From Bordetella genomosp. 4 (lineage in GTDB: Bacteria; Pseudomonadota; Gammaproteobacteria; Burkholderiales; Burkholderiaceae_B): 64,000 bases of DNA. Below are positions 1 to 64,000 of this stretch, one piece after another. A program made the translations under genes and the position numbers. The stretch lies in the NCBI RefSeq assembly GCF_002261185.1, contig NZ_NEVQ01000013.1:496001-560000 (forward strand). Reading direction: 5' to 3'. Position 1 is the stretch's first letter, and the number at the start of each line of letters is the position of its first letter. A model generated the notes under the pieces. The model was not told the DNA's origin. It did no database searches and worked only from the letters and a program-made list of their open reading frames with translations.

Positions 1-748
1 GGGCCAATACCTCTAGCGCCTGTGCCGCGCGTGCTTCAACTGCCGCACCACGCTGCTGCGACGCAGCGCCTTGTTCCATCGCCACGGCACTGCCAGCACG
101 GGGCCCTTGCTGGTCCCATAGCGACCGGTACCGCTGCACCTGCTGGTCCGATAGCAACACCGACAGACGTTGCAACCGCCCTAGCGCCGGGCTGCCAAAC
201 AAACGGTCCGTGCCGCGCGTAATCGCCGACTCGGATTCGGCCTGTGCCAGAGGCAGGACTTGCTCCGCACACGCAGACAGCGCATTCCAGTCTTCTGCGG
301 CCGCAAAGGCCTGCAATTGCGTCAGCGCCGCATGCAGCGTCCCTGGGGGCATACGTTGAAGTTTCGCCGGATGAGCGATGGTATTGACCGCTGCATGGAT
401 TTCGCGGCGATCCTGACTGGCGTGGGCAGCCAGCGAGGCATACTCACGCACCGCAGTGGTCTGATGGCGCAAGACCATGGCCTGAAAAGCGGTGTCTCCC
501 CGCGTCGGCTGCATCGCCTCTCGAATCAAACGATCCAGCGCATCGAAGAACCTGCATTTCAGGGCATCGTCCGGCGTATCGCCTGCCTCCAGCAAGACTC
601 GAACCTGTTCCAGCACAATTGCAAGCGCCGTCGATGGACTCTCGCTTGCCGAGCTCGACGCCGCCGTCGGCATCGCGGGCAGCCGATATCGGCGCCTCAC
701 CGTACGCAGTATGTCTTGCAATAAGGGCGAAGGCTGCACGCGTTGCAC
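1..748 (-). CDS. Unrecognised protein, N-terminal part (runs off the left edge)
   Basis: An open minus-strand frame runs without a stop from a GTG at 746-748 to position 1, about 249 codons. The GTG overlaps the TAG stop of the acetyltransferase gene (TAGTG), which suggests translational coupling and decides the start; a TTG lies nine codons in. The visible protein is helical and rich in Ala, Gln and Leu. It has no signal peptide or membrane segment, and I see no motif I can name. Strand, frame and coupling make it a credible gene, because the overlapping plus-strand frames have the Arg-rich composition of antisense shadows. Function unknown; the C-terminal part lies outside the window. Confidence 0.6.
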   Translation of the reverse strand, partial: MQRVQPSPLLQDILRTVRRRYRLPAMPTAASSSASESPSTALAIVLEQVRVLLEAGDTPDDALKCRFFDALDRLIREAMQPTRGDTAFQAMVLRHQTTAVREYASLAAHASQDRREIHAAVNTIAHPAKLQRMPPGTLHAALTQLQAFAAAEDWNALSACAEQVLPLAQAESESAITRGTDRLFGSPALGRLQRLSVLLSDQQVQRYRSLWDQQGPRAGSAVAMEQGAASQQRGAAVEARAAQALEVLA

Positions 749-1323
749 TACGCTTGATGTTGAAACGGCGCCGGCGCAGTCGCGGGATCTACGAGTCTCA
801 AGAACATATGTCTGTCCGCATAAAATTTGCCATCGATGCATAGCGAATCAGACTCTTCGCCACACAGTTGAAAGCCCAGGCTTGAATAGAGCTGAAACGC
901 CACCGTGTTGGACGCTGTCACGTTCAAGGTGATTTGTCGAATTCCCGGCAGTTTGCGAGTGTGGGCTATAGCCGCCGTGACTAACGCCCTGGCCGCCCCC
1001 TTTCCCCTCAGATCGGGATGCACATACACGCCCCATATCGTGGCCTTATGCATGGCCTTTTTGCCTCGATGCCGGAATACGCCCGCGCTGCCCTTGAGCT
1101 CGCCAGCGACAAATGCGCCGACGATCAAGGCGCCGTCGTTGGGACCAACCCGGGCAGACCAATCCGCCTCTGACAGCACGGCCTCATCCTCCAGGCTGCT
1201 CATGAAAGACTCGGGCGAGTCTGCGAGCATCTGCGCGCGCAACACACGAAAGACCGCGACGTCTGCGTGATTCAGCAATCGGTATTCCACCCCATTGGCG
1301 ACGGGTTTGTGTTCGAGAGACAT
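748..1323 (-). CDS. GNAT-family N-acetyltransferase
   Basis: The 191-residue protein has the GNAT fold signatures: the acetyl-CoA loop in 'GVYVHPDLRGKGAARALV' (Arg/Gln-x-x-Gly-x-Gly/Ala type) near residue 110, then 'VTASNTVAFQLYSSLGF' typical of the C-terminal half. Such enzymes move an acetyl group from acetyl-CoA to an amine; the substrate cannot be read from the sequence. The ATG at 1323 is chosen over an upstream TTG because GGAGG lies about 11 bases before it. It is divergent from the TRAP operon and its stop overlaps the next gene's GTG. Acts in the cytoplasm. Confidence 0.85.
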   Translation of the reverse strand: MSLEHKPVANGVEYRLLNHADVAVFRVLRAQMLADSPESFMSSLEDEAVLSEADWSARVGPNDGALIVGAFVAGELKGSAGVFRHRGKKAMHKATIWGVYVHPDLRGKGAARALVTAAIAHTRKLPGIRQITLNVTASNTVAFQLYSSLGFQLCGEESDSLCIDGKFYADRHMFLRLVDPATAPAPFQHQA

Positions 1324-1377
1324 GAAAGCTCGGACCTCCAAAATGTAAATTTTGACACAGCGCGACCCTAGGACTTT

Positions 1378-1391
1378 CCCCTATGTAGGGG
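1378..1391. promoter_or_regulatory. Palindrome CCCCTA-TG-TAGGGG, operator candidate for the TRAP operon
   Basis: A perfect 6+6 bp inverted repeat with a 2-bp centre lies in the 196-bp divergent gap between the acetyltransferase and the TRAP operon, about 130 bp before the TRAP receptor start. Its short, symmetric form suits a dimeric helix-turn-helix regulator, for example of LuxR/FixJ type. No regulator gene is adjacent. Assignment is inference. Confidence 0.4.
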
Positions 1392-1519
1392 TTTCCTGGG
1401 GCAATCGGCGTTCCTGGCCCCGTAGAATTGCAACGCTTATGGCACCGCAATGCTTGCTCGCAGTGTTTCTGTGATATGCCGGGCTCATCGCCCTCTCTAT
1501 GCGAAGAAGGATCTCCGTG

Positions 1520-2494
1520 ATGAAAAAGACCCTCCCCCTATTGGCCGGCAGCTTTGTGCTGGCTTTCAGCGCCAGCGCTATGGCTCAAACGAAGTGGGAT
1601 CTGCCCAGCGCCTATCCTGCCAGCAATTTCCACGTCGAAAACCTGAATAACTTTGCCAAAGACGTCGATTCGCTGTCGGGCGGGAAACTCAAGATCACGA
1701 TACACAATAATGCGTCGCTCTATAAAGCGCCCGAGATCAAGCGTGCTGTGCAAGGCAACCAGGCGCAGATCGGTGAGATCCTGCTGACCAACTTCGCGAA
1801 CGAAGACCCGATCTATGCCCTGGACGGCCTGCCCTTTCTGGCCACGGGCTACGACGCCTCATTCAAGCTCTATCAGGCACAAAAGCCGTACCTGGAAAAG
1901 AAACTGGCTTCGCAAGGCATGACGCTGCTGTTTACCGTCGCCTGGCCTCCACAAGGCATCTTTGCCAACCGCGACCTGAAAACCGTCGACGATTTGAAAG
2001 GCCTGAAATGGCGTGCCTATAGCCCGGTCACCGCCAAAATCGCTGAGCTGGCTGGCGCACAGCCTGTCACGGTCCAGGCAGCCGAGCTGTCGCAAGCCAT
2101 GGCCACCGGTGTGATCGACTCGTACATGTCTTCGGCCTCGACCGGGTATGACTCCAAGACCTACGAGTACATCAAGAAATGGTACGACACGCAGGCCTGG
2201 CTGCCCAAGAACGCGATCATTGTGAACAAGAAAGCCTTTGACGCGCTGGATCCGGCGACCCAAGAGGCCCTGAAGAAAGCGGGTGCACAGGCCGAAGAGC
2301 GCGGCTGGAAACTCGCCCAGGAAAAAGGCGAATGGTACAAAAAGGAACTCACGAAAAATGGCATGACCATCATTCAACCCACGCCTGAGCTGAAGGCCGG
2401 CTTGAACAAGATCGGCGAGGTCATGATCAACGAGTGGACCGAGCGCGCCGGCGATGACGGCAAAGCCATCATCGAAGCCTACCGCAAGATGTAA
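1520..2494 (+). CDS. TRAP transporter solute-binding protein, DctP family
   Basis: The 324-residue periplasmic receptor captures a (probably carboxylate) solute for the DctQM permease encoded directly downstream. It begins with a classical signal peptide (MKKTLPLLAGSFVLAFSASAMA, cleavage after AMA near residue 23). It has DctP-family features including 'LKGLKWRAYSPVTAKIAELAGAQPV', where the Arg is the usual carboxylate-binding residue, and 'QAMATGVIDSYMSS'. The ATG at 1520 is chosen because AGGATCT precedes it and the signal peptide starts there; an in-frame ATG at 1499 would add seven Arg-rich residues. Five bases separate it from dctQ, so the three genes form one operon. The ligand is unknown. 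Confidence 0.9.
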   Translation: MKKTLPLLAGSFVLAFSASAMAQTKWDLPSAYPASNFHVENLNNFAKDVDSLSGGKLKITIHNNASLYKAPEIKRAVQGNQAQIGEILLTNFANEDPIYALDGLPFLATGYDASFKLYQAQKPYLEKKLASQGMTLLFTVAWPPQGIFANRDLKTVDDLKGLKWRAYSPVTAKIAELAGAQPVTVQAAELSQAMATGVIDSYMSSASTGYDSKTYEYIKKWYDTQAWLPKNAIIVNKKAFDALDPATQEALKKAGAQAEERGWKLAQEKGEWYKKELTKNGMTIIQPTPELKAGLNKIGEVMINEWTERAGDDGKAIIEAYRKM

Positions 2495-2499
2495 TCCTC

Positions 2500-3000
2500 A
2501 TGCGCCGTTTACTCGATACTCTGTACGGCGCGGCCGGCCTCTTGGCCGGCCTGTGCATGATAGGTGTGCTGATTTCAGTACTGATTTCCATCATTGGACG
2601 CCAGATCGATTGGCATGTGGCCGGCATCGATGCCTACGCTGGATATTTCATGGCCGGTGCAGGTTTTTTAGCATTAGCCAGTACGTTCAAACACGGCGAG
2701 CATATCCGCGTCACGCTCTTGCTGAACTCGCTGGCGGCGCGTGGCAACCGGCGACTGGATATTTTCGCGCTGTGTGCGGGCACCCTGCTCGCGGCCGCCT
2801 TTGCGTTCTTCAGTATCAAGCTGATGCTGGACTCGCACACCTATAACGATGTTTCTACGTCCAACGACGCCACGCCCTTGTGGATACCCCAGATCAGCAT
2901 GGCTGTCGGGACCGTGTTGTTCCTGGTGTCGCTGGTCGACGAATTGATCCGCCGCTTGCACGGTCTGCCTGCTCCTACGTCACACCAAACCCATGAATGA
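2500..3000 (+). CDS. TRAP transporter small permease, DctQ family
   Basis: A 166-residue inner-membrane protein with four hydrophobic segments (about residues 10-30, 45-62, 88-108, 128-150), the normal size and topology of DctQ. It bridges the periplasmic receptor and the large DctM subunit. It starts five bases after the receptor gene and its stop overlaps the start of dctM (ATGAATGA around 2993-3000), which points to coupled translation. Family membership follows from topology, length and position between dctP and dctM rather than from a catalytic motif. Confidence 0.88.
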   Translation: MRRLLDTLYGAAGLLAGLCMIGVLISVLISIIGRQIDWHVAGIDAYAGYFMAGAGFLALASTFKHGEHIRVTLLLNSLAARGNRRLDIFALCAGTLLAAAFAFFSIKLMLDSHTYNDVSTSNDATPLWIPQISMAVGTVLFLVSLVDELIRRLHGLPAPTSHQTHE

Positions 3001-4294
3001 AGTCCTGGTCATTACCTTATTGGTCGTCTCGATTTTTGCGCTGCTGGGTTGCGGTGTCTGGGTTGGCTTGACGCTGGCGGGCACGGCATGGATAGGCATG
3101 GAGATCTTTTCCAGCCGGCCTGCCGGAGACGCGATGGCCGTCACGATATGGGGCGCCTCGTCAAGCTGGACGCTGACGGCGCTGCCCTTGTTTTTGTGGA
3201 TGGGCGAGATTCTGTTTCGCACGCGGTTGTCAGAAGATCTGTTCAAGGGGCTCGCGCCCTGGCTGAATCGCCTTCCCGGCCGTCTGTTGCACACCAACGT
3301 GATTGGCTGCGCGATCTTTGCCGCGGTATCGGGTTCGTCGGCGGCAACCTGCGCGACGGTCGGCAAGATGACGATCCCCGAATTGAAGCGGCGGGGTTAC
3401 CCCGAGAGCAAGGTGTTGGGCACGTTGTCGGGCGCCGGCACGCTGGGGCTGCTGATTCCGCCGTCGATCATCATGATCGTGTATGGCGTGGCGGCGGACG
3501 TCTCGATCGCTCGCCTGTTCATCGCGGGCATTGTGCCGGGAATCATGCTGGCCGTGCTGTTCATGGGCTATATCGCCTGGTGGGCCATACGCAATCCGAA
3601 AGAGGTGCCCGCGTCGGACGAACACATGACGTTGCGGCAAAAGCTCCATCAATCCCGCCATTTGATTCCGGTATTGCTGTTGATCGCGGCGGTGCTGGGA
3701 TCGATTTACACGGGCATTGCGACGGCGACGGAGGCGGCAGCCATAGGCGTAGTGGGTGCGTTGATCCTATCCGCGTTGCAAGGCTCGTTGAACAAGGATA
3801 GCTTTTGGCAATCGCTGATGGGCGCGACCCGGCTGTATTGCATGATCGCATTGATCCTGGCCGGCGCACAGTTCCTGACGCTGTCCATGGGCTATATCGG
3901 TCTGCCGCGCGCGCTGGCTGAATGGATCGGCGCGCTGGGACTGTCGCAGTTCGGATTGATCATGGCGCTGATGGTCTTTTTCATCGTGCTGGGTTGCTTT
4001 CTGGACGGTATCTCCATCGTCGTGCTCACGATGGGAGTCTTGTTGCCGACCGTGCAGGCAGCCGGCATCGATCTGATCTGGTTTGGCATCTTTATCGTGT
4101 TTGTGGTCGAGATGGCACAGATTACGCCGCCGGTCGGGTTCAATCTTTTTGTGCTGTCGGGGATGACTGGACGAGAGCTGCCTTATATCGCCAAGGCGTC
4201 GTTGCCGATGTTCTTTTTGATGATTCTGGCGGTGCTGTTGTTGTATGTGGTGCCAGGGATTGCTACCTGGTTGCCGCAGCATATGACGCTGTGA
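2993..4294 (+). CDS. TRAP transporter large permease, DctM family
   Basis: A 433-residue, 12-13 segment inner-membrane carrier that performs sodium- or proton-coupled uptake with DctQ. Family signatures include 'AVSGSSAATCATVGKMTIPELKRRGY', 'SGAGTLGLLIPPSIIMIVYG' and, near the C-terminus, 'EMAQITPPVGFNLFV'. Length is normal for the family. It overlaps dctQ by eight bases and ends the operon; no clear terminator was seen in the 30 bases before the convergent helicase gene. The substrate cannot be read from the sequence. Confidence 0.92.
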   Translation: MNEVLVITLLVVSIFALLGCGVWVGLTLAGTAWIGMEIFSSRPAGDAMAVTIWGASSSWTLTALPLFLWMGEILFRTRLSEDLFKGLAPWLNRLPGRLLHTNVIGCAIFAAVSGSSAATCATVGKMTIPELKRRGYPESKVLGTLSGAGTLGLLIPPSIIMIVYGVAADVSIARLFIAGIVPGIMLAVLFMGYIAWWAIRNPKEVPASDEHMTLRQKLHQSRHLIPVLLLIAAVLGSIYTGIATATEAAAIGVVGALILSALQGSLNKDSFWQSLMGATRLYCMIALILAGAQFLTLSMGYIGLPRALAEWIGALGLSQFGLIMALMVFFIVLGCFLDGISIVVLTMGVLLPTVQAAGIDLIWFGIFIVFVVEMAQITPPVGFNLFVLSGMTGRELPYIAKASLPMFFLMILAVLLLYVVPGIATWLPQHMTL

Positions 4295-4324
4295 TGCCGG
4301 GCTGACGATCAGCACACGTGTTGA

Positions 4325-6625
4325 CTACGCTGGCGCCGTCTGCGACAGGTGGACGGCGCCTAGTTGCCACCACCCAGGCAATAATGCCTGCACCTTTCCT
4401 CTGCGGTAACGATCGTCGATCAGATAGACCGTACCCGTATCGTGCTCGCCGCGGATCACGCGGCCAGCGGCCTGTACGACCTTTTGCAGTCCGGGATACA
4501 AGTACGTGTAGTCATATCCCTGGTCCTTGCCATAGAGTTTTTCCATGGCGGCCTTCATCTGCTCGTTCACGGGATTGACCTGAGGCAAACCCAGTGTCGC
4601 GATAAAAGCGCCAATCAGGCGTTTTCCGGGCAAATCGACAGCCTCTGAAAACGCGCCTCCCAGCACGGCAAAGCCGACCCCGGACCCGGATTCGGTAAAC
4701 CGGGCCAGAAATGCCTCGCGGCCGGCTTCGTTCATGGCAGGCGTTTGTTTCCAGAGCGGGACCTGCGGATGACACTGGCTCAACAGATCGGCCACCTGCT
4801 CCAGGTATTCGAAACTGCTCAAAAAGCTCAAATAGTTGCCTGGGTTTTTCGCATATTGCGCCGCGATCAGGTCGACGATAGGACGCAAAGACTGTTTGCG
4901 GTCACGATAGCGGGTAGACACATTACCCGCGACATGCACGGTCAACTGTTCCGCCTGAAAAGGCGCAGCCACCTCGATCCAACCCGTCTTGTCGGGCAGT
5001 CCCAACGTATCCCGGTAATACTGTTGCGGATTGAGCGTGGCGGAAAACAATACCGTGGCGTGCGCTGCAGCGTAACGTGCCGCCAAGTGCGGCGCGGGCA
5101 CGACATTGCGAACGCAGAGCGTGGATGGGCTCGTGGGGACGTCTGAATCATCACGCCGATCTCGCGTGACATCGAACAGCGCGTGCGGGCCGAATTGCTC
5201 TGCCAATCGGGCAAAGCTCAGCATCTCGAAATAGAACAGCAACAGGGGATCGTCCTGGGCCAAAGGCGCCTGCCCCACGTGTTCCGCGACGGCAACGATG
5301 GCCTTCTGTACGGCGGCGAGCAAACCGGCGGGCACGGCGTCGTAGGCTTGATAGGCGCAGGCTTGTTTGCGGTTCAGTGCATTCCATGCCCGGTTCAAGC
5401 CATCCAGCAGTTTGCGCAGCGCCTTTGGCGCAGCCTGACGCGCCCGCTTGAGGGCAGGTTGCGACAGCGTGCTGCTGTACATATGGCGTGCGCGATCCAC
5501 CAGATTGTGCGCTTCGTCCACCAGCACCGCCACACGCCATTGATGAGCCTGAGCGAGCGCGTACAAAATGGCATTGCTATCGAAATAATAGTTATAGTCG
5601 CCGATCACCACATCGCTCCAGCGTGCGAGCTCTTGCGACAGATAGTACGGGCATACACCGTGTGCCTGAGCGACGGTCCGTACGGTTGATCCATCTAACC
5701 GCGTATGCGCCAACGCGGCGGCACGAGCCTCAGGCAGACGGTCATAAAAACCCCGGGCCAATGGGCAGGACTCGCCATGGCAGGCCTTGTCGGGATATAC
5801 GCAGACTTTATCGCGCGCCTGCAGGTCGAGCGCTCGCAATCCCGGTTGCGCGGCCGACTCGTTGAGACGGTCCAACGCCTGCTGCGCCAGCGCCTTGCCC
5901 GCGTTCTTGGCGGCGAGGAAAAATACCTTGTCGATACGCGTATCGGGTGCGGCCTTGAGCAGCGGAAACAAGGTGCCTAGCGTCTTGCCGATACCCGTGG
6001 ATGCTTGCGCCAATAAACAGCCTCCATCACGGGCCGTACGATATACCGATACTGCCAACTCCCGCTGTCCCGCGCGAAATTGGCCCAATGGAAAATCCAA
6101 TTGCGCCAACGCGAGATCACGCGCCTGACGATGGGCGAGCTCGGTGGTCGCCCACGCCTGAAAACGCGCACATTGCTCTTCGAAAAAAGTCCGGAGTTCC
6201 GCCGCGTCGTAGTCGCGGGGAAATTGGGTTTCTTCCTCGGTGACGACATTGAAATACACGACGGCCACGCGCAGACGGGAGATGCCTCGCGCTTGGCAAA
6301 ACAAGTGGCCATAGATGCATGCCTGCGCCCAATGCAGGGCACGATGGTTGTCGCGCACACTGCTCAGTTCGCCTCGGTAGGTCTTGATTTCCTCGAGTTG
6401 ATTCGTGTCCGGATCGTAACCGTCGGCACGGCCACGCACGAGCAGATCCTGGTATTGGCCCGACAATGCGATTTCGGACTCGTAGGCAGCGGTGCGCCGA
6501 TCCACTACCGTAGCGTGCCCAGCCACACCTTCCGGGCCGGTCGGCGCGGGCGTGAAACGCAGATCCAGATCCCCTGCTCTAGCGGTGAATTCACACAGCG
6601 TGCGCACTGCAACCGAATAGCTCAT
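4325..6625 (-). CDS. Rad3/DinG-type DNA helicase with N-terminal Cas4-like nuclease domain
   Basis: A 766-residue fusion. Residues about 40-130 look like a PD-(D/E)XK nuclease: 'GRADGY' (D68), 'EIK' (E79, K81) and a following Q-x3-Y (Q101, Y105), the RecB/Cas4 pattern. Residues from about 180 are a superfamily-2 XPD/DinG helicase: Walker A 'STGIGKT' (209-215), four spaced Cys after 'ARDKV' suggesting an iron-sulfur cluster, 'VDEAHNLVDRAR' as motif II, and 'QAAGRVIRG' as motif VI. Expected role is 5'-3' unwinding and processing of damaged or branched DNA. It lies just downstream of a FAN1-like nuclease, supporting a shared repair job. Start ATG at 6625 overlaps the stop of a 24-codon ORF. Confidence 0.9.
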   Translation of the reverse strand: MSYSVAVRTLCEFTARAGDLDLRFTPAPTGPEGVAGHATVVDRRTAAYESEIALSGQYQDLLVRGRADGYDPDTNQLEEIKTYRGELSSVRDNHRALHWAQACIYGHLFCQARGISRLRVAVVYFNVVTEEETQFPRDYDAAELRTFFEEQCARFQAWATTELAHRQARDLALAQLDFPLGQFRAGQRELAVSVYRTARDGGCLLAQASTGIGKTLGTLFPLLKAAPDTRIDKVFFLAAKNAGKALAQQALDRLNESAAQPGLRALDLQARDKVCVYPDKACHGESCPLARGFYDRLPEARAAALAHTRLDGSTVRTVAQAHGVCPYYLSQELARWSDVVIGDYNYYFDSNAILYALAQAHQWRVAVLVDEAHNLVDRARHMYSSTLSQPALKRARQAAPKALRKLLDGLNRAWNALNRKQACAYQAYDAVPAGLLAAVQKAIVAVAEHVGQAPLAQDDPLLLFYFEMLSFARLAEQFGPHALFDVTRDRRDDSDVPTSPSTLCVRNVVPAPHLAARYAAAHATVLFSATLNPQQYYRDTLGLPDKTGWIEVAAPFQAEQLTVHVAGNVSTRYRDRKQSLRPIVDLIAAQYAKNPGNYLSFLSSFEYLEQVADLLSQCHPQVPLWKQTPAMNEAGREAFLARFTESGSGVGFAVLGGAFSEAVDLPGKRLIGAFIATLGLPQVNPVNEQMKAAMEKLYGKDQGYDYTYLYPGLQKVVQAAGRVIRGEHDTGTVYLIDDRYRRGKVQALLPGWWQLGAVHLSQTAPA

Positions 6626-6696
6626 GCCTGGACCTCATGCCAGCATGCTGCGTCGGTGACCTCGTGCCAAGGGCGCATTGCGACCGATTCGCTCAT
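6622..6696 (-). CDS. 24-codon ORF overlapping both flanking repair genes
   Basis: The 24-codon frame begins with an ATG that overlaps the nuclease-gene stop (ACATGAG at 6693-6696) and ends with a TGA that overlaps the helicase ATG (GCATGAG at 6622-6625), filling the gap between the two genes exactly. Its first seven residues (MSESVAM) resemble the helicase start (MSYSVAV), and the DNA of the two starts matches over about 26 bases, so it looks like a partial duplication of the helicase 5' end. It could be a coupling leader or a remnant. Product function, if any, is unknown. Confidence 0.45.
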   Translation of the reverse strand: MSESVAMRPWHEVTDAACWHEVQA

Positions 6697-8333
6697 GTCT
6701 CATCCTCAAGCCATCGAACATGGCACACGTGCGCCGCAATTCCATGCGCGGCGCAATACTGCAGCCAGCGAATCTGGTTATCCTGCAGTTTGTCGCCCGG
6801 CCCCTTGATTTCGATCAGCTCATAACGCTTTTCGCCTGGCACAAACCGGATCAGATCGGGCAAGCCCGTGCGGTTTTGCGCGATGTCTTGCAGCATTCGC
6901 GTGAAAAACAATTTCAGATGATGCGCGGGCAGGCACTCCAACGCCAGACGCAGCAGTGGCTCGGATAACGCCCCCCAGAACACAAAAGGCGATTGCAGGC
7001 CGGCTTTTTCAGTGTAGCGGCGCCATATCGTGTCGCGGTAAACGCCCGATTCCAGCTGCGACAGAGCTGAGTCAAACAGATCTGCACGGCGTGAAACAAA
7101 GTCCGGCGCAGACAAATCCGCAGGGCCGCGCTGAAAGGGATGAAAGAAGGCACCCGGCAATGGCGCGAAAACGGCCGGCCAGCACAGCAAGCCAAATAAC
7201 GCGTTGATCAAGGTGTTTTCGACGTAGTACACCGGCGCAGCGTCACAGTGCAGATGATCGCGCGCGACAATCTCGACAGACTGCTGCTCAACGGGGCGCC
7301 GCAGTGTCAGATCGACCCGGACAGGGGCGGCAATGGGTGCTCGAGCCGGCGCAGGCGCCCCGGCGTTGCGCCGCAGGCGCGGCAGCATTCTCGCCAGCGC
7401 CTGGCTCTCCGCCTCGCTTTCCGGGGCTTGCCGAGCATGCAGAGCCAGCCCTAACGCATCACCATGGCGTCCCATGCGCTCGAGCATCCGAATACGGCGA
7501 TGACGAGCCCCCGGATAAGCACACTGCTCATACACGCGATAGGCCCTGTCCCAATGCCGCGCGCGCTCACAGGCGTGACCGATGCGCAAGAGCACCTTGG
7601 CGCGGCGTTGCTCCAGCCAGGCGTTTGTGCTGACACAGGACTGCACGACGTCCAACAGATCATCGATCTCGGGGTCCGTCTCCAGCGCCTCGCGGCATGC
7701 GTGCAGCGTCAGATACCTGTCGATATCGGCGCGTGCCTGGAATGCACGCGACGCGTGGTCGAACGCGACGGATTCGTAGCGGAACACCCCCAGATCGGCC
7801 AACACGAACTCTGACCAGTCCTGCCGCAGATTACCGAAAAACATCAGGCGCAGCCGGTCGCAATGTTCTCCCAGCATGAAGCGCCAGACCAGTTCCGGCG
7901 ACGTAGGGCACCATTGTTCGTAGGATTGGACCTCATCATGCTGCTCGCGCAATACGGCCAGCCATTCCGGCTTACGCAGCCCCGCCCTGACAGACGCCGG
8001 GAACAAGCCACGCAACTCTGGCAAGGTGCAGATATCGAACAACTCATCCAACGCCATCGGTGCCCTGGCATCAAGCCAGCCCAGCGACACCAACGGCGCA
8101 GCGGCTGCAAGCAGATCGGGAATTTCTTCATACGCCAGGCGGCTGGCTCGAAACCACGGGCCCCGTCTCATTGCCATGCGCACGAACAGCGCGCGCGACA
8201 TCTGCGGCAAGCGGTCGAATTCGTCAAAAAAGACGCGCTCGCCCTCATCGAGCAAATCGGCGTAACGATCGGCCACGACCTGCAGCGCACGCTGGAAGTT
8301 ATGCAGATAGTAGTAACGGTGCGATGGAAGCAT
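6693..8333 (-). CDS. FAN1-like VRR-NUC domain nuclease
   Basis: The 546-residue protein ends in a VRR-NUC nuclease domain: 'GLPDLIRF' supplies the catalytic Asp, 'ELIEIKGPGDKLQDNQIRWL' the E-x-K pair and the following Gln. The preceding region, with 'RAKVLLRIGHACERARHWDRAYRVYEQC' and 'YYVENTLINALFGLLCWPAVFAPLPGAF', matches the helical/TPR-like and SAP-associated architecture of bacterial FAN1 (KIAA1018) homologues, structure-specific nucleases that can process interstrand crosslinks. ATG at 8333 is the first good start, and length suits the family. The gene is followed, through a 24-codon ORF with stop-start overlaps, by the nuclease-helicase gene, so the two are probably made together. Confidence 0.88.
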   Translation of the reverse strand: MLPSHRYYYLHNFQRALQVVADRYADLLDEGERVFFDEFDRLPQMSRALFVRMAMRRGPWFRASRLAYEEIPDLLAAAAPLVSLGWLDARAPMALDELFDICTLPELRGLFPASVRAGLRKPEWLAVLREQHDEVQSYEQWCPTSPELVWRFMLGEHCDRLRLMFFGNLRQDWSEFVLADLGVFRYESVAFDHASRAFQARADIDRYLTLHACREALETDPEIDDLLDVVQSCVSTNAWLEQRRAKVLLRIGHACERARHWDRAYRVYEQCAYPGARHRRIRMLERMGRHGDALGLALHARQAPESEAESQALARMLPRLRRNAGAPAPARAPIAAPVRVDLTLRRPVEQQSVEIVARDHLHCDAAPVYYVENTLINALFGLLCWPAVFAPLPGAFFHPFQRGPADLSAPDFVSRRADLFDSALSQLESGVYRDTIWRRYTEKAGLQSPFVFWGALSEPLLRLALECLPAHHLKLFFTRMLQDIAQNRTGLPDLIRFVPGEKRYELIEIKGPGDKLQDNQIRWLQYCAAHGIAAHVCHVRWLEDET

Positions 8334-8458
8334 CTGGCAAAACTGGATATTTATCCAGTAATCATATCAAATCCCGGCGAGGCAGCATCTCGCTCGAGGG
8401 AAGTTGCCGACCCGGGTATGCGACTTGCAGCGCCACGTGACCAAACCTAGGGGATGCC

Positions 8459-8851
8459 ATGATTTCAGAACGATTGAAGCGGATACGCCATCTGGCTGAG
8501 TTTGTCGCTGAACGCAGCGGCGATTATCTCGAATTAGCCGGCATTGAACTGTCGCTATACCGCTCGGCCTTGGTCACCACATTGATCAGCAGCGTGGCGC
8601 TGCTGTTCTGCGGACTCGGTACACTAGCCTTTATATCGGTAGCAGCCATCGTGAGTTTCTGGGACACGGATAGTCGGCTGCTCGTGGCGTGGCTGGTGGC
8701 TGGCGCGTGGCTGCTGATCACCCTCATCGCCCTGACCATTGCCGCCCGCAACGCGCCAAAGAACTCGCTTTTTTCCGAACTCAGCCACCAAGTACGCCTG
8801 GATGCCGCCGCCGCCCGGAGTCATTATGCCCAAGACGACCACACAAGCTGA
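8459..8851 (+). CDS. YqjE-like membrane protein (phage holin superfamily III / DUF1469)
   Basis: A 130-residue protein with an amphipathic N-terminus, two central hydrophobic segments (about residues 42-68 and 78-100, e.g. 'LLVAWLVAGAWLLITLIALTIAA') and a charged C-terminal tail. This layout matches YqjE/Actinobacterial-holin-like proteins, which despite the name are chromosomal envelope proteins of unknown role, often beside yqjD and yqjK. AGGGGA precedes the ATG at 8459. Its last 26 bases overlap the next gene, so they form an operon. There is no sign of phage genes nearby. Confidence 0.7.
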   Translation: MISERLKRIRHLAEFVAERSGDYLELAGIELSLYRSALVTTLISSVALLFCGLGTLAFISVAAIVSFWDTDSRLLVAWLVAGAWLLITLIALTIAARNAPKNSLFSELSHQVRLDAAAARSHYAQDDHTS

Positions 8852-9275
8852 AAAAGACGCCCTGCTGGCGAAGATGGAGCGCGATAGAGCGGAGCTGGCT
8901 GACGCCTTTGCGCGCGCCGCCACTCACACGAAAACATCCAGCGGATGGGCATCCACCACGGCGCTGGCGGCCGGCGCCGTCATCGGGTGGCCCCGATTTT
9001 TAAAGAAACCGATGCGAGCGATGGCGGCCGTGGCGCTGCGCGACCGCTTCAGCAACGTCCTTAAGCGCCGCCACCAAAGACGCGCCGACTCGCCGGCAGC
9101 CAACGCGGAAGTCGACCGCCTGGCCCAACTGACAACAGATCTGCGCCAAGCGATAGAACGCGTAGCGCCTGCGGAAGAGGTCGAGCACATACGGCGGGAA
9201 CTTGACGATCAAGTGCGCCGCATCCGTGAACTCAAGGCGCTCGAAACAACCCCCGGGCAAACCCTCCCCCGCTAA
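8826..9275 (+). CDS. Small basic/helical protein downstream of yqjE-like gene
   Basis: A 149-residue, highly charged, mostly helical protein with one weakly hydrophobic stretch near residues 35-50 ('TTALAAGAVIGWPRFL') and a C-terminal coiled-coil-like half (about residues 88-140, 'DRLAQLTTDLRQAIERVAPAEEVEHIRREL'). The start at 8826 (ATG after GGAGTCATT) is preferred over an earlier in-frame start that would lie deep within the yqjE-like gene. By position it may be the YqjK/YqjD-like partner of the membrane protein, but I do not recognise the family with confidence. Confidence 0.6.
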   Translation: MPKTTTQAEKDALLAKMERDRAELADAFARAATHTKTSSGWASTTALAAGAVIGWPRFLKKPMRAMAAVALRDRFSNVLKRRHQRRADSPAANAEVDRLAQLTTDLRQAIERVAPAEEVEHIRRELDDQVRRIRELKALETTPGQTLPR

Positions 9276-9365
9276 AGGACAGACCGACCGATTTTCGGTA
9301 TAGACTTGCGACCTGATTTCTCGGCCTCCTCGCAGCTATCCGCTGTGAGGCGGCCATATTTAATT

Positions 9366-9380
9366 CCGACTACGAGTCGG
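9366..9380 (+). promoter_or_regulatory. Leader hairpin before the porin gene
   Basis: CCGACT-ACG-AGTCGG is a perfect 6-bp stem with a 3-base loop ending 18 bases before the porin ATG, just upstream of its Shine-Dalgarno (CAGGGAG). It could stabilise the mRNA or affect ribosome loading. Seen directly; function is inference. Confidence 0.4.
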
Positions 9381-9398
9381 ATCTCAGGGAGCGAGACA

Positions 9399-10457
9399 AT
9401 GAAGAAAGCCGCTATGGCGCTGATGGCGCTGGGTGGGTTGGCCGCGGGCACCGCCGCCGCCGAATCGAGTGTGACCCTGTACGGGATTGCGGATGTCAGC
9501 ATCCGGTACCTGAATCGCAGCAACCAAGTCGACAGCAGCCACATCGGATTGGCCAACGGCGCCATTTCCAACAGCCGTTGGGGACTGCGCGGGGTCGAAG
9601 ACCTCGGCGACGGGAATAAAGCATTCTTCCGGTTGGAGAATGGCTTCAACGTCCAGAACGGAAATGGCACCGATCCAGACAAGACATTCAGCCGCCTGGC
9701 CTACGTCGGTCTGGATGGCGGCTCGCTCGGTGTCCTGACGCTGGGCTTGCAGAACACGCCCATGTTCAACCTGCTGGCCGATCATTTCGATCCCCTGACC
9801 GTCGGCAACTACGATCAAAACGCCTGGCTGCCCGCCGCCATGTCGCGTGTGCGCACGAGCAATATGTTCACCTATGCCAACACGCTAGGCGACCTGGCGC
9901 TGGTGCTGTCCTATGCCAACGGCGAGGACTACGACGACCACAAAGTCGGCTCCCAGTACGGCGCATCGCTGCGCTATACCTTTGGCCAATTCGCAGTGGG
10001 CGGCGCCTACCAGCAGACCTATTCCGAAACCAGTTCGGACTATCGCCAACGCGTCTGGAACTTGAACGCGTCATACCAATTCGAATCCGCCAAAGTCTTT
10101 GCCGGCTACTTCAACGGCCGCGACGAAACCGGATTCGTCAATGCCGTCATGGGCGGCAACCCCGTCGTAGGCCTGGACCGCAAGGACAACGGCTATTTCG
10201 CCGGCGTCACCTGGCAGGCCACCCCGAGTTGGGCCCTGACCGGCGCGGCCTACTATGACCGCAGCGAAAACGTCGTCGTCTCAGGTGACAAAGGCAAGCG
10301 CTACGCCCTGGTCGGCGTCGCCGAATATGCCCTGTCCAAACGCTCGCAAGTCTACGTGACCGTCGACTACAACAAGGTCAAAGACGCCGCCAGCGACGAA
10401 ATCGCAGGCAGCGGCAGCCAACTAGGCGCCGCAGTAGGATTCCGCCACATCTTCTAA
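9399..10457 (+). CDS. General porin, Neisseria/Bordetella type (Porin_4)
   Basis: The 352-residue outer-membrane protein begins with a signal peptide (MKKAAMALMALGGLAAGTAAA, cleavage near residue 21). The mature start 'ESSVTLYGIADVSIRYL' is the hallmark of betaproteobacterial trimeric porins. 'SRWGLRGVEDLGDGNKAFFRLENGF' forms the next strands, and the chain ends in 'GAAVGFRHIF' with the terminal Phe needed for outer-membrane assembly. It would form a passive channel for small hydrophilic solutes. ATG at 9399 follows GGGAGCGAGAC. It appears to be a single-gene unit with a structured leader and a repeat-rich region behind it. Confidence 0.93.
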   Translation: MKKAAMALMALGGLAAGTAAAESSVTLYGIADVSIRYLNRSNQVDSSHIGLANGAISNSRWGLRGVEDLGDGNKAFFRLENGFNVQNGNGTDPDKTFSRLAYVGLDGGSLGVLTLGLQNTPMFNLLADHFDPLTVGNYDQNAWLPAAMSRVRTSNMFTYANTLGDLALVLSYANGEDYDDHKVGSQYGASLRYTFGQFAVGGAYQQTYSETSSDYRQRVWNLNASYQFESAKVFAGYFNGRDETGFVNAVMGGNPVVGLDRKDNGYFAGVTWQATPSWALTGAAYYDRSENVVVSGDKGKRYALVGVAEYALSKRSQVYVTVDYNKVKDAASDEIAGSGSQLGAAVGFRHIF

Positions 10458-10476
10458 GCAATGCAGATTCCTACTA

Positions 10477-10597
10477 CCTGACTAGGCCAGCCCCTGCTGC
10501 AAGTCCGGGCCGTCTTCCTGACCAGGCCCGCCCCTGCCGCAAATCCGGGCCGTCTTTCCTGACTAGGCCATCCCCTGCCGCGAGTCCGGGCCGTGTA
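10477..10597 (+). repeat. Three tandem ~40-bp repeats downstream of the porin
   Basis: Three head-to-tail units of 40, 41 and 40 bases start at 10477, 10517 and 10558. Each begins CCTGACYAGGCC and ends with GTCCGGGCCGT or a one-base variant, with a handful of substitutions between units. There are no spacers, so this is not a CRISPR array. The end of the third unit is also the left arm of the large inverted repeat that follows. Confidence 0.85.
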
Positions 10598-10715
10598 CGT
10601 GGGGGCTGCACCGGCCTTTTGAGCGACGGGCAGTCCGCGAAGCGGACCTCGGCGCCTGGTCTTGCGCCGAGCCGTTGCGATTAGGCCGGTGCGGCCCCCA
10701 CGCACACGGCCCGGA
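10585..10715. repeat. Large imperfect inverted repeat with nested hairpins (cruciform-like)
   Basis: Arms of 33 bases at 10585-10617 and 10683-10715 pair at 30 of 33 positions. The 65-base interior holds a closing stem (GCGACGG / CCGTTGC), a hairpin GTCCGC-GAA-GCGGAC (10633-10647) and a hairpin CTCGGCGC / GCGCCGAG (10648-10671), giving a multi-branched structure. It sits between the porin and the GntR regulator, both on the plus strand, and could terminate transcription or be a dispersed palindromic element. It shares no boxes with the four-copy family at 40497-53322. Confidence 0.75.
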
Positions 10716-10777
10716 CGCCTAAACAGAGACCCCCTCAGCCAGCCCAAACACCCATACCTTCGTGAGCTACCCATGTC

Positions 10778-10795
10778 TCGTATTTTCGTATACGA
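10778..10795. promoter_or_regulatory. Operator candidate TCGTAT-N6-ATACGA before the GntR gene
   Basis: An inverted repeat TCGTAT/ATACGA overlaps a perfect 10-bp palindrome TCGTATACGA (10786-10795), about 25 bases before the regulator's ATG. Short symmetric sites with a central GTATAC are usual for FadR-subfamily GntR regulators, so autoregulation is likely. Family knowledge plus position; not proven. Confidence 0.5.
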
Positions 10796-10819
10796 TTCTA
10801 CAAAACTGAGAGAGAAGAC

Positions 10820-11521
10820 ATGGACTGGACCACCCCCAACCTCACTCCCGAAGCCTTCACCCACCTGAAAAACACCTCACTAGGCAAACTAGTGAGAGAC
10901 CACCTGCTGACCCAAATCATGGCCGGCGCCCTGCAACCCGGCCAACCGTTACGCGAGCCCGATCTCGTAGAGCAACTGCAAGTCTCCCGCGTCCCCGTGC
11001 GCGAAGCCCTGCGCGAGCTGGAAAGCATGGGACTGGTCGTCTCGCGCAAACATTCCGGCGTCTACATCCGCGAACTCACTACCCAGGAAGTCCACGACCT
11101 GTACCAATTCCGCGCCCTGATGGACAGCCATGCAGGTCGCATCGTCACGCAATTACCCCAAGCCCAACAGACCGAACTGATCGACAAACTCCTGGCCTGC
11201 ACCACCGCCATGGACGACGCCATCGAGACCGGCAACACGCAGGTCTACTACAACGCCAACCTGCAATTCCATTGGCTATTCATCGAGTACGCAGGCAATC
11301 AGGAAATCGCCAAAAGCTACCGCGAAGTCATTCAGAAACTGCACCTGGCTCGCGTAAAGAATCTTTCCTCGAAAGAGCACCGCGTGCAATCAAACGCGGA
11401 ACACAAACAGATCGTCCGCGCCTTGATCGATTCCCACGCCTCGATCGGCGGCGCCGCGCGCTGTGCCGAACTGCTGTCCCATCACGTCATCAATGCTCAC
11501 GAACGCCTGTCTGATATGTAG
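10820..11521 (+). CDS. GntR-family regulator, FadR (FCD) subfamily
   Basis: A 233-residue repressor/activator. Residues about 20-85 form the winged helix ('LREPDLVEQLQVSRVPVREALRELESMGLVV' is the GntR signature). Residues about 95-225 form the helical FCD ligand domain with the metal/ligand His residues ('FHWLFIEYAG', 'EHKQIVRALIDSH', 'LLSHHV'). Ligands of this class are usually carboxylates. It lies upstream of and in line with a Bug receptor and an MmgE/PrpD gene, which it probably controls. A palindromic site at 10778-10795 suggests autoregulation. ATG at 10820 follows GAGAGAAG. Confidence 0.9.
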   Translation: MDWTTPNLTPEAFTHLKNTSLGKLVRDHLLTQIMAGALQPGQPLREPDLVEQLQVSRVPVREALRELESMGLVVSRKHSGVYIRELTTQEVHDLYQFRALMDSHAGRIVTQLPQAQQTELIDKLLACTTAMDDAIETGNTQVYYNANLQFHWLFIEYAGNQEIAKSYREVIQKLHLARVKNLSSKEHRVQSNAEHKQIVRALIDSHASIGGAARCAELLSHHVINAHERLSDM

Positions 11522-11565
11522 CGACTGACCTTACCCCCCCAAAAAAACCAGAGGAGACAAACAGC

Positions 11566-12549
11566 ATGGACCGTCGATCGTTCCTGTGCGGCTTGAGTGC
11601 TGCCAGCGTTGCGGGCTTTCCCCTTGCATCTCGGGCTGCCACCGGTTTTCCGCAACGACCTATCACCTTTATCGTGCCAGTCGCAGCCGGCGGCGGCAGT
11701 GATTACATTGCGCGCGCGGTCACCAGCGAATGGGGCAAATCGCTGGGCAACAATGCTTCGTTTGTCGTCGAAAACGTCAGCGGTGGCGGCGGCGTCATCG
11801 CCTGTCAACGCGCAGCGAGATCAGACCCGGATGGCTATACGCTGATGCAAGGCTATGTCGCCACCCTGGGCACCAGTCCTGCCACGCGCACCGTCCCCTA
11901 CGATCCCATCAAAGACTTCACCGCAGTAGGCATGATAGGTGGAACACCCAATGTGCTGATCGTCGATGCCAAGCTGCCGATCCGCACATTGAAAGAGTTC
12001 GCGCAATACGCAAAGGCGCATCCCAATGCCAATTATGGGTCCGCTGGGGCAGGTTCGTTGACGCACCTGCTGATGGAGCTGCTCAAACAACGCCTCGACC
12101 TTCCGATCCAGCATATTGCCTACAAGGGCATCGCGCCAGCGTTTCAGGACATCATAGGCGGGCGCACGCAAGCCATGTTCCCCGGCCTGGCGGCAGCCGT
12201 CCCACATCTCACCGCAAAAACCGTCAGGCCACTGGCCGTTACCGGCCAGGCACGCAGCCCGCGTTTTCCCGATGTGCCGACGTTTACCGAACTGGGACTG
12301 GACGGTTTTGACGACATCCTGCAGTGGTACGGCGTCTCGGGCCCTGCCGGCATGGACAGCGCCATCGTCAACACACTCAACGACAGCCTGAACAAGACAC
12401 TGAAATCCTCAGAGGTCGACAAACGCCTGGAAATCGAGGCCGTGGTTCCCATGCCTATGACGCCCAAGGAATTTGCCGCCTACGTACACAAAGACCTGGA
12501 GCGATGGAAACGCGTCGCCGAAGAACAAAACATCCGGCTCGACGGATGA
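11566..12549 (+). CDS. Bug-type tripartite tricarboxylate receptor (TctC family), Tat-exported
   Basis: A 327-residue periplasmic solute-binding protein. The N-terminus 'MDRRSFLCGLSAASVAGFP' is a twin-arginine signal, less common for Bug proteins, with cleavage likely after 'SRA'. The mature part opens with 'FPQRPITFIVPVAAGGGSDYIAR', the family's carboxylate-binding start, and has 'YGSAGAGSLTHLLMELLKQ' and 'AYKGIAPAFQDIIGGRTQ', the second Bug signature. Bug receptors bind carboxylates or amides; the ligand is unknown here. No TctAB permease is nearby. GAGGAGAC precedes ATG 11566. A C7A7 run lies just upstream (11534-11547). Confidence 0.92.
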   Translation: MDRRSFLCGLSAASVAGFPLASRAATGFPQRPITFIVPVAAGGGSDYIARAVTSEWGKSLGNNASFVVENVSGGGGVIACQRAARSDPDGYTLMQGYVATLGTSPATRTVPYDPIKDFTAVGMIGGTPNVLIVDAKLPIRTLKEFAQYAKAHPNANYGSAGAGSLTHLLMELLKQRLDLPIQHIAYKGIAPAFQDIIGGRTQAMFPGLAAAVPHLTAKTVRPLAVTGQARSPRFPDVPTFTELGLDGFDDILQWYGVSGPAGMDSAIVNTLNDSLNKTLKSSEVDKRLEIEAVVPMPMTPKEFAAYVHKDLERWKRVAEEQNIRLDG

Positions 12550-12599
12550 GTCCGCAGCCACATTCCCTATTCCCTTGACCGCAACGAAACACGAGACCT

Positions 12600-13967
12600 A
12601 TGGCCATCAACACGAAAGTCGAAGCCGATCACAACGCGCCTCCTGTCACCCGCATCCTGGCCGAGTTTGTCGCCACGCATCCTTCGCGCGGCTGGAATGA
12701 CGAGATCGAACACGAGGCCCATCGCACCATCATGAACTGGCTGGGCTGCGCCATCGGCGCTGCCCAACACGAGGCCGCGGACGCAGCGCTGAGCGCCGTC
12801 CAATTCCTGCAACCTGCGGCACAGGCCGCGATCTTTGGCCGCCCGGAACGGGTGGACATCAGCAACGCGGCGCTGATCAATGGCATCACCTCGCATACCT
12901 TCGACTTTGACGACACGCACCTCAAGACCATCATCCACCCAGCGGGCCCGGTGTGCTCGGCGGTATTTGCCCTGGCGGAACATACGGGTGCGAGCGGCCG
13001 CCAGATCATCGACGCCGTCGTACTCGGCATCGACGTGTCGTGCCGCATCGGCAACATGATCTATCCGCAACATTACGATCGTGGCTGGCACATCACCGGC
13101 TCGACCGGGACACTCGGCGCCGCCGCAGCATGCGCGCGTCTGCTGGGACTCGACGTGGAGCAGACTACCATGGCGCTCGGCATTGCGGCCTCTCAGCCGG
13201 TGGGCCTGCGCGACCAGTTCGGCACCATGACCAAGCCTTTTCATCCCGGTGGCGCCGCCAAGGCCGGACTGATGTCAGCCCTGCTGGCACGCGAAGGCTT
13301 TACCGCCAGTCCCCGCGCCATCGAAGCGCCGCGTGGATTCGCCCAGGTCACCTCGACGAAATACGACTGGAACGAGATCACCGGCGAACTCGGCCAACGA
13401 TTCGAAATTGCCTACAACGCGTACAAGCCTTTCGCCTGCGGCATCGTCATTCATCCGAGCATTGACGCCAGCGTGCAGCTGCGCGACCAAGGCGTCACGC
13501 CCGATAACCTGGAACAACTGAAACTGCGCGTGCATTCGCTGGTGCTGGAACTGACCGGTAAAAAAGAACCCGCCGATGGACTGCAGGGCAAGTTCAGCGT
13601 TTATCACGGCTGCGCGGTAGGACTGCTCTTTGGCCGCGCCAGCGAAAGCGAGTACGCCGACGATATCGTGACCCGGGAAGACGTCGTGGCCACGCGTAGA
13701 AAAGTCCAAGCCGTCGTCGATGACAGTATTGACGAGGCTGCGGTTCATGCCACCGCTATTCTCAAGGATGGCCGGCAGATCCAAGTCGTCGTTGAGCATG
13801 CAATCGGCTCACTGCAGCGGCCGATGACGGATCAGGACCTGGAGGCGAAATTCAGCAACATGAGCAATCCGTTGCTGGGCGAAAGCCGCACACGCGCCTT
13901 GCTGGATGCATGCTGGACATTAGCCTCGGCGCCCTCGCTCAAAGAGCTGGTAGCACTGACGCACTAG
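12600..13967 (+). CDS. MmgE/PrpD family protein
   Basis: A 455-residue protein of the 2-methylcitrate dehydratase / cis-aconitate decarboxylase superfamily. Signatures include 'NWLGCAIGAAQHEAAD' and 'AALINGITSHTFDFDDTHLKTIIHPAGPV', the conserved D-[FY]-D-D-T-H region, and 'GITGSTGTLGAAAACARLLGL'-like sequence with 'KPFHPGGAAKAGLMSALLA'. Members dehydrate or decarboxylate tricarboxylates; the substrate here is unknown. It follows the Bug receptor after 50 bases and is probably co-regulated by the upstream GntR protein, suggesting capture and breakdown of a (tri)carboxylate. It ends just before a strong hairpin at 13992-14016. Confidence 0.9.
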   Translation: MAINTKVEADHNAPPVTRILAEFVATHPSRGWNDEIEHEAHRTIMNWLGCAIGAAQHEAADAALSAVQFLQPAAQAAIFGRPERVDISNAALINGITSHTFDFDDTHLKTIIHPAGPVCSAVFALAEHTGASGRQIIDAVVLGIDVSCRIGNMIYPQHYDRGWHITGSTGTLGAAAACARLLGLDVEQTTMALGIAASQPVGLRDQFGTMTKPFHPGGAAKAGLMSALLAREGFTASPRAIEAPRGFAQVTSTKYDWNEITGELGQRFEIAYNAYKPFACGIVIHPSIDASVQLRDQGVTPDNLEQLKLRVHSLVLELTGKKEPADGLQGKFSVYHGCAVGLLFGRASESEYADDIVTREDVVATRRKVQAVVDDSIDEAAVHATAILKDGRQIQVVVEHAIGSLQRPMTDQDLEAKFSNMSNPLLGESRTRALLDACWTLASAPSLKELVALTH

Positions 13968-13991
13968 CGCGGATAGTTGCTGCGTCCCAGC

Positions 13992-14016
13992 GCCTTCGGT
14001 ACTCGGTACCGAAGGC
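13992..14016. terminator. Perfect 11-bp hairpin between convergent genes
   Basis: GCCTTCGGTAC-TCG-GTACCGAAGGC lies 25 bases after the MmgE/PrpD stop and 36 bases before the convergent D-glutamate-cyclase-like gene ends. There is no T-run on either side, so it is either a weak bidirectional terminator or an mRNA 3' end stabiliser. Confidence 0.5.
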
Positions 14017-14051
14017 CTAAAGAAACACGACGTCCAACCACGGCGCAGCAT

Positions 14052-14846
14052 TCACAGCACTGCCATCCGACTATTCAACAGATCGGTAATCAACATGTGC
14101 CCGGGCGCATGCGTAATACAGAACTCCGGCTGTACCGCGGCAACGACCGATTGAGGGGTAACGCCACAGGCCCAGAACACAGGCACTTCGCCCTGGCGGA
14201 TCTCAACCGCGTCGCCATAATCCGGGCGGTTAATGTCCGCAATGCCAATTTCAGCAGGATCGCCGAAATGCACGGGCGCGCCATGTACAGAGGGGAATCG
14301 CGACGTCACCTGGATGGCACGGATCGCATCGGCGGCCTTGAGCGGGCGCATGGAGACGACCAGTTGTCCATGAAAAGGGCCCGCAGGCTGCGTCGGAATC
14401 GAGGTGCGATACATCGGCACGTTGCAACCCTGCTCGATGTGACGGACAGGCAGGCCGTTATCCAGCATGGCCTCTTCGAACGAGAACGAGCAGCCGATCA
14501 AAAAAGACACCAGATCATCGCGCCATATGTTCCGGACATCGATGGGTTCATCCACCAGTTGCCCATTGTGCCAGACGCGATAGCGCGGCACATCGGTGCG
14601 GATGTCGATGTCATGCCCCAGATCGGGCAAGGCCGGACTGCCGGGCTCAGACATTGCCAGCAAAGGGCACGGCTTGGGATTGCGTTGGCAGAACCGCAGA
14701 AAATCCGCCGCCAGATTCGATGGCAGAATTGCCAGGTTGGCTTGCACGTAACCCGGCGCGATGTTGGCGGTGGGACCAGTCAACAGTCCGTCTCGCGCGT
14801 CAAGACGCGCGCGGTAAGCAGGATGGGTATCAGCAGTGTTGGTCAT
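14052..14846 (-). CDS. Putative hydro-lyase, D-glutamate cyclase-like (DUF1445 / PF07286)
   Basis: A 264-residue cytoplasmic protein with the DUF1445 pattern: '[11 protein letters not shown]' near the start, '[17 protein letters not shown]', '[14 protein letters not shown]', '[10 protein letters not shown]', and a C-terminal '[31 protein letters not shown]'. Bacterial members are annotated as hydro-lyases; the mammalian homologue is D-glutamate cyclase. It is the last gene of the minus-strand catabolic island, but a strong terminator (14890-14930) separates it from the amidase, so it may be expressed partly on its own. ATG 14846 is preferred over an upstream in-frame start nine codons earlier that would lead with unrelated residues. 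Confidence 0.82.
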
Positions 14847-14889
14847 GATTCTATGCGGCCCCCTGGGTTGCAAGGGGTCACCGCACCTC

Positions 14890-14930
14890 TAAAAAAAACG
14901 GCGGCATCGGGATCGGCGAATGCCGCTGTT
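14890..14930 (-). terminator. Rho-independent terminator after the amidase gene
   Basis: On the minus strand the stem GCGGCAT / ATGCCGC (14920-14926 with 14901-14907) is followed by CG and eight T residues (14898-14891). It stands directly after the amidase stop (14934), ending or attenuating the LysR-TRAP-DUF2848-amidase operon before the hydro-lyase gene. Confidence 0.8.
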
Positions 14931-14933
14931 GCG

Positions 14934-16292
14934 TTACGCGCGCAACAGGTCTTCAATCGCCATCCCTATCGACAGGACACGGGCATCCGCGCCATTGGAC
15001 CCCGCGATCATTAGCCCCACGGGCGCCGTATTCGCTGCATGGCACGGCACGGAAACGGCACAGCCGTCGAGGAAATTGATCAACGTGGGATTGCGCAGAA
15101 TCAAGCCGTTCGTGGCGTAGTAGACCTCGTCGCTGGCGGTGACCTCTGCAATGGTCGGCGCGGTAATGGGCACGGTCGGCATGATCAAGGCATCGTAGCC
15201 TGCAATGCGATGATCAACCGCGGCGACCCAGGCCTCGCGCGCGTCCAGAAGGTCCAGATAGTCGGCCGCGGACATGCTCTCGCCGCGACGAATGCGCGAA
15301 ACCACGCGCGGATCGTAGCGATCGCCCGCCGTGGCGATTAGATTACGATGCCAAGCCCAGGCCTCGGCGGCGGTAAAACCGCCTTTGGCGTTGATGGCTG
15401 CCAACTGCGCAAATTCTGGAATCTCGATTTCATCAACCAGCGCGCCTGCAGCCGACAGCCGGCTGATGGCCGCAGAAAAAGCGGCAGAGACGCTGGCGTC
15501 CATGCCGTCCAAAGCCAACGTCGTTGGCACCGCCAGGCGCAGGCCGCGCACAGCGGCGGGCTGCCACGATGGGCTCACGCTGTCGATATCGTCCCCAGCG
15601 AGGATCGCATCCAGGGTCGCACAACACCGTACTGTGGGCGCCAATGGGCCGATGGAATCGAGATTGGCCGACAAAGGCAACACGCCAGCCATGGACACTC
15701 GCCACGCGCTGGGCTTAAAGCCAGCCAGACCACACAAGGCTGCAGGAATGCGTACCGAGCCGCCGGTATCGGAGCCGATCGCGCCCAGCGCCATCCCGTC
15801 GGCGACGGACACCCCCGCCCCCGAGGACGAACCGCCCGGAATACGGCCGCTGGCGCGGTCCCAGGGATTGAGCGGCGTACCATAATGAGGATTGATGCCC
15901 AGGCCCGAGTAGGCGAATTCGACCATGTTCGTACGGCCGATGATGACCGCGCCCGCTGCCAACAAGCGCTGCACAACAACAGCATGTTCCTCTGCAGCGG
16001 GCGCCCCCTGCAAAGCGACAGAGCCCGCCAGCGTGGTTTCACCGGCAACGTCAAACAGGTCTTTGATTGAAATCGGCAACCCATCGATCGGCGAACGCGA
16101 CAGGCCCGCGGCACGCAGGGTGTCAGAGGCTTGTGCCGCTGCGCGGGCCTGCTCGGCATAAATGCGCGTGAATACTCTAGCGCCCTCGCCTGCCGGATCG
16201 GCAGCGCGCGCCAGTGCGGTTTCAGTCAACTCGACGGCGCTCAAACGGCCTTGTTGCAAGGCCGTGGCGGTGTCATGCAATGTGGGAAGCAT
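14934..16292 (-). CDS. Amidase, amidase-signature family
   Basis: A 452-residue amidase-signature hydrolase with an intact Ser-cisSer-Lys triad: K77 in 'PISIKDLFDVAG', the cis-Ser in 'PGGSSSGAG' (about 155) and the nucleophile S179 in 'GSDTGGSVRIPAA'. The enzyme hydrolyses a C-N amide bond, releasing ammonia or an amine. Being in an operon with a TRAP transporter, DUF2848 and (after a terminator) a hydro-lyase, it probably acts on an imported amide or ureido compound; GatA and AtzF-like amidases share this motif set, but no gatB or gatC is adjacent. Cytoplasmic, with no signal peptide. Confidence 0.9.
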   Translation of the reverse strand: MLPTLHDTATALQQGRLSAVELTETALARAADPAGEGARVFTRIYAEQARAAAQASDTLRAAGLSRSPIDGLPISIKDLFDVAGETTLAGSVALQGAPAAEEHAVVVQRLLAAGAVIIGRTNMVEFAYSGLGINPHYGTPLNPWDRASGRIPGGSSSGAGVSVADGMALGAIGSDTGGSVRIPAALCGLAGFKPSAWRVSMAGVLPLSANLDSIGPLAPTVRCCATLDAILAGDDIDSVSPSWQPAAVRGLRLAVPTTLALDGMDASVSAAFSAAISRLSAAGALVDEIEIPEFAQLAAINAKGGFTAAEAWAWHRNLIATAGDRYDPRVVSRIRRGESMSAADYLDLLDAREAWVAAVDHRIAGYDALIMPTVPITAPTIAEVTASDEVYYATNGLILRNPTLINFLDGCAVSVPCHAANTAPVGLMIAGSNGADARVLSIGMAIEDLLRA

Positions 16293-16349
16293 AAAATCCT
16301 CGTAGCCGCCTGAGCGGCGCGTCTATGATGGTCTGGTGCCGGGTCACAC

Positions 16350-17039
16350 TCAAGCGACTTCCGGCAATACCTCTACATCATACCGATGGCGCAACGACCG
16401 TTGGCGGCGCGGGTCGAACAGTTCCATGATGAAGGTCGTCGAGGCGCGTATGCCGCCGATCGCCCCCACGGTGCCGCAGGTCATGCCGGTACCGTCGGGC
16501 AACGTTGAGCCGCCCGTATAACCGGCGATCAGTTCCTGGGGCGTGCGCAGCGCATCCAGCGTACCCTCTTGATACAGGATCTCTGCGCCGTTTTCGATGA
16601 TGCGGGAACGAATCACGAGCTCGTCCCAGTACTCGGCGACGTCAGAGAGACGCCATGCCGACGTTCCTACGGGTTTCGCGCAGACCTGCTTGGACAAGGC
16701 CACACTATGCGATTCGAGCTTGCGGTCGGTATGGTCCGAGGCAATACTGACGTAAAGCTCGCCACCCACGGCGAAAACAAACGTCTCGACTTCGCCCGAC
16801 GAGGCGTCGCCGACCGCCTGAATGCGATCGGTCTGCGTCAATTGGTTATCCGCGATGCGGTAGTACAACGGCACACTGCTGGGACGCGGCACGCCGATCG
16901 CGGCGAGCTCTTCGATATGGTGCTCGATGGCGGCGCGATCACGCCCCGCCCAACCCGCTACGACCAGATTGCGAATGTCGACTTCGATGGCGCTGACGAC
17001 ATTGTCAACAGCGGATTCGACTTGGAATACAGCTTTCAT
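16350..17039 (-). CDS. DUF2848 family protein
   Basis: A 229-residue protein matching DUF2848, a family of unknown activity often found beside amidases and transporters and related in fold to fumarylacetoacetate hydrolases. Visible features are 'VVAGWAGRDRAAIEHHIEELAAIGVPRPSSVPLYYRI' near residue 25, 'GDASSGEVETFVF', 'YVSIASDHTDRKLE' and 'LPDGTGMTCGTVGAIGGIR'. ATG 17039 is chosen because CGGAG sits nine bases before it; the longer frame adds 25 residues inside the dctM-side gap. It lies 90 bases after dctM and 57 before the amidase, inside one operon. Confidence 0.82.
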   Translation of the reverse strand: MKAVFQVESAVDNVVSAIEVDIRNLVVAGWAGRDRAAIEHHIEELAAIGVPRPSSVPLYYRIADNQLTQTDRIQAVGDASSGEVETFVFAVGGELYVSIASDHTDRKLESHSVALSKQVCAKPVGTSAWRLSDVAEYWDELVIRSRIIENGAEILYQEGTLDALRTPQELIAGYTGGSTLPDGTGMTCGTVGAIGGIRASTTFIMELFDPRRQRSLRHRYDVEVLPEVA

Positions 17040-17129
17040 TTGTTGCTCCGAGAGACCTCGGCATCCATGCCAGGAGGAAAAAGGATGCAGCCGCGAGGCT
17101 GCAAATAAGTTCAATACGTCGAGATGGCA

Positions 17130-18413
17130 TCAACCGAATACACGCGGCAGCCACAGCGCGATGTCCGGGATAAAGGCCAACAGCGCCAACAGCACGAACA
17201 TGGCCAGCACGAACGGCAACGCGCCGACGATGACTGCCGTCATGTTTCCGCTCTTGCGCAGGCTCTGCACCACGAACAGATTCAGGCCCACGGGTGGCGT
17301 AATCAGCGCGGCCTCGACCAGCACGATGATGACGATGCCCAACCAGATCGGGTCATAGCCCAAGGCGATCATGATGGGCGCCACGATGGGAATGGTGGTG
17401 ATCATCATGGACAGCGTTTCCATGAAGCAGCCAAGAACCAGGTAGAACAGAATCACGATCAGCAGCATCCACCCAGGCGACAGGCCGAGCCCGGTGATGG
17501 ATTGCGTCAACGCATCGGTGATCCCCGTGGCTGCCAGAATGAAGTTCAAGAAGCTGGCAGCAATCACGATCAACATGATCATCGCGGTGGAACGCATCGT
17601 GCCTTCGATGGCATCGCGCAACATGGTGAGTGTCAACCGGCCATAGCATGCGGCGAGAACCAATGCGCCGAGTACACCCAAGGCCGCTGCCTCGGTAGGC
17701 GTGGCCAGACCCGCGTAAATAGAGCCGACCACCAGCAGAAAAATCCCCAACGGCGGTGCCAGATGTGTCAGGCTGACAATGCGCTGGCCCCACGTCGCGT
17801 GGATCTTGTGCCCACCCCACGCCGGTTTGATTACGCAAGCGATCACGACAGTCAGCATGAACAATGCTGCCAAGCCCAGGCCCGGGATGATCCCCGCCAA
17901 GTACAGCTTGGGCACCGACGAGTTCGTCAACACGCCGTAGATGACCAGATTGATAGACGGCGGAATCAAGATCCCCAGCGTGCCGCCCGCAGCGAGACTG
18001 CCCAGGAACAGCGGCTCGTTATAGCCGTACTTCTTGATCTGCGGCAATGCGACCGTGCCAACCGTGGCAGCTGTAGCCACGCTGGACCCCGAGGTCGCGG
18101 AAAACAAGGTCGATGCACCGATATTGGCATGCATCAATCCCCCTGGCAGCCACGACAGCCACAGGCTCATCGCGCTATACATGCGTTCGGCAAATCCGGA
18201 ACGCAACAGGATTTCGCCCAACATGATGAACAAGGGAATCGCGACGAGCAGGAATTCGTTATTCGTGCTCCATGAAACCTCGCCCATGGCGCGCGTGAGC
18301 GGCAGCATCGAATACAGCGGGTCCAGGATCAAGCCCAGCACGCCCAACGCCGCACCGACCGGAATCGAAATCCCGATGAGCACCAGCAGCAGTGTCAAAG
18401 CAGTCGTGATCAT
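17130..18413 (-). CDS. TRAP transporter large permease, DctM family
   Basis: A 427-residue, multi-spanning carrier subunit. It carries 'SATSGSSVATAATVGTVALPQIKKYGY', 'AAGGTLGILIPPSINLVIYG' and 'VEAALITPPVGLNLFVV', the three DctM signatures also present in the first TRAP system of this window. Its ATG overlaps the dctQ stop (18410-18413), so translation is coupled. Together with the upstream receptor and DctQ it forms the uptake system of the amidase island. Confidence 0.92.
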   Translation of the reverse strand: MITTALTLLLVLIGISIPVGAALGVLGLILDPLYSMLPLTRAMGEVSWSTNNEFLLVAIPLFIMLGEILLRSGFAERMYSAMSLWLSWLPGGLMHANIGASTLFSATSGSSVATAATVGTVALPQIKKYGYNEPLFLGSLAAGGTLGILIPPSINLVIYGVLTNSSVPKLYLAGIIPGLGLAALFMLTVVIACVIKPAWGGHKIHATWGQRIVSLTHLAPPLGIFLLVVGSIYAGLATPTEAAALGVLGALVLAACYGRLTLTMLRDAIEGTMRSTAMIMLIVIAASFLNFILAATGITDALTQSITGLGLSPGWMLLIVILFYLVLGCFMETLSMMITTIPIVAPIMIALGYDPIWLGIVIIVLVEAALITPPVGLNLFVVQSLRKSGNMTAVIVGALPFVLAMFVLLALLAFIPDIALWLPRVFG

Positions 18414-19030
18414 GCTGCATCCCCTTTCACCATACGCTCGCCGGCGGCGGCTTCTTCCTCTGCCTCTTCTTGCGTTGAGCGCACGCCGCAGATGGATTTA
18501 ACCAACGCGAGATCACCCGTCACCAGCGCCAGCGAGGCACGTACCAGCATCAGGGCCACGGTGATGCACATCCATACCAGCCCGAGCCACCACAAGCCCT
18601 GAGGAATCCAAAGCGGGGTCGCCAACGGCGTGTTCGCAGCGGAACGGCTCGTCCATGAGGTCTGCACGATCTCGAGGGCGTAATACGTCAGATACGCCAT
18701 GAAGACGCCCAGGGCGACCAAGGCAATCCAATCGAGCAAGGCCGATATGCGCACAGGCAAAAACTGATACAGCACATCTACACGCACATTGGCGCGTTGC
18801 AGGGTGGCAAACGCCAAGGCCCACGTCGTGCTGATGGCAAACGCGTAGCTGGACAACTCGTCGGCGCCGCCCGTGGTAAAGCCAAAGAGTTTGCGCGCCA
18901 CGACGTCGAACGAAATCAATAGCACGCTGGCCAGAATGAGCGCGCCCCCAGCCCAGACGGCCGCTCGCGAAAAGGACTCTGCGCAACGCAATAGCCTGCC
19001 CAGAGCACGAAAATGTTCGGATGAGGTCAT
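18410..19030 (-). CDS. TRAP transporter small permease, DctQ family
   Basis: A 206-residue membrane protein with four hydrophobic segments (about residues 22-45, 60-75, 95-115, 142-165) and a longer charged C-terminal tail ('RSTQEEAEEEAAAGE') than the first DctQ in this window. The core motif region 'FDVVARKLFGFTTGGADELSSYAFAISTTWALA' is typical of the family. It overlaps dctM by four bases and is separated from dctP by 177 bases that contain a strong hairpin. Confidence 0.88.
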   Translation of the reverse strand: MTSSEHFRALGRLLRCAESFSRAAVWAGGALILASVLLISFDVVARKLFGFTTGGADELSSYAFAISTTWALAFATLQRANVRVDVLYQFLPVRISALLDWIALVALGVFMAYLTYYALEIVQTSWTSRSAANTPLATPLWIPQGLWWLGLVWMCITVALMLVRASLALVTGDLALVKSICGVRSTQEEAEEEAAAGERMVKGDAA

Positions 19031-19158
19031 AAATATCTACCTTCGTTGCCGCGCATCAGCACGAACGTCGCCTCACGTGCGATGCACGGCGTGTATTGCG
19101 ATGATGGCGTACCTGTTGTGCGCGATCATCTGAACGATGTGTCACCATCGTTTGACGG

Positions 19159-19198
19159 CATGACTACCCGCAGCGCCAGGCGCTTTCAGGTAGTCATG
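19159..19198 (-). promoter_or_regulatory. Hairpin between dctP and dctQ (processing or attenuation site)
   Basis: CATGACTACC pairs with GGTAGTCATG (10 bp) and encloses AGCGCC/GGCGCT (6 bp). It begins 9 bases after the dctP stop on the minus strand. There is no T-run. Such hairpins after binding-protein genes usually protect the upstream mRNA or attenuate the permease genes. Confidence 0.6.
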
Positions 19199-19207
19199 TA
19201 TCAGCCA

Positions 19208-20254
19208 TTACTTCTTGGCCACGACGCCCAACTCTTTGCCTATGGTCGCGTTGAAATCCTCGACGCATTGCGCCGAGCAGCGTGCCGCCCATTTCGGCAA
19301 CACGGCTTCGGCCAGGACTTTCTTCAGCAATTCGCGGTCAGCGTCGGTAGGCTGGACCAGCACCATCTTGCCCTTGACGGGATACGGGCATGCGGCTGCG
19401 CCCGTATTGCAGTCATAGCCTTCTTGCGTCTGACGGGCGGCCGCGTCCCAGATGTCGTCCACCAATTTGTCGATGTTGGTCTGCAGGAACGTCTGCACCT
19501 TGGGATCGAGCTTGTCCCAGGCTTTTTGGTTTACCGCATGAATCTGTTGATTCCAGTTGATAGGCAAGGCATACAGATGCGTGGACACCTCGTACCATTT
19601 CGCAGAATAGCCGGACAGCGAGCCGGTGATCGCGCAATCCACCACCTTGTTTTGCAGCGCAGGAACGACCTCGCCAAACGCCATGGTGACGCTGGAGCCA
19701 CCCAGCGCCTGTACGAATTCGGCCGTCGTGCGGCTGCTGGTGCGAACCTTTTTGCCTTTGATGTCAGCCAGGCTCTTAATGTCGGCATTGCAGAACAGTA
19801 CTTGACCAGGATAGGTCGAGATGCCCAGCAGCTTGACGTTGGCGCCCTCGCCATAGACCTTGGCGTAGACCGGCTCGAAGGCATTCGTCACCGCGCGCGC
19901 GGTTTTGACATCGGGGGCCAGGCCAGCCAGGTCGATCGCCTCGTTGATCGGATTGTCGGTGGCAAAGTAAGACAGCGTGGCAGTGCCGAACTCGATCACG
20001 CCCTGCGACATCAGGCGCAACAACTCGGGGCCTTTCAAGCCCATTTCGTTAAAGCCTTTGATATCTGCCGTCACCTGGCCTTTGGAAAGCTCGGGAACGG
20101 TCTTGGTCCAGAATGGTTTTTCGTAGTCGTTGTAGGCAGTCAGGTTGCTCAGGCCACCGACGACTTTCAAATGCGTCTTGGGCAGATCCTGAGCATGTGC
20201 GGCAGTGGCCAACAACGCTGCGGCGATGGCAGCTGAGATCAACGGCTTCTTCAT
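19208..20254 (-). CDS. TRAP transporter solute-binding protein, DctP family
   Basis: A 348-residue periplasmic receptor with signal peptide MKKPLISAAIAAALLATAAHA (cleavage near residue 21). DctP-type sequence includes 'SLADIKGKKVRTSSRTTAEFVQALGGSSVTMAFGEVVPALQNKVVDCAI', where the Arg after 'KKV' is the ligand-binding position. Two extra Cys in 'GYDCNTGAAACPYPVKGKM' and two more in 'KWAARCSAQCVEDF' hint at disulfides, uncommon in the family. The start at 20254 follows AAGGAGAGCC and matches the signal peptide. It is the first TRAP gene after the LysR regulator. Confidence 0.9.
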   Translation of the reverse strand: MKKPLISAAIAAALLATAAHAQDLPKTHLKVVGGLSNLTAYNDYEKPFWTKTVPELSKGQVTADIKGFNEMGLKGPELLRLMSQGVIEFGTATLSYFATDNPINEAIDLAGLAPDVKTARAVTNAFEPVYAKVYGEGANVKLLGISTYPGQVLFCNADIKSLADIKGKKVRTSSRTTAEFVQALGGSSVTMAFGEVVPALQNKVVDCAITGSLSGYSAKWYEVSTHLYALPINWNQQIHAVNQKAWDKLDPKVQTFLQTNIDKLVDDIWDAAARQTQEGYDCNTGAAACPYPVKGKMVLVQPTDADRELLKKVLAEAVLPKWAARCSAQCVEDFNATIGKELGVVAKK

Positions 20255-20419
20255 GGAGGCTCTCCTTGCAGGCGGGATTCGATACGCGCCAGGCCCCGTT
20301 ACCCGATGACGCGCTGCGATCAGCAAAACGACCGCCGCAGACTGTCTGCAGCCGGCCTTGCTCTCGCACGCATTCCACCGGCTGGACGTAACCCTGTCCA
20401 ATCGTAAGTTGCGATGCTG

Positions 20420-20442
20420 AGATATAAATATTTTTTATGTCT
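20420..20442. promoter_or_regulatory. AT-rich 9+9 bp inverted repeat before dctP
   Basis: AGATATAAA-TATTT-TTTATGTCT has one mismatch between its arms and lies about 165 bases upstream of the receptor ATG, in the 409-bp gap after lysR. It contains the T-N11-A pattern (ATAA...TTAT) of LysR-type sites and is the only AT-rich stretch nearby, so it is the likely regulator site and/or promoter. The rest of 20255-20663 shows nothing else I can identify. Confidence 0.45.
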
Positions 20443-20663
20443 ATATCCCGGGCAGAAGGCCGGCTGCCGCAAAGCCAACAACGGCGCGGGTTTGCCGCCA
20501 GCTAGCCCCAAAACGCATCAGCATGTTGGATGCGGATGAACACCCGATCATGCGCAAGGATCAGGGAAAGTCCTAGCCCGTTTGGAACGGCGATTCAACT
20601 CCAACTGCGGTGTCCAACGCTCCGGCAGGTACGTCGGCCCGAGCGATTGCACGGCGAGGAAAA

Positions 20664-21587
20664 TTACGAGCCCACCATCCCGCTCTGCGGCAAGGGCTGC
20701 AATTTGCCTTCGGCCGCTTGCTGCGCCAGCAATGCTATCGTGCGGGCCACATGGCTATCCGGTCCTTGTACCCAGGTCGCGGTGAAGGCCAGATCCGGCA
20801 AGGGATCGGCCTGAACATTCAGGATGCGTAACTCGCCATTGGCGAGCTCTTTATCCAGAAACACGGGCGCGATGACGCTGGTGCCGATGCAATCCAGCGT
20901 CATGCGCACCACCATCGACAGCGAGGCGCTGCCGTACATGCGCGGGGCCTGCACGCCGGCGCGCGTCAACATATCGCGCACCATTTGATATGGCCGGCTG
21001 CTCGAGGGATACGTAATCAGCGGCAGTTTGCCTATGCGCTCCAACGTCAGCGGCTCCGGGCCCAGCGCCAGGCGCGGGCTGGCCACCCATGCCAAGGGAT
21101 ACGCGCACAGCGGCAGATTCTCGAACCGCGGCTCGAGGATCGGTCCCATCAAGAAAGCCAGATCAATCTGGCGCGACGTCAGATGGCTGTGCAGGACCGA
21201 TGTCGTATCGACCTCGATCTGCAGCACCAAGGCCGGATAGGCGGCGTGAACGTGCTCGATCAGCAGCGGCAACCAGGTCTGGACAATGGTCTCGGCTACA
21301 CCCAGACGCAAAGGCCCCCGCATCACGTTCTGTTCGCGTGCCGCCCGCAACATATCGCTGCGCAACTGCAGCATCCGCTCGGCATGTGACAACAGCTCCT
21401 GCCCTTTGCCGGTCAGTGTCACGCCCCGGGCATCGCGTTCAAACAGCCGAACCCCCAGGTCGCCCTCCAACGAGGCGATCCGCTGAGAAATCGCCGGCTG
21501 CGTGGTGTTGAGTTTCTCCGCCGCCGCCCGAAAACTGCCCAGCGTGGATACCCAAAAGAAAGTTTCGATGTTGCGTAGATCGATCAT
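20664..21587 (-). CDS. LysR-family transcriptional regulator
   Basis: A 307-residue LTTR. The N-terminal winged helix is clear ('NIETFFWVSTLGSFRAAAEKLNTTQPAISQRIASLEGDLGVRLFERDARGVTLTGKGQELL', residues about 5-65), followed by the two-lobed effector-binding domain. It is transcribed in line with, and 409 bases upstream of, the TRAP-DUF2848-amidase genes, so it probably controls them, perhaps through the AT-rich site at 20420-20442. The effector is unknown but is likely the TRAP substrate. Confidence 0.9.
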   Translation of the reverse strand: MIDLRNIETFFWVSTLGSFRAAAEKLNTTQPAISQRIASLEGDLGVRLFERDARGVTLTGKGQELLSHAERMLQLRSDMLRAAREQNVMRGPLRLGVAETIVQTWLPLLIEHVHAAYPALVLQIEVDTTSVLHSHLTSRQIDLAFLMGPILEPRFENLPLCAYPLAWVASPRLALGPEPLTLERIGKLPLITYPSSSRPYQMVRDMLTRAGVQAPRMYGSASLSMVVRMTLDCIGTSVIAPVFLDKELANGELRILNVQADPLPDLAFTATWVQGPDSHVARTIALLAQQAAEGKLQPLPQSGMVGS

Positions 21588-21706
21588 GGTCCGCTCATCA
21601 TAGCCGCCGCATCCCTTTCCGAGGGATAGGCGTATTATGTTGCGTTTTATCGAGCCGGCCTTGCGCCGGCTTGCGTTTGCCCTGCATTAAAACCAAGGAG
21701 ACTCGC

Positions 21707-22678
21707 ATGCACCGGGCCGCCGCCGGATCCAGACCGGCAGCTTCGCCATTGCCCTCTGCGCCGCGCGCACCGTCAGCGCGCCCGGTATTGGGCATTGTCC
21801 TGTTGATTTTGTCGGCCTGGACGCTCACCTGCCTGGATGCCAGCGGCAAATGGGTGATGGAGGCAGGCGTGCCCTTGTGGTTTCTATGCTGGGTACGCTA
21901 TATGGTGCATCTGGTGCTGGTGCTGGGGCTGGTGTTGCCCAAACGAGGGATGGGCATTTTACGCAGCACACGCCCGCGCGAGCAGCTCATCCGCGGCGGC
22001 GCGATGCTGTGCGCGACCGCGTCTTTCTTTACCGCGCTGAGCTATATGCCGCAGGCCGAGGCCACGGCCATCAACTTTCTGGCGCCGCTGCTGGTCCTGG
22101 CCTTGGCGCCCTGGGTGCTGAAAGAACCTGCGCGCATGTCGCGTTGGGTGGCGGCCGTAGTGGCGTTCTGTGGTGTGCTGATCATCATCCGCCCCGGTGG
22201 CGGCCTGCATCCATTAGGCGTGCTCTTCGGCCTCTTGACCGCGTGCTGCTTTACCGCGCAATACATCGCCACGCGCCGCATTGCCGGTGACGATCCCTAC
22301 ACCTCGCTGATCTGGAGCGGCGCTGTAGGCTCGGTCTGCCTGACCCTGATGTTGCCCTTGATCCTGCCGGCTGCGCTTCCTGTATTGAGCAATCTGAGCC
22401 CCGGGAATTGGATGCTCCTGATTTCCACGGGGTTCTCGGGCGCGTTGGGCCATCTGCTGCAGATCGGCGCGTACCGCAATGCGGCGGCGTCAACGCTGGC
22501 GCCATTCGTCTACCTGCAGATCGTCAGCGCGACGACAGTGGGTTGGCTGGCCTGGGGACACTTTCCCGATGCGCTGACCTGGCTCGGAATTGCAATCATT
22601 TGCGCCAGCGGTATCGTGACGGGGCTGATTGAATGGCGCCGGGGTCAGACCACTGCACGGCAAGTACGGCAGGCTTGA
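21707..22678 (+). CDS. DMT superfamily transporter, EamA family
   Basis: A 323-residue inner-membrane permease with ten predicted segments in two EamA repeats (about 30-165 and 175-310). Repeat landmarks are 'MLCATASFFTALSYMPQAEATAINFLAPLLVLALAP' and 'GHLLQIGAYRNAAASTLAPFVYLQIVSATTVGWLAWGHFPD', the usual pairs of EamA motifs. It is likely to export or take up a small metabolite; this subtype resembles SAM/amino-acid carriers, but the substrate cannot be read. The ATG at 21707 follows AAGGAGACTCGC; a 25-residue Ala/Pro-rich cytoplasmic N-terminus is unusual. Convergent with the ABC ATPase gene. Confidence 0.85.
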   Translation: MHRAAAGSRPAASPLPSAPRAPSARPVLGIVLLILSAWTLTCLDASGKWVMEAGVPLWFLCWVRYMVHLVLVLGLVLPKRGMGILRSTRPREQLIRGGAMLCATASFFTALSYMPQAEATAINFLAPLLVLALAPWVLKEPARMSRWVAAVVAFCGVLIIIRPGGGLHPLGVLFGLLTACCFTAQYIATRRIAGDDPYTSLIWSGAVGSVCLTLMLPLILPAALPVLSNLSPGNWMLLISTGFSGALGHLLQIGAYRNAAASTLAPFVYLQIVSATTVGWLAWGHFPDALTWLGIAIICASGIVTGLIEWRRGQTTARQVRQA

Positions 22679-22697
22679 TAGCCCTCTGCACAGCCCA

Positions 22698-23372
22698 TCA
22701 AGCGTCGACGACGCGCCCAGCCGAAAGCACCAGTTGCTGGCCACACCGCGAGGCCAGTTGCGGGTCATGGGTGACCAGGATCAACGTCGTCCCGTGCTCG
22801 CGATGCAAATCGAACATGAGGTCTATCACCGTCTCGCCGGTCGCGGCATCGAGACTGCCGGTGGGCTCGTCGGCAAATAACAGATCGGGTTGCACCACAA
22901 ACGCGCGCGCCAGTGATACGCGCTGCTGCTCACCGCCGGACAATGTACGGGGATAGTGATGCAGGCGCTCGCCCAGGCCGACGCGTTGCAACATGCTCTG
23001 TGCAGCCTCTCGCGCCGGCTGGCCGGCGAGTTCTAGTGGCAACATGACATTTTCCAGCGCCGTCAGATTAGGCAGCAACTGGAAAGACTGGAACACGAAC
23101 CCCACGTGCCGGGCGCGCAATTGCGCACGGCCGTCCTCGTCCAGAGAAAACAGGTCTTGCCCTGCCAGCCGGACCGTGCCCGAAGAGGGAACATCCAACC
23201 CCGCCATCAGTCCCAATAAGGTAGATTTACCGGAGCCGGAACTGCCAGTGATCGCCAAAGCGCTGCCGGCAGCCACCGTAAAATCGATATTTTGCAGGAT
23301 CGACAAGGTACCGCCGGCATCGGAAACCTGTTTGCCCAGCCCTGAGACTTCAATCGAGACCTTACTATCCAT
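22698..23372 (-). CDS. ABC transporter ATP-binding protein, YbbA/LolD type
   Basis: A 224-residue ATPase with Walker A 'GSSGSGKST' (about 46-54), Q-loop 'VFQSFQLLPNLTALENV', signature 'LSGGEQQRVSLARAF', Walker B 'LLFADEPTGSLD' and the switch His 'LVTHD'. This is the MacB/LolD/YbbA class, which powers FtsX-like permeases. In E. coli ybbA is also divergent from tesA, but the ybbP permease follows it; here a convergent EamA gene stands in that place, so the partner must be elsewhere. The ATG at 23372 overlaps the esterase ATG on the other strand; a longer start 14 codons upstream is possible. Confidence 0.85.
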   Translation of the reverse strand: MDSKVSIEVSGLGKQVSDAGGTLSILQNIDFTVAAGSALAITGSSGSGKSTLLGLMAGLDVPSSGTVRLAGQDLFSLDEDGRAQLRARHVGFVFQSFQLLPNLTALENVMLPLELAGQPAREAAQSMLQRVGLGERLHHYPRTLSGGEQQRVSLARAFVVQPDLLFADEPTGSLDAATGETVIDLMFDLHREHGTTLILVTHDPQLASRCGQQLVLSAGRVVDA

Positions 23373-24039
23373 GCGTATGCTTTTCCGTTGTTTTGCCATA
23401 GGCGCGTTGGCCATTTCCGCGACAGCCTTCGCTCAGACTCCCAATCCCTCCGCGGGTTCCGCAGAGCACACCTTACTCGTCGTCGGTGACAGCTTGTCGG
23501 CCGAATATGGCCTGACGCGCGGATCCGGTTGGGTGGACCTGCTGGCCAAGCGAATGTCAGAACAATACCCTAACTATCAGGTCGCGAACGCCAGCATCAG
23601 CGGCGACACGACCAGCGGAGGCGTCGCCCGCCTGCCGGCACTGCTGCAGCGCCATCATCCAGATATTGTCGTGATCGAACTGGGCTCGAATGATGCGCTG
23701 CGCGGCCTGTCACTGCAGATGACCGAGCAGAACCTGCGCACGATGACGCAGAGCGCGCAAAAAGCCGGAGCTCAGGTGCTATTGGTAGGCATGCAGATCC
23801 CGCCGAACTATGGCCGGGATTACACCCAGCGCTTTGCCAATGTCTTTCCGACGGTCGCCAAATCCGAGCAAGCTCATCTGGCGCCCTTCCTGATGGAAGG
23901 CATCGCCACGGACCGCACGCAGTTTCAGGCCGATGGCATTCATCCCAACGAACAAGCGCAACCCGCCCTGCTTAAAAACGTATGGGCCGCATTGCGGCCC
24001 ATACTGGAAACAACAAGCAAAACGGCTAAACAGCCCTAG
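23371..24039 (+). CDS. tesA: GDSL arylesterase / lysophospholipase, TesA type
   Basis: A 222-residue secreted SGNH hydrolase with signal peptide ending 'ATAFAQ' near residue 21. The four blocks are present: 'VVGDSLS' (nucleophile S41), 'SGDTTSGG' (oxyanion Gly), 'LGSNDALRG' (Asn) and 'DGIHPNEQAQ' (Asp and His). It hydrolyses thioester, aryl ester or lysophospholipid bonds in the periplasm. Its ATG shares the palindrome CATG with the divergent ATPase start, and its TAG shares CTAG with the convergent ppiD stop, so no intergenic DNA exists on either side. No convincing Shine-Dalgarno precedes the start. The symbol follows from sequence and from the same divergent pairing with ybbA in E. coli. 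Confidence 0.9.
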   Translation: MRMLFRCFAIGALAISATAFAQTPNPSAGSAEHTLLVVGDSLSAEYGLTRGSGWVDLLAKRMSEQYPNYQVANASISGDTTSGGVARLPALLQRHHPDIVVIELGSNDALRGLSLQMTEQNLRTMTQSAQKAGAQVLLVGMQIPPNYGRDYTQRFANVFPTVAKSEQAHLAPFLMEGIATDRTQFQADGIHPNEQAQPALLKNVWAALRPILETTSKTAKQP

Positions 24040-26009
24040 CCTGCGGCCGACTCGGGGTCATCCGACCCCTTGATCGCATTTGCCGCCTCGGGCAGGATCT
24101 TGACCTGATACTGCTCGCGCAGCATTTTCATGATGGCAGCGGACTCGGCATCGCCCCAGGCGGCGCTGAGTTGCCGGCTAAAGAGCTCGGAGTCAGCGGC
24201 CTCGACTTTGCCGGGCTCGACCTTGTCCAGGCGCACCACCACATAATCATTGCCGTCGACAGCCCCTGCATAAGCAGGCACAGGCTGCGAAGGCAAACGC
24301 ATTGCAGCCTGCAACACAGGTGCGGTCAACTGCTGCGGCTGCTCGCGCGTCACAGTGATGCTCGCGCCAAAGCCCTCGGGCAGGCTGGCCGCATCGGCCG
24401 ACCAGGTTTTCAAGGCGTCCTCGCCTGCCTTGCGGGCAGCCTCGGCGGCGCGCTCGTTGGTCAGGCGCTCACGGATGGACTCCGTGACTTTGTCCAGCGG
24501 CGACACGTGTTGCGGCTGAACCTCTGCCACCCGCACGACGAGCAAGGTGTCAGACGAGAGCTCGATCACACCGGAATTCAACTTTTCACGCAGGGTGTCG
24601 TTCGAGAACAGGGATTCACGCACGCGCGGATTGTCCAGCAAGGCCGCATCGCTGCTGGCCGATGCCGGATTCGCACCGACAGTTTTATCCGCAGGCAGCA
24701 AACCCTGGCGAGTAATGCCGCTGACGCTGCGAATCTTCAAGCCCAGCGCATCGGCGGCAGGCTGCAGACTATCGCGCTGGTCATAGACGATCTCGGTCAG
24801 CTTGGTGGCCATCTCTGCAAATCGCGTCGCCGCGATCTGTTTGCGGATCTCGGCCACGATCTCGTCACGGACCTCGGCCAGGGGCTTGGCGCTCGCCGGC
24901 TGGATATCGGTCACCTGGATCACGTGAAAGCCCGACGGGCTCTCGACCACGCCAGAGACTTGGTCCTTGTTCAGGCTGAAAATGGTCTTGTTCAGGTCGC
25001 CGGTCAGCATGCCGGAGGCCATCCATCCCAGATCGCCGCCCTTTTGGGCCGAGCCTGCATCCTGGGAGTTGGCTTTGGCCAGATCAGCAAAGCCGGCGGG
25101 GTTTGCGGCCGCCTGCTGGGCCAACGACTCGGCCTTGGCACGAGCGGCCTGGCGATCCGCATCTGAGGCGCCGGCGGCCACCTGAATCATGATGTGGCTG
25201 GCGCGGCGGCGTTCTGGCTGGCCAAAACGGTTCTTGTTCTGTTCGTAATAGCCGGTGACGTCCTCGTCTTTGACCTGGATGTCTTGCGAGGCGGCCGCCT
25301 CGTCCAGCACCAGGTATTGTGCGGTGACTTGCTCGGGCACGGTCAGCTGCTGCTGATTGGCGTCGTACCAGGTCTTGATGTCCTCGGGGGACACGGAGAC
25401 TTGCGTCCGGTAATCGGCGGCGGCAAAGCGGCGCAACTGCACGGTGCGTTCCTGAGTCAGTGCCGACTCCAGCGACGCCGTCACAGCCGCCGGCGCAGTA
25501 GCGGACTCTGCCACGGGCTGCAGCACGCGCCCGATCGCCAGATCGCTGCGCAAGCCGGCCTCGTACATCGTCGGCGTCATTCCCTGGCTGGCCAACACCT
25601 GGCGGTAGCGCTCAGGCGAGAAACGGCCATTATCCTGAACCTGGGGAATAGAAGCGATGGTATTGCGCAGTGTGCTATCCGAGACTGAAAAGCGGTTGTC
25701 CTGAGCGACCTGGGCCAAGAGGCGCTGGTCGATCAACTGGTTCAACAGCTGCTCACGCATGGCCGGCGTATCCACCAGGGCCGGGTCGTAACGGCTGCCC
25801 AGGCGTTGGCGGAAATTCTCGAGCTGATTGCGGTGCGCGTTGTCGAACTCGCCGCGCGTAATGGGTTGCCCGGCGACCGTGGCCAACTCTGGTTCACGGC
25901 TGATGAAGCTGTCATAGCCCTGGATACCGACCAGGAAAAACGACGGCACGATCAAAATCAGCAGAATGAACTGCATCCAGCGACGGTGATTGCGTATTAG
26001 TTCGAACAT
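24036..26009 (-). CDS. ppiD: Periplasmic folding chaperone / peptidyl-prolyl isomerase PpiD
   Basis: A 657-residue inner-membrane-anchored chaperone at the Sec translocon exit. Residues 1-10 are cytoplasmic, 11-31 form the single anchor ('WMQFILLILIVPSFFLVGIQ'), and about 35-250 are SurA_N-like. A parvulin domain follows from about residue 265 to 360 ('RRASHIMIQVA', 'GGDLGWMASGML', 'SGFHVIQVTD'), then a long SurA-like tail. Size matches PpiD (about 620-650). ATG 26009 follows AAGGATTCC and gives the short N-terminus. Its stop overlaps the tesA stop. The 5' region 26010-26312 is long and structured. Confidence 0.92.
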   Translation of the reverse strand: MFELIRNHRRWMQFILLILIVPSFFLVGIQGYDSFISREPELATVAGQPITRGEFDNAHRNQLENFRQRLGSRYDPALVDTPAMREQLLNQLIDQRLLAQVAQDNRFSVSDSTLRNTIASIPQVQDNGRFSPERYRQVLASQGMTPTMYEAGLRSDLAIGRVLQPVAESATAPAAVTASLESALTQERTVQLRRFAAADYRTQVSVSPEDIKTWYDANQQQLTVPEQVTAQYLVLDEAAASQDIQVKDEDVTGYYEQNKNRFGQPERRRASHIMIQVAAGASDADRQAARAKAESLAQQAAANPAGFADLAKANSQDAGSAQKGGDLGWMASGMLTGDLNKTIFSLNKDQVSGVVESPSGFHVIQVTDIQPASAKPLAEVRDEIVAEIRKQIAATRFAEMATKLTEIVYDQRDSLQPAADALGLKIRSVSGITRQGLLPADKTVGANPASASSDAALLDNPRVRESLFSNDTLREKLNSGVIELSSDTLLVVRVAEVQPQHVSPLDKVTESIRERLTNERAAEAARKAGEDALKTWSADAASLPEGFGASITVTREQPQQLTAPVLQAAMRLPSQPVPAYAGAVDGNDYVVVRLDKVEPGKVEAADSELFSRQLSAAWGDAESAAIMKMLREQYQVKILPEAANAIKGSDDPESAAG

Positions 26010-26312
26010 GGAATCCTTGTTTGCCCTACGCGGCGCCCGGCATAAACGGACCCCGCGCCGCAAAAAAACGCATCAAAACAGACCGCAACGCCAATCTCAT
26101 GAATGGCATTATCCCGAAGACACATGTTTTGCCTCGAGATGGCCCGGCACAAATAAATACGCCACGCTTGCCACGGCGCGGCGGCGCTACCCCAAAGGGG
26201 TTCCCTGCAAGGGTCTCCTCAGAGGGAAGACTTTCCTATCAACGGCCGATGGCACCTTACCCCGTCCCGCCGGCAGGACACCCCGACGGGACGTTCATGC
26301 CTTGAGGCAGCT
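26010..26312 (-). other. Gap upstream of ppiD: structured, no gene recognised
   Basis: No credible ORF, tRNA or known riboswitch was found. On the minus strand there is a G+C-rich hairpin around 26256-26287 (CGTCCCG...CGGGACG with further pairs) and a CCCC-TTT-GGGG hairpin near 26191-26202, followed by an A/T-richer stretch to the ppiD start. It could be a leader or a small RNA; nothing conserved was recognised. In many betaproteobacteria hupB precedes ppiD; it does not here. Confidence 0.35.
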
Positions 26313-26345
26313 GGGGCAAAAAAGGGCGAACCGATTCGCCCTTGC
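26313..26345 (-). terminator. Rho-independent terminator after dmeF
   Basis: Read on the minus strand, GGGCGAA-TCGG-TTCGCCC is followed by six T residues. It stands about 65 bases after the stop of the metal exporter gene at 26401 and ends the dmeR-dmeF transcript before the ppiD promoter region. Confidence 0.8.
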
Positions 26346-26400
26346 CACTGCTATAACCGCACTAGGTTAGCCGCCGGAGTTTACCATTGTCAGCGGGATA

Positions 26401-27444
26401 TCAGACAAGCGGTTTGGCAGCGTCCGTCAGAGGGGCGACTTCCACCGTCAAGTGACGGATTTCATCGATAGAAGCGAGCTTGGCGCGAATCTCGCCTGCA
26501 GTAATACCAGCCGCTGCCTTGACGCTGACGATGGCTGCCCTCGCCTGCGGGCCGATCTGCCAGACGTGCAGGTCAGTGATGGTCGTGCCGGTGCATGATT
26601 CAAGGGCATCCCGGATCTCCTCGGCGACGTGATCGTCCGTGGCATCCAGCAGGATGCTGCTGGTGTCACGCATCAGTGTCCAGGCCCAGCGCGCGATGAC
26701 GGCAGCCCCGACGATGCCCATGACAGGATCGAGCCATACCCAGCCGAGATAGCGGCCTGCCAGCAAGGCCAGAATAGCCAATACCGAGGTCAAGGCATCG
26801 GCCATCACATGTAAATAGGCCGACCGCAAGTTGTTATCCTGGCCGTGGCCATGAGCATTGTGCTCGTGGTCTTTGTGCTCGTGGCGATGATGGCCGTGAC
26901 TGGCATGTCCGTGGCTGTGCGCCTCATGGCTATCGTGGTCCCGATGACCGTGCGCGTGATGATGGTGCCCATGGTGATGCCCGTGCCCGCCCGAGAGCAG
27001 CATGGCGCTCACGATATTGACCAGCAACCCGATGACCGCAATAACGGTGGCCTCGCCGAACGCCACCGAGCTCGGATTGACCAACCGGAGCGCCGATTCC
27101 ACCCCGATGAACAGCGCCACGATGCCGAGGATCAAGGCGGAGGCGAAACCAGCCAATTCGCCGACCTTGCCCGTCCCGAAGCTGAATGCACGATCATCTG
27201 CATGACGTTTAGCGTATCTGTATGCCGCAGCTGCGATGCCCAGCGCCCCAGCGTGGGTCGCCATATGAAAACCATCGGCCAGCAAGGCCATGGAGCCCGT
27301 GACATAGCCTGCGATGACCTCCCCCACCATCATGACGAACGTCAGGGCGACGACCCAGGTCGTGCGTTTTGCGTTGGCGTCGTGGTCGCGGCCGAGGAAC
27401 GAATGTCCATGCTGGTCCGCTGACAGGTTGTCGATCGTATGCAT
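26401..27444 (-). CDS. dmeF: Cation diffusion facilitator, DmeF-type Co2+/Ni2+ exporter
   Basis: A 347-residue inner-membrane CDF antiporter with six transmembrane helices. The metal site residues are in 'LADGFHMATHAGAL' (H-x3-D type, TM2) and 'AYLHVMADALTSVLAILALL' (HxxxD, TM5). Between TM4 and TM5 lies a long His/Asp loop (about residues 152-205, more than 20 His), and the C-terminal cytoplasmic domain has 'TTITDLHVWQIGP'. It exports divalent metal in exchange for protons; the His loop and the adjacent RcnR-type repressor favour Co/Ni (DmeF) over Zn (CzcD). The start at 27444 fits the family; the gene is 105 bases after dmeR. Confidence 0.88.
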   Translation of the reverse strand: MHTIDNLSADQHGHSFLGRDHDANAKRTTWVVALTFVMMVGEVIAGYVTGSMALLADGFHMATHAGALGIAAAAYRYAKRHADDRAFSFGTGKVGELAGFASALILGIVALFIGVESALRLVNPSSVAFGEATVIAVIGLLVNIVSAMLLSGGHGHHHGHHHHAHGHRDHDSHEAHSHGHASHGHHRHEHKDHEHNAHGHGQDNNLRSAYLHVMADALTSVLAILALLAGRYLGWVWLDPVMGIVGAAVIARWAWTLMRDTSSILLDATDDHVAEEIRDALESCTGTTITDLHVWQIGPQARAAIVSVKAAAGITAGEIRAKLASIDEIRHLTVEVAPLTDAAKPLV

Positions 27445-27549
27445 TGTGTAACTCGATAGGGCCAGATTACAGAGACGGAAAGAATGCAGCGGCAAGGCTG
27501 CAGGATCAGCTGATACGTGTGTCTGATGTCATGGACGTTCAACAGTCCA

Positions 27550-27825
27550 TTACTTGGAGTAACGCCGGATGGCTGTGACCAGTGCCTCGACCCCCTGCTG
27601 CCGTTCATCTTCGGTCAAATCCGGATGGGCGACGTGCTCGCGGGCGTGGGCTTCGAGCAATTCATCCAACAGGCCATTCAGCGCGCCTCGGGTCGCTGCG
27701 ACCAGATGCAGGATCTTGTCGCAGTCGGCCTCGGTCTCCAGAGAACGCTGGACCGCCTGGACCTGCCCTGCAATCCGTTGTACGCGCTTGAGCAGTTCAT
27801 CTTTGTGAGTCGATAAATGGGACAT
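27550..27825 (-). CDS. dmeR: CsoR/RcnR-family metal-sensing repressor (DmeR-like)
   Basis: A 91-residue all-helical repressor. The residues of the RcnR Ni/Co site fall at the canonical numbers: H3 (MSH), C35 (EADCDKIL), H60 and H64 (EAHAREH). Copper CsoR proteins have a Cys-His-Cys set instead, so Ni2+/Co2+ sensing is inferred. It precedes the dmeF exporter on the same strand. Metal binding would release the operator, for which ATACC-N7-GGTAT at 27829-27845 is the candidate; this overlaps its own strong ribosome site (AGGAGG). DmeR-DmeF pairs are described in rhizobia and agrobacteria. Confidence 0.9.
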   Translation of the reverse strand: MSHLSTHKDELLKRVQRIAGQVQAVQRSLETEADCDKILHLVAATRGALNGLLDELLEAHAREHVAHPDLTEDERQQGVEALVTAIRRYSK

Positions 27826-27828
27826 AGG

Positions 27829-27845
27829 ATACCCTCCTAAGGTAT
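27829..27845. promoter_or_regulatory. DmeR/RcnR operator candidate ATACC-N7-GGTAT
   Basis: The 5+5 bp inverted repeat flanks a C/G-rich centre and resembles the A/T-flanked C-tract sites of RcnR and DmeR. It covers the Shine-Dalgarno of dmeR and lies 27 bases before the manganese riboswitch on the other strand, so repressor binding could influence both transcripts. Confidence 0.55.
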
Positions 27846-27872
27846 AAGCAGCTTAACATGAACTCTGCTAAA

Positions 27873-27993
27873 CTCCCGGTTCTCTCTGGGGAGTAGCTTC
27901 CTTTCAGGATTATCTGAAAGAGGCTTGCGTCAACACTCTTGGCCCAACCGTGGCCATGGCGCAAGCGGCCCTTGCGGCTTGGCGAGACCATAG
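27873..27993 (+). ncRNA. yybP-ykoY manganese riboswitch upstream of mntP
   Basis: The conserved blocks are in order: GGTTCTC (5' side of P1), GGGGAGTAGC (first loop), GCGTCAACA...CTTGGC (second loop region), a GC-rich arm with GCAAGCGGCCCTTGCGGC, then GGCGAGACCA closing P1 (GAGACC 27984-27989). This is the yybP-ykoY Mn2+ aptamer, which in E. coli also sits before mntP and turns expression on with Mn2+. A GCCGGGC/GCCCGGC hairpin between it and the ATG (about 28009-28043) probably forms part of the expression platform. Confidence 0.9.
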
Positions 27994-28058
27994 ATCCTTC
28001 ACATCCTGCCGGGCGTGTGATTGGTCTATGTTGTCCATGCCCGGCTGATCAGGTCACG

Positions 28059-28631
28059 ATGAACGCACTTTCCACGCTCGTGCTCGCTTTAGCGATGTCC
28101 ACGGACGCTTTTGCCGCCGCTGTCAGCAAAGGCACTGCCCTGCACAAACCCCGCTTCCCAGAGGCCCTGCGCACAGGGGTCATCTTCGGTGTCATCGAAG
28201 CCCTCACGCCGCTCATAGGCTGGGCGCTAGGGTCCGTCGCCGCGAAATACGTCCAGGAATGGGATCATTGGATCGCGTTCGTCATGCTCTGTATTCTGGG
28301 GCTGATGATGATCCGCAATGCGTTCAAGCAAGAGGATGAGGAATCAGCCCCCGTAAGCCGTCATTCATTCTGGCTGCTGGCTGCCACTGGATTTGCCACC
28401 AGCATTGACGCCATGGCGGTCGGTGTCAGCCTCGCCTTCATCGACAACAACATCGTCGTCACCGCCATCGCCATCGGCCTGGCGACCACGTTGATGGTCA
28501 CAATAGGCGTCATGGTGGGCCGCGCTCTGGGCAGTATTGCCGGTAAACGTGCCGAAATCCTGGGCGGAATCGCGTTGATCGGGATCGGCTCCACGATTCT
28601 TTACGAGCATCTCACGGCAGCAGGACTCTGA
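28059..28631 (+). CDS. mntP: Manganese efflux pump MntP
   Basis: A 190-residue inner-membrane exporter with six helices in two repeats. Each repeat has the conserved acidic motif: '[17 protein letters not shown]' (residues about 8-24) and '[16 protein letters not shown]' (about 113-128), whose Asp residues bind Mn2+ in this family. Length matches E. coli MntP (188). The ATG at 28059 is the start that keeps the riboswitch untranslated; the longer frame from 27939 would run through it. It exports excess Mn2+, with expression induced through the upstream aptamer. Confidence 0.93.
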
Positions 28632-28665
28632 ACGTTTCTCCAGGCTGCGTCCATGGCTGCATAGA

Positions 28666-29619
28666 TCAAGCCGCATTCAGCCAACTCTGCCCCGAGGCCA
28701 GTGCGTCCGCCCTTTGCGAGATACGGCCGTGGATCGCCGCGATTTCGTGAGCCTGACGCAGCGCCTTGAACCCAGGGCGATCCGCCATACGGCGTTGCTT
28801 ATCCTCGGGGCGCAGTGTGGTGACATCGACGTTCTGAAAGAAATCGCGATTGCCCCCGTCCGCCCACGACTCGGAATAGACGCCATGGGCCAGCACCACA
28901 TCGAACTGGTCCAACTCTACGTGGTAGTACGACACGCTTGTCACCTGATCTTCTTGCGTGATCGTGATGCCGTTGATCAGATCATGGGCACGCACCAGTA
29001 CGCCCTCGACGTACAGATGATGCCAAGGCGAGACGAGCAGATCCTGTGCCGGCTGGTTGTCGCTCAATGCATTCTTGCGAACACGTACAGGCGCACAGCG
29101 GGCTTTTTGTGCGGCGGTACGCAACTCAAACGCGCCATAGTTGCGCCACCCTATCCACTTGACCGTACGCCATCCCGTACTGCCACGGACCTGCCAGCCC
29201 GGCACGAGGTTTTCGATGGCTACTGGCCCCGAGGGGGTCTCAATCAACGTGCCACGCACAAAACATACTGGAAACACGTCTGCGGGATCAGTCGAAAAGG
29301 GAATCGTGTCGCCGACTTCGTAGGACTGGCTGAAGTCAGTGGTCAGATAGGATAGATAGGGCGCCTCGCCCATCTGCGCCATGATACCGTTACTCGTAAC
29401 GCCGATAATCCTCACGTCCTCGAAGAGTTGAGTCTCTCCGTCGACTGTGGTTTCGACCGTCACAGTATCCCCGATCGCGAAACTGCCATCATCGGACCCT
29501 TCGGTGACACGGTAGCTCACATTCGATGTCACGGGTAACTTGTAAAGCACAACACCCGCGTTGTCTACGAGATAGCCATGACTATTAGCTGGGTACTCGA
29601 ACGTAAATGATTGGCTCAC
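28666..29619 (-). CDS. Hint-domain protein 1 (Hedgehog/intein fold, Hint_2)
   Basis: A 317-residue protein. Residues 1-115 are a beta-rich region of unknown fold ('SFTFEYPANSHGYLVDNAG'). From C119 ('PVCFVRGTLIETPSGPVAIENLVPG') a Hint domain begins, with the N-terminal Cys of the self-processing site and the later His block 'LLVSPWHHLYVEGVLVRAHDLING'. A charged helical tail of about 70 residues ends the chain. Start is GTG at 29619 after AAGGAATC. There is no signal peptide. The second half is almost identical to the neighbouring Hint protein 2. The role is unknown; Hint domains cleave or splice their own chain in some secreted proteins. Confidence 0.8.
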   Translation of the reverse strand: MSQSFTFEYPANSHGYLVDNAGVVLYKLPVTSNVSYRVTEGSDDGSFAIGDTVTVETTVDGETQLFEDVRIIGVTSNGIMAQMGEAPYLSYLTTDFSQSYEVGDTIPFSTDPADVFPVCFVRGTLIETPSGPVAIENLVPGWQVRGSTGWRTVKWIGWRNYGAFELRTAAQKARCAPVRVRKNALSDNQPAQDLLVSPWHHLYVEGVLVRAHDLINGITITQEDQVTSVSYYHVELDQFDVVLAHGVYSESWADGGNRDFFQNVDVTTLRPEDKQRRMADRPGFKALRQAHEIAAIHGRISQRADALASGQSWLNAA

Positions 29620-29835
29620 TGCGATTCCTTTTAATTAACCGAGCGCCAGAAGCGTTCACTGCTCACGCAGCCAGACACACCATGACAACAAATGCTGTTT
29701 TATGTTTAAAAATATAGCATTTGATGGTCAAAATGTGATCAAAAAGAATGGAGAGCAACAATCAGAAACACCACGTCTGGATGGCCGACTCGATATCCGA
29801 TCTTCGGGATCTGCCAGGCGGAGCTTGCATTTTTT

Positions 29836-29854
29836 GGGGCGCTACAGGCGCCCC
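29836..29854. other. GC hairpin in the gap between the two Hint genes
   Basis: GGGGCGC-TACAG-GCGCCCC is a perfect 7-bp stem 26 bases after the stop of Hint gene 2 (minus strand), with a run of A after it on that strand instead of T. It may mark the 3' end of that mRNA. The remainder of 29620-29880 is AT-richer and probably holds the promoter of Hint gene 1. Confidence 0.45.
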
Positions 29855-29880
29855 GATGCAAAGGCTCAGCGCCGTGCAGA

Positions 29881-30837
29881 TCAAGCAGCATTCAATAAGC
29901 GCTGCGCCGGGGCCAATGCGCCCGCCCGTTGCGCAAGACGGCCATGGATCGGCGCGATCTCTCGAGCCTGACGCAGCGCCTTGAAACCGGGACGGTCCGC
30001 CATGCGGCGTTGCTTGTCCTCAGGGCGCAATGCGGTGACATCGACGTTCTGAAAGAAATCGCGATTGCCGCCGTCAGCCCACGACTCGGAATAGACGCCA
30101 TGGGCCAGCACCACGTCGAATTGATCCAACTCCACGTGGTAGTACGACACGCTTGTGACCTGCGTTTCCTGGGTGATCGTGATTCCATTGACCAGGTCAT
30201 GGGCACGCACCAGCACGCCGTCGACGTACAGATGATGCCAAGGTGAGACGAGCAGATCCTGTGCCGGTTGATTATCAGCTATTGCATCCTTGCGAATACG
30301 TACCGGCGCGCAGCGCGCTTTTTGTTCGGGCGTACGCAGTCCAAACGCGCCATAGTGGCGCCAACCCACCCATTTGACCGTACGCCATCCCGTACTGCCG
30401 AGAACTTGGTTGCCTGGAACAAGCTCTTCGATAGCTACCGGCCCCGAGGAGGTCTCAATCAACGTGCCACGCACGAAACAGACCGGAAATGTATCCGTGG
30501 TGGAATACGGAAATGTGTCTCCCACCTCATAAGACTCGCTCAGGTCGGTCGTGAAATAGGTTGCGCTGAATCCCCCTTCGACATGGAGGAGGATCCCTGT
30601 ACCCGTCACCCCGCCGATCGTCCCGGAACCGATATAAACGCCGTCTTCATAGAGATCAACAGCATCGCCCGTACTGAACGCGCCGTCGTCAGCGTCTTGC
30701 GTCACAGTATAGGTGCGAGTCTCTGTTATCGGGGATTTGATGACCACCTGATCGGTGTATTGGCTGAACTCGGTACCCGTGTAGACCGTATACCCAAAAC
30801 TGCCGGCCGGAAGGGTGAATGTGAACGACTGGCTCAT
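29881..30837 (-). CDS. Hint-domain protein 2 (paralogue of Hint protein 1)
   Basis: A 318-residue protein with the same plan: 'MSQSFTFTLPAGSFGYTVYTG' start, a beta-rich N-terminal region to about residue 115, then the Hint domain from C120 ('PVCFVRGTLIETSSGPVAIEELVPG') with 'SPWHHLYVDGVLVRAHDL' and the same helical tail. The N-terminal regions of the two proteins are clearly divergent, while the last ~200 residues are near identical. ATG at 30837 follows GAGGAATCGT. Tandem duplication followed by homogenisation of the Hint part is the simplest explanation. Function unknown. Confidence 0.8.
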   Translation of the reverse strand: MSQSFTFTLPAGSFGYTVYTGTEFSQYTDQVVIKSPITETRTYTVTQDADDGAFSTGDAVDLYEDGVYIGSGTIGGVTGTGILLHVEGGFSATYFTTDLSESYEVGDTFPYSTTDTFPVCFVRGTLIETSSGPVAIEELVPGNQVLGSTGWRTVKWVGWRHYGAFGLRTPEQKARCAPVRIRKDAIADNQPAQDLLVSPWHHLYVDGVLVRAHDLVNGITITQETQVTSVSYYHVELDQFDVVLAHGVYSESWADGGNRDFFQNVDVTALRPEDKQRRMADRPGFKALRQAREIAPIHGRLAQRAGALAPAQRLLNAA

Positions 30838-30896
30838 ACGATTCCTCAAACCGCGCGGCAAAGACGGCAAGCGCCAGCGCAACCAGATATAAAAAG

Positions 30897-30920
30897 ACAA
30901 AAATGCGGCCGAAGCCGCAA
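30897..30920 (-). terminator. Terminator between the VOC gene and Hint gene 2
   Basis: On the minus strand TGCGGC-TTCG-GCCGCA is followed by a T-rich stretch (TTTTTGTCTTTTT). It lies about 120 bases after the VOC gene stop and about 60 before the Hint gene 2 start, so those genes are separate transcripts. Confidence 0.7.
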
Positions 30921-31041
30921 AGTATCACATTAATTGTCTAAATGTAATATCCATCAGGCACGACAGGCGATGACAATCCACGCCTCAGGATGGCGTCTTA
31001 CCGAACAACAGGGGCGCCGAACGTTTCGACCTGCCCCGGCC

Positions 31042-31521
31042 TCAGCCGCGCCGCGCTGCTTCAATCGTCGCGATATCGATTTTTTGCATTGTCATCATGG
31101 CATCGAAGGCGCGCTTCGCAGCAGCAGGATCGGGATCGGTGATGGCTTCGAGCAGGACTCGGGGCGTGATTTGCCAGGACAATCCCCAACGATCCTTGCA
31201 CCAACCGCAATCGCTCTCCTGGCCTCCATTGCCGACGACGGCATTCCACAGACGGTCGGTTTCCGCCTGGTCGTCAGTGGCGATCTGAAACGAGAACGCC
31301 TCGCTGTGCTTGAACACCGGGCCACCATTCAGGCCAACGCACGGAATGCCAGCGACGGTAAATTGCACCGTCAAGACATCACCCTGCTTGCCATCGGGAT
31401 AGTCGCCCGGGGCTCGGAGAATATCCCCCACCGAGCTATTGGGAAAGGTTTCGGCGTAGAACGTCGCAGCGTCCAACGCGTCGCGGTCGAACCACAAACA
31501 GATCGTGTTTTTGCTGCTCAT
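31042..31521 (-). CDS. VOC-family protein, PhnB-like (3-demethylubiquinone methyltransferase-type fold)
   Basis: A 159-residue protein with the glyoxalase-like beta-alpha-beta-beta-beta fold of the PhnB/'3-dmu-9_3-mt' family: 'NTICLWFDRDALDAATFYAETFPNSSVGDI', 'GDVLTVQFTVAGIPCVGLNGG', 'SFQIATDDQAETDRLWNAVV', 'CGWCKDRWGLSWQITP'. Despite the family's old name, activity as a ubiquinone methyltransferase is not supported by the fold, and the substrate is unknown. ATG 31521 follows a GAGGAGAC ribosome site. Single gene, with terminators on both sides. Confidence 0.85.
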   Translation of the reverse strand: MSSKNTICLWFDRDALDAATFYAETFPNSSVGDILRAPGDYPDGKQGDVLTVQFTVAGIPCVGLNGGPVFKHSEAFSFQIATDDQAETDRLWNAVVGNGGQESDCGWCKDRWGLSWQITPRVLLEAITDPDPAAAKRAFDAMMTMQKIDIATIEAARRG

Positions 31522-31614
31522 TGCGCGTCTCCTCAAAGAAATGCGGGGTCATCTGCCCCCTCAAAGTAACGCAAATCGTCTCCGGCGCGAATCCCGTATC
31601 GATCGTGTGACCCA

Positions 31615-31648
31615 TAAAAAATCGGCGCCCGCAAATTGCCGGGCGCCG
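31615..31648 (-). terminator. Rho-independent terminator of the liv operon
   Basis: On the minus strand CGGCGCCCG pairs with CGGGCGCCG and is followed by ATTTTTT. It stands 24 bases after the stop of the substrate-binding gene, the last gene of the seven-gene operon. Confidence 0.88.
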
Positions 31649-31671
31649 AATGTCACGGGCATGCAGAACAA

Positions 31672-32979
31672 TCAGTCTTTATAAACCTTGATCTGATCGC
31701 TCTTGAGCACCTCGGCACTCAAGCTCTTTTCGATCCAGCCCATCGAGGTCTCCTCAACGCCCGGGGTGACCAGATCGGCCGGCACGATGGTGATATCCGA
31801 CAGCACCTTGAACGGATACTTGTCGCTCTTTTTGGTCACGCCGAAAAGCTGTGCCTCCAGGCTCTGTCCGTCGACGCGATTGAGCGTCAGCTCGCGCCCA
31901 AAGCCTTTGAACTTGATGTCATGCATCGCCGCGGCCACCTGCTCGGGCGTAGGCCATGCTCCACCGTTGTCCTTGATGGCCTTTTCGTAACCCGCTTTCA
32001 GGCCATTGAGGGCTTGCACCATGTGGTACACCGAGTAAATCGGATAGGCGCCGGTTTTGTCATGGAATTTCTTGATGAACGCCTGGTGGGCGGGATCATC
32101 TTTGGTTTCCGGGTGCAGGAAATAATGATCGCCACGCGCGCCGACGTAAACGCCTTCGGGCAGAGCGTTGCCGAGCCGCTCCAGCGAGCTTTCCGCCAGG
32201 GACAGGACGAAAGTCGAGTTCTTGAACAGATTGCGTTGCGAGGCCTGGCGTACGAAATTATCCAGATCGCCGCCCCATGAGGTCGACAGGATCACGTCCG
32301 GACGCAGCGCCTGCAGGCGGCTGATTTCCGTGGAGAAGTCTGCCGCACCGAATTTCGGGAACATCTCGGCGACGACTTTCACATCGGGTTTGAATTTCTT
32401 CAGCGCTGCCATGAAGATGTCGCGCGAATCGCGGCCCCAGGCGTAGTCCTGGTTGACGATGGCCAGGGTCTTGAAGTCCGGCTTCACCTTCATCAGGTAC
32501 AGCACCTGTGCCACCATCTCGGTGGTGGCGTTGGCCTGGGTACGGACCACGTATTTGTATTTCTTGCCCTCCAGCGCTTTTTCCGTGCCGCAGTCCCACA
32601 GCACGTTCAGGACCTTCAGGTCCTCGGCGACCGGCGCCACGATATTGCAGTGGCCGCTGGAAATTGCCGACAGCATGACACGCGTGCCGCCCTCGGCCAA
32701 ACGGCGATACTCGGTCAACAGCTTTTCGCCGCCGCCGCCCTCGTCGATATAGCTGGGCACGATTTTCACGCCATCGATGCCGCCATTGGCATTGATGTCC
32801 TGGATCAAAATTTCGGCAGCATCGCGGGCGGGAATCCCGAACACCGAGGCCGAACCCGACAAATAGGTCGAGATGCCGACACTGAGCTCTTTGGGTTTGT
32901 CGGCGGCGTGGGCAAATGCCGCCACGCTCGATAGCAGCACGGCGCCCAGCATGGGGGTCAGCCTGGAAAGTTTCTTCAT
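31672..32979 (-). CDS. ABC transporter substrate-binding protein, branched-chain amino acid (LivK) family
   Basis: A 435-residue periplasmic binding protein (Peripla_BP_6) with signal peptide ending 'AAFAHAAD' near residue 25. Family traits: 'ELSVGISTYLSGSASVFGIPARDAAEILIQDINANGGIDGVKI', 'PVAEDLKVLNVLWDCGTEKA', 'VNQDYAWGRDSRDIF', 'ADFSTEISRLQALRPDVIL'. It is larger than classical LivK (about 370), like the ones for aromatic or other non-amino-acid solutes. It is the last gene of the livHMGF-SDR-ADH operon, separated by 64 bases from the ADH gene. The solute is unknown. Confidence 0.9.
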   Translation of the reverse strand: MKKLSRLTPMLGAVLLSSVAAFAHAADKPKELSVGISTYLSGSASVFGIPARDAAEILIQDINANGGIDGVKIVPSYIDEGGGGEKLLTEYRRLAEGGTRVMLSAISSGHCNIVAPVAEDLKVLNVLWDCGTEKALEGKKYKYVVRTQANATTEMVAQVLYLMKVKPDFKTLAIVNQDYAWGRDSRDIFMAALKKFKPDVKVVAEMFPKFGAADFSTEISRLQALRPDVILSTSWGGDLDNFVRQASQRNLFKNSTFVLSLAESSLERLGNALPEGVYVGARGDHYFLHPETKDDPAHQAFIKKFHDKTGAYPIYSVYHMVQALNGLKAGYEKAIKDNGGAWPTPEQVAAAMHDIKFKGFGRELTLNRVDGQSLEAQLFGVTKKSDKYPFKVLSDITIVPADLVTPGVEETSMGWIEKSLSAEVLKSDQIKVYKD

Positions 32980-33043
32980 TGTGTTGTCTCCTGGTCCAAC
33001 GGTTTATGTTGTCAATGCAAATGGGTAATGAAATGCACCCTCG

Positions 33044-34168
33044 TTAAAACACAATCGCGTCGCGCAGATTGCTCCCTGTGGCCAACTCGTCAAAACCTTC
33101 GTTGATCTGATCCAGCGTAAAGGACTTGCCCATCATCTTGTCTACCGGCAAACGGCCGCCTTTGTACAGATCGATATAGCGCCCAATATCGATGGCAGGC
33201 ACCCCCGAGCCCAGATAACTGCCTCGGATTTCGCGTTCCTCGCCCACCATTTGCGACAATGACAGCGAGAAACCCAGTTTGGGATTCGGCAGGCCTGAGG
33301 TAACGGTGGCACCGCCCCGGCGAGTCAGTTTGTAGGCAGTTTCAAACGCCGGCACCGCGCCCGCCATATCCAGCCCGTAGTGCACGCGGCCGCCAGCCAG
33401 GTCATAGAGATCGTCATCGCTCTTGACCTGCTTGGGGTTCACCGTATGCGTGGCGCCCAGCTCACGCGCCAAGGCCAGTTTGTCATCGGACAGATCCACC
33501 GCCACTACCCGGCGCGCGCCAGCTGCGACGGCAGCGAGCAAGGCGCTGAGACCCACGCCGCCCAAACCGACAATCGCCACATCGTCGCCTGCCTTGACGC
33601 GGGCGCGGTTCAACACCGCTCCCGCCCCGGTCAAGACGGCGCAACCGAATAGTGCCGCCTCGCGATGAGATAGTTCGACATTGACCTTGACGCATGAACG
33701 GCGTGACACCACGGCGTATTCGGCAAAGCACGACACACCGGTGTGGTGATTCAGATACTCGTCACCGACATGCAAACGCCGCGCGCCGCTCAACAATGTC
33801 CCTTGCGTATTCGCGGCCGCCCCTGGTTCACATAGTGCCGGCCTGCCCTCCAGGCAGGGATGGCAGCATCCGCAGCTGGGGACGAAGACCATGGCGACAT
33901 GATCGCCGGCTTTCAGATCCGTGACACCGGCCCCGACCTCCACGACCTCACCCGATGATTCGTGGCCCAGCACCATAGGCAGGCCGCGTGGGCGGTCGCC
34001 ATTGATGACGGATAGATCTGAATGGCAAAGGCCCGCGGCACGGATACGCACCAAGACTTCGCCAAAACCTGGCGGGTCCAGTTCGACTTCGGTGATTTGC
34101 AAGGGACGGCTGTCTGCATAAGGTGCAGTCAGGCCCATATTGCGCAAAACGGCGGCTTTGATTTTCAT
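33044..34168 (-). CDS. Zinc-dependent alcohol dehydrogenase (MDR family)
   Basis: A 374-residue NAD(P)-dependent medium-chain dehydrogenase. Catalytic zinc ligands are the Cys in 'AAGLCHSDLSV' and 'GHESSGEV'. The structural zinc set is 'CGCCHPCLEGRPALC', and the Rossmann motif 'GLGGVGLSALLAAVAAGARRVVAVDLSDDKLALA' starts near residue 196. It resembles the benzyl-alcohol / class-III group. It oxidises an alcohol to an aldehyde or ketone. ATG 34168 follows GGAGTTGTCG; the longer frame adds 20 residues with no family match. It sits 199 bases after the SDR gene in the liv-type operon. Confidence 0.92.
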   Translation of the reverse strand: MKIKAAVLRNMGLTAPYADSRPLQITEVELDPPGFGEVLVRIRAAGLCHSDLSVINGDRPRGLPMVLGHESSGEVVEVGAGVTDLKAGDHVAMVFVPSCGCCHPCLEGRPALCEPGAAANTQGTLLSGARRLHVGDEYLNHHTGVSCFAEYAVVSRRSCVKVNVELSHREAALFGCAVLTGAGAVLNRARVKAGDDVAIVGLGGVGLSALLAAVAAGARRVVAVDLSDDKLALARELGATHTVNPKQVKSDDDLYDLAGGRVHYGLDMAGAVPAFETAYKLTRRGGATVTSGLPNPKLGFSLSLSQMVGEEREIRGSYLGSGVPAIDIGRYIDLYKGGRLPVDKMMGKSFTLDQINEGFDELATGSNLRDAIVF

Positions 34169-34367
34169 CGACAACTCCGAAAAATCTGAACGCATGGCTG
34201 CTGCGAACCGGCTGCAGCAAAGACACATCTATGTAAAACCTCAGGCACCCAGCTATGCGTCAGTACCTGTCAATACGAATCGCTGAATCCTGTGCTGCAT
34301 GACTACGTCCTTCAATCGTGCCACACAGGATCGCATGACTACACCATTCAAAGCACGCCGCTCTGCA

Positions 34368-35120
34368 TCAAATCGTGCGGCCACCGTCCACCGGGAATTC
34401 GACGCCGGTGATGAACTCCGCGGCGTCGCTGGCCAGATACAGCGCAGCCGCGGCGACATCCGACGGTTGGCAGAAACGGCCCAATGGAATCGTGGACGAG
34501 AATTTCGCGCGGTTCTCCGGCGTGTCCGGCAGCCCCATGAACAGCTCAAACATGCCCGTCACGCCCATCACCGGGCAAATGGCGTTGACACGGATATTGT
34601 CGGGCCCCAGTTCAACGGCCATCGACTTGGACAATACGTTTACAGCGCCTTTGGAGGCGTTGTACCAGCTCAGCCCGGGACGCGGACGAATGCCCGCGGT
34701 GGAGCCGATGTTCAAGATCACACCGCGCTTTTGCTGCCGCATGTGCGGAATCACGGCCTGCGACATGTGGTAGATGGATTTCACATTGACCGCGAACATA
34801 CGATCAAACATTTCCTCATCCACATCCAGCATGGGCTGGTTTTTGTGGGTGATGGCGGCGTTGTTCACCACGATGTCCAATCCGCCAAACGCTTCGAGGG
34901 TGTGCTTGACCATCGCATCGATGTCCGCACGGCTGGAGACATCCGCCTGCAGTGACAGCGCGACGCTGCCGATCTCGCCGGCCACGCGATCAGCGGCCTT
35001 TTTATTGATGTCGGCGATCACGACCTGAGCGCCCTCTTTGGCGAACAGCTTGGCGATGCCTTCGCCAAAGCCACTGCCTGCGCCCGTGATGATGGCGACT
35101 TTGCCTTGTAATTGACCCAT
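34368..35120 (-). CDS. Short-chain dehydrogenase/reductase (SDR)
   Basis: A 250-residue classical SDR: cofactor motif 'TGAGSGFGEG' (residues 12-21), 'ADIN' selecting NAD(H) by its Asp, 'NNAA' (about 88-91), catalytic Ser in 'NIGSTAGIRP', and 'YNASKG' (Y and K about 153 and 157). It reduces or oxidises a hydroxyl/keto group; the substrate is probably related to the compound taken up by the surrounding ABC transporter. GGAGAGAG precedes the ATG at 35120. The 125-base gap to livF contains no clear terminator, so operon membership is likely. Confidence 0.9.
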   Translation of the reverse strand: MGQLQGKVAIITGAGSGFGEGIAKLFAKEGAQVVIADINKKAADRVAGEIGSVALSLQADVSSRADIDAMVKHTLEAFGGLDIVVNNAAITHKNQPMLDVDEEMFDRMFAVNVKSIYHMSQAVIPHMRQQKRGVILNIGSTAGIRPRPGLSWYNASKGAVNVLSKSMAVELGPDNIRVNAICPVMGVTGMFELFMGLPDTPENRAKFSSTIPLGRFCQPSDVAAAALYLASDAAEFITGVEFPVDGGRTI

Positions 35121-35245
35121 CTCTCTCTCCGTCTTCTGCCTGGGGTTACTTACCGTGTTGCCAAATGGTCTTCAGTGTCAAGAACACGATTCACTGAGGG
35201 CCACCCGTATTGTGTTTACATGCGGCCCTGCGATGAAGTCTCACC

Positions 35246-35902
35246 TCAATTCAGCGCGATCGCGCCACGTTCAATGGTCCAGATCTGGTCCGGGATATCG
35301 CCGAGCAGTTTGACATTGGACTCGGTAATCACCACACACAGATCAGGTTGCAAGTCTTTCAACCGGGCCAGCGCCTCGGTGTAGTCGCGCGCGAGCTTCG
35401 GCGCCAGCCCCTGAAAGGGCTCGTCCAGCATCAACAGGCGCGTGCCCACCATCACCGCTCTCGCGAGCGCCACCATCTTGCCCTGCCCGCCCGACAGGGC
35501 CGCGCCGGAACGCGCCAACATGGGTTCCAGCTGAGGTACGACCTTCAGCACCGTGTCGATACGTTGCCGGATCGCGTCATTCGACTGGCCCTGGACTTCA
35601 CAAGGCAGACGCAGGTTCTGCTCCACCGTCATCGTGGGAAAAATCACGCGGTCCTCGGGGGAATAGCCGATCTGGTGTGCCGCCCGCAGATGTCCCGGCA
35701 ATGCCGAGAGTTCGATGCCGTCGAACTCGATGCGCCCGGATTTCAGCCGGGTCAGGCCCATGATGGTGCGCAACAGCGTAGTCTTGCCCGCGCCATTGCG
35801 GCCCACAATGCCGATCGTTTTCGCCGCCTCGAATCGGGCGGTGACATCACGCAGAATGCGATTGCCGGCGAGGTCTACGTTAATGGCCGATAGATTCAAC
35901 AT
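35246..35902 (-). CDS. ABC transporter ATP-binding protein LivF-type
   Basis: A 218-residue ATPase, Walker A 'GRNGAGKTT' (about 34-42), signature 'LSGGQGKMVALARAV', Walker B 'LLMLDEPFQGLAP', which is the LivF form 'GLAPKLA'. It pairs with LivG on the inner side of the membrane to drive uptake through LivHM. It begins three bases after the livG stop, so translation is linked. It lacks the C-terminal extension of some LivF proteins and is slightly short (family about 233). Confidence 0.9.
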   Translation of the reverse strand: MLNLSAINVDLAGNRILRDVTARFEAAKTIGIVGRNGAGKTTLLRTIMGLTRLKSGRIEFDGIELSALPGHLRAAHQIGYSPEDRVIFPTMTVEQNLRLPCEVQGQSNDAIRQRIDTVLKVVPQLEPMLARSGAALSGGQGKMVALARAVMVGTRLLMLDEPFQGLAPKLARDYTEALARLKDLQPDLCVVITESNVKLLGDIPDQIWTIERGAIALN

Positions 35903-35905
35903 GGC

Positions 35906-36646
35906 TCATACCCCCAGGACTTCGCTCTTGATTTGCGGATGGTTCAGGACGTGCTCGGGCGAACCGTCGGCAGCGACCTTGCCGGCGATCCACGCCGCCA
36001 CGCGCGTGGCGTAGCGAGATACGATATCCACGTCGTGTTCCACGAACCAGCTCGTCACCCTGCGCTCGTCCAGCGCATGCATGACAGTTTCCATCAAGCC
36101 GTGTTTGTCCTCCGAGGCTACGCCGCTGGTGGGCTCGTCCATGATCAGGAGTTTGGGTTGCAGGGCCAGAGCCATCGCCACGTCCAGCAGCTTGCGTTTG
36201 CCCTCCGGCAGCTCAATGCAAAGCGCATCGGCGTCCGGCAGCAAGCCCACCAGATCCAAGGTCGCATCGACTTCGCGACCATCTATGGTGTGCTCCAGGG
36301 CACGGAACCAGCTCAGGTCTTTATTGCGTCTCGCGGCGGCAATTTGCACGCATTGGCGCACCGTATGCTCGGTAAATAACTGCGGCAATTGAAACGAGCG
36401 TCCGAGGCCGAGCCGCACTATCCTGCGCGGCGCCATGCCGGTCACGTCTTTGCCGTTGAAGTACACCTTGCCCTTTGAAGGCTTCAGGTATCCGGTGCAG
36501 ATGTTGATGAACGTGGTCTTGCCCGCACCGTTCTGCCCGATCACGGCCAGGCGCTCGCCCTCATGCAGCTCAAAATCAATATTGTCCGCCGCCACCACGC
36601 CGCCAAAGGCGAGCGTCAGGCCGGTCGTTTTCACTAACGGTTCCAT
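35906..36646 (-). CDS. ABC transporter ATP-binding protein LivG-type
   Basis: A 246-residue ATPase with Walker A 'GQNGAGKTTFINICTGYLKPSKG', the LivG landmark 'RRIVRLGLGRSFQLPQLF', a signature region 'ELPEGKRKLLDVAMALALQPKLLIMDEPTSGVASEDK' in which the usual LSxGxQ is ELPEGKRK, and 'VEHDVDIV'. The altered signature is typical of some LivG proteins. ATG 36646 removes a 38-residue extension lying in livM. It lies two bases after the livM stop. Confidence 0.9.
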   Translation of the reverse strand: MEPLVKTTGLTLAFGGVVAADNIDFELHEGERLAVIGQNGAGKTTFINICTGYLKPSKGKVYFNGKDVTGMAPRRIVRLGLGRSFQLPQLFTEHTVRQCVQIAAARRNKDLSWFRALEHTIDGREVDATLDLVGLLPDADALCIELPEGKRKLLDVAMALALQPKLLIMDEPTSGVASEDKHGLMETVMHALDERRVTSWFVEHDVDIVSRYATRVAAWIAGKVAADGSPEHVLNHPQIKSEVLGV

Positions 36647-36648
36647 GC

Positions 36649-37593
36649 TCAGTTCCTTGCCGGTTTGGAGTTGGCGATGCGCTTCACGATCTGACCGACA
36701 AAGCCAGTTGGGAAGATAAAGATCACCAAGATCAGCGTCAGCCCCAACAGGAACTGCCACAGTCCAGGGAAATAGGCGGCCGACGCCAGCTTGACGAACT
36801 CGAACGCGGCGGCACCCAGGAATGCGCCAGCCGCGTGGCCCGCACCGCCCAGAATGGTGATGAAGACGAACTCCCCTGACCGTAGCCAGGAACCCAGTTC
36901 AGGCGTGACCAACCCCTGCATCAAGGCGAGCAAAGCACCCGATATGCCCACCACCACAGCCGACAACAGATACCCCTTCCACATGATCAGATAGGCCGAA
37001 AAGCCCAGGTACTCGATGCGAGTCTCATTGGTCTTGATGGCGGACAATGCCTGCCCGCTGCCTGAACGGAAATAACGTTGTACCCACCACGCCAGCAGCA
37101 GCGACAACACCAAGGTCAGCACCAGCAGGCCACGCTCAAAGGCCGCGCGTTCCATAACCATGCCGAACAAGGTAGGACGCACGATGCGCAAACCATCTGA
37201 GCCGCCCGTCAAGTGATAGAGCTTGCCCAGCAACGCAAAGAGCACCATGCTGAGCGCGAGGTTCAACATCCCGAAGAAAATCCCCCGGTAGCGCACCACA
37301 AATGAGCCGACGATCAATGCAGCGGCGAAGCTGGCGACGACACCCGCCAGGATCAATAACAACGCATCTGCGCCGGGCATGGCCCGCGCCAGGAATGCCA
37401 CCGTATATGCCGAGATGCAGGCATACATGGCATGACCGAACGACACCTGGCCCGCGCGCGCCATGATCGAGACCCCCAGGGCAGCGATGGCGTATGTCAG
37501 CCCGATCACAATCGGCGTGATGGTCCAGGAAAAGCTATAGCCCACGATGAGGGTGATAAGCGCGGCCAGTACGCTGAGGATAGGAACGCTCAT
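36649..37593 (-). CDS. ABC transporter permease LivM-type
   Basis: A 314-residue inner-membrane permease with about nine hydrophobic segments. It contains 'GLTYAIAALGVSIMARAGQVSFGHAMYACISAYTVA', the standard LivM amino-terminal motif, and the EAA-like 'AIKTNETRIEYLGFSAYLIMWKGYLLSAVVVGISGALLAL' loop that contacts the ATPases. Its ATG overlaps the livH stop (37593-37595), so the two permease subunits are translated together. Confidence 0.9.
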   Translation of the reverse strand: MSVPILSVLAALITLIVGYSFSWTITPIVIGLTYAIAALGVSIMARAGQVSFGHAMYACISAYTVAFLARAMPGADALLLILAGVVASFAAALIVGSFVVRYRGIFFGMLNLALSMVLFALLGKLYHLTGGSDGLRIVRPTLFGMVMERAAFERGLLVLTLVLSLLLAWWVQRYFRSGSGQALSAIKTNETRIEYLGFSAYLIMWKGYLLSAVVVGISGALLALMQGLVTPELGSWLRSGEFVFITILGGAGHAAGAFLGAAAFEFVKLASAAYFPGLWQFLLGLTLILVIFIFPTGFVGQIVKRIANSKPARN

Positions 37594-38498
37594 CAGATCC
37601 TCCTCGCTTGAGCCACGGTGAACAAGCCATGCGGCCGGATGATCAGCACGAGCACCATGATGATGTAAGGGACTGCGACTTCCAGTTCCGGCGCGGTGTA
37701 GACCGTCATGGCGCGGATGATGCCGATCAACAGCGATGCGATCAACGCACCTGTGATCTGCCCTAGGCCTGCCGTGGCTACCACAGCAAAGGACAACACC
37801 GTCATATCCGTACCGGCGCCAGGCACGAGCGAGGTCGTGGGCGCCGCCAGCGCACCGCCCAGAGCCCCCAGAATCGTCGCGATCACAAAAGTCACCAGGC
37901 CGATTTTCTTTGCGTTGATGCCCAGGGACGTCGCGACTTCGCGATGGTGGGTCATGGCCACGGTCTGCTTGCCCAGTTTGGTGTGCTTCAGGAAAAACTC
38001 CAGGAACACATAAGCCAGCAAGGCGGTCACCGGCACGATGATCAACTGATACGTCGTGTAGGTGATGTCGCCCAACTCGATATTGCCCAGCCGGTTTACC
38101 ACCTCGCTGGCGCTATAGGGCTGCGCACCCCAGATCATGCGCTGGATATCTTCCAGCATCAAAAACGCCCCAAAGGTCAGCAGCAGTTTGAGGATGGGAT
38201 CGTAGTTCTGCGCGCGGCGGATCAGCAAAAACTCCATCACGCCGCCTAACACCAGCCCCACGACAATCGCGGCCGCGAACAGAGCCGCAAACAACAAAAC
38301 GGGGGATTCGCTATGCGGCGCGAGCGCCATGACAAAAGTGGCCGCCGCATAACCGCCATACGCATAAAACGCACCATGAGCGACGTTCAGTATTCCCATG
38401 ACGCCAAACACCAGCGTCAGGCCCATCGAGACCAAAAATAGCAGGCTGGCATAAGCCACGCCGTCTACCAAGGCCAGAGGCAGTAGATCCCAGGTCAA
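37593..38498 (-). CDS. ABC transporter permease LivH-type (TTG start)
   Basis: A 301-residue inner-membrane permease: 'LVDGVAYASLLFLVSMGLTLVFGVMGILNVAHGAFYAYGGYAA' is the LivH start, and 'AMTHHREVATSLGINAKKIGLVTFVIATILGALGGALAAP' the ATPase-contact loop. I set the start at TTG 38498 because AAGGAG lies seven bases before it and the family begins there; the longer reading adds 36 Arg/Cys-rich residues unlike any LivH. It is the first gene of the operon livH-M-G-F-SDR-ADH-binding protein. Confidence 0.88.
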   Translation of the reverse strand: MTWDLLPLALVDGVAYASLLFLVSMGLTLVFGVMGILNVAHGAFYAYGGYAAATFVMALAPHSESPVLLFAALFAAAIVVGLVLGGVMEFLLIRRAQNYDPILKLLLTFGAFLMLEDIQRMIWGAQPYSASEVVNRLGNIELGDITYTTYQLIIVPVTALLAYVFLEFFLKHTKLGKQTVAMTHHREVATSLGINAKKIGLVTFVIATILGALGGALAAPTTSLVPGAGTDMTVLSFAVVATAGLGQITGALIASLLIGIIRAMTVYTAPELEVAVPYIIMVLVLIIRPHGLFTVAQARRI

Positions 38499-38752
38499 AC
38501 CTTGTCTCCTTCTTTTATGGAATACCGCTGGAACGTGAGGCCTTGTCCTGCAGATAAACAAGGTCGTACATACACAGCGATAGGGGGTTACCCGGGTGTG
38601 AGTCACACCCTTCTCTGTTGTGGTGACAAAGTATAGGTATACCCCCCGGTCAGGACCTATTTAATTTTCTGGAAACCCAGCTTAATGAACCCTGAAGGGT
38701 TATTCTTGCAATCTCGGCCTTTATTCAGTCTCGTTTTCACTATCACACCATC

Positions 38753-39499
38753 ATGCCTATGTCCGCTTCCTGGCCATATCCCACCCATATTGCTCATCGC
38801 GGCGGCGGCCGCCTGGCGCCCGAAAACACATTGGCTGCGATGCGCGTGGGTGCAGCGCATGGTTTTCGCATGGTCGAGTTCGACGTCAAACTCAGTCGCG
38901 ATAACGTCGCCTTTCTGTTGCACGACGATGACCTGGATCGCACAACAGACGGCTGTGGTCCTGCTGGCGCCCTGCCCTACACGGAACTGGTGTTGCTGGA
39001 CGCGGGCGGCTGGCATTCACCGGACTATGTGGGCGAACCCGTTGCCAGCTTTCAGGCCGTAGCCCGCTACGCGATTGCCAACCACATTGCCTGCAACGTC
39101 GAAATCAAACCCAGTCCCGGCCGCGAAGCCGAAACCGGCACCGCAGTAGCGTTAACAGCACGGGCGCTCTGGCAGGGCGCCACCGTCGCGCCCTTGCTGT
39201 CCTCGTTTTCCGAAGCCTCTCTGGCCGCCGCCCAGACCGCCGCACCGGAATTGCCCAGGGCCCTGCTGGTCGAACAAGTGCCCGTCGATTGGCGTGAACG
39301 CTTGGCCAAGTATGATTGCGTCGCCCTTAACATCAATCAGCGTGATGCCACGCCTGAACTGATCGCGGACGTACACGCCGCGGGCTACCGCATCGCCGCC
39401 TGGACCGTCAACGAGCCGGCGCGCGCGCAACTGCTGCTATCCTGGGGCATGGACGCCATTTTCACCGACGAGCTGGCCAGTATTTCCCCTCTTGCCTGA
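38753..39499 (+). CDS. ugpQ: Glycerophosphodiester phosphodiesterase
   Basis: A 248-residue cytoplasmic GDPD, cleaving glycerophosphodiesters to glycerol-3-phosphate and an alcohol. Metal and catalytic residues are visible in 'IAHRGGGRLAPENTLAA' (H-R, E-N-T), 'MVEFDVKLSRDNVAFLLHDDDLDRTTDG' (E-D pair, H-D) and 'NVEIKP'. The C-terminal 'AAWTVNEPARAQLLLSWGMDAIFTDE' closes the TIM barrel. Size matches E. coli UgpQ (247). ATG 38753 or 38759 are equally possible. No ugpABCE genes are nearby. Confidence 0.9.
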   Translation: MPMSASWPYPTHIAHRGGGRLAPENTLAAMRVGAAHGFRMVEFDVKLSRDNVAFLLHDDDLDRTTDGCGPAGALPYTELVLLDAGGWHSPDYVGEPVASFQAVARYAIANHIACNVEIKPSPGREAETGTAVALTARALWQGATVAPLLSSFSEASLAAAQTAAPELPRALLVEQVPVDWRERLAKYDCVALNINQRDATPELIADVHAAGYRIAAWTVNEPARAQLLLSWGMDAIFTDELASISPLA

Positions 39500-39514
39500 C
39501 GACAGGAAATTATT

Positions 39515-40372
39515 TTGTTTAGTTATCGACACGCTTTCCATGCCGGCAATCATGCCGACGTGTTAAAGCACGCGCTGCTGGTTCAAATGCTGGATTATCT
39601 GAACCGCAAGGACACCCCCTACTGGGTCATCGACACCCATGCTGGCGCAGGTTTGTATGCGCTCGATGGCGAATGGGCCAACAAGAACGCCGAATTTGCC
39701 GATGGCATCGGCCGCCTGTGGGACCTGAAAGACCTGCCGCCGCTTTTGGAAGACTACGTCGCCCAAGTCCGGCGCTATAACCCTAACGGGCGCTTGCGTC
39801 ATTACCCCGGCTCGCCCTGGCTGACATTGGACGCACTGCGCGACCGCGACCGGTTGCGGCTGTTCGAAATGCATCCGAACGAATCCGGCATCTTGGCCAG
39901 CAATCTCGAGAAACTCGACCGCGTCGCATTACGTCAAACCACTATCTTCGCGGCCGACGGTTTCGAAGGCATGAAATCACTATTGCCCCCGCCCACGCGG
40001 CGTGGAATGGTGCTGATCGATCCCTCATACGAGGACAAACAGGACTACAAACGCACTCTGAACGCCGTCAAGGAAGGCCTCAAGCGTTTTGCCACCGGCA
40101 CCTATGCCGTCTGGTATCCGCTGGTTCAACGGCGCGAGGCTACCGAAATGCCTCGCCACCTCGAAAACCTGCCGATCAAAAACTGGCTGCACGTATCGTT
40201 GACGGTAAAACGACCCGCAGCCGATGGGTTCGGCCTGCATGGCAGCGGCATGTTCATCGTCAACCCGCCCTGGACCTTGCACGCGGCATTGAAAGAAACG
40301 ATGCCCGTCCTGACGAAATTGCTAGCGCAAGACGACCGCGCTACCTACAGCCTGCAGCATCGTACAGACTGA
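39515..40372 (+). CDS. rlmJ: 23S rRNA A2030 N6-methyltransferase RlmJ (TTG start)
   Basis: A 285-residue RNA methyltransferase. 'FSYRHAFHAGNHADVLKHALL' at the start is the RlmJ signature, 'DTHAGAGLYAL' is the SAM motif, and 'GMVLIDPSYEDKQDY' contains the catalytic DPPY-like motif in the form DPSY. 'WYPLVQRREATEM' and 'GMFIVNPPWTL' follow as in E. coli RlmJ (280). The start is TTG 39515, seven bases after AGGAAA; no ATG or GTG fits because F-S-Y begins the family. It lies 15 bases after ugpQ, so they are probably one operon. Confidence 0.92.
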   Translation: MFSYRHAFHAGNHADVLKHALLVQMLDYLNRKDTPYWVIDTHAGAGLYALDGEWANKNAEFADGIGRLWDLKDLPPLLEDYVAQVRRYNPNGRLRHYPGSPWLTLDALRDRDRLRLFEMHPNESGILASNLEKLDRVALRQTTIFAADGFEGMKSLLPPPTRRGMVLIDPSYEDKQDYKRTLNAVKEGLKRFATGTYAVWYPLVQRREATEMPRHLENLPIKNWLHVSLTVKRPAADGFGLHGSGMFIVNPPWTLHAALKETMPVLTKLLAQDDRATYSLQHRTD

Positions 40373-40496
40373 TAAACCGTCTGGCAGTCCGCAGCCTCTC
40401 CTCATACGATTGACTCGTCGCAGCGTGCGGCACCCGCGTTCACCGATTGGCTAGTTGGTGCTGAATAGTCGTGGGGAGGGTGGCGTGCTTATGGAC
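40373..40496. other. Gap after rlmJ, nothing recognised
   Basis: The 124 bases between the rlmJ stop and the outer arm of repeat copy A contain no ORF and no clear T-tailed terminator; copy A itself may end the transcript. Confidence 0.5.
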
Positions 40497-40845
40497 GTCG
40501 AGCCGAGGCAATCGGGCCGTGAGGGCTTCACAAAGCCGGTCCGGCGCGCGGGCGCCGGACACCGTGTTCGCTCACCTCGTCCGCGCCTTCGCGCTTCCTT
40601 CGGTATCCGCTCCACTCGGCTTTGAGGCGCCCTCACGGCCCGATTGCCTCGGCTCGACTCGCAGTAATTCAAGCTCATCACATCGCTGGCACGGCTGTCT
40701 TGCTTGGCGTTTTTCTGTGACCGTGTTGGCAAAGAGGAAGATCTTGCAGGGCTGCTATTCGCGCGTGCCCTGCACACGCGCGAATAGCGATCGGTCCGGG
40801 CATGCGGCGGGGTGGCGTGGTGCCAAGTTGGAAGATCTGCTTGGC
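40497..40845 (-). repeat. Structured intergenic repeat, copy A
   Basis: Read on the minus strand, the order is: box GCCAAGCAGATCTTCCAA (40845 end), GCATGCCCGGACCGAT, a 14-bp stem GCTATTCGCGCGTG (40754-40767 with 40775-40788), GCAAGATCTTC, GAAAAACGCCAAGCAAGA, GTGCCAGCGATG. Then comes a 29-bp perfect outer stem (40497-40525 with 40630-40658) enclosing CAAAGCC/GGCTTTG, a small GCGC hairpin, the box CGAGGTGAGCGAACACGG and the hairpin of GTCCGGCGC / GCGCCGGAC type. Short ORFs inside it are not genes. It faces copy B across about 120 bases. Confidence 0.88.
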
Positions 40846-40964
40846 TAGAGTTGATGCATGCGACGATGATACGTAGAACGTACGACGAGATGTAGAGCAT
40901 GACGCATGTGGCGCATCCGACGATGCGTAGTAAGTCTCTATGTGTCACGACGCCCTAGCTCGAG

Positions 40965-41307
40965 AGATCTTCTGTTCATCTCCGATGCCAAAGCCTTCGC
41001 ATGCAGATCACGCACGCTATTCATGGCCGCGCCCGTAGGCGGCCATGAATAGCAGCCCTGCAAGATCTTCATCCTTGCAAAAGCCAGTTCCTACGAAGCC
41101 TACGTAGACCACCCGTGCCAGCGACGAGGGAATCAGAGATACTGCGAGTCGAGGCGGGGCAGTGACCGTGTTGGCGCGCCTCGTGGCCGAGCGAGTGGAT
41201 ACCGTAGGGAGCGCGCAGGCGCGGACGAGGTGAACGAAGCGGTGTCGGACGCGCAGGCGGCCGACCAGCCACGTGAAGCGCCAACACGGTCACTGCCCCG
41301 CCTCGAC
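40965..41307 (+). repeat. Structured intergenic repeat, copy B (most diverged)
   Basis: Same order as copy A but on the plus strand: AGATCTTC, GCATGC, a 15-bp perfect stem GCTATTCATGGCCGC (41016-41030 with 41039-41053), GCAAGATCTTC, CCGTGCCAGCGA. Then a 29-bp perfect outer stem (41148-41176 with 41279-41307) of almost wholly different sequence from copy A encloses GAGTGGATACCGTAGG, a GCGC hairpin, and CGAGGTGAACGAA. The left boxes are partly eroded. Together A and B fill the convergent rlmJ-dsbB gap (40373-41341). Confidence 0.82.
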
Positions 41308-41341
41308 GTCCAATAGCACTCGATCCCCCCGTCCTGCGCGA

Positions 41342-41806
41342 TTACCTCCGCAACATCCCCCACAAACTCGCCAACAACAACAAAACAAACAAACTCAAAC
41401 TCCAGAGCGCATACTCCACCCCGAGCACTTCCACCATGGCATCCATGCAACTGGCATAAATCCCAAACAGCCAAGGCACCGCCCCATCCAACCCCGACGC
41501 ACTCATGAACTGATCCGCAAACGTCTGATCGCAAGAAAACATATGCGCCGCCACATCATATTGATACCAAGCCGCAGCAATCCCGCCGACGCTCAATAAG
41601 GCCGCCAACCCCGCGCACAACCGAGCCAGCACCCGCACATTGGCACCGATCAAAGCAATCACGCCGATAGTCAGATAGATCAAGCGCTGCAACACACACC
41701 ATGCGCAAGGCGGCATGTCATACACATGCTGCGACACCAGGGCAACGCCCAACGCACCAAAGCAGAGAATGGCGATCAGCCATAACAGGCGACGAGAAGA
41801 TTGCAT
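41342..41806 (-). CDS. dsbB: Disulfide bond formation protein DsbB
   Basis: A 154-residue, four-helix inner-membrane quinone reductase that reoxidises DsbA. The first redox pair is in 'DMPPCAWCVLQR' (C-x-x-C, residues about 34-37, with the conserved following Gln-Arg), and the second pair is in 'MFSCDQTF' and 'IYASCMDAM'. ATG 41806 gives the normal length; the longer frame adds 54 residues from the terminator region behind purF. It lies behind the purF terminator and so has its own promoter or is read by leakage. Confidence 0.92.
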   Translation of the reverse strand: MQSSRRLLWLIAILCFGALGVALVSQHVYDMPPCAWCVLQRLIYLTIGVIALIGANVRVLARLCAGLAALLSVGGIAAAWYQYDVAAHMFSCDQTFADQFMSASGLDGAVPWLFGIYASCMDAMVEVLGVEYALWSLSLFVLLLLASLWGMLRR

Positions 41807-41822
41807 GTAATGTGCACCGAGG

Positions 41823-41860
41823 TAAAAAATATGATGCCGGGCCATACCACAGCCCGGCAT
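41823..41860 (-). terminator. Rho-independent terminator after purF
   Basis: On the minus strand ATGCCGGGC-(9 nt)-GCCCGGCAT is followed by CATATTTTTT. It lies 35 bases after the purF stop and ends the folC-dedD-cvpA-purF transcript; dsbB begins 17 bases further. Confidence 0.9.
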
Positions 41861-41894
41861 CGTTACAGAAAGGAAAGACCGATCATGCGCCGTA

Positions 41895-43418
41895 TCAGGC
41901 GTCGTTCGACGAATATCCCATGTTGAACTGCAGCCCGCCGGTAGACTCATCGCCACCTGGGTCGCCACGCGATTGGCCCAGGCGCTCGAGGTATTCCGCC
42001 GTAATATCGCCGGTCACGTACTGACCGTCAAAGCACGACGACTCAAAACGCGTCAGAGCCGGATTGATATCCGTGACCGCGCGCTGCATATCGCTGAGGT
42101 CTTGATAGATCAACCCGTCAGCACCGATCGTACGCGCGATTTCCTCGTCAGAACGGCCGGTGGCGATCAACTCGCTCTGCGTAGGCATATCGATGCCATA
42201 CACGTTGGGGAAGCGCACTGGAGGCGCAGCAGAGGCGAAGTAGACCTTGTTTGCGCCAGCGGCACGCGCCATATCGACGATTTCGCGGCTGGTCGTGCCG
42301 CGCACGATGGAATCATCGACCAGCAGCACGTTTTTGCCCTTGAACTCGCTGCCGATCGCGTTGAGTTTCTGGCGAACAGACTTACGGCGCACCGCCTGGC
42401 CCGGCATGATGAACGTACGGCCCACGTAGCGGTTCTTGATCAGGCCTTCGCGATAATCGAGTCCCAGACGGGCGGCCAACTGCATGGCGGCAGGACGCGA
42501 CGAATCCGGAATCGGCATCACGACGTCGATGTCGCCCAGGCGCATATTGCGCGCGACCTTGTCGGCCAGGTATTCACCCATGCGCAGACGGGCGTCGTAC
42601 ACCGACACGCCATTGATCATCGAATCCGGACGTGCGAAATACACGTATTCGAAAATACACGGAACGAGCTGCGGATTTTCAGCGCATTGGCGGCTGACCA
42701 TGCGGCCGTCCAGATCGACAAAAATCGCCTCGCCCGGCTCGACGTCGCGCACAAACGCAAAACCGCTACCCTCAAGGGCGACCGATTCCGAAGCGACCAT
42801 CCACTCGACGCCCTCATCGGTTTCCTGGCGGCCGATACACAACGGACGAATGCCGTGCGGATCGCGGAATGCCAACATGCCATAGCCGGAAATCTGGGCC
42901 ACGACAGCATAAGCGCCACGCACCCGTTTGTGCACGGCTGCGACAGCGCGAAACAGCGTGTCGTCATTGAGCGACACGCCCGTGGCAGCCGACTGCAGCT
43001 CGTGCGCCAGCACATTGAGCAGCACCTCGGAATCGGAATTCGTATTGATGTGGCGGCGGTCATCGCGATACAGCGACTCGCGCAACTCGCGCCAGTTGGT
43101 CAGATTGCCGTTATGGGCAAAAGTGATGCCGAACGGGGCGTTCACGTAGAACGGCTGCGCTTCTTCTTCGCTGGCGCTGGAGCCCGCCGTGGGGTAGCGC
43201 ACATGACCGATACCGCTGGTACCGGGCAGCGATCGCATGTTGCGGGTGCGGAAAACATCCCGCACCAGGCCGTGGGCCTTGAACATGTTGAAGTGGCTGC
43301 CTTGGGACGACGTCGCAATACCAGCCGCGTCCTGGCCACGATGCTGCAGCAGCAGCAAACCGTCATAGAGCAGCTGGTTGACCGGCCCGCGCCCAATGAC
43401 CCCGATGATTCCACACAT
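41895..43418 (-). CDS. purF: Amidophosphoribosyltransferase
   Basis: The 507-residue enzyme makes 5-phosphoribosylamine from PRPP and glutamine, the first step of purine synthesis. The chain starts '[11 protein letters not shown]', so the catalytic Cys is residue 2 with no propeptide, as in E. coli rather than Bacillus. Glutaminase residues ('[12 protein letters not shown]', 'RYPTAGS', 'AHNGNLTN') are followed by the PRPP-binding '[18 protein letters not shown]'. Length matches E. coli (505). It is the last gene of the folC-dedD-cvpA-purF cluster, 23 bases after cvpA. Confidence 0.96.
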
Positions 43419-43441
43419 GGTGATTTCCCGTTAAACGAAAC

Positions 43442-43930
43442 TTAGTAGGGCAGCCACGTCGCCAATGACGGCGGCAACCACAACTTGATATGCCTGACGG
43501 CCTCGGTGGCCGAATGCGAAAACATGGCGTTTTGCCACCAGGGCTCTTGCGGCAACGGCGTATAGCCGCCCAACGCCACCAATATCAACACAAACAACAA
43601 ACCTCGCGCCAAGCCGAACACGGCGCCCAGGCCATGATCTGCCGGCGACAAGCCGGTCGTACGGATCAGGGCAGCCAACGTCATATTGAGCAGCCCTACC
43701 CCTAGCAACACCAAAATAAACACCGCTGCGTACGCAATACCCATACGCAGCATCGGAGTCTCTATATAGGGTTCAATCCAGCCATATACAGAGGGCCCCC
43801 ACCAGATCGCTGCCACGAAGGCCAACAGAAACGCCATCAACGACAGGATTTCTTTCAGCAGGCCGCGTACCAACCCCAGCAGACCAGAGGCTGCCAGGAT
43901 GGCCAACACGACGAAATCGAAACCGGTCAC
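43442..43930 (-). CDS. cvpA: CvpA family membrane protein (GTG start)
   Basis: A 162-residue inner-membrane protein with four hydrophobic segments: 'TGFDFVVLAILAASGLLGLVRGLLKEILSLMAFLLAFVAAIWWG' near the N-terminus, then about 60-85 and 100-122. The conserved 'RG(L/F)xKE' follows the first segment. CvpA is needed for colicin V export in E. coli, but its normal role is unsettled. Start GTG 43930 overlaps the TGA of the upstream SPOR gene. Co-transcribed with purF. Confidence 0.92.
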   Translation of the reverse strand: MTGFDFVVLAILAASGLLGLVRGLLKEILSLMAFLLAFVAAIWWGPSVYGWIEPYIETPMLRMGIAYAAVFILVLLGVGLLNMTLAALIRTTGLSPADHGLGAVFGLARGLLFVLILVALGGYTPLPQEPWWQNAMFSHSATEAVRHIKLWLPPSLATWLPY

Positions 43931-44757
43931 TGGCTGGCGATGAAGCCGTTGTCATAACCCAGCGTGCGCAGGCGTGCCTGAGCGGCCTGGGCTGCCTCAC
44001 GCGACGGGAATGGCCCCACGCGCAGGCGGTACGACTGTTTACCTCCAACGGAAGCTTGTTCGACAAAGGCGTTGGTGACGCCGGCCTGGTGCAGCTTGGT
44101 ACGTCGCGACTGGGCATCGGCCTGGGCGCCGTACGAGGCGATCTGCAGGACGAAATTGCCTTTGGCGGCGGGCTTAGGCGCGGCCGGCTTGGGTGCAGCT
44201 GGCGCAGGCGTGTCTGTAGGAGAACGGCCCTCCAGCAGCGCCAACGCCCGCGCACCGTCGTCGTCGCGCGGCTTGGGCGGCGTGACTGGCGGTTTGGTCG
44301 CCGGCGGCTTGGGCGGGGTCACCGCGGCAGGCGGTGTCTCGGGGCGCTGAGCGGTGGCAGGCGGCGGCGTCTCGGGCGGTGTAGAGACGTCGGGCGGCAT
44401 GGGAACGGCCGGCGGCTCTGCGGGAGTCGTCGCAGGCGGTGTGACCGCGGTGCCCTCTGGCGTGGTACCCGTGGCAGCATTGCCCGCGTCGGCCACGGCC
44501 GGTGGCGAAACCTGTGGTTGGTAAGGCGTATTGCGATCCGGCAAACGAATGGGGATATCGTCCGCCACTGGTACGGGCTCGGAGTCCAATACCATCGGCA
44601 GCACGATGACAGCTGCGAGCACCAGCGCGACGGCGCCAGCTAACCGCCGGCGAGCACGCCCACGGAGTTCTGCCGCCTGGGCTTCGCTCGATACCGACGG
44701 ACGCGGTCTAGAGGGCGATGCCTGAGAGGCGGAGTCTTTGCGAGTGAAAAATCCCAT
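43927..44757 (-). CDS. dedD: SPOR-domain protein, DedD-like
   Basis: A 276-residue inner-membrane protein: cytoplasmic residues 1-37, one anchor (about 38-58, 'LAGAVALVLAAVIVLPMVL'), a long Pro/Thr/Ala-rich periplasmic linker (about 70-195) and a C-terminal SPOR domain (about 198-276, 'NFVLQIASYGAQADAQSRRTKL', 'YRLRVGPFPSREAAQAAQARL') that binds denuded glycan at the septum. Gene order folC-dedD-cvpA-purF is the same as in E. coli, supporting the name. The linker is longer than in E. coli DedD (220). Confidence 0.88.
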   Translation of the reverse strand: MGFFTRKDSASQASPSRPRPSVSSEAQAAELRGRARRRLAGAVALVLAAVIVLPMVLDSEPVPVADDIPIRLPDRNTPYQPQVSPPAVADAGNAATGTTPEGTAVTPPATTPAEPPAVPMPPDVSTPPETPPPATAQRPETPPAAVTPPKPPATKPPVTPPKPRDDDGARALALLEGRSPTDTPAPAAPKPAAPKPAAKGNFVLQIASYGAQADAQSRRTKLHQAGVTNAFVEQASVGGKQSYRLRVGPFPSREAAQAAQARLRTLGYDNGFIASQ

Positions 44758-44810
44758 GGGCAGGAATTCCTTGCGACCTGACCGGAGCCTGCGCCCCGAC
44801 TGCCGAAACC

Positions 44811-46118
44811 TTAAATTTTGCGACCCAGTGCCTGCAAAACCGCGGCAACGGTGAGAAACGAGCCAAACACCACGATTCTATCACCCTCGCCTGCCCGTTC
44901 ACGGGCCGCAGCGAACGCTGCCGCGGGGTCGGCGTACGCTTGCACAGTAGGGCCGTCGGAATCAGCCGGAGCCGTCTCGATGGCAGATGAGACGTGCTTG
45001 GCGAGGTCGTCCCCGCTGCCTCCGCGGGGCCCTGGCAACCCTGCGCAATACCAGTGATCGATACGCCCCAGCATCTTGGCCAGCACGCCGTCGACATCTT
45101 TGTCGTTGAGCATGCCGACGACCGCATGGGTGTAGGGATGAAAACCCATGTTATCGAGGTTTTGCGCCAGCACTGCCGCCGCGTGCGGGTTGTGCGCGAC
45201 ATCCAGAATGATGGTGGGTTGACCGGGCAAAATCTGGAATCGGCCCGGCACCGATGCCTGCAACAGACCGATGCGGACGGCTTGCTGGGGCACGGGCAGA
45301 CGGTCGCGCACCGACTCCAGTGCGGCCAGTGCAGCGGACGCATTCAGCAATTGATTTGCGCCCCGCAATGCGGGATAGGCCAATGCATTGCGGCGCTGGC
45401 CGCGGCCGCCATAGGCCCATTGCTGGCGATCGCCGGAATAGTTGAAGTCTTTACCAAACAGCCACAGATCGGCGCCGATCTCTGCGGCGTAGTCCAGCAA
45501 CGATTGTGGCGGCTGCGGATCACTGCATATGGCCGGCCGGCCGTTGCGGTAGATATGGGCCTTTTCCCAGCCGATTTTTTCGCGGGTATCGCCCAGCCAG
45601 TCGGTATGATCCAGATCGACGCTGGTGATGATGGAGCAATCGGCATCAACGATATTGACGGCATCCAGACGCCCCCCGAGACCCACCTCGAGCACGATGG
45701 CATCGAGATTCGACTGCGCAAACAAACGCAAAATTGCCAGCGTGGTGAACTCGAAATAGGTCAGCGTAATCTCGCCGCGTGCCGCTTCGACTGCGGCAAA
45801 CTGCTCGGTCAACGCAGCGTCGCTGGCAATCTCGCCGTTGACCCGGGCGCGTTCATTGAAATCGATCAAGTGCGGCGAGGTGTACAAGCCCACCCGATAG
45901 CCCGCGGCCAGCAAGATGGCCTCGAGCATGGCACAGGTCGAGCCCTTGCCATTGGTGCCGCCGACGACGAACTTCACGCCGTTCAGTTGCAATGCCAGGC
46001 GGTCCGCCACCTGCTTGACCCGGTCCAGCCCCAGATCGATAGCCTTGCTGTGAATGGATTCAAGGTACTGCAGCCACTGAGGCAACGGCGTGGCGGCGTC
46101 TAAACGGGGGGCAGACAT
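44811..46118 (-). CDS. folC: Folylpolyglutamate / dihydrofolate synthase
   Basis: The 435-residue cytoplasmic ligase adds glutamate to dihydropteroate and folates. 'VGGTNGKGSTCAMLEAIL' is the P-loop (about residues 53-70), 'YTSPHLIDFNERARVNGE' the omega loop, 'VDLDHTDWLGDTREKIGWEKAHI' the Mg/ATP site and 'ILDVAHNPHAA' the C-terminal domain signature. Length is normal for the family. It leads the cluster; 53 bases separate it from dedD. Confidence 0.95.
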   Translation of the reverse strand: MSAPRLDAATPLPQWLQYLESIHSKAIDLGLDRVKQVADRLALQLNGVKFVVGGTNGKGSTCAMLEAILLAAGYRVGLYTSPHLIDFNERARVNGEIASDAALTEQFAAVEAARGEITLTYFEFTTLAILRLFAQSNLDAIVLEVGLGGRLDAVNIVDADCSIITSVDLDHTDWLGDTREKIGWEKAHIYRNGRPAICSDPQPPQSLLDYAAEIGADLWLFGKDFNYSGDRQQWAYGGRGQRRNALAYPALRGANQLLNASAALAALESVRDRLPVPQQAVRIGLLQASVPGRFQILPGQPTIILDVAHNPHAAAVLAQNLDNMGFHPYTHAVVGMLNDKDVDGVLAKMLGRIDHWYCAGLPGPRGGSGDDLAKHVSSAIETAPADSDGPTVQAYADPAAAFAAARERAGEGDRIVVFGSFLTVAAVLQALGRKI

Positions 46119-46230
46119 GAAAATATTCGAAAAAGGCGAAGACGCGGCAGTGTAACAGCCGCGTTGGCCTACCGGGGCATAGTCCCTGTTGCCGTTGATG
46201 GATTCGGCGACTGGTCGGCCCAGGCGAAAA

Positions 46231-47193
46231 CTACGCCGCTTGCAGCATCAAATCCAGGTTCTGCACCGCTGCCCCCGAAGCCCCCTTACCCAGGTTATCG
46301 AATACTGCTGTCAAAAGAATCTGGCCATGCTCGGGATTGGAGAAAACAGCAAGCTCCATATTATTGGTGTTATTCAAACGCTGGGGGTCCAGGGCCTGCA
46401 ACGCGGAAGACCCGGCTTGCGGCAACACACGCACGTGTTGCGCACCCGCGTAATGATCGGCAAGGCAGGCGTGCACCGCCTCGGCATCCGCACCCGCGGG
46501 CAACAGCCGTTGTTGTAACGCAATAGTGAGCACGATCCCCTGGCGATAAGACCCGTACGCCGGCACAAAAACCGGCGGCAATGCCAAGCCGGCATAACGT
46601 TGAATCTCCGGGACGTGTTTATGTTGCAGCGGCAAGCCATAGATCTGGAACGCGGGCAGGCTGCTGGACTGTTGGCTGCCGCTGCTCCCTGCTCTGTGCG
46701 GATCGACGCCCTCGTACCGTTCGACAGCCGCGCGCCCGCCGCCGGAATACCCCGACACAGCGTGAATGGCCAGGGGATAGTCAGACGGCAGCAAGCCCGC
46801 CGTCACCAAAGGCGATAGCAGGCCGACAGCGCCCGTAGGATAACAACCCGGATTCGTGACGCGTTTGGACTGCGCAATCAGACGCGATTGATCGGCGCTC
46901 AACTCCGGAAATCCATAGGTCCAGCCATCCTGGACGCGATGGGCCGAACTGGCGTCGATGATGCGCACGTCGGGATTTTTAACCAGCGCCACCGCCTCGC
47001 GCGCCGCCGCGTCGGGCAGGCACAAAATGGCAATATCGCAGGCGTTCAACGCCTCGGCGCGACGTTGCGGGTCCTTGCGATAAGCCGCCGGCAAAGTGTC
47101 AATGACGATATCGCCGCGCCCCTGCAAGCGCGCATGGATCTGCAGGCCCGTCGTGCCTTGGTCGCCGTCGATAAAAACATGAGGGATGGTCAT
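46231..47193 (-). CDS. argC: N-acetyl-gamma-glutamyl-phosphate reductase (type 2)
   Basis: The 320-residue NADPH-dependent enzyme reduces N-acetylglutamyl phosphate in arginine synthesis. '[12 protein letters not shown]' is the nucleotide loop, '[20 protein letters not shown]' the substrate region, and '[12 protein letters not shown]' holds the catalytic Cys (about residue 116). The shorter type-2 form is common in proteobacteria. It is divergent from a LysR gene, with 111 bases between, and does not belong to the folC cluster by any overlap; no other arginine gene is nearby. Confidence 0.93.
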
Positions 47194-47278
47194 CGCAATG
47201 ATCCTGGTGAAAGTTCGATGGCGTTTATCGTGCCTCCGACCGTAGAATTAGAAAAGTTGAATTTAATAATCTATTTAT

Positions 47279-47291
47279 TCAGAAATTCTGA
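47279..47291. promoter_or_regulatory. LysR-type box TCAGA-AAT-TCTGA
   Basis: A perfect 5+5 bp palindrome of the form T-N11-A, 14 bases upstream of the LysR gene ATG in the 111-bp argC-lysR gap. It is suited to autoregulation by the adjacent LysR protein and could also affect argC. Confidence 0.5.
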
Positions 47292-47304
47292 CCTGTGAGG
47301 CATC

Positions 47305-48189
47305 ATGCGGGAAATCAACCTGGATCAGTTGCGCACGCTCGTCACGATTGCTGACCAGGGTTCGTTCGCCAAGGCAGCGGCATTGCTGCACCTGGCGCCG
47401 CCCACGGTCAGCCTGCACATCAGCGAACTGGAGCAGCGCGTAGGCGCACAACTGCTGTCCCGGGCCAAGGGCCATGTACGCCCCACGGCCATTGGCGAGA
47501 GCCTGATCGACCATGCACGAAAGCTGCTGGCGGACGTGACGCATGCGCTGGATGACGTATCACGCCAGGCCCAAGGTCTGGCGGGCCGCGTCCGTCTGGG
47601 AGCGTCCACCGGCGTCATCGCTCATTTACTGCCGCGAGCGCTGGCGTCTTTAGCGCAATCGCATCCAGCCATTGACGTACAAATCGCAGTCCTGACCTCG
47701 CAACAAACCCTTGCGCAATTGAGCGACGGATCGCTCGACATCGGCATCGTCGCCTTGCCCCAGTCCAAGGTTGCAGGCCTGACCATCCAGCCCTGGCGGC
47801 GTGATCCCGTTGTGGCATTCCTGCCAGCGGCCTGGCGTGCACCTGCTCATATCACCCCGCGTTGGATGGCCGAACGGCCGCTCATCCTGAACGACCCCGG
47901 CACCCACCTGTCTCGATTGACCACACAGTGGTTTGCCAAGGTCGGCCTGCGGCCTGTTCCCCGCATCGCGTTGAACTACAACGACGCCATCAAGAGCCTC
48001 GTCGGTGCAGGTTACGGTGGGACATTGCTGCCTCACGAGGCGGGCGCGCCAGCGCCGGATGAACGCATTCTCATGCGGCCATTGCGACCGGCTTTGTGGC
48101 GGCAATTAGGCGTCGCTTATCGCGAGCAACTGAGCGAGCCCGTTACACGGCATATGTTGGCGGCTTTGTGGGATTTACAGCAGCAGTGA
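47305..48189 (+). CDS. LysR-family transcriptional regulator
   Basis: A 294-residue LTTR with N-terminal winged helix ('NLDQLRTLVTIADQGSFAKAAALLHLAPPTVSLHISELEQRVGAQLL', residues about 4-62) and an effector domain with 'LAQLSDGSLDIGIVALPQ'. It is divergent from argC. GTGAGG precedes ATG 47305. Targets may be argC or the downstream cupin cluster, though repeat copy C (48247-48600) lies between it and that cluster. Confidence 0.9.
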   Translation: MREINLDQLRTLVTIADQGSFAKAAALLHLAPPTVSLHISELEQRVGAQLLSRAKGHVRPTAIGESLIDHARKLLADVTHALDDVSRQAQGLAGRVRLGASTGVIAHLLPRALASLAQSHPAIDVQIAVLTSQQTLAQLSDGSLDIGIVALPQSKVAGLTIQPWRRDPVVAFLPAAWRAPAHITPRWMAERPLILNDPGTHLSRLTTQWFAKVGLRPVPRIALNYNDAIKSLVGAGYGGTLLPHEAGAPAPDERILMRPLRPALWRQLGVAYREQLSEPVTRHMLAALWDLQQQ

Positions 48190-48246
48190 AATCCAGTTGT
48201 TTTGCCAGCTAGTGGCCAGACACCATCGCCGCAAGCCTCACTCGCG

Positions 48247-48600
48247 GCCAAGCAGATCTTCCAACCAAGCACCACGCCCCCCCCCCGTAGCATGCCCGGA
48301 CCGATAGCTTGAGGTGGCCGCGCAGGGCGGCCGCCGAAAGCAGCACCGCAAGATCTTCTTCTTTGCCATCGCGGCTGCAGAAAAACGCCAAGCAAGAAAG
48401 TCGTGCCAGCGATGCAGAGAATTCTAATTGCTGCCAGTCGAGCCGAGGCAATCGGCCCGGCCGGGCGCCTCAAAGTCGAGTGGAGCGGACACCGTAGGTA
48501 GGCCCGAACGGGCCGGACGAGGTGAGCGAACACGGTGTCCGGCGCCCGCGCGCCGGACCGGCTTTGTGAAGCCCGGCCGGGCCGATTGCCTCGGCTCGAC
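48247..48600 (+). repeat. Structured intergenic repeat, copy C
   Basis: Plus-strand copy: GCCAAGCAGATCTTCCAA, AGCACCACG followed by a run of ten C, GCATGCCCGGACCGATAG, a stem GGTGGCCGC / GCGGCCGCC (48313-48335), GCAAGATCTTC, AAAAACGCCAAGCAAGA, GTGCCAGCGATG. The 30-bp outer stem is 48437-48466 with 48571-48600, enclosing CAAAGTC/GGCTTTG, GGCCC-GAAC-GGGCC and the GGTGAGCGAACACGG box. It fills the lysR-cupin gap (48190-48719), whose flanks show no other feature. It is about 95% identical by eye to copy D and in the same orientation. Confidence 0.9.
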
Positions 48601-48719
48601 GACCAACAGAACCCTCTCCCCCCGTAAACAAATCATTCCGCTGCCCGGGAAAACCCCCTTGCCCAACATTTCACATCCATGAAATAATTTTCACACTCAT
48701 AAAATTCAACCATCCAATC

Positions 48720-49139
48720 ATGCCCAACCTCCCCACCTGGCTAGTCCGCGAATCCCAAGTCCCCGGCTACCACCCCGCCAACCACACCGGCACCCTCAAC
48801 CGCCGTCTGATCGGCCGAGAAAACGTCGGCGCCAAACACGTAGAAGTCCTATTAGGCGTAATAGAAAAAGGCCAAGGCGCCCTACCCCATGCGCACCCCG
48901 GCATCGAGCAAGTCTGTTATCTGCTAGAAGGCACCGCCCGCGCGCAAGTCGGTGACGAATCCGCCGACATGGTCGCTGGCGACTGCTGCTATTTCCCCCC
49001 GGACATCCCGCACGTTTTCACCGTCACCAGCGACACCCCCGTGCGTTTGCTGGTCATCTACTCGCCGCCCTACGAAGAATCACCAGATCGCGTAATACGC
49101 GGTTTCCCAGCCCCCGCAACGGGAAAAGCGTCCACGTAA
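48720..49139 (+). CDS. Cupin-domain protein
   Basis: A 139-residue single-cupin protein. Motif 1 is 'LPHAHPGIEQVCYLLEGTARAQVG' (H-x-H, E, G), and motif 2 is 'GDCCYFPPDIPHVF' (P-x4-H), giving the usual His/His/Glu/His metal set. Such proteins are isomerases, oxygenases or sensors; the activity cannot be told. It is the first gene of the cluster with a Bug receptor, a CoA transferase and an acyl-CoA dehydrogenase, all on the plus strand. The ATG at 48720 is the only start that keeps the repeat untranslated. Confidence 0.85.
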   Translation: MPNLPTWLVRESQVPGYHPANHTGTLNRRLIGRENVGAKHVEVLLGVIEKGQGALPHAHPGIEQVCYLLEGTARAQVGDESADMVAGDCCYFPPDIPHVFTVTSDTPVRLLVIYSPPYEESPDRVIRGFPAPATGKAST

Positions 49140-49223
49140 TACCCTGCCACCCGGCCCAGCGGCCACGGCCAGCTAAACCGCCATCACAGAGCCGCAGCCA
49201 TCCACCAACCGGAGAGAGACCCC

Positions 49224-50195
49224 ATGTTGTTACGCATCCTACGCGCCGCGGCGCTATGCAGCATCGCACTTGCGTCCGTATTCACGTCCCCCGCCCAAGC
49301 CGCCTATCCTGAAAAACCGATCACGCTGATCGTGCCCTTTCCCGCAGGATCCGGCACCGATGCGGTAGGCCGGATCTTTGCCGCCGAACTAGGCCAGATA
49401 CTGGGTCAACAAGTGATCGTGGAAAACAAACCCGGCGCCAACGCCACCATCGCCGCACAGTACGTCGCACGCGCCAAACCCGACGGCTACACCTTGTTCG
49501 TCACCACGAACACCTCGCATTCCGCCGCACCGTTCCTGATGAAGAACGTCCCCTACGACCCGGTCAAGGATTTCACGCCGATTGCACGTGGCGGCAACTT
49601 GCCATTTCTGTTGGTGGCCAATCCCAAACAGCCCTACACCACGGTAAAGGAACTCATCGACTACGCCCGCAAAAATCCGGGCAAAGTCACCTATGCCAGT
49701 GGCAATAGCACAGGCATCGTCGCAGGCGGCACCCTGGCGCATCGCGCCGGCATCGACATTCTGCATGTGCCTTACAAAGGGACCCCGCAGGCTCTGACCG
49801 ATCTCGTCGGCGGCCAGGTCAACATCATGTTTACTGATCTGGCCTCGGGCCTGCCGTTCGTGCAATCCGGCCAACTGCGCGCATTGGCCGTGTCCACGGC
49901 AGAACGCAGCACCATCGTGCCAGACCTGCCCTCGATGCGTGAGGCCGGCGTGAGCGATTTTGATTTGAACTCATGGAACGGCTATTTCGGCCCGGCGGGG
50001 TTGCCGCCGGAGATCGTGACCAAACTCAATGCCGCCATCAACCAGATCGTCAACAAACCCGACGTGCGTAAACGCTTGGCAGATCTCGGGTTCGACGCGT
50101 TTAGCGGCACACCCGAAAGTTTCGCCGCCTTCGTCAGCGAACAACGCGACCTCTGGGGGAAACTGATTAAAGACGCAGGGATCCAGGCGCAATGA
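49224..50195 (+). CDS. Bug-type tripartite tricarboxylate receptor (TctC family)
   Basis: A 323-residue periplasmic receptor with a Sec signal peptide ending 'TSPAQAA' near residue 27. The mature start 'YPEKPITLIVPFPAGSGTDAVGR' and 'VPYKGTPQALTDLVGGQVNIMFTDL' are the two Bug binding motifs, and 'NVPYDPVKDFTPIARGG' is the usual middle block. GGAGAGAGACCCC precedes ATG 49224. No TctA/TctB permease is near, a common situation for Bug genes. It probably brings in the acid that the neighbouring CoA transferase activates. Confidence 0.92.
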   Translation: MLLRILRAAALCSIALASVFTSPAQAAYPEKPITLIVPFPAGSGTDAVGRIFAAELGQILGQQVIVENKPGANATIAAQYVARAKPDGYTLFVTTNTSHSAAPFLMKNVPYDPVKDFTPIARGGNLPFLLVANPKQPYTTVKELIDYARKNPGKVTYASGNSTGIVAGGTLAHRAGIDILHVPYKGTPQALTDLVGGQVNIMFTDLASGLPFVQSGQLRALAVSTAERSTIVPDLPSMREAGVSDFDLNSWNGYFGPAGLPPEIVTKLNAAINQIVNKPDVRKRLADLGFDAFSGTPESFAAFVSEQRDLWGKLIKDAGIQAQ

Positions 50196-50303
50196 TCGCG
50201 CTGTTTTTACAGAGATATACAGATTGCGCCTCGCCCTCTGCACCTGCATTGATGCGTGTTGACGAAGTGTACGGCGCCAGCAAACCACAGAGATTCGAAC
50301 ACT

Positions 50304-51578
50304 ATGCAGCATGATGACGCACCCGCCCGCAACGGGCCGACATCTGACATTGACGCAGGCTCATCACCTGTGAACACCGGTCCGCTGTCCGGCGTACGCA
50401 TTCTGGATTTGAGCTCAGTCGTCATGGGCCCGTATGCCACGCAGGTATTGGGTGACCTGGGCGCAGACGTGATCAAAGTCGAATCTCCCGCTGGCGACAA
50501 CATGCGGGCCGTCGGCCCGATGCGCAACGCCGGCATGGGACATTTGTACCTGCATTTGAATCGCAATAAACGGTCCATCGTGCTGGACCTGAAAACCGAA
50601 GCGGGCCGCGAAGCGTGTCTAAAGCTGGCAGAGAACTGCGATGCGCTGCTCTACAACATCCGGCCTCAAGCCATGGCGAGACTAGGCCTATCGTACGAGG
50701 CCGTGTCCGCCCGCAACCCGCGCCTGGTCTATATTGGCGCCTATGGTTTCAGCGAGGCCGGCCCCTATGCGGGGCGACCTGCTTATGATGATTTGATCCA
50801 GGGACAAACAGGCATTGCGGATCTGTTTCGCCAACAGAGTGGCGACGTTCCGCGCTATGCGCCATTGACGCTGGCAGATCGCGCCGTTGGCCTGCATGTG
50901 GCCATCGCGCTCGTGTCCGCCGTCCTGCATGCTCGTGCGCAAGGCCAAGGCCAATCGGTTGAAATCCCCATGTTCGAAGGCATGGCCCATATGGTGCTGG
51001 GCGATCACCTGGGCGGCGCGACATTCGAGCCAGCGCTGGGTCCTACCGGCTATGCCCGCCTGCTCGCCGCGCATCGGCGCCCCTACGCAACCGCAGACGG
51101 CTATTTGTGCCTGCTGATTTACAACGACAAGCACTGGCGAAATTTCTTTGCATTAATCGGCCGGTCCGAGTTGGAGCAAGACCCGCGTTTTAGCAGCCAC
51201 ACCGCTCGCGCTCGTCATATTGATGAGGCGTATGCCTTTGTGGCCGAAATCATGCGTACGCGCAGCAGTGCCGAATGGCTCGCAGACCTGACGCAAGCAG
51301 ACATTCCCGCGGCGCACCTTTATTCAGTAGACGATCTGATTCGAGACACACATCTGCAGAGCACGGGTTTTATTCGCGAACTAGACCATCCGACCGAGGG
51401 AAAATTGCGTACGACCGCGCCGCTGGGACGCTACGAGCGCACCCCGACCACCATACGCCGGCCTGCGCCCCGCTTGGGAGAACACAGCCGGGAGATCCTG
51501 CGCGAAGCCGGTTGCACCGATGCCGAGATTGACGCACTGATTGCCGCGCGAGCCACGCAGGAAGCCAGACGTACGTGA
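50304..51578 (+). CDS. CaiB/BaiF family CoA transferase (class III)
   Basis: A 424-residue enzyme that moves CoA between acids through a protein-bound acyl intermediate. Landmarks: 'GVRILDLSSVVMGPYATQVLGDLGADVIKVESPAGD', the catalytic Asp in 'AYDDLIQGQTG', 'GQGQSVEIPMFEGM' and 'AAHRRPYATADGYL'. Family length is 390-440. ATG 50304 is used; a 16-codon longer frame begins in the gap. With the following acyl-CoA dehydrogenase it suggests activation and oxidation of the solute bound by the Bug receptor. Confidence 0.92.
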   Translation: MQHDDAPARNGPTSDIDAGSSPVNTGPLSGVRILDLSSVVMGPYATQVLGDLGADVIKVESPAGDNMRAVGPMRNAGMGHLYLHLNRNKRSIVLDLKTEAGREACLKLAENCDALLYNIRPQAMARLGLSYEAVSARNPRLVYIGAYGFSEAGPYAGRPAYDDLIQGQTGIADLFRQQSGDVPRYAPLTLADRAVGLHVAIALVSAVLHARAQGQGQSVEIPMFEGMAHMVLGDHLGGATFEPALGPTGYARLLAAHRRPYATADGYLCLLIYNDKHWRNFFALIGRSELEQDPRFSSHTARARHIDEAYAFVAEIMRTRSSAEWLADLTQADIPAAHLYSVDDLIRDTHLQSTGFIRELDHPTEGKLRTTAPLGRYERTPTTIRRPAPRLGEHSREILREAGCTDAEIDALIAARATQEARRT

Positions 51579-51674
51579 GGGTTATCGACGACCTGCTTCA
51601 GAAAACGTGGCACCAGAAAGACACACACCGCGCCGCCATACTCGGGCGTCGCGGGCCGACAGAGGAACTTCGAC

Positions 51675-52841
51675 ATGGACTTTGAATTTTCATCCGATCA
51701 ACTGGCGTTGCGCGATGCAATTGAACGCGTGTGCGAGCGCTATTCCAATGAATACTGGCTCGAACGAGATCGCGACGGCGGTTTTCCCCATGACTTTCAT
51801 GCTGATCTGGCACGCGATGGCTGGTTAGGCATTGCCATGCCGCAAGCGTATGGCGGCGCCGGATTGGGCATGACAGAAGCCGCGCTGATGATGCAAACCA
51901 TCGCCGCCTCAGGCGCGGGTTTTGCCGGCGCATCAGCCGTGCATATGAATATCTTTGGCTTGAATCCGGTAGTCGTATTTGGCAGCGACGAACAGCGCCA
52001 GCGCTGGCTCGAACCGTTGATTGCTGGCCGCGAAAAGGCCTGCTTTGCTGTCACCGAGCCCGATGCAGGCCTGGACACCACCAAACTTTCCACGCGAGCA
52101 GAACGTCATGGCGACGAGTACATTGTCCATGGCCGCAAAATCTGGATCTCGACCGCACAAGTCGCTCACAAGATGTTGCTGCTGGCCCGCACCACGCCGC
52201 TGGCCGACGTCGCCAAACCCACCCAGGGCCTGTCGCTGTTCTACACCGACCTGGACCGCAGCAAAATCGAAGTCCGCGAAATCGACAAAATGGGCCGCAA
52301 AGCCGTCGACTCCAACATGTTGTTCATCGACGGCCTGCGCATCCCCGTCGCAGACCGCATCGGTGAAGAAGGCCGAGGCTTTGAATACATTTTGCACGGC
52401 CTGAACCCCGAACGTATCCTCATCGCCGCCGAAGCCGTCGGCATAGGCCGCGCCGCCCTCGATCGAGCCGTGCAGTATGCGGGCGAACGCACCGTATTCG
52501 GACGCCCCATCGGACAGAACCAAGGTATTCAACATCCCTTGGCCCAAGCATGGATGCAATTGGAAGCAGCCAATCTAATGGTCTTCAAAGCAGCCAGCAT
52601 GTACGACGCCGGCTTGGCCTGCGGCCCCTACGCCAATACGGCCAAGTATCTCTCTGCAGAGGCGGGACATAATGCCTGCCAGACAGCCGTACTCACCCTG
52701 GGTGGCATGGGCTATGCCAAGGAATACCACGTTGAACGTTTATTGCGGGAGAGCTATATCCCGCGCATTGCACCGGTCAGCCCGCAATTGATCATGTGCT
52801 TCATAGCGGAGAAGGTGCTGGGTTTGCCAAAGTCTTATTGA
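51675..52841 (+). CDS. Acyl-CoA dehydrogenase family protein
   Basis: A 388-residue FAD enzyme. Signatures: 'GYGGAGLGMTEAALMMQTIA'-type N-terminal helices, 'CFAVTEPDAGLDTTKLSTRAE' (FAD/substrate loop), 'GRKIWISTAQVAHKMLLLART', and 'GQNQGIQHPLAQAWMQLEAANL'. The C-terminal position where short- and medium-chain enzymes carry their catalytic Glu reads 'RIAPVSPQLIM', so that Glu is missing. A Glu in 'LNPERILIAAEAVG' lies where isovaleryl-CoA dehydrogenase has its base. The reaction probably forms an alpha,beta-unsaturated acyl-CoA. It is last in the cupin-Bug-CoA transferase cluster and followed by repeat copy D. Confidence 0.9.
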   Translation: MDFEFSSDQLALRDAIERVCERYSNEYWLERDRDGGFPHDFHADLARDGWLGIAMPQAYGGAGLGMTEAALMMQTIAASGAGFAGASAVHMNIFGLNPVVVFGSDEQRQRWLEPLIAGREKACFAVTEPDAGLDTTKLSTRAERHGDEYIVHGRKIWISTAQVAHKMLLLARTTPLADVAKPTQGLSLFYTDLDRSKIEVREIDKMGRKAVDSNMLFIDGLRIPVADRIGEEGRGFEYILHGLNPERILIAAEAVGIGRAALDRAVQYAGERTVFGRPIGQNQGIQHPLAQAWMQLEAANLMVFKAASMYDAGLACGPYANTAKYLSAEAGHNACQTAVLTLGGMGYAKEYHVERLLRESYIPRIAPVSPQLIMCFIAEKVLGLPKSY

Positions 52842-52969
52842 ATCGGCGTGGAGAGACTATTGGTGTTGAAGATTAGAGAGTACTGACGGACCTCCTGCGA
52901 GGCGCAGGCATGCAATCAACGAGTCTCCAAAGAGACCCTCCCCGCATCATCGTCGCAAGCCTCAACGCA

Positions 52970-53322
52970 GCCAAACAGATCTTCCAACCAGGCACCACGC
53001 CCCCCCCTCCCGCATGCCCGGACCGATAGCTTGAGGTGGCCGCGCAGGGCGGCCGCCGAAAGCAGCACCGCAAGATCTTTCTCTCTACCATTGCGGCGGC
53101 AAAAAAACGCCAAGCAAGAAAGTCGTGCCAGCGATGCAGAGAATTCTAATTGCTGCCAGTCGAGCCGAGGCAATCGGCCCGGCCGGGCGCCTCAAAGTCG
53201 AGTGGAGCGGACACCGTAGGTAGGCCCGAACGGGCCGGACGAGGTGAGCGAACACGGTGTCCGGCGCCCGCGCGCCGGACCGACTTTGTAAAGCCCGGCC
53301 GGGCCGATTGCCTCGGCTCGAC
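52970..53322 (+). repeat. Structured intergenic repeat, copy D
   Basis: Nearly identical to copy C and in the same orientation; outer stem 53159-53188 with 53293-53322 (30 bp). The distance from copy C is 4722-4724 bp with only one or two small indels, at the C-run (eight here, ten in C) and near the left end. The inner pair here is CAAAGTC/GACTTTG, fully complementary, whereas copy C has a G-T pair. It lies between convergent acyl-CoA dehydrogenase and IclR genes; the 128 bases before it (52842-52969) hold nothing recognisable. Confidence 0.9.
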
Positions 53323-53355
53323 GACCAATAGAACCCCTCACCGCAAGCAAAAACC

Positions 53356-54090
53356 CTATCCCTGCTCCAACCCCGTACAAGCCGCCCTCAATATCCGAGC
53401 ACACTCCTCCTGCCGAGGCTCCAGCCGATAAACCGGCCCCCCCACAGAAATCGCATACGTCTCCCCCGACAATGTCACAGGCCAAGCCAGTGCGCAAACG
53501 TCGGAAATCGACTCACCGAGATTCATGAACCACCCCCGCTGCCGAGACAATTCGAGGTCGGCATCAACGGCCTCGATGGAGGTCAAGGTACGCTCGTTAT
53601 AGCGAGTCAAAGAATAGCTATTGAGCAACGCATGCCGAGCCTTCGTATCCAGGACAGACAGCAACGCCTTGCCTAAAGAGTTCGCATGCACCTCGCGAAA
53701 CTCGCCCGCTACCGGGGCATAGCGAATGGTATGCGGAGAATCCAGCACATCCAGATAGACAACCTTGCCGTCTCCGCTGAGCTTGCCGAACACAATCGTT
53801 TCCTGCGTCGCATCGCGCAGTTCGACCAAGCTGGGATAAACACGGTCCAGGACCGGATCAGACGCGGCGATGCGTTGCGCCATCGCCAGCAGCCGACCCG
53901 TAGGGTAATAACCCTGCCGACGTCCTGTCTCGTACAAATAGCCGAGATCGGCCAACGTACGAATCAGCGCCAGACAGCTCGAAACCGGCACGCCCAATAG
54001 GCGCGCCAGCTCCGACAAGGGCAACGCGCGCCGCTCGCGAGCATAGGTTTCTATGATCTCGATGACGCGCAGCGCTGTCTTGACGCTCAT
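53356..54090 (-). CDS. IclR-family transcriptional regulator
   Basis: A 244-residue regulator: winged helix at residues about 5-65 ('SLSELARLLGVPVSSCLALIRTLADLGYL'-like region) and the IclR effector domain after it ('ETIVFGKLSGDGKVVYLDVLDSPHTIRY', 'HANSLGKALLSVLD', 'GWFMNLGESISDVCALAWPV'). It is convergent with the acyl-CoA dehydrogenase cluster, which such regulators often control, but it starts only 30 bases after the lpdA stop on the same strand, so read-through from the pyruvate dehydrogenase operon is possible. The target is not established. Confidence 0.88.
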   Translation of the reverse strand: MSVKTALRVIEIIETYARERRALPLSELARLLGVPVSSCLALIRTLADLGYLYETGRRQGYYPTGRLLAMAQRIAASDPVLDRVYPSLVELRDATQETIVFGKLSGDGKVVYLDVLDSPHTIRYAPVAGEFREVHANSLGKALLSVLDTKARHALLNSYSLTRYNERTLTSIEAVDADLELSRQRGWFMNLGESISDVCALAWPVTLSGETYAISVGGPVYRLEPRQEECARILRAACTGLEQG

Positions 54091-54120
54091 GGGCTGGGCA
54101 AACAGGCGTTCACGAAAGGA

Positions 54121-55950
54121 TTACTTCTTGCGCATCGGAGGCAAATCCGTGCACACGCCTTCCGCGACTTCAGCCGCCATACCGACAGACTCGCCCAGCG
54201 TCGGATGCGGATGGATGGTCTTGGCAATATCGACTACATCCGCGCCCATCTCGATCGCCAACGCGATCTCGCTGATCAAATCGCCCGCATGCGTGCCGAC
54301 AATGCCGCCACCCAGAATGCGGTGCGTTTCGGCATCGAACAGCAGCTTGGTAAAGCCCTCGTCGCGGCCGTTCGCAATCGCGCGGCCCGATGCCGCCCAG
54401 GGGAACAGGCCCTTTTCGACCTTGATACCCTGTTTCTTGGCCTCGTCCTCGGTCAAGCCGACCCATGCAACTTCCGGATCGGTATAGGCTACCGACGGGA
54501 TCACACGGGCATCGAAGAACGACTTCTGGCCTGCCGCAGCCTCTGCAGCCACATGGCCTTCGTGCACGGCCTTGTGCGCCAACATGGGCTGGCCCACGAT
54601 GTCGCCGATCGCATAAATATGCGGCACATTGGTGCGCATTTGACGATCGACTTCGATAAAGCCGCGATCCGTCACGGCAACACCGGCCTTGTCGGCGGCG
54701 ATTTTCTTGCCGTTCGGGCTGCGGCCCACCGCCTGCAACACCAGGTCATAGCGTTGTGGTTCTTTCGGTGCGCCCTCGCCTTCGAAGCTGACGTAAATGC
54801 CGTCTTTCTTCGCTTCGGCGCCGACGGTCTTGGTCTTGAGCATGATGTTGTCAAAACGGTCGGCGTTCATTTTCTGCCAGACCTTGACCAGATCACGATC
54901 CGCACCTTGCATCAGGCCGTCGAGCATTTCCACGACGTCCAGACGCGCGCCCAAGGTGGAATACACCGTGCCCATTTCCAGGCCGATGATCCCGCCGCCG
55001 ATGATGAGCATTTTTTTCGGAATCTCGCGCAGCTGCAATGCCCCGGTCGAGTCGACGATACGTTCGTCATCGGGCAGGAACGGCAGCTTCACCGATTGAC
55101 TGCCCGCCGCAATGATGGCGTTCTTGAAACGGATGGTCTGTGTCTTGCCATCAGCGCTCTTGACCGACAAGTGGTGCGGATCGGCAAACTCGCCGACACC
55201 CGTGACCACCTTGACCTTGCGCGCCTTGGCCATGCCGGCCAGGCCGCCAGTCAGCTTCGCCACCACGCTGTCTTTGTAGCCGCGCAGCTTGTCCAGATCG
55301 ATCTTGGGTTCGCCAAAGCTGATCCCGTGCGCAGCCAGCGCACGTGCTTCATCGATGACGGCTGCGTTGTGCAACAGCGCCTTGGACGGAATGCAGCCTA
55401 CGTTCAGGCAGACACCACCCAGCGTTTCGTAACGCTCGACCAGCACGACGGACAGACCCAGGTCTGCTGCACGGAAAGCCGCCGAATAGCCGCCGGGGCC
55501 TGCGCCCAGGACCAGCATGTCGCATTCCAGATCTGCGGAGCCGCTGTACGACGCCGCCGTCGGCGCCGGGGCTTTGTCAGCCGCGGCAGCCGCCGGTGCC
55601 GGTGCCGGCGCAGACGAGGCCTGCGACGCGTTGCCGCTCGCTTTCGTCTCGGCCTGGGCATTGCCGCCCGCGGGTGCTGCGGCTTTGCCCGCGTCCGCCG
55701 ACGCCGCCTCAGCAGCCTCGACCTGCAGGATCACCGTGCCCTCGGCGACCTTGTCGCCGACCTTGACCTGCACGGATTTCACCACGCCGCCTGCGGACGC
55801 GGGGATTTCCATGGAGGCCTTGTCGGATTCGACCGTGATCAGGCTTTGTTCGGCCTTGATCGTGTCGCCCGCGGCAACCAGCACCTCGATGACCTCGACT
55901 TCCTTGAAGTCACCGATGTCGGGTACCTTGATATCAACCAGTGTGCTCAT
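54121..55950 (-). CDS. lpdA: Dihydrolipoamide dehydrogenase (E3) with N-terminal lipoyl domain
   Basis: The 609-residue E3 subunit of pyruvate dehydrogenase reoxidises dihydrolipoyl groups with NAD+. Residues about 1-80 are a lipoyl domain with the modified Lys in 'ESDKAS', followed by an Ala/Pro linker (about 82-135). The flavoprotein begins at '[19 protein letters not shown]', has the redox disulfide '[13 protein letters not shown]', the NAD site '[15 protein letters not shown]' and the active His-Glu in 'HPHPTLGES'. Lipoyl-fused E3 is known in Neisseria and relatives. It starts nine bases after aceF. Confidence 0.96.
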
Positions 55951-55959
55951 GAGGCCTCC

Positions 55960-57618
55960 TTACAGCAAGATGCGGCGGAAGTCGGCCAGCAACTGACCCA
56001 AGTACGCATTGAAACGCGCGGCAGCGGCACCGTCGATGACACGATGGTCATAGGACAGCGACAGCGGCATCGTCAGGCGCGGCACGAACTGCTTGCCGTC
56101 CCAGACGGGCTTTTGCGCCGAACGCGACACACCGAGGATGGCGACTTCCGGCGCATTGATGATGGGCGTGAAGTGCGTGCCGCCGATCCCGCCCAGCGAC
56201 GAAATCGAGAAGCAGCCGCCCTGCATTTCGGCGGGAGAGATCTTGCCTTCGCGAGCCTTCTTGGACAGCTCGCCCATTTCCTTGGCGATCTCGATAATGC
56301 CTTTCTTGTCCGCATCGCGGATGACCGGCACGACCAAACCGTTAGGCGTGTCGGCAGCAAAACCGATATGGAAGTATTGCTTGTAGATCAATTGATCGCC
56401 ATCGAGCGACGCATTGAACTCGGGGAATTTCTTCAGCGCAGAAACAACGGCCTTGATCAAGAACGCCAGCATGGTGACTTTGACACCGGCTTTTTCGTTC
56501 TCTTTGTTCAAGGTCACGCGGAAGGCTTCCAGGTCAGTGATGTCCGCTTCGTCATTGTTGGTGACGTGCGGGATCATGACCCAGTTGCGATGCAGGTTTG
56601 CACCCGAGATTTTCTTGATGCGCGACAGCGGCTTGGCGTCGATCGGACCGAACTTGGTGAAGTCGATCTTCGGCCACGGCAGAAGGCCCAGCGCAGCGCC
56701 GTCGGCGCCGCCAGAAGCCGCTGCAGCCGGAGCCGCCAAGGCTTGCTTCACGAAGGCGCGCACGTCGTCGGCCGTGATGCGGTCTTTCGGGCCGGAGCCT
56801 TTGACCTTGCTCAGGTTCACGCCCAGCTCGCGCGCGAACTTGCGCACCGAGGGCGACGCATGCGGCAACTGGCCGGGCTTCAGACCCGGATCTTCGAGCG
56901 CGGCAGTAGGCGCGGGCTTGGCAGCCGATGCAGCAGGTGCTGCGGCAGGCGCAGGGGTGCTGGCAGCCGGTGCGGCGGCAGCGGCTGCGGGCTGTGCGCT
57001 GGGCTGTGCCGCGGCTGCTGCAGGCGCGGAGCCGGCGCCGCTTTCCACTACCACGATCACGGTGCCCTTGGACACCTTGTCGCCCACCTTGGTCTTGATT
57101 TCCTTGACCACACCGCCGGCCGACGCCGGGATTTCCATCGAGGCCTTGTCGGACTCGACGGTGATCAGGCTTTGTTCGGCCTTGATGGTGTCGCCCACCG
57201 CGACCATGACTTCGATGACTTCGACTTCCTTGAAATCGCCGATATCGGGCACGGCAACTTCCACCAGGCCGCCGCCTTTCTGGTCCTGTTCCGCCGGTGC
57301 GGCAGCAGTTGCAGGCGCTGCCGCCGGAGCGGCCTCGGCCGCAGGGGCTGCTGCAGGCGCGGCGTCAGCCGACGCTTCGCCCGCCTCGACTTCCAGGATG
57401 ACGGTGCCTTCGGCAACCTTGTCACCGACTTTGACCTTGACGGACTTCACGACGCCGCCGGCCGACGCCGGGATTTCCATCGATGCCTTGTCGGACTCGA
57501 CGGTGATCAGGCTTTGTTCGGCCTTGATCGTGTCACCCGCCGCGACCAGAACTTCGATGACTTCGACTTCTTTGAAATCACCGATGTCGGGTACCTTGAT
57601 TTCCACGAGTTTGCTCAT
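55960..57618 (-). CDS. aceF: Dihydrolipoyl acetyltransferase (E2) of pyruvate dehydrogenase
   Basis: The 552-residue E2 core carries two lipoyl domains (residues about 1-78 and 119-196, each with 'ESDKAS'), Ala/Pro-rich linkers, a peripheral-subunit-binding domain (about 255-290, '[33 protein letters not shown]') and the catalytic domain, ending in '[16 protein letters not shown]', where His and Asp form the active site. It transfers acetyl from lipoyl to CoA. The first lipoyl domain is nearly the same as that of lpdA. It begins 12 bases after aceE. Confidence 0.96.
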
Positions 57619-57630
57619 GTCTGTTTACCT

Positions 57631-60339
57631 TCAAGCGTGGTGCGGGTTGGCTTTTTCCGGGTTGATGCCGTATTTCTTGATGGCCTCGGCGACCTTGGCA
57701 GCGGGGACTTTGCCCTCGTCGGCCAGGGCGCGCAATGCGGCCAACACCACGAAATGGCGATCGACCTCGAAGTGCTCGCGCAGCTTGTAGCGGAAATCCG
57801 AACGGCCGAAACCATCGGTGCCCAGTACGCGATAGGTGCGGTCCTTCGGCACAAACGGACGGATCTGGTCGGCGAACAACTTCATGTAGTCGGTCGACGC
57901 GATGATCGGGCCTTCGGTTTTTTCGAGCTGCTGCGTGACATAGGGCACCTGCGGCTTTTTCTGTTCCGGGTGCAGCAGGTTGTGGCGATCGGCATCCAGG
58001 CCATCGCGGCGCAGCTCGGTAAAGCTGGTCACGCTCCACAGATCCGAGGCGACGCCCCAGTCGGCTTCGAGCAGTTCCTGAGCCGCCATGACTTCGCGCA
58101 GGATGGTGCCGGAGCCCATCAGTTGCACGCGGGTCTTGCCCTTGCCATGGGATTTGAGCTTGTACATCCCCTTGATGATGCCTTCCTCGTCGCCCTTGGT
58201 CAGACCGGGCTGCGGGTAGTTTTCGTTCATCACCGTCAGGTAGTAGTACACGTTCTCCTGGTCTTCGACCATGCGCTTCAAGCCGTGCTGGATGATCACG
58301 GCCAGCTCGTGGCCGAACGTCGGGTCATAGGACACGCAATTCGGAATGGTCGAGGCCAGGATATGGCTATGACCATCCTCGTGCTGCAAGCCCTCGCCGT
58401 TCAGCGTGGTGCGGCCAGCAGTGCCGCCCAGCAAGAAGCCGCGCGCCTGCATATCGCCTGCCGCCCAAGCCAGATCGCCAATGCGCTGGAAGCCGAACAT
58501 CGAGTAATAGATGTAGAACGGCACCATGATGCGGTTGTTCGTCGAGTACGACGTGGCCGCGGCAATCCACGAGCTCATCGCGCCGGCTTCGTTGATGCCT
58601 TCCTGCAGCAGTTGGCCGTCGGCGGATTCCTTGTAGTACATGACCTGGTCTTTATCGACCGGCACGTACTTCTGCCCTTCCGGTGCATAAATACCGATCT
58701 GGCGGAACAGGCCTTCCATACCGAAAGTCCGCGACTCGTCGGCCAGGATAGGCACGACGCGCGAACCCAGGTCCTTGTCGCGCAGGATCTGATTCAACAC
58801 ACGCACAAACGCCTGCGTGGTCGAGATCTCGCGGCCTTCGGCGGTGGGTTCGAGCACAGCCTTGAATGCGTCCAGCGTCGGGACCTTGAGCTGCTCGTCG
58901 GCCTTGGCGCGGCGCGCAGGCAGGTAGCCGCCCAGCGCTTTGCGGCGTTCGTGCAGGTACTTCATTTCCGGCGAGTCTTCGGCCGGCTTGAAATAAGGCA
59001 GTTTTTCGAGTTGGTCGTCGGGAATCGGAATCGCGAAACGATCGCGGAATTCGCGGATCGACTCGAGCTCGAGTTTCTTTTGCTGGTGAGTCGGGTTCTT
59101 GGCCTGGCCCACGTGGCCCATGCCGTAGCCCTTGATGGTCTTGGCCAGAATGACGGTGGGTTGGCCGGTGTGCGTACTGGCCGCCTTGAATGCCGCGTAG
59201 ACCTTGTGCGGATCGTGGCCGCCACGGTTCAGGCGCCAGATGTCCTCGTCGCTCATGCGCGAGACGGCTTCCAGCAGTTTGGGGTGCTTGCCAAAGAAGT
59301 GTTCGCGCACGAACTTGCCATCGTTGGCCTTGTACGCCTGGTACTCGCCGTCGACGGTTTCTTCCATAATCTTGCGCAGGATGCCCTCTTTGTCGTGCGC
59401 CAAGAGCGGATCCCAGTAGCCGCCCCAGATCAGTTTGATCACGTTCCAGCCCGATCCGCGGAAATCGCCTTCGAGTTCCTGGATGATCTTGCCGTTGCCG
59501 CGCACCGGTCCGTCCAGACGCTGCAGGTTGCAGTTGATGACGAAGATCAGGTTGTCGAGCTTTTCACGAGCGGCCAGCGCAATCGCGCCCAGCGACTCGG
59601 GCTCGTCCATTTCGCCGTCGCCGCAGAATACCCAGACCTTGCGCTTGCTGGTGTCGGCCAGACCGCGGGCATGCAGGTATTTCAGGAAACGGGCCTGGTA
59701 GATCGCCATCAGCGGGCCCAGGCCCATCGACACCGTCGGGAACTGCCAGAAATCGGGCATCAGCTTCGGATGCGGATACGAGGACAGGCCCTTGCCGTCG
59801 ACTTCTTGGCGGAAATGGTTGAGCTGCTCTTCGGTCAGACGGCCTTCGAGGTAGGCGCGGCCGTACATGCCCGGCGAGGTGTGGCCCTGGAAATACACCA
59901 GGTCGCCGCCGTGGTCTTCGCTCTCGGCATGCCAGAAATGGTTCTGACCGCAGCCAATCATGGTGGCCAGCGAGGCGAACGAGGCAATGTGGCCGCCCAG
60001 ATCGCCGCCGTCGGGCGGGTTATGCTTGTTGGCCTTGACCACCATGGCCATGGCGTTCCAGCGCACATAGGAGCGAATACGGGATTCCAGCTCCAGGTTG
60101 CCGGGATGGGCCGGCTCCAGTCCAGGCGGAATGGTGTTGACATAGGCCGTGTTGGGCGAAAATGGGATATGCGCCCCCGAACGACGGGCCTCGTCAATCA
60201 GGCGTTCCAGCAGGTAATGGGCACGCTCGGGACCTTCGCGGTCGAGTACGGCAGCCAGGGCTTCAAGCCACTCTTGGGTTTCTAGAGTGTCTTCGTCGTT
60301 GGCGGCCGATAGCGCGCTAGCCTGGGCATTAGAGGACAT
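57631..60339 (-). CDS. aceE: Pyruvate dehydrogenase E1, homodimeric type
   Basis: The 902-residue thiamine-diphosphate enzyme decarboxylates pyruvate and reductively acetylates E2. The ThDP motif begins 'GDGEMDEPESLGAI' and ends with the Asn in 'VINCNLQ'. 'GGHIASFASLATMIGCGQNHFW' and 'YYLTVMNENYPQPG' are further conserved stretches. Length is close to E. coli AceE (887). CAGGAGACATACG precedes the ATG. It is the first gene of aceE-aceF-lpdA and divergent from the histidine kinase. Confidence 0.97.
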   Translation of the reverse strand: MSSNAQASALSAANDEDTLETQEWLEALAAVLDREGPERAHYLLERLIDEARRSGAHIPFSPNTAYVNTIPPGLEPAHPGNLELESRIRSYVRWNAMAMVVKANKHNPPDGGDLGGHIASFASLATMIGCGQNHFWHAESEDHGGDLVYFQGHTSPGMYGRAYLEGRLTEEQLNHFRQEVDGKGLSSYPHPKLMPDFWQFPTVSMGLGPLMAIYQARFLKYLHARGLADTSKRKVWVFCGDGEMDEPESLGAIALAAREKLDNLIFVINCNLQRLDGPVRGNGKIIQELEGDFRGSGWNVIKLIWGGYWDPLLAHDKEGILRKIMEETVDGEYQAYKANDGKFVREHFFGKHPKLLEAVSRMSDEDIWRLNRGGHDPHKVYAAFKAASTHTGQPTVILAKTIKGYGMGHVGQAKNPTHQQKKLELESIREFRDRFAIPIPDDQLEKLPYFKPAEDSPEMKYLHERRKALGGYLPARRAKADEQLKVPTLDAFKAVLEPTAEGREISTTQAFVRVLNQILRDKDLGSRVVPILADESRTFGMEGLFRQIGIYAPEGQKYVPVDKDQVMYYKESADGQLLQEGINEAGAMSSWIAAATSYSTNNRIMVPFYIYYSMFGFQRIGDLAWAAGDMQARGFLLGGTAGRTTLNGEGLQHEDGHSHILASTIPNCVSYDPTFGHELAVIIQHGLKRMVEDQENVYYYLTVMNENYPQPGLTKGDEEGIIKGMYKLKSHGKGKTRVQLMGSGTILREVMAAQELLEADWGVASDLWSVTSFTELRRDGLDADRHNLLHPEQKKPQVPYVTQQLEKTEGPIIASTDYMKLFADQIRPFVPKDRTYRVLGTDGFGRSDFRYKLREHFEVDRHFVVLAALRALADEGKVPAAKVAEAIKKYGINPEKANPHHA

Positions 60340-60506
60340 CGTATGTCTCCTGTGGGAGTTCTGAGCAGGCCCGCTCCAATGTCATGGACCGGGCAATCCA
60401 AAGGGGTCCGGCTCCTGGCCGGGGCGTGTCTTGCCGCCTGAACGCTCAATGCTATCGCGTCAGGCAGCAAGTACGAAACGCGAAGATTAACCTGTCTGCG
60501 TGAAAA

Positions 60507-60546
60507 TTTCATGTTGCGGTACGGCATTTCATAATGCGGAATAATG
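60507..60546. promoter_or_regulatory. Tandem 20-bp direct repeat in the aceE / histidine kinase gap
   Basis: TTTCATGTTGCGG at 60507 and TTTCATAATGCGG at 60527 repeat with a period of 20 bases, about two helical turns, in the 314-bp divergent region between aceE and the sensor kinase. The second copy contains the short palindrome GCAT-N6-ATGC shared with the end of the first. It is a candidate site for a dimeric regulator of either operon; no further feature was identified in 60340-60653. Confidence 0.45.
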
Positions 60547-60653
60547 ACAAATTCCTGAATCTATTTTCCTCATCATGACAGACCGCAGCACCCTACTCTG
60601 CGCACACAGGCGCAACACGCTCTAAAATGCCGGGTCTATACGTGCCGACTGTC

Positions 60654-62408
60654 ATGTCCAGCCCTTACAAATCCAGCATTCCCAATTCGTTTCACGACCA
60701 CGCTCGCAAACGCCGGCGGGGCGTGTACTGGGTCACGCCAGCGGTGGTGTTGATCCTGTACCTGTGCGTAATGGGTGCGTTTTTCTGGCTGCAGCGCCTG
60801 CACGACGACAGCGTCATGTTCGTCACGATCGACCAGGAGGTCCGCCAACAGCGTCTGATCTGGGTCGTGCTGGCACTGTCTTGTGTGATCATCATCAGCT
60901 TGCTGATGCTGTGGCGTTACACCCGTTTCCGCTCTACTGCCGAGGCCGCGCTGATTGCCGAGACCGGTTTTCGCCGCGCCATGGAAAACTCCATGTCCAC
61001 GGGGATGCGCGTACTCGATATGGAGGGCCGCATCGCCTATGTCAATCCCGCGTTCTGCCGCATGATCGGCTGGAACGAGGCGGATCTCATCGGACGCAGT
61101 CCCCCTTTCCCCTATTGGGTGCCGGGGCGGCACGAGCAGCACCAGCACACGCTCGATGTGCTGACCTCGGGCAAAACCCCCAGCAGCGGACTCGAAATCG
61201 AAGCCCAGCGCCGCGACGGCTCGCGCTTTACTGCTCGGATGTATGTATCGCCGCTGCTCGACCCCAATGGCACGCAGATCGGCTGGATGACCTCGATGAC
61301 GGACATCACCGAGCCCAAGCGCATTCGCGAGGCCCTGACCGCCGCGCATGAACGTTTCATGACCGTGCTCGAAGGGCTCGACGACGCGATTTCCGTGACT
61401 GCGGACACTCATGACGGCCTCGAACTGCTATTCGCCAACCGCACTTACCGCCGCGTGTTCGGCGCGCAGACCGGCGGCCACAACGAACTGCTGGCACGAC
61501 GCCGCGGCCGCTTCACCGATGAGGCGATCGAGATATTTGCGCCCTCGGTACAGCGCTGGTTCGAGGTGCACCACCGTATGTTGGCCTGGACCGATGGCCG
61601 CCGCGTACGCATGCAGGTCGCACGCGACATTACCGAGCGCCGCGACCACGAAGAAGCCTCGCGCATCCAGCAGGAAAAGATCCAGCTCACCAGCCGCCTG
61701 ACCACCATGGGCGAGATGGCTTCGTCCCTGGCTCACGAGCTGAATCAGCCTCTGACTGCCATCGCCAACTACAGCATGGGCGCGGTCGCTTTGGTCAAAG
61801 CCGGCCACACCAGCCCGACCATGCTGCTGCCCGCACTGGAAAAGGCCGCGTCGCAGGCCGAGCGCGCCGGCAAGATCATCAGCCGTATCCGCGAATTCGT
61901 AAAACGCAGCGAGCCGCGCCGCCAGCGCGTGCCGATCAGCCGCATCGTCGACAATGCCATCGGTTTTGCCGAGATCGACGCACGCAAACGCCGCATCCGC
62001 ATTGATTCGTTTGTGCCGTCCAACGCGCCCGACGTGCTGGCCGACCCGATTCTGATCGAACAGGTATTGCTCAATCTGCTGAAAAATGGCCTGGAGGCCA
62101 TGGACAAGAGCGATTCCGACGAGCTCAAGGTCGCGGTCATTCCGCATGAACAGCACATCGAAGTCGCTGTCGTGGATCGTGGCCATGGCCTGACCGATCC
62201 CGAGCGTCTGTTCGAGCCTTTCTTCAGCACCAAGACCCAGGGCCTGGGCATGGGTCTGAATATCTGCCGTACCATTATCGAATCGCACCATGGCCGCCTG
62301 TGGGCGGATCCGAATCCCGCCGGCGGTACTATTTTCCGCTTTACACTGCCCTGCGCGGTGCCTGAAAAGCCCGCACAGAACGATCAGCCTGAGGAGTTGC
62401 ACGCATGA
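60654..62408 (+). CDS. PAS-domain sensor histidine kinase, FixL/DctS-like
   Basis: A 584-residue membrane sensor: two transmembrane helices (about 27-48 and 68-88) around a very short periplasmic loop, two PAS domains (about 105-215 and 225-330), HisKA with the phospho-acceptor in 'SLAHELNQPLTAIANYSMG', then the HATPase with N box 'LLNLLKNGLEAM', 'VVDRGHGL' and 'GLGMGLNICRTIIESHHGRL'. The signal could be cytoplasmic, sensed by the PAS domains. The ATG at 60654 is used; 60627 is an alternative nine codons earlier, and neither has a clear ribosome site. The stop overlaps the regulator start (ATGA). Confidence 0.9.
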   Translation: MSSPYKSSIPNSFHDHARKRRRGVYWVTPAVVLILYLCVMGAFFWLQRLHDDSVMFVTIDQEVRQQRLIWVVLALSCVIIISLLMLWRYTRFRSTAEAALIAETGFRRAMENSMSTGMRVLDMEGRIAYVNPAFCRMIGWNEADLIGRSPPFPYWVPGRHEQHQHTLDVLTSGKTPSSGLEIEAQRRDGSRFTARMYVSPLLDPNGTQIGWMTSMTDITEPKRIREALTAAHERFMTVLEGLDDAISVTADTHDGLELLFANRTYRRVFGAQTGGHNELLARRRGRFTDEAIEIFAPSVQRWFEVHHRMLAWTDGRRVRMQVARDITERRDHEEASRIQQEKIQLTSRLTTMGEMASSLAHELNQPLTAIANYSMGAVALVKAGHTSPTMLLPALEKAASQAERAGKIISRIREFVKRSEPRRQRVPISRIVDNAIGFAEIDARKRRIRIDSFVPSNAPDVLADPILIEQVLLNLLKNGLEAMDKSDSDELKVAVIPHEQHIEVAVVDRGHGLTDPERLFEPFFSTKTQGLGMGLNICRTIIESHHGRLWADPNPAGGTIFRFTLPCAVPEKPAQNDQPEELHA

Positions 62409-63031
62409 ACACCCCCCCCCAGTCGAGCACGGTATTCATTGTCGATGACGACGAAGCGGTACGCGATTCATTGCGCTGGCTGCTCGAAGCCAACGGTTAT
62501 CGCGTGCGCGCTTTCGCCAGTGGCGAGACCTTTCTCGAGGAATATGATCCCAGCCAGATCGGCGTCTTGATCGCCGACGTGCGTATGCCCGGCATGAGCG
62601 GCCTCGAGTTGCAAGAGCAACTGCTGGCCCGCAATGCCCCGCTGCCCATCGTGTTCATCACCGGTCACGGCGATGTTCCCATGGCGGTATCGACCATGAA
62701 AAAGGGCGCGGTCGATTTTCTGGAAAAACCTTTCAATGAATCGGATCTGCGCGAGATCGTGGCCCGCATGCTCGAGCAAGCGACCCAGCGCATCAGCCAG
62801 TTCCAGGCTCAAAAGGACCACGAAGCCATGCTGGCCCGCCTGACCGCGCGCGAGCAGCAGGTATTGGAACGCATCGTCGCCGGCCGTCTGAACAAGCAGA
62901 TCGCCGACGATCTGGGCATCAGCATCAAAACGGTGGAAGCGCATCGCGCCAACATCATGGAAAAACTGGAAGTCACCACTGTCGCCGACTTGATGAAAGT
63001 CGCGCTGGCAAAACCCGAGGCACACGCATGA
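62405..63031 (+). CDS. Response regulator, FixJ/NarL-type output
   Basis: A 208-residue regulator: receiver domain (about 8-122) with acidic pocket D14-D15, phospho-acceptor D58 ('[11 protein letters not shown]'), Thr in 'FITGHGD' and Lys in 'LEKPF'; a linker helix; and a LuxR-type helix-turn-helix (about 145-200, '[43 protein letters not shown]'). It is partner of the kinase by overlap. Codons 3-6 contain a run of nine C (62412-62420), where slippage would put the gene out of frame. The stop overlaps the folD ATG. Confidence 0.92.
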
Positions 63032-63912
63032 CCCTGCAGGACCCTTCTACACCCGCCGTCCAAGGCGCACGCATCATTGACGGCACCGCTCTGTCGCAAC
63101 GCATCCGCGAAGAGGTCGCACAACGTGTGCAGGCCCTCGCCGCCAAGGGAACCCGTCCCGGTCTGGCCGTCGTGCTGGTCGGCGAAGACCCCGCCTCGCA
63201 GGTCTATGTACGCAACAAGGTCGCTGCTTGCGAAAAGGCCGGCCTGCACTCGATCAAAGAGCAGTACCCCGCGGACATGACCGAGGCCGATCTGCTGGCC
63301 CGCATTGATGCGCTCAATCGCGACCCGTCGATTCACGGCATTCTGGTTCAGCTGCCGCTGCCGCCGCACATGAACAGCCACAAGGTCATCGAAGCGATCG
63401 CCGCCGAAAAGGACGTGGACGGTTTTCACATCAGCAATGCCGGGCTGCTGATGACAGGCCAGCCCTTGTTTCGCCCCTGCACGCCCTACGGCGTGATGAA
63501 GATGCTGGAATCCGAGGGCGTCACCCTGCGTGGCGCCGAGGCTGTCATCGTGGGCGCCAGCAACATCGTGGGCAAGCCCATGGCCATGTTGCTGCTGCAG
63601 GCCGGCGCCACCATCACGATCTGCAATTCCAAAACCCGTGATCTGGCCGCGCAGACGCGACGTGCGGATGTATTGGTGGTCGCAACGGGTAAGCCAGGCA
63701 TGATCACCGGCGACATGATCAAACCGGGTGCGGTCGTCATCGACGTCGGCATCAACCGCGGCGCCGACGGCAAGCTCTGCGGAGACGTGGATTTTGCTTC
63801 GGCGCGTGAAGTCGCTGGTGCTATCACGCCAGTGCCGGGTGGGGTTGGACCTATGACCATTGCCATGCTGCTGGTGAATACCGTTGAGGCGGCTGAACGA
63901 GCGGCTGCCTGA
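63028..63912 (+). CDS. folD: Methylenetetrahydrofolate dehydrogenase / cyclohydrolase
   Basis: The 294-residue bifunctional enzyme interconverts 5,10-methylene- and 10-formyl-tetrahydrofolate with NADP+. Active-site residues are in '[14 protein letters not shown]' (Y and K), '[30 protein letters not shown]' and '[12 protein letters not shown]'. The nucleotide motif is '[31 protein letters not shown]', and '[15 protein letters not shown]' ends the barrel. It overlaps the response regulator by four bases, so its translation may depend on the two-component genes. Confidence 0.96.
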
Positions 63913-63919
63913 TATGTGG

Positions 63920-63959
63920 CAACGATGCCGGGGATCATCATAAATTCCTGGCATCGTTG
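63920..63959. terminator. Hairpin after folD
   Basis: CAACGATGCCGGG pairs with CCTGGCATCGTTG (13 bp with one G-T pair) around a 14-base loop, beginning seven bases after the folD stop. No T-run follows, so termination would be weak or Rho-assisted. Nothing is seen in the last 40 bases of the window. Confidence 0.5.
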
Positions 63960-64000
63960 ACTATCGCCTCAAGTTCCTATCGAAATCGGAACCACAACGC

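What the first reader, a model, noticed from the sequence alone, without database searches (positions are those of the whole stretch)
40497..53322. Four-copy family of ~350-bp structured intergenic elements
Copies at 40497-40845 (minus), 40965-41307, 48247-48600 and 52970-53322 (plus) share the same order of short boxes (AGATCTTC, GCATGC, GCAAGATCTTC, GTGCCAGCGA, GAGTGGA...ACCG, CGAGGTGANCGAA) and the same three stem-loops, within 343-354 bp. They contain no credible gene and no transposase. I do not recognise the family. Options: a non-autonomous mobile element, a chromosome-organising site, or a structured transcript end.
Basis: seen in the sequence. Interest (0 to 1): 0.82.

Follow-up and report, generated by a model that had tools for sequence, protein, structure and literature searches.

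The report
Paired giant hairpin elements between genes
The four repeats are real members of a large, so far uncharacterised family of highly structured elements that mostly come as back-to-back pairs between genes reading towards each other in Bordetella-like bacteria, and the way they have changed over time suggests that the cell uses their folded RNA.

Summary
The four copies belong to a family with at least 72 complete 3' domains in this genome. The natural unit is a divergent pair of ~350-nt halves, 750-870 bp here: 40497-40845(-) with 40965-41307(+) is one; the other two copies are single halves. Each half ends in a ~30-bp near-perfect stem of free sequence, a fixed internal loop and a three-way junction with conserved purine-rich bases. 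In 32 aligned copies 98.1% of 1804 cells pair and 41 of 57 pairs have changed on both sides. Stem mismatches read outward are G.U more than A.C (62 v 15), which points to RNA. 30 of 35 scorable units in this genome lie between convergent genes (background 12 of 134), stems about 45 bp past stop codons. Found in 34 of 200 genomes sampled from the family; the only 3 positives among 300 order genomes lie in that family. No Rfam match over its gathering score; no dedicated transposase found. The window pair looks like a gain; other copies persist at the same site in related species with compensatory changes. Best reading: an amplifying element whose RNA structure is kept, probably as a two-way barrier at gene ends. 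No promoter or transcript was shown.

The parts
40497..41307 (.). complete unit: divergent pair of halves around a 119-bp spacer, between the RlmJ-type gene (39515-40372 +) and the DsbB-type gene (41342-41845 -)
40497..40845 (-). half A (reads outward, to the left)
40965..41307 (+). half B (reads outward, to the right)
40846..40964 (.). spacer between the two halves; no sigma-70-like promoter found in 40300-41500
40497..40658 (-). terminal 3' domain of half A: 30-bp outer stem, GCCTC/GTGAA internal loop, three-way junction
41148..41307 (+). terminal 3' domain of half B, outer stem of different sequence from half A
48247..48600 (+). single half C, between a LysR-type gene (47305-48189 +) and a gene on the same strand (48720-49139 +); the two genes to its right also lie to the right of a unit in G007 (L041)
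48437..48600 (+). terminal 3' domain of C
52970..53322 (+). single half D, between convergent acyl-CoA dehydrogenase-type (51675-52841 +) and IclR-type (53356-54090 -) genes; remnants of the family at the same site in G002 and G003
53159..53322 (+). terminal 3' domain of D

Best explanation
A family of interspersed elements of Alcaligenaceae-type bacteria whose full unit is two structured modules of ~350 nt set back to back. SHOWN: the divergent pairing, the shared fold with compensatory change, the location between convergent genes, the restriction to one family in the genomes sampled, an apparent gain of a whole unit at one site and long retention at others. INFERRED: the conserved form is the RNA of the outward strand; the unit acts in cis as a two-way barrier and 3'-end structure where two transcription units collide, a role like that suggested for REP/BIME elements but with a recognised RNA fold; and it spreads by a copying process that needs an unidentified enzyme in trans. 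Certainty: structured paired family about 0.97; outward RNA as the selected form about 0.6; the cis role at convergent gene ends about 0.45.
For: Pairing: 98.1% of 1804 cells standard, 41 of 57 pairs changed on both sides, covariation score 0.498 against 0.149 shuffled and 0.042-0.091 for slid pairings. Variable helices but conserved unpaired purine-rich bases in 101 distinct 3' domains outside the own genome. Outward-strand mismatches G.U 62 v A.C 15 in 117 distinct stems (p 6e-8; a looser first count gave 111 v 37), and 30 v 11 in 98 distinct 5' hairpins. Neighbouring halves divergent in 56 of 56 cases (55 of 55 without L133, whose second hit is a spacer palindrome). 30 of 35 scorable own units between convergent genes v 12 of 134 background gene pairs; 121 of 145 stems face a stop codon. 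Same-site retention: G002/G003 halves whose closest relative is the half at the same site (L126/L135 90%, L127/L137 82 and 85%, L128/L133 82%), with 12 pair-to-pair double changes in five same-site comparisons. Gain: same gene pair 80-129 bp apart in 7 relatives.
Against: No sigma-70-like promoter enrichment upstream of the halves on the outward strand (1 of 58 own, 0 of 90 others; shuffles 3.1 and 2.4), and no U-run after the outer stem in the own copies, so it is not an ordinary terminator or an obvious ncRNA gene. Of 10 single halves between tandem genes, 7 point the stem at the downstream gene's start, which a 3'-end role does not predict. Outside the own genome only 34 of 52 scorable units are convergent. 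Convergent gaps are also where inserts do least harm (argument made for REPs in PMC1525189, passages read). The same-site stems also show 15 one-sided changes beside the 12 double ones, and 5 of the 12 are transversions, as DNA-level palindrome correction would also give. No transcript data.
Confidence: 0.45

Rival explanations
1. Selfish non-autonomous mobile element (large MITE): the fold is the transposition substrate, and units survive mainly between convergent genes because inserts there are harmless.
For: A whole pair 92% identical to the window pair inside the genome and a near-closed site in 7 relatives; copy number uneven, 72 complete 3' domains here against 3-29 matches in each of the 8 other genus genomes; the closest relative of a half is in the same genome for 56 of 56 own halves tested.
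Against: No transposase inside except apparent later IS insertions in 2 units; no Y1_Tnp in 10 of 16 carriers incl. the own genome, no reverse transcriptase in 8 of 16 (other transposase families not searched); no target duplication recognised by eye; old copies at fixed sites keep their stems with 12 double changes.
Confidence: 0.25
2. Two divergent genes for a trans-acting structured ncRNA present in many copies.
For: Covarying fold with conserved unpaired bases; G.U over A.C on the outward strand; divergent order.
Against: No promoter signal; no terminator-like U-run in own copies; the strong tie to convergent gene ends is not expected of a trans-acting RNA gene; copy number varies widely.
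Confidence: 0.12
3. DNA-level element: cruciform or protein-bound palindrome acting on supercoiling or chromosome structure, with stems kept by templated (quasi-palindrome) correction rather than RNA selection.
For: 56 of 117 distinct stems perfect over 24 bp; 5 of 12 same-site double changes are transversions; six parS-like sites in and around one set of halves; REP-like setting.
Against: G.U v A.C asymmetry in both the stem and the 5' hairpin on the same strand; fixed mismatched internal loop and junction bases that correction would erase; a covarying 4-bp helix probably too short for such correction (inference).
Confidence: 0.13

Closest known systems
REP / BIME elements (paired inverted REPs)
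   Same: intergenic, palindromic, many copies, inverted pairs (recalled for BIMEs), frequent between convergent genes, targets of IS110 and IS256 family insertions (PMC1525189, passages read; here one insertion of each in unit spacers)
   Different: a half is ~350 nt against 20-40 bp (abstract of PMC3733652 as listed); three-way junction with conserved unpaired bases; no Y1_Tnp/RAYT-type gene in the own genome nor in 10 of 16 element-bearing genomes
Bor-2 of Bordetella bronchiseptica (PMC2267715; table rows read as passages)
   Same: 167-bp model, 17 members (6 full length), intergenic, predicted structured; the 3' domain here is mostly ~160-175 nt with 3-29 matches in each other genus genome
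ERIC / NEMIS / RUP-type bacterial MITEs (recalled)
   Same: short non-coding inverted-repeat elements that can fold as RNA, no gene
   Different: single palindrome, not a divergent pair of complex folds; terminal repeats with target duplications were not recognised here

Membership tests
REP/BIME | 20-40 bp palindrome with GTAG or CGTC tag | tested here: not met
   halves of ~350 nt; the GTAG-like bases in the junction are GWAG and vary
REP/BIME | RAYT (Y1_Tnp) in the genome | tested here: not met
   none in the own genome; present in 6 of 16 element-bearing genomes
REP/BIME | inverted pairs, often between convergent genes | tested here: met
   56 of 56 neighbouring halves divergent, 55 of 55 without doubtful L133; 30 of 35 own and 34 of 52 other scorable units convergent
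MITE (remnant of an insertion sequence) | terminal inverted repeats shared with an autonomous element in the genome | tested here: inconclusive
   no autonomous version among the units read; transposase genes inside 2 units look like later insertions; the genome was searched only for Y1_Tnp and RVT_1
MITE | target-site duplication / clean empty site | tested here: inconclusive
   site nearly closed in 7 relatives but flanks too diverged to place a duplication
Known structured RNA family (Rfam 15) | covariance-model match over the gathering score | tested here: not met
   none to the element at E<=1 in window 38000-56000; in 4 relatives' loci only matches far below gathering scores to eukaryotic miRNA models and one to BTH_s1 (21 bits, gathering 74)
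Intrinsic terminator | GC-rich stem followed at once by a U-run | tested here: not met
   no U-run after the outer stem in the own copies aligned; scan of 40300-41500 found one chance-level site outside the unit; not scanned in relatives
Bor-2 | sequence match to the published model | not testable with these tools

The most novel reading that the evidence does not exclude
A new class of bacterial structured RNA, made in divergent pairs from the gap between convergent genes, whose fold (long free-sequence stem, fixed internal loop, purine-rich three-way junction) binds a dedicated protein or RNA polymerase to stop or insulate colliding transcription, and which spreads as a domesticated mobile unit through a whole bacterial family.
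Probability: 0.3. Interest if true: 0.82.

Novelty: new variant of a known kind. Interest (0 to 1): 0.66.

Why it matters
It is a large and elaborately folded interspersed bacterial element with strong covariation, yet nothing in Rfam 15 matched it over a gathering score. Copies that stay at the same site in different species, and a species with dozens of similar copies, give a natural test of what intergenic palindromes at convergent gene ends do, a long-open question for REPs. It also breaks assemblies: many contig ends here lie in or beside it.

Tried and rejected
Known RNA family: Rfam at a permissive threshold gave nothing on the element in the window part and only matches far below gathering in relatives. 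IS200/IS605 or RAYT-driven: no Y1_Tnp in the own genome, absent from 10 of 16 carriers. Retroelement: RVT_1 absent from 8 of 16 carriers, though the own genome has one match. Phage or plasmid origin: no match to copy C by distant blastn, none in viral contigs by one exact pattern that fits only some copies. Autonomous version: the long units were followed up; L140 and L165 carry an IS110- and an IS256-family (Transposase_mut) gene in the spacer, L130 carries tandem copies of the 5' hairpin region, L116 a parS-like cluster; none repeats, so they read as later or separate events. Sigma-70 promoters: none above shuffles. Loop-to-downstream pseudoknot GCAGGG/CCCTGC: seen in some copies, not kept when the loop changes (by eye). 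The D site first looked like a recent insertion from match distances, but the alignment showed family remnants in G002 and G003 at the same place, so that reading was dropped. Literature: searches showed no description beyond the Bor repeats (PMC1590033 and PMC2267715, passages seen; PMC3733652, one passage; PMC12306157, term search found none of these taxa; PMC1525189, passages); subscription papers and supplements were not searched, so a prior description is not excluded.

Limits of the counts: the gene finder is home-made and its background comes from the same loci. The 37 own units are those I chose away from contig ends; the 55 others lie in loci I fetched. The hit lists behind searches were copied by hand; reverse-strand hits of the same palindrome and weak extra hits (under 50 bits) in the spacers of L118, L132 and L137 were left out, and the second hit of L133 was kept though it is a spacer palindrome; four of the 56 neighbouring sets have 1.5-1.9 kb between the halves. 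One search scored at most 13 candidates per genome with strict filters, so 34 of 200 is a lower bound; one search scored 150 per genome and its match counts include reverse strands. In one search five partial or different hits were left out, as were stems with fewer than 17 Watson-Crick pairs of 22 and stems identical to one already counted. In one search four of 108 rows were dropped and identical rows merged to 101. Alignment A2 left out G013 copies (longer 3' domain).

The odds did not change.
Full report
WHAT WAS CLAIMED AND WHAT IS THERE. All four are at the stated coordinates and strands and align end to end. blastn with copy C in the own genome (G000, 5,526,746 bases in 23 contigs; the window is C16:496001-560000) gives many full-length copies, best non-self E 3e-164. 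A profile scan of the first loci showed that most copies come in twos: a minus half, a spacer of 65-173 bp, a plus half, 750-870 bp in all. The window's first two copies are such a pair; C and D are single halves. In the loci examined, 56 of 56 neighbouring halves within 2.5 kb are in minus-plus, that is divergent, order; one of these, L133, is doubtful because its second hit is a palindrome of the spacer, and four sets have 1.5-1.9 kb between the halves. As scored: 21 pairs and 16 single halves in own loci, 35 pairs (34 without L133) and 20 single halves in others.

ANATOMY. Each half in the own genome, read outward from the spacer, has an AGATCTTC box, a 5' hairpin of ~15 bp with loop variants such as GCAGG or GCCCGTAG, a stretch like GGCCCTGCAAGATCTTC, a linker (GTGCCAGCGA and related), and a 3' domain of ~160-175 nt. 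The 3' domain is a ~30-bp outer stem, an internal loop GCCTC/GTGAA, a 7-bp stem, and a three-way junction with two hairpins, one of them on a 4-bp covarying helix (CACC/GGTG, CGTC/GACG, GCT/AGC, AACC/GGTT). In G013 (another genus) the domain is ~200 nt with an enlarged hairpin; short forms of ~121 nt occur in G002 and G003. Past the stem a short tail is shared in the own genome (CCAATAGNAC and similar).

THE FOLD IS CONSERVED, THE STEM SEQUENCE IS NOT. On 32 copies from three genomes (A2: 23 from G000, 9 from G006 and G007), 98.1% of 1804 cells form standard pairs; 41 of 57 pairs have changes on both sides; covariation score 0.498 against a shuffled mean of 0.149 and 0.042-0.091 for slid pairings. 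The structure was written from one of these sequences, which favours the unslid pairing. Weak spots: the outermost pair of the 4-bp helix (13 of 32 unpaired), the closing pair of one hairpin (11 of 30 unpaired) and one pair of the other (5 of 32). Across 101 distinct 3' domains outside the own genome, stem columns mostly show no majority base while unpaired junction bases are conserved (CGagCgAGcnG, cGaAGGnag, GGACGAg, gRCGanGcG).

RNA OR DNA. In a double-stranded palindrome G.T and A.C mismatches are the same event seen from two strands and should be equal; an RNA tolerates G.U. Over the outer 24 bp of 117 distinct stems, read outward, G.U was 62 and A.C 15 (p 6e-8), with 45 other mismatches and 56 stems perfect; a looser first count gave 111 and 37. 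The 5' hairpins give 30 against 11 in 98, though those stems were picked for pairing. The bias was counted on each half's own outward strand, so one single-stranded DNA copy of a whole unit would not explain it. A strand-biased mutation rate could, but a bias of that sign would itself suggest outward transcription (inference). Against the RNA reading: no sigma-70-like promoter signal near the halves on the outward strand (1 of 58 own, 0 of 90 others; shuffles 3.1 and 2.4; none in 40300-41500), no U-run in the own copies, and no transcript data.

WHERE IT SITS. By a codon-usage gene finder trained on the window, 30 of 35 scorable own units lie between convergent genes, 4 tandem, 1 divergent, with 2 more at contig edges unscored; adjacent gene pairs in the same loci without an element are convergent in 12 of 134 (Fisher p 1.4e-18). 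In other genomes 34 of 52 scorable units are convergent, 17 tandem, 1 divergent, 3 unscored. Of 145 stems with a neighbour, 121 face a stop codon, median distance 48 bp (own, 49) and 41.5 bp (others, 72). But of 10 single halves in tandem contexts, 7 point the stem at the downstream start.

DISTRIBUTION. Model R1 finds the family in 9 of 9 genus genomes: 72 complete 3' domains in G000 (my count of listed rows at E<=2e-29) and 3-29 matches in each of the 8 others, reverse-strand matches included. In the family 34 of 200 genomes and 12 of 43 genera matched (strict filters). In 300 genomes of the order 3 matched, all of the same family. The one stretch that an exact pattern found in the named genome collection is from Bordetella sp. 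02P26C-1, apparently the G007 locus (same matches); Bordetella is placed in Alcaligenaceae. G002 has the length that I recall for B. petrii DSM 12804, a label from memory. No phage, plasmid or viral-contig match.

GAIN AND RETENTION. The A/B pair lies between rlmJ-type and dsbB-type genes, 969 bp apart here. In seven relatives with both genes side by side the blast matches are 80-129 bp apart, and in G002 the end of the left gene lies 60 bp from the right one although the rest of that gene matches elsewhere. In five of the seven the stops are 9-24 bases apart, read by eye. So the pair was gained here, or lost in all of them. A unit at C6:288290-289147 is 92% identical over the whole 856 bp. 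Other copies are old. G002 and G003 hold halves whose best match is the half beside the same gene (89.9, 82.3, 85.0 and 82.0%). Behind thiC (Pfam) members lie in G000, G002, G003, G006 and, in another genus, G215; between hemB- and dsbD-type genes in G000, G010, G041 and G051, four genera. At most of these wider distances a half is closest to halves of its own genome or of a third one, so repeated arrival or gene conversion is not excluded. The two genes right of half C also lie right of a G007 unit (L041). In five same-site comparisons the outer stems show 12 pair-to-pair double changes, 5 of them transversions, beside 15 one-sided changes: 6 from a pair to a mismatch or G.U, 8 the other way, 1 between mismatches. 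At the D site G003 holds a degenerate unit and G002 a fragment, while the space is 34-81 bp in G001, G005, G006 and G007.

MECHANISM. The reading that uses most of this: an element that spreads as a pair, lodges where two genes run into each other, and once there is kept as a folded structure. As the flanking genes point inward, an outward RNA would run antisense into their ends; alternatively the cell reads the structure only when transcription crosses the gap. Either way the natural role is a two-way end or barrier for colliding transcription. The rival that it is only a tolerated selfish element explains the place and the amplification but less well the upkeep of old single-site copies. DNA-level palindrome correction explains near-perfect stems but not the G.U asymmetry or the fixed mismatched loop.

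KNOWN OR NEW. It works like a giant BIME but fails the membership tests for REP (size, tags, RAYT). PMC2267715 lists Bor-2 in B. bronchiseptica: 167 bp, 17 members, 6 full length, intergenic, structured; size and number suggest the 3' domain of this family, which I could not check. No paper seen in the searches named above describes the paired unit.

Noticed in passing
window 10477-10722: Three ~41-bp tandem repeats followed by a different long palindrome (10582-10718) that reads as a second intergenic hairpin element; R1 matches it weakly on both strands (49 and 30 bits).
   Followed up: partly
window 44967-45018 (-): Sub-threshold match to the Guanidine-II (mini-ykkC) riboswitch, 24.5 bits against a gathering score of 32.
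   Followed up: no
L116 (G000:C21:101000-108200), 2360-3656: Six parS-like sites TGTTTCACGTGRAACA (up to one mismatch; the name is recalled); four lie between two divergent halves of the family 1.9 kb apart; none in the 199 other sequences held at the time.
   Followed up: partly
L140 1362-2345 and L165 3006-4199: IS110-family and Transposase_mut (IS256-type) genes inserted in unit spacers, as reported for REP elements.
   Followed up: partly
L130 (G002) 915-2692: Unit whose spacer holds several tandem copies, roughly 340 bp each, of the 5' hairpin region plus a GGTGTCNGGCACC-type palindrome also seen in spacers of G003.
   Followed up: no
outer stems, 117 distinct, all genomes sampled: The first arm of the outer stem is strongly G- and T-rich (G 1558, C 640, T 447, A 163 of 2808 bases); no explanation.
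   Followed up: no
G000 contigs C1, C2, C3, C4, C8, C9, C10, C11, C12, C14, C15, C17, C21: Contig ends fall in or beside copies of the family, so the assembly is broken by it and copy number is probably underestimated.
   Followed up: no
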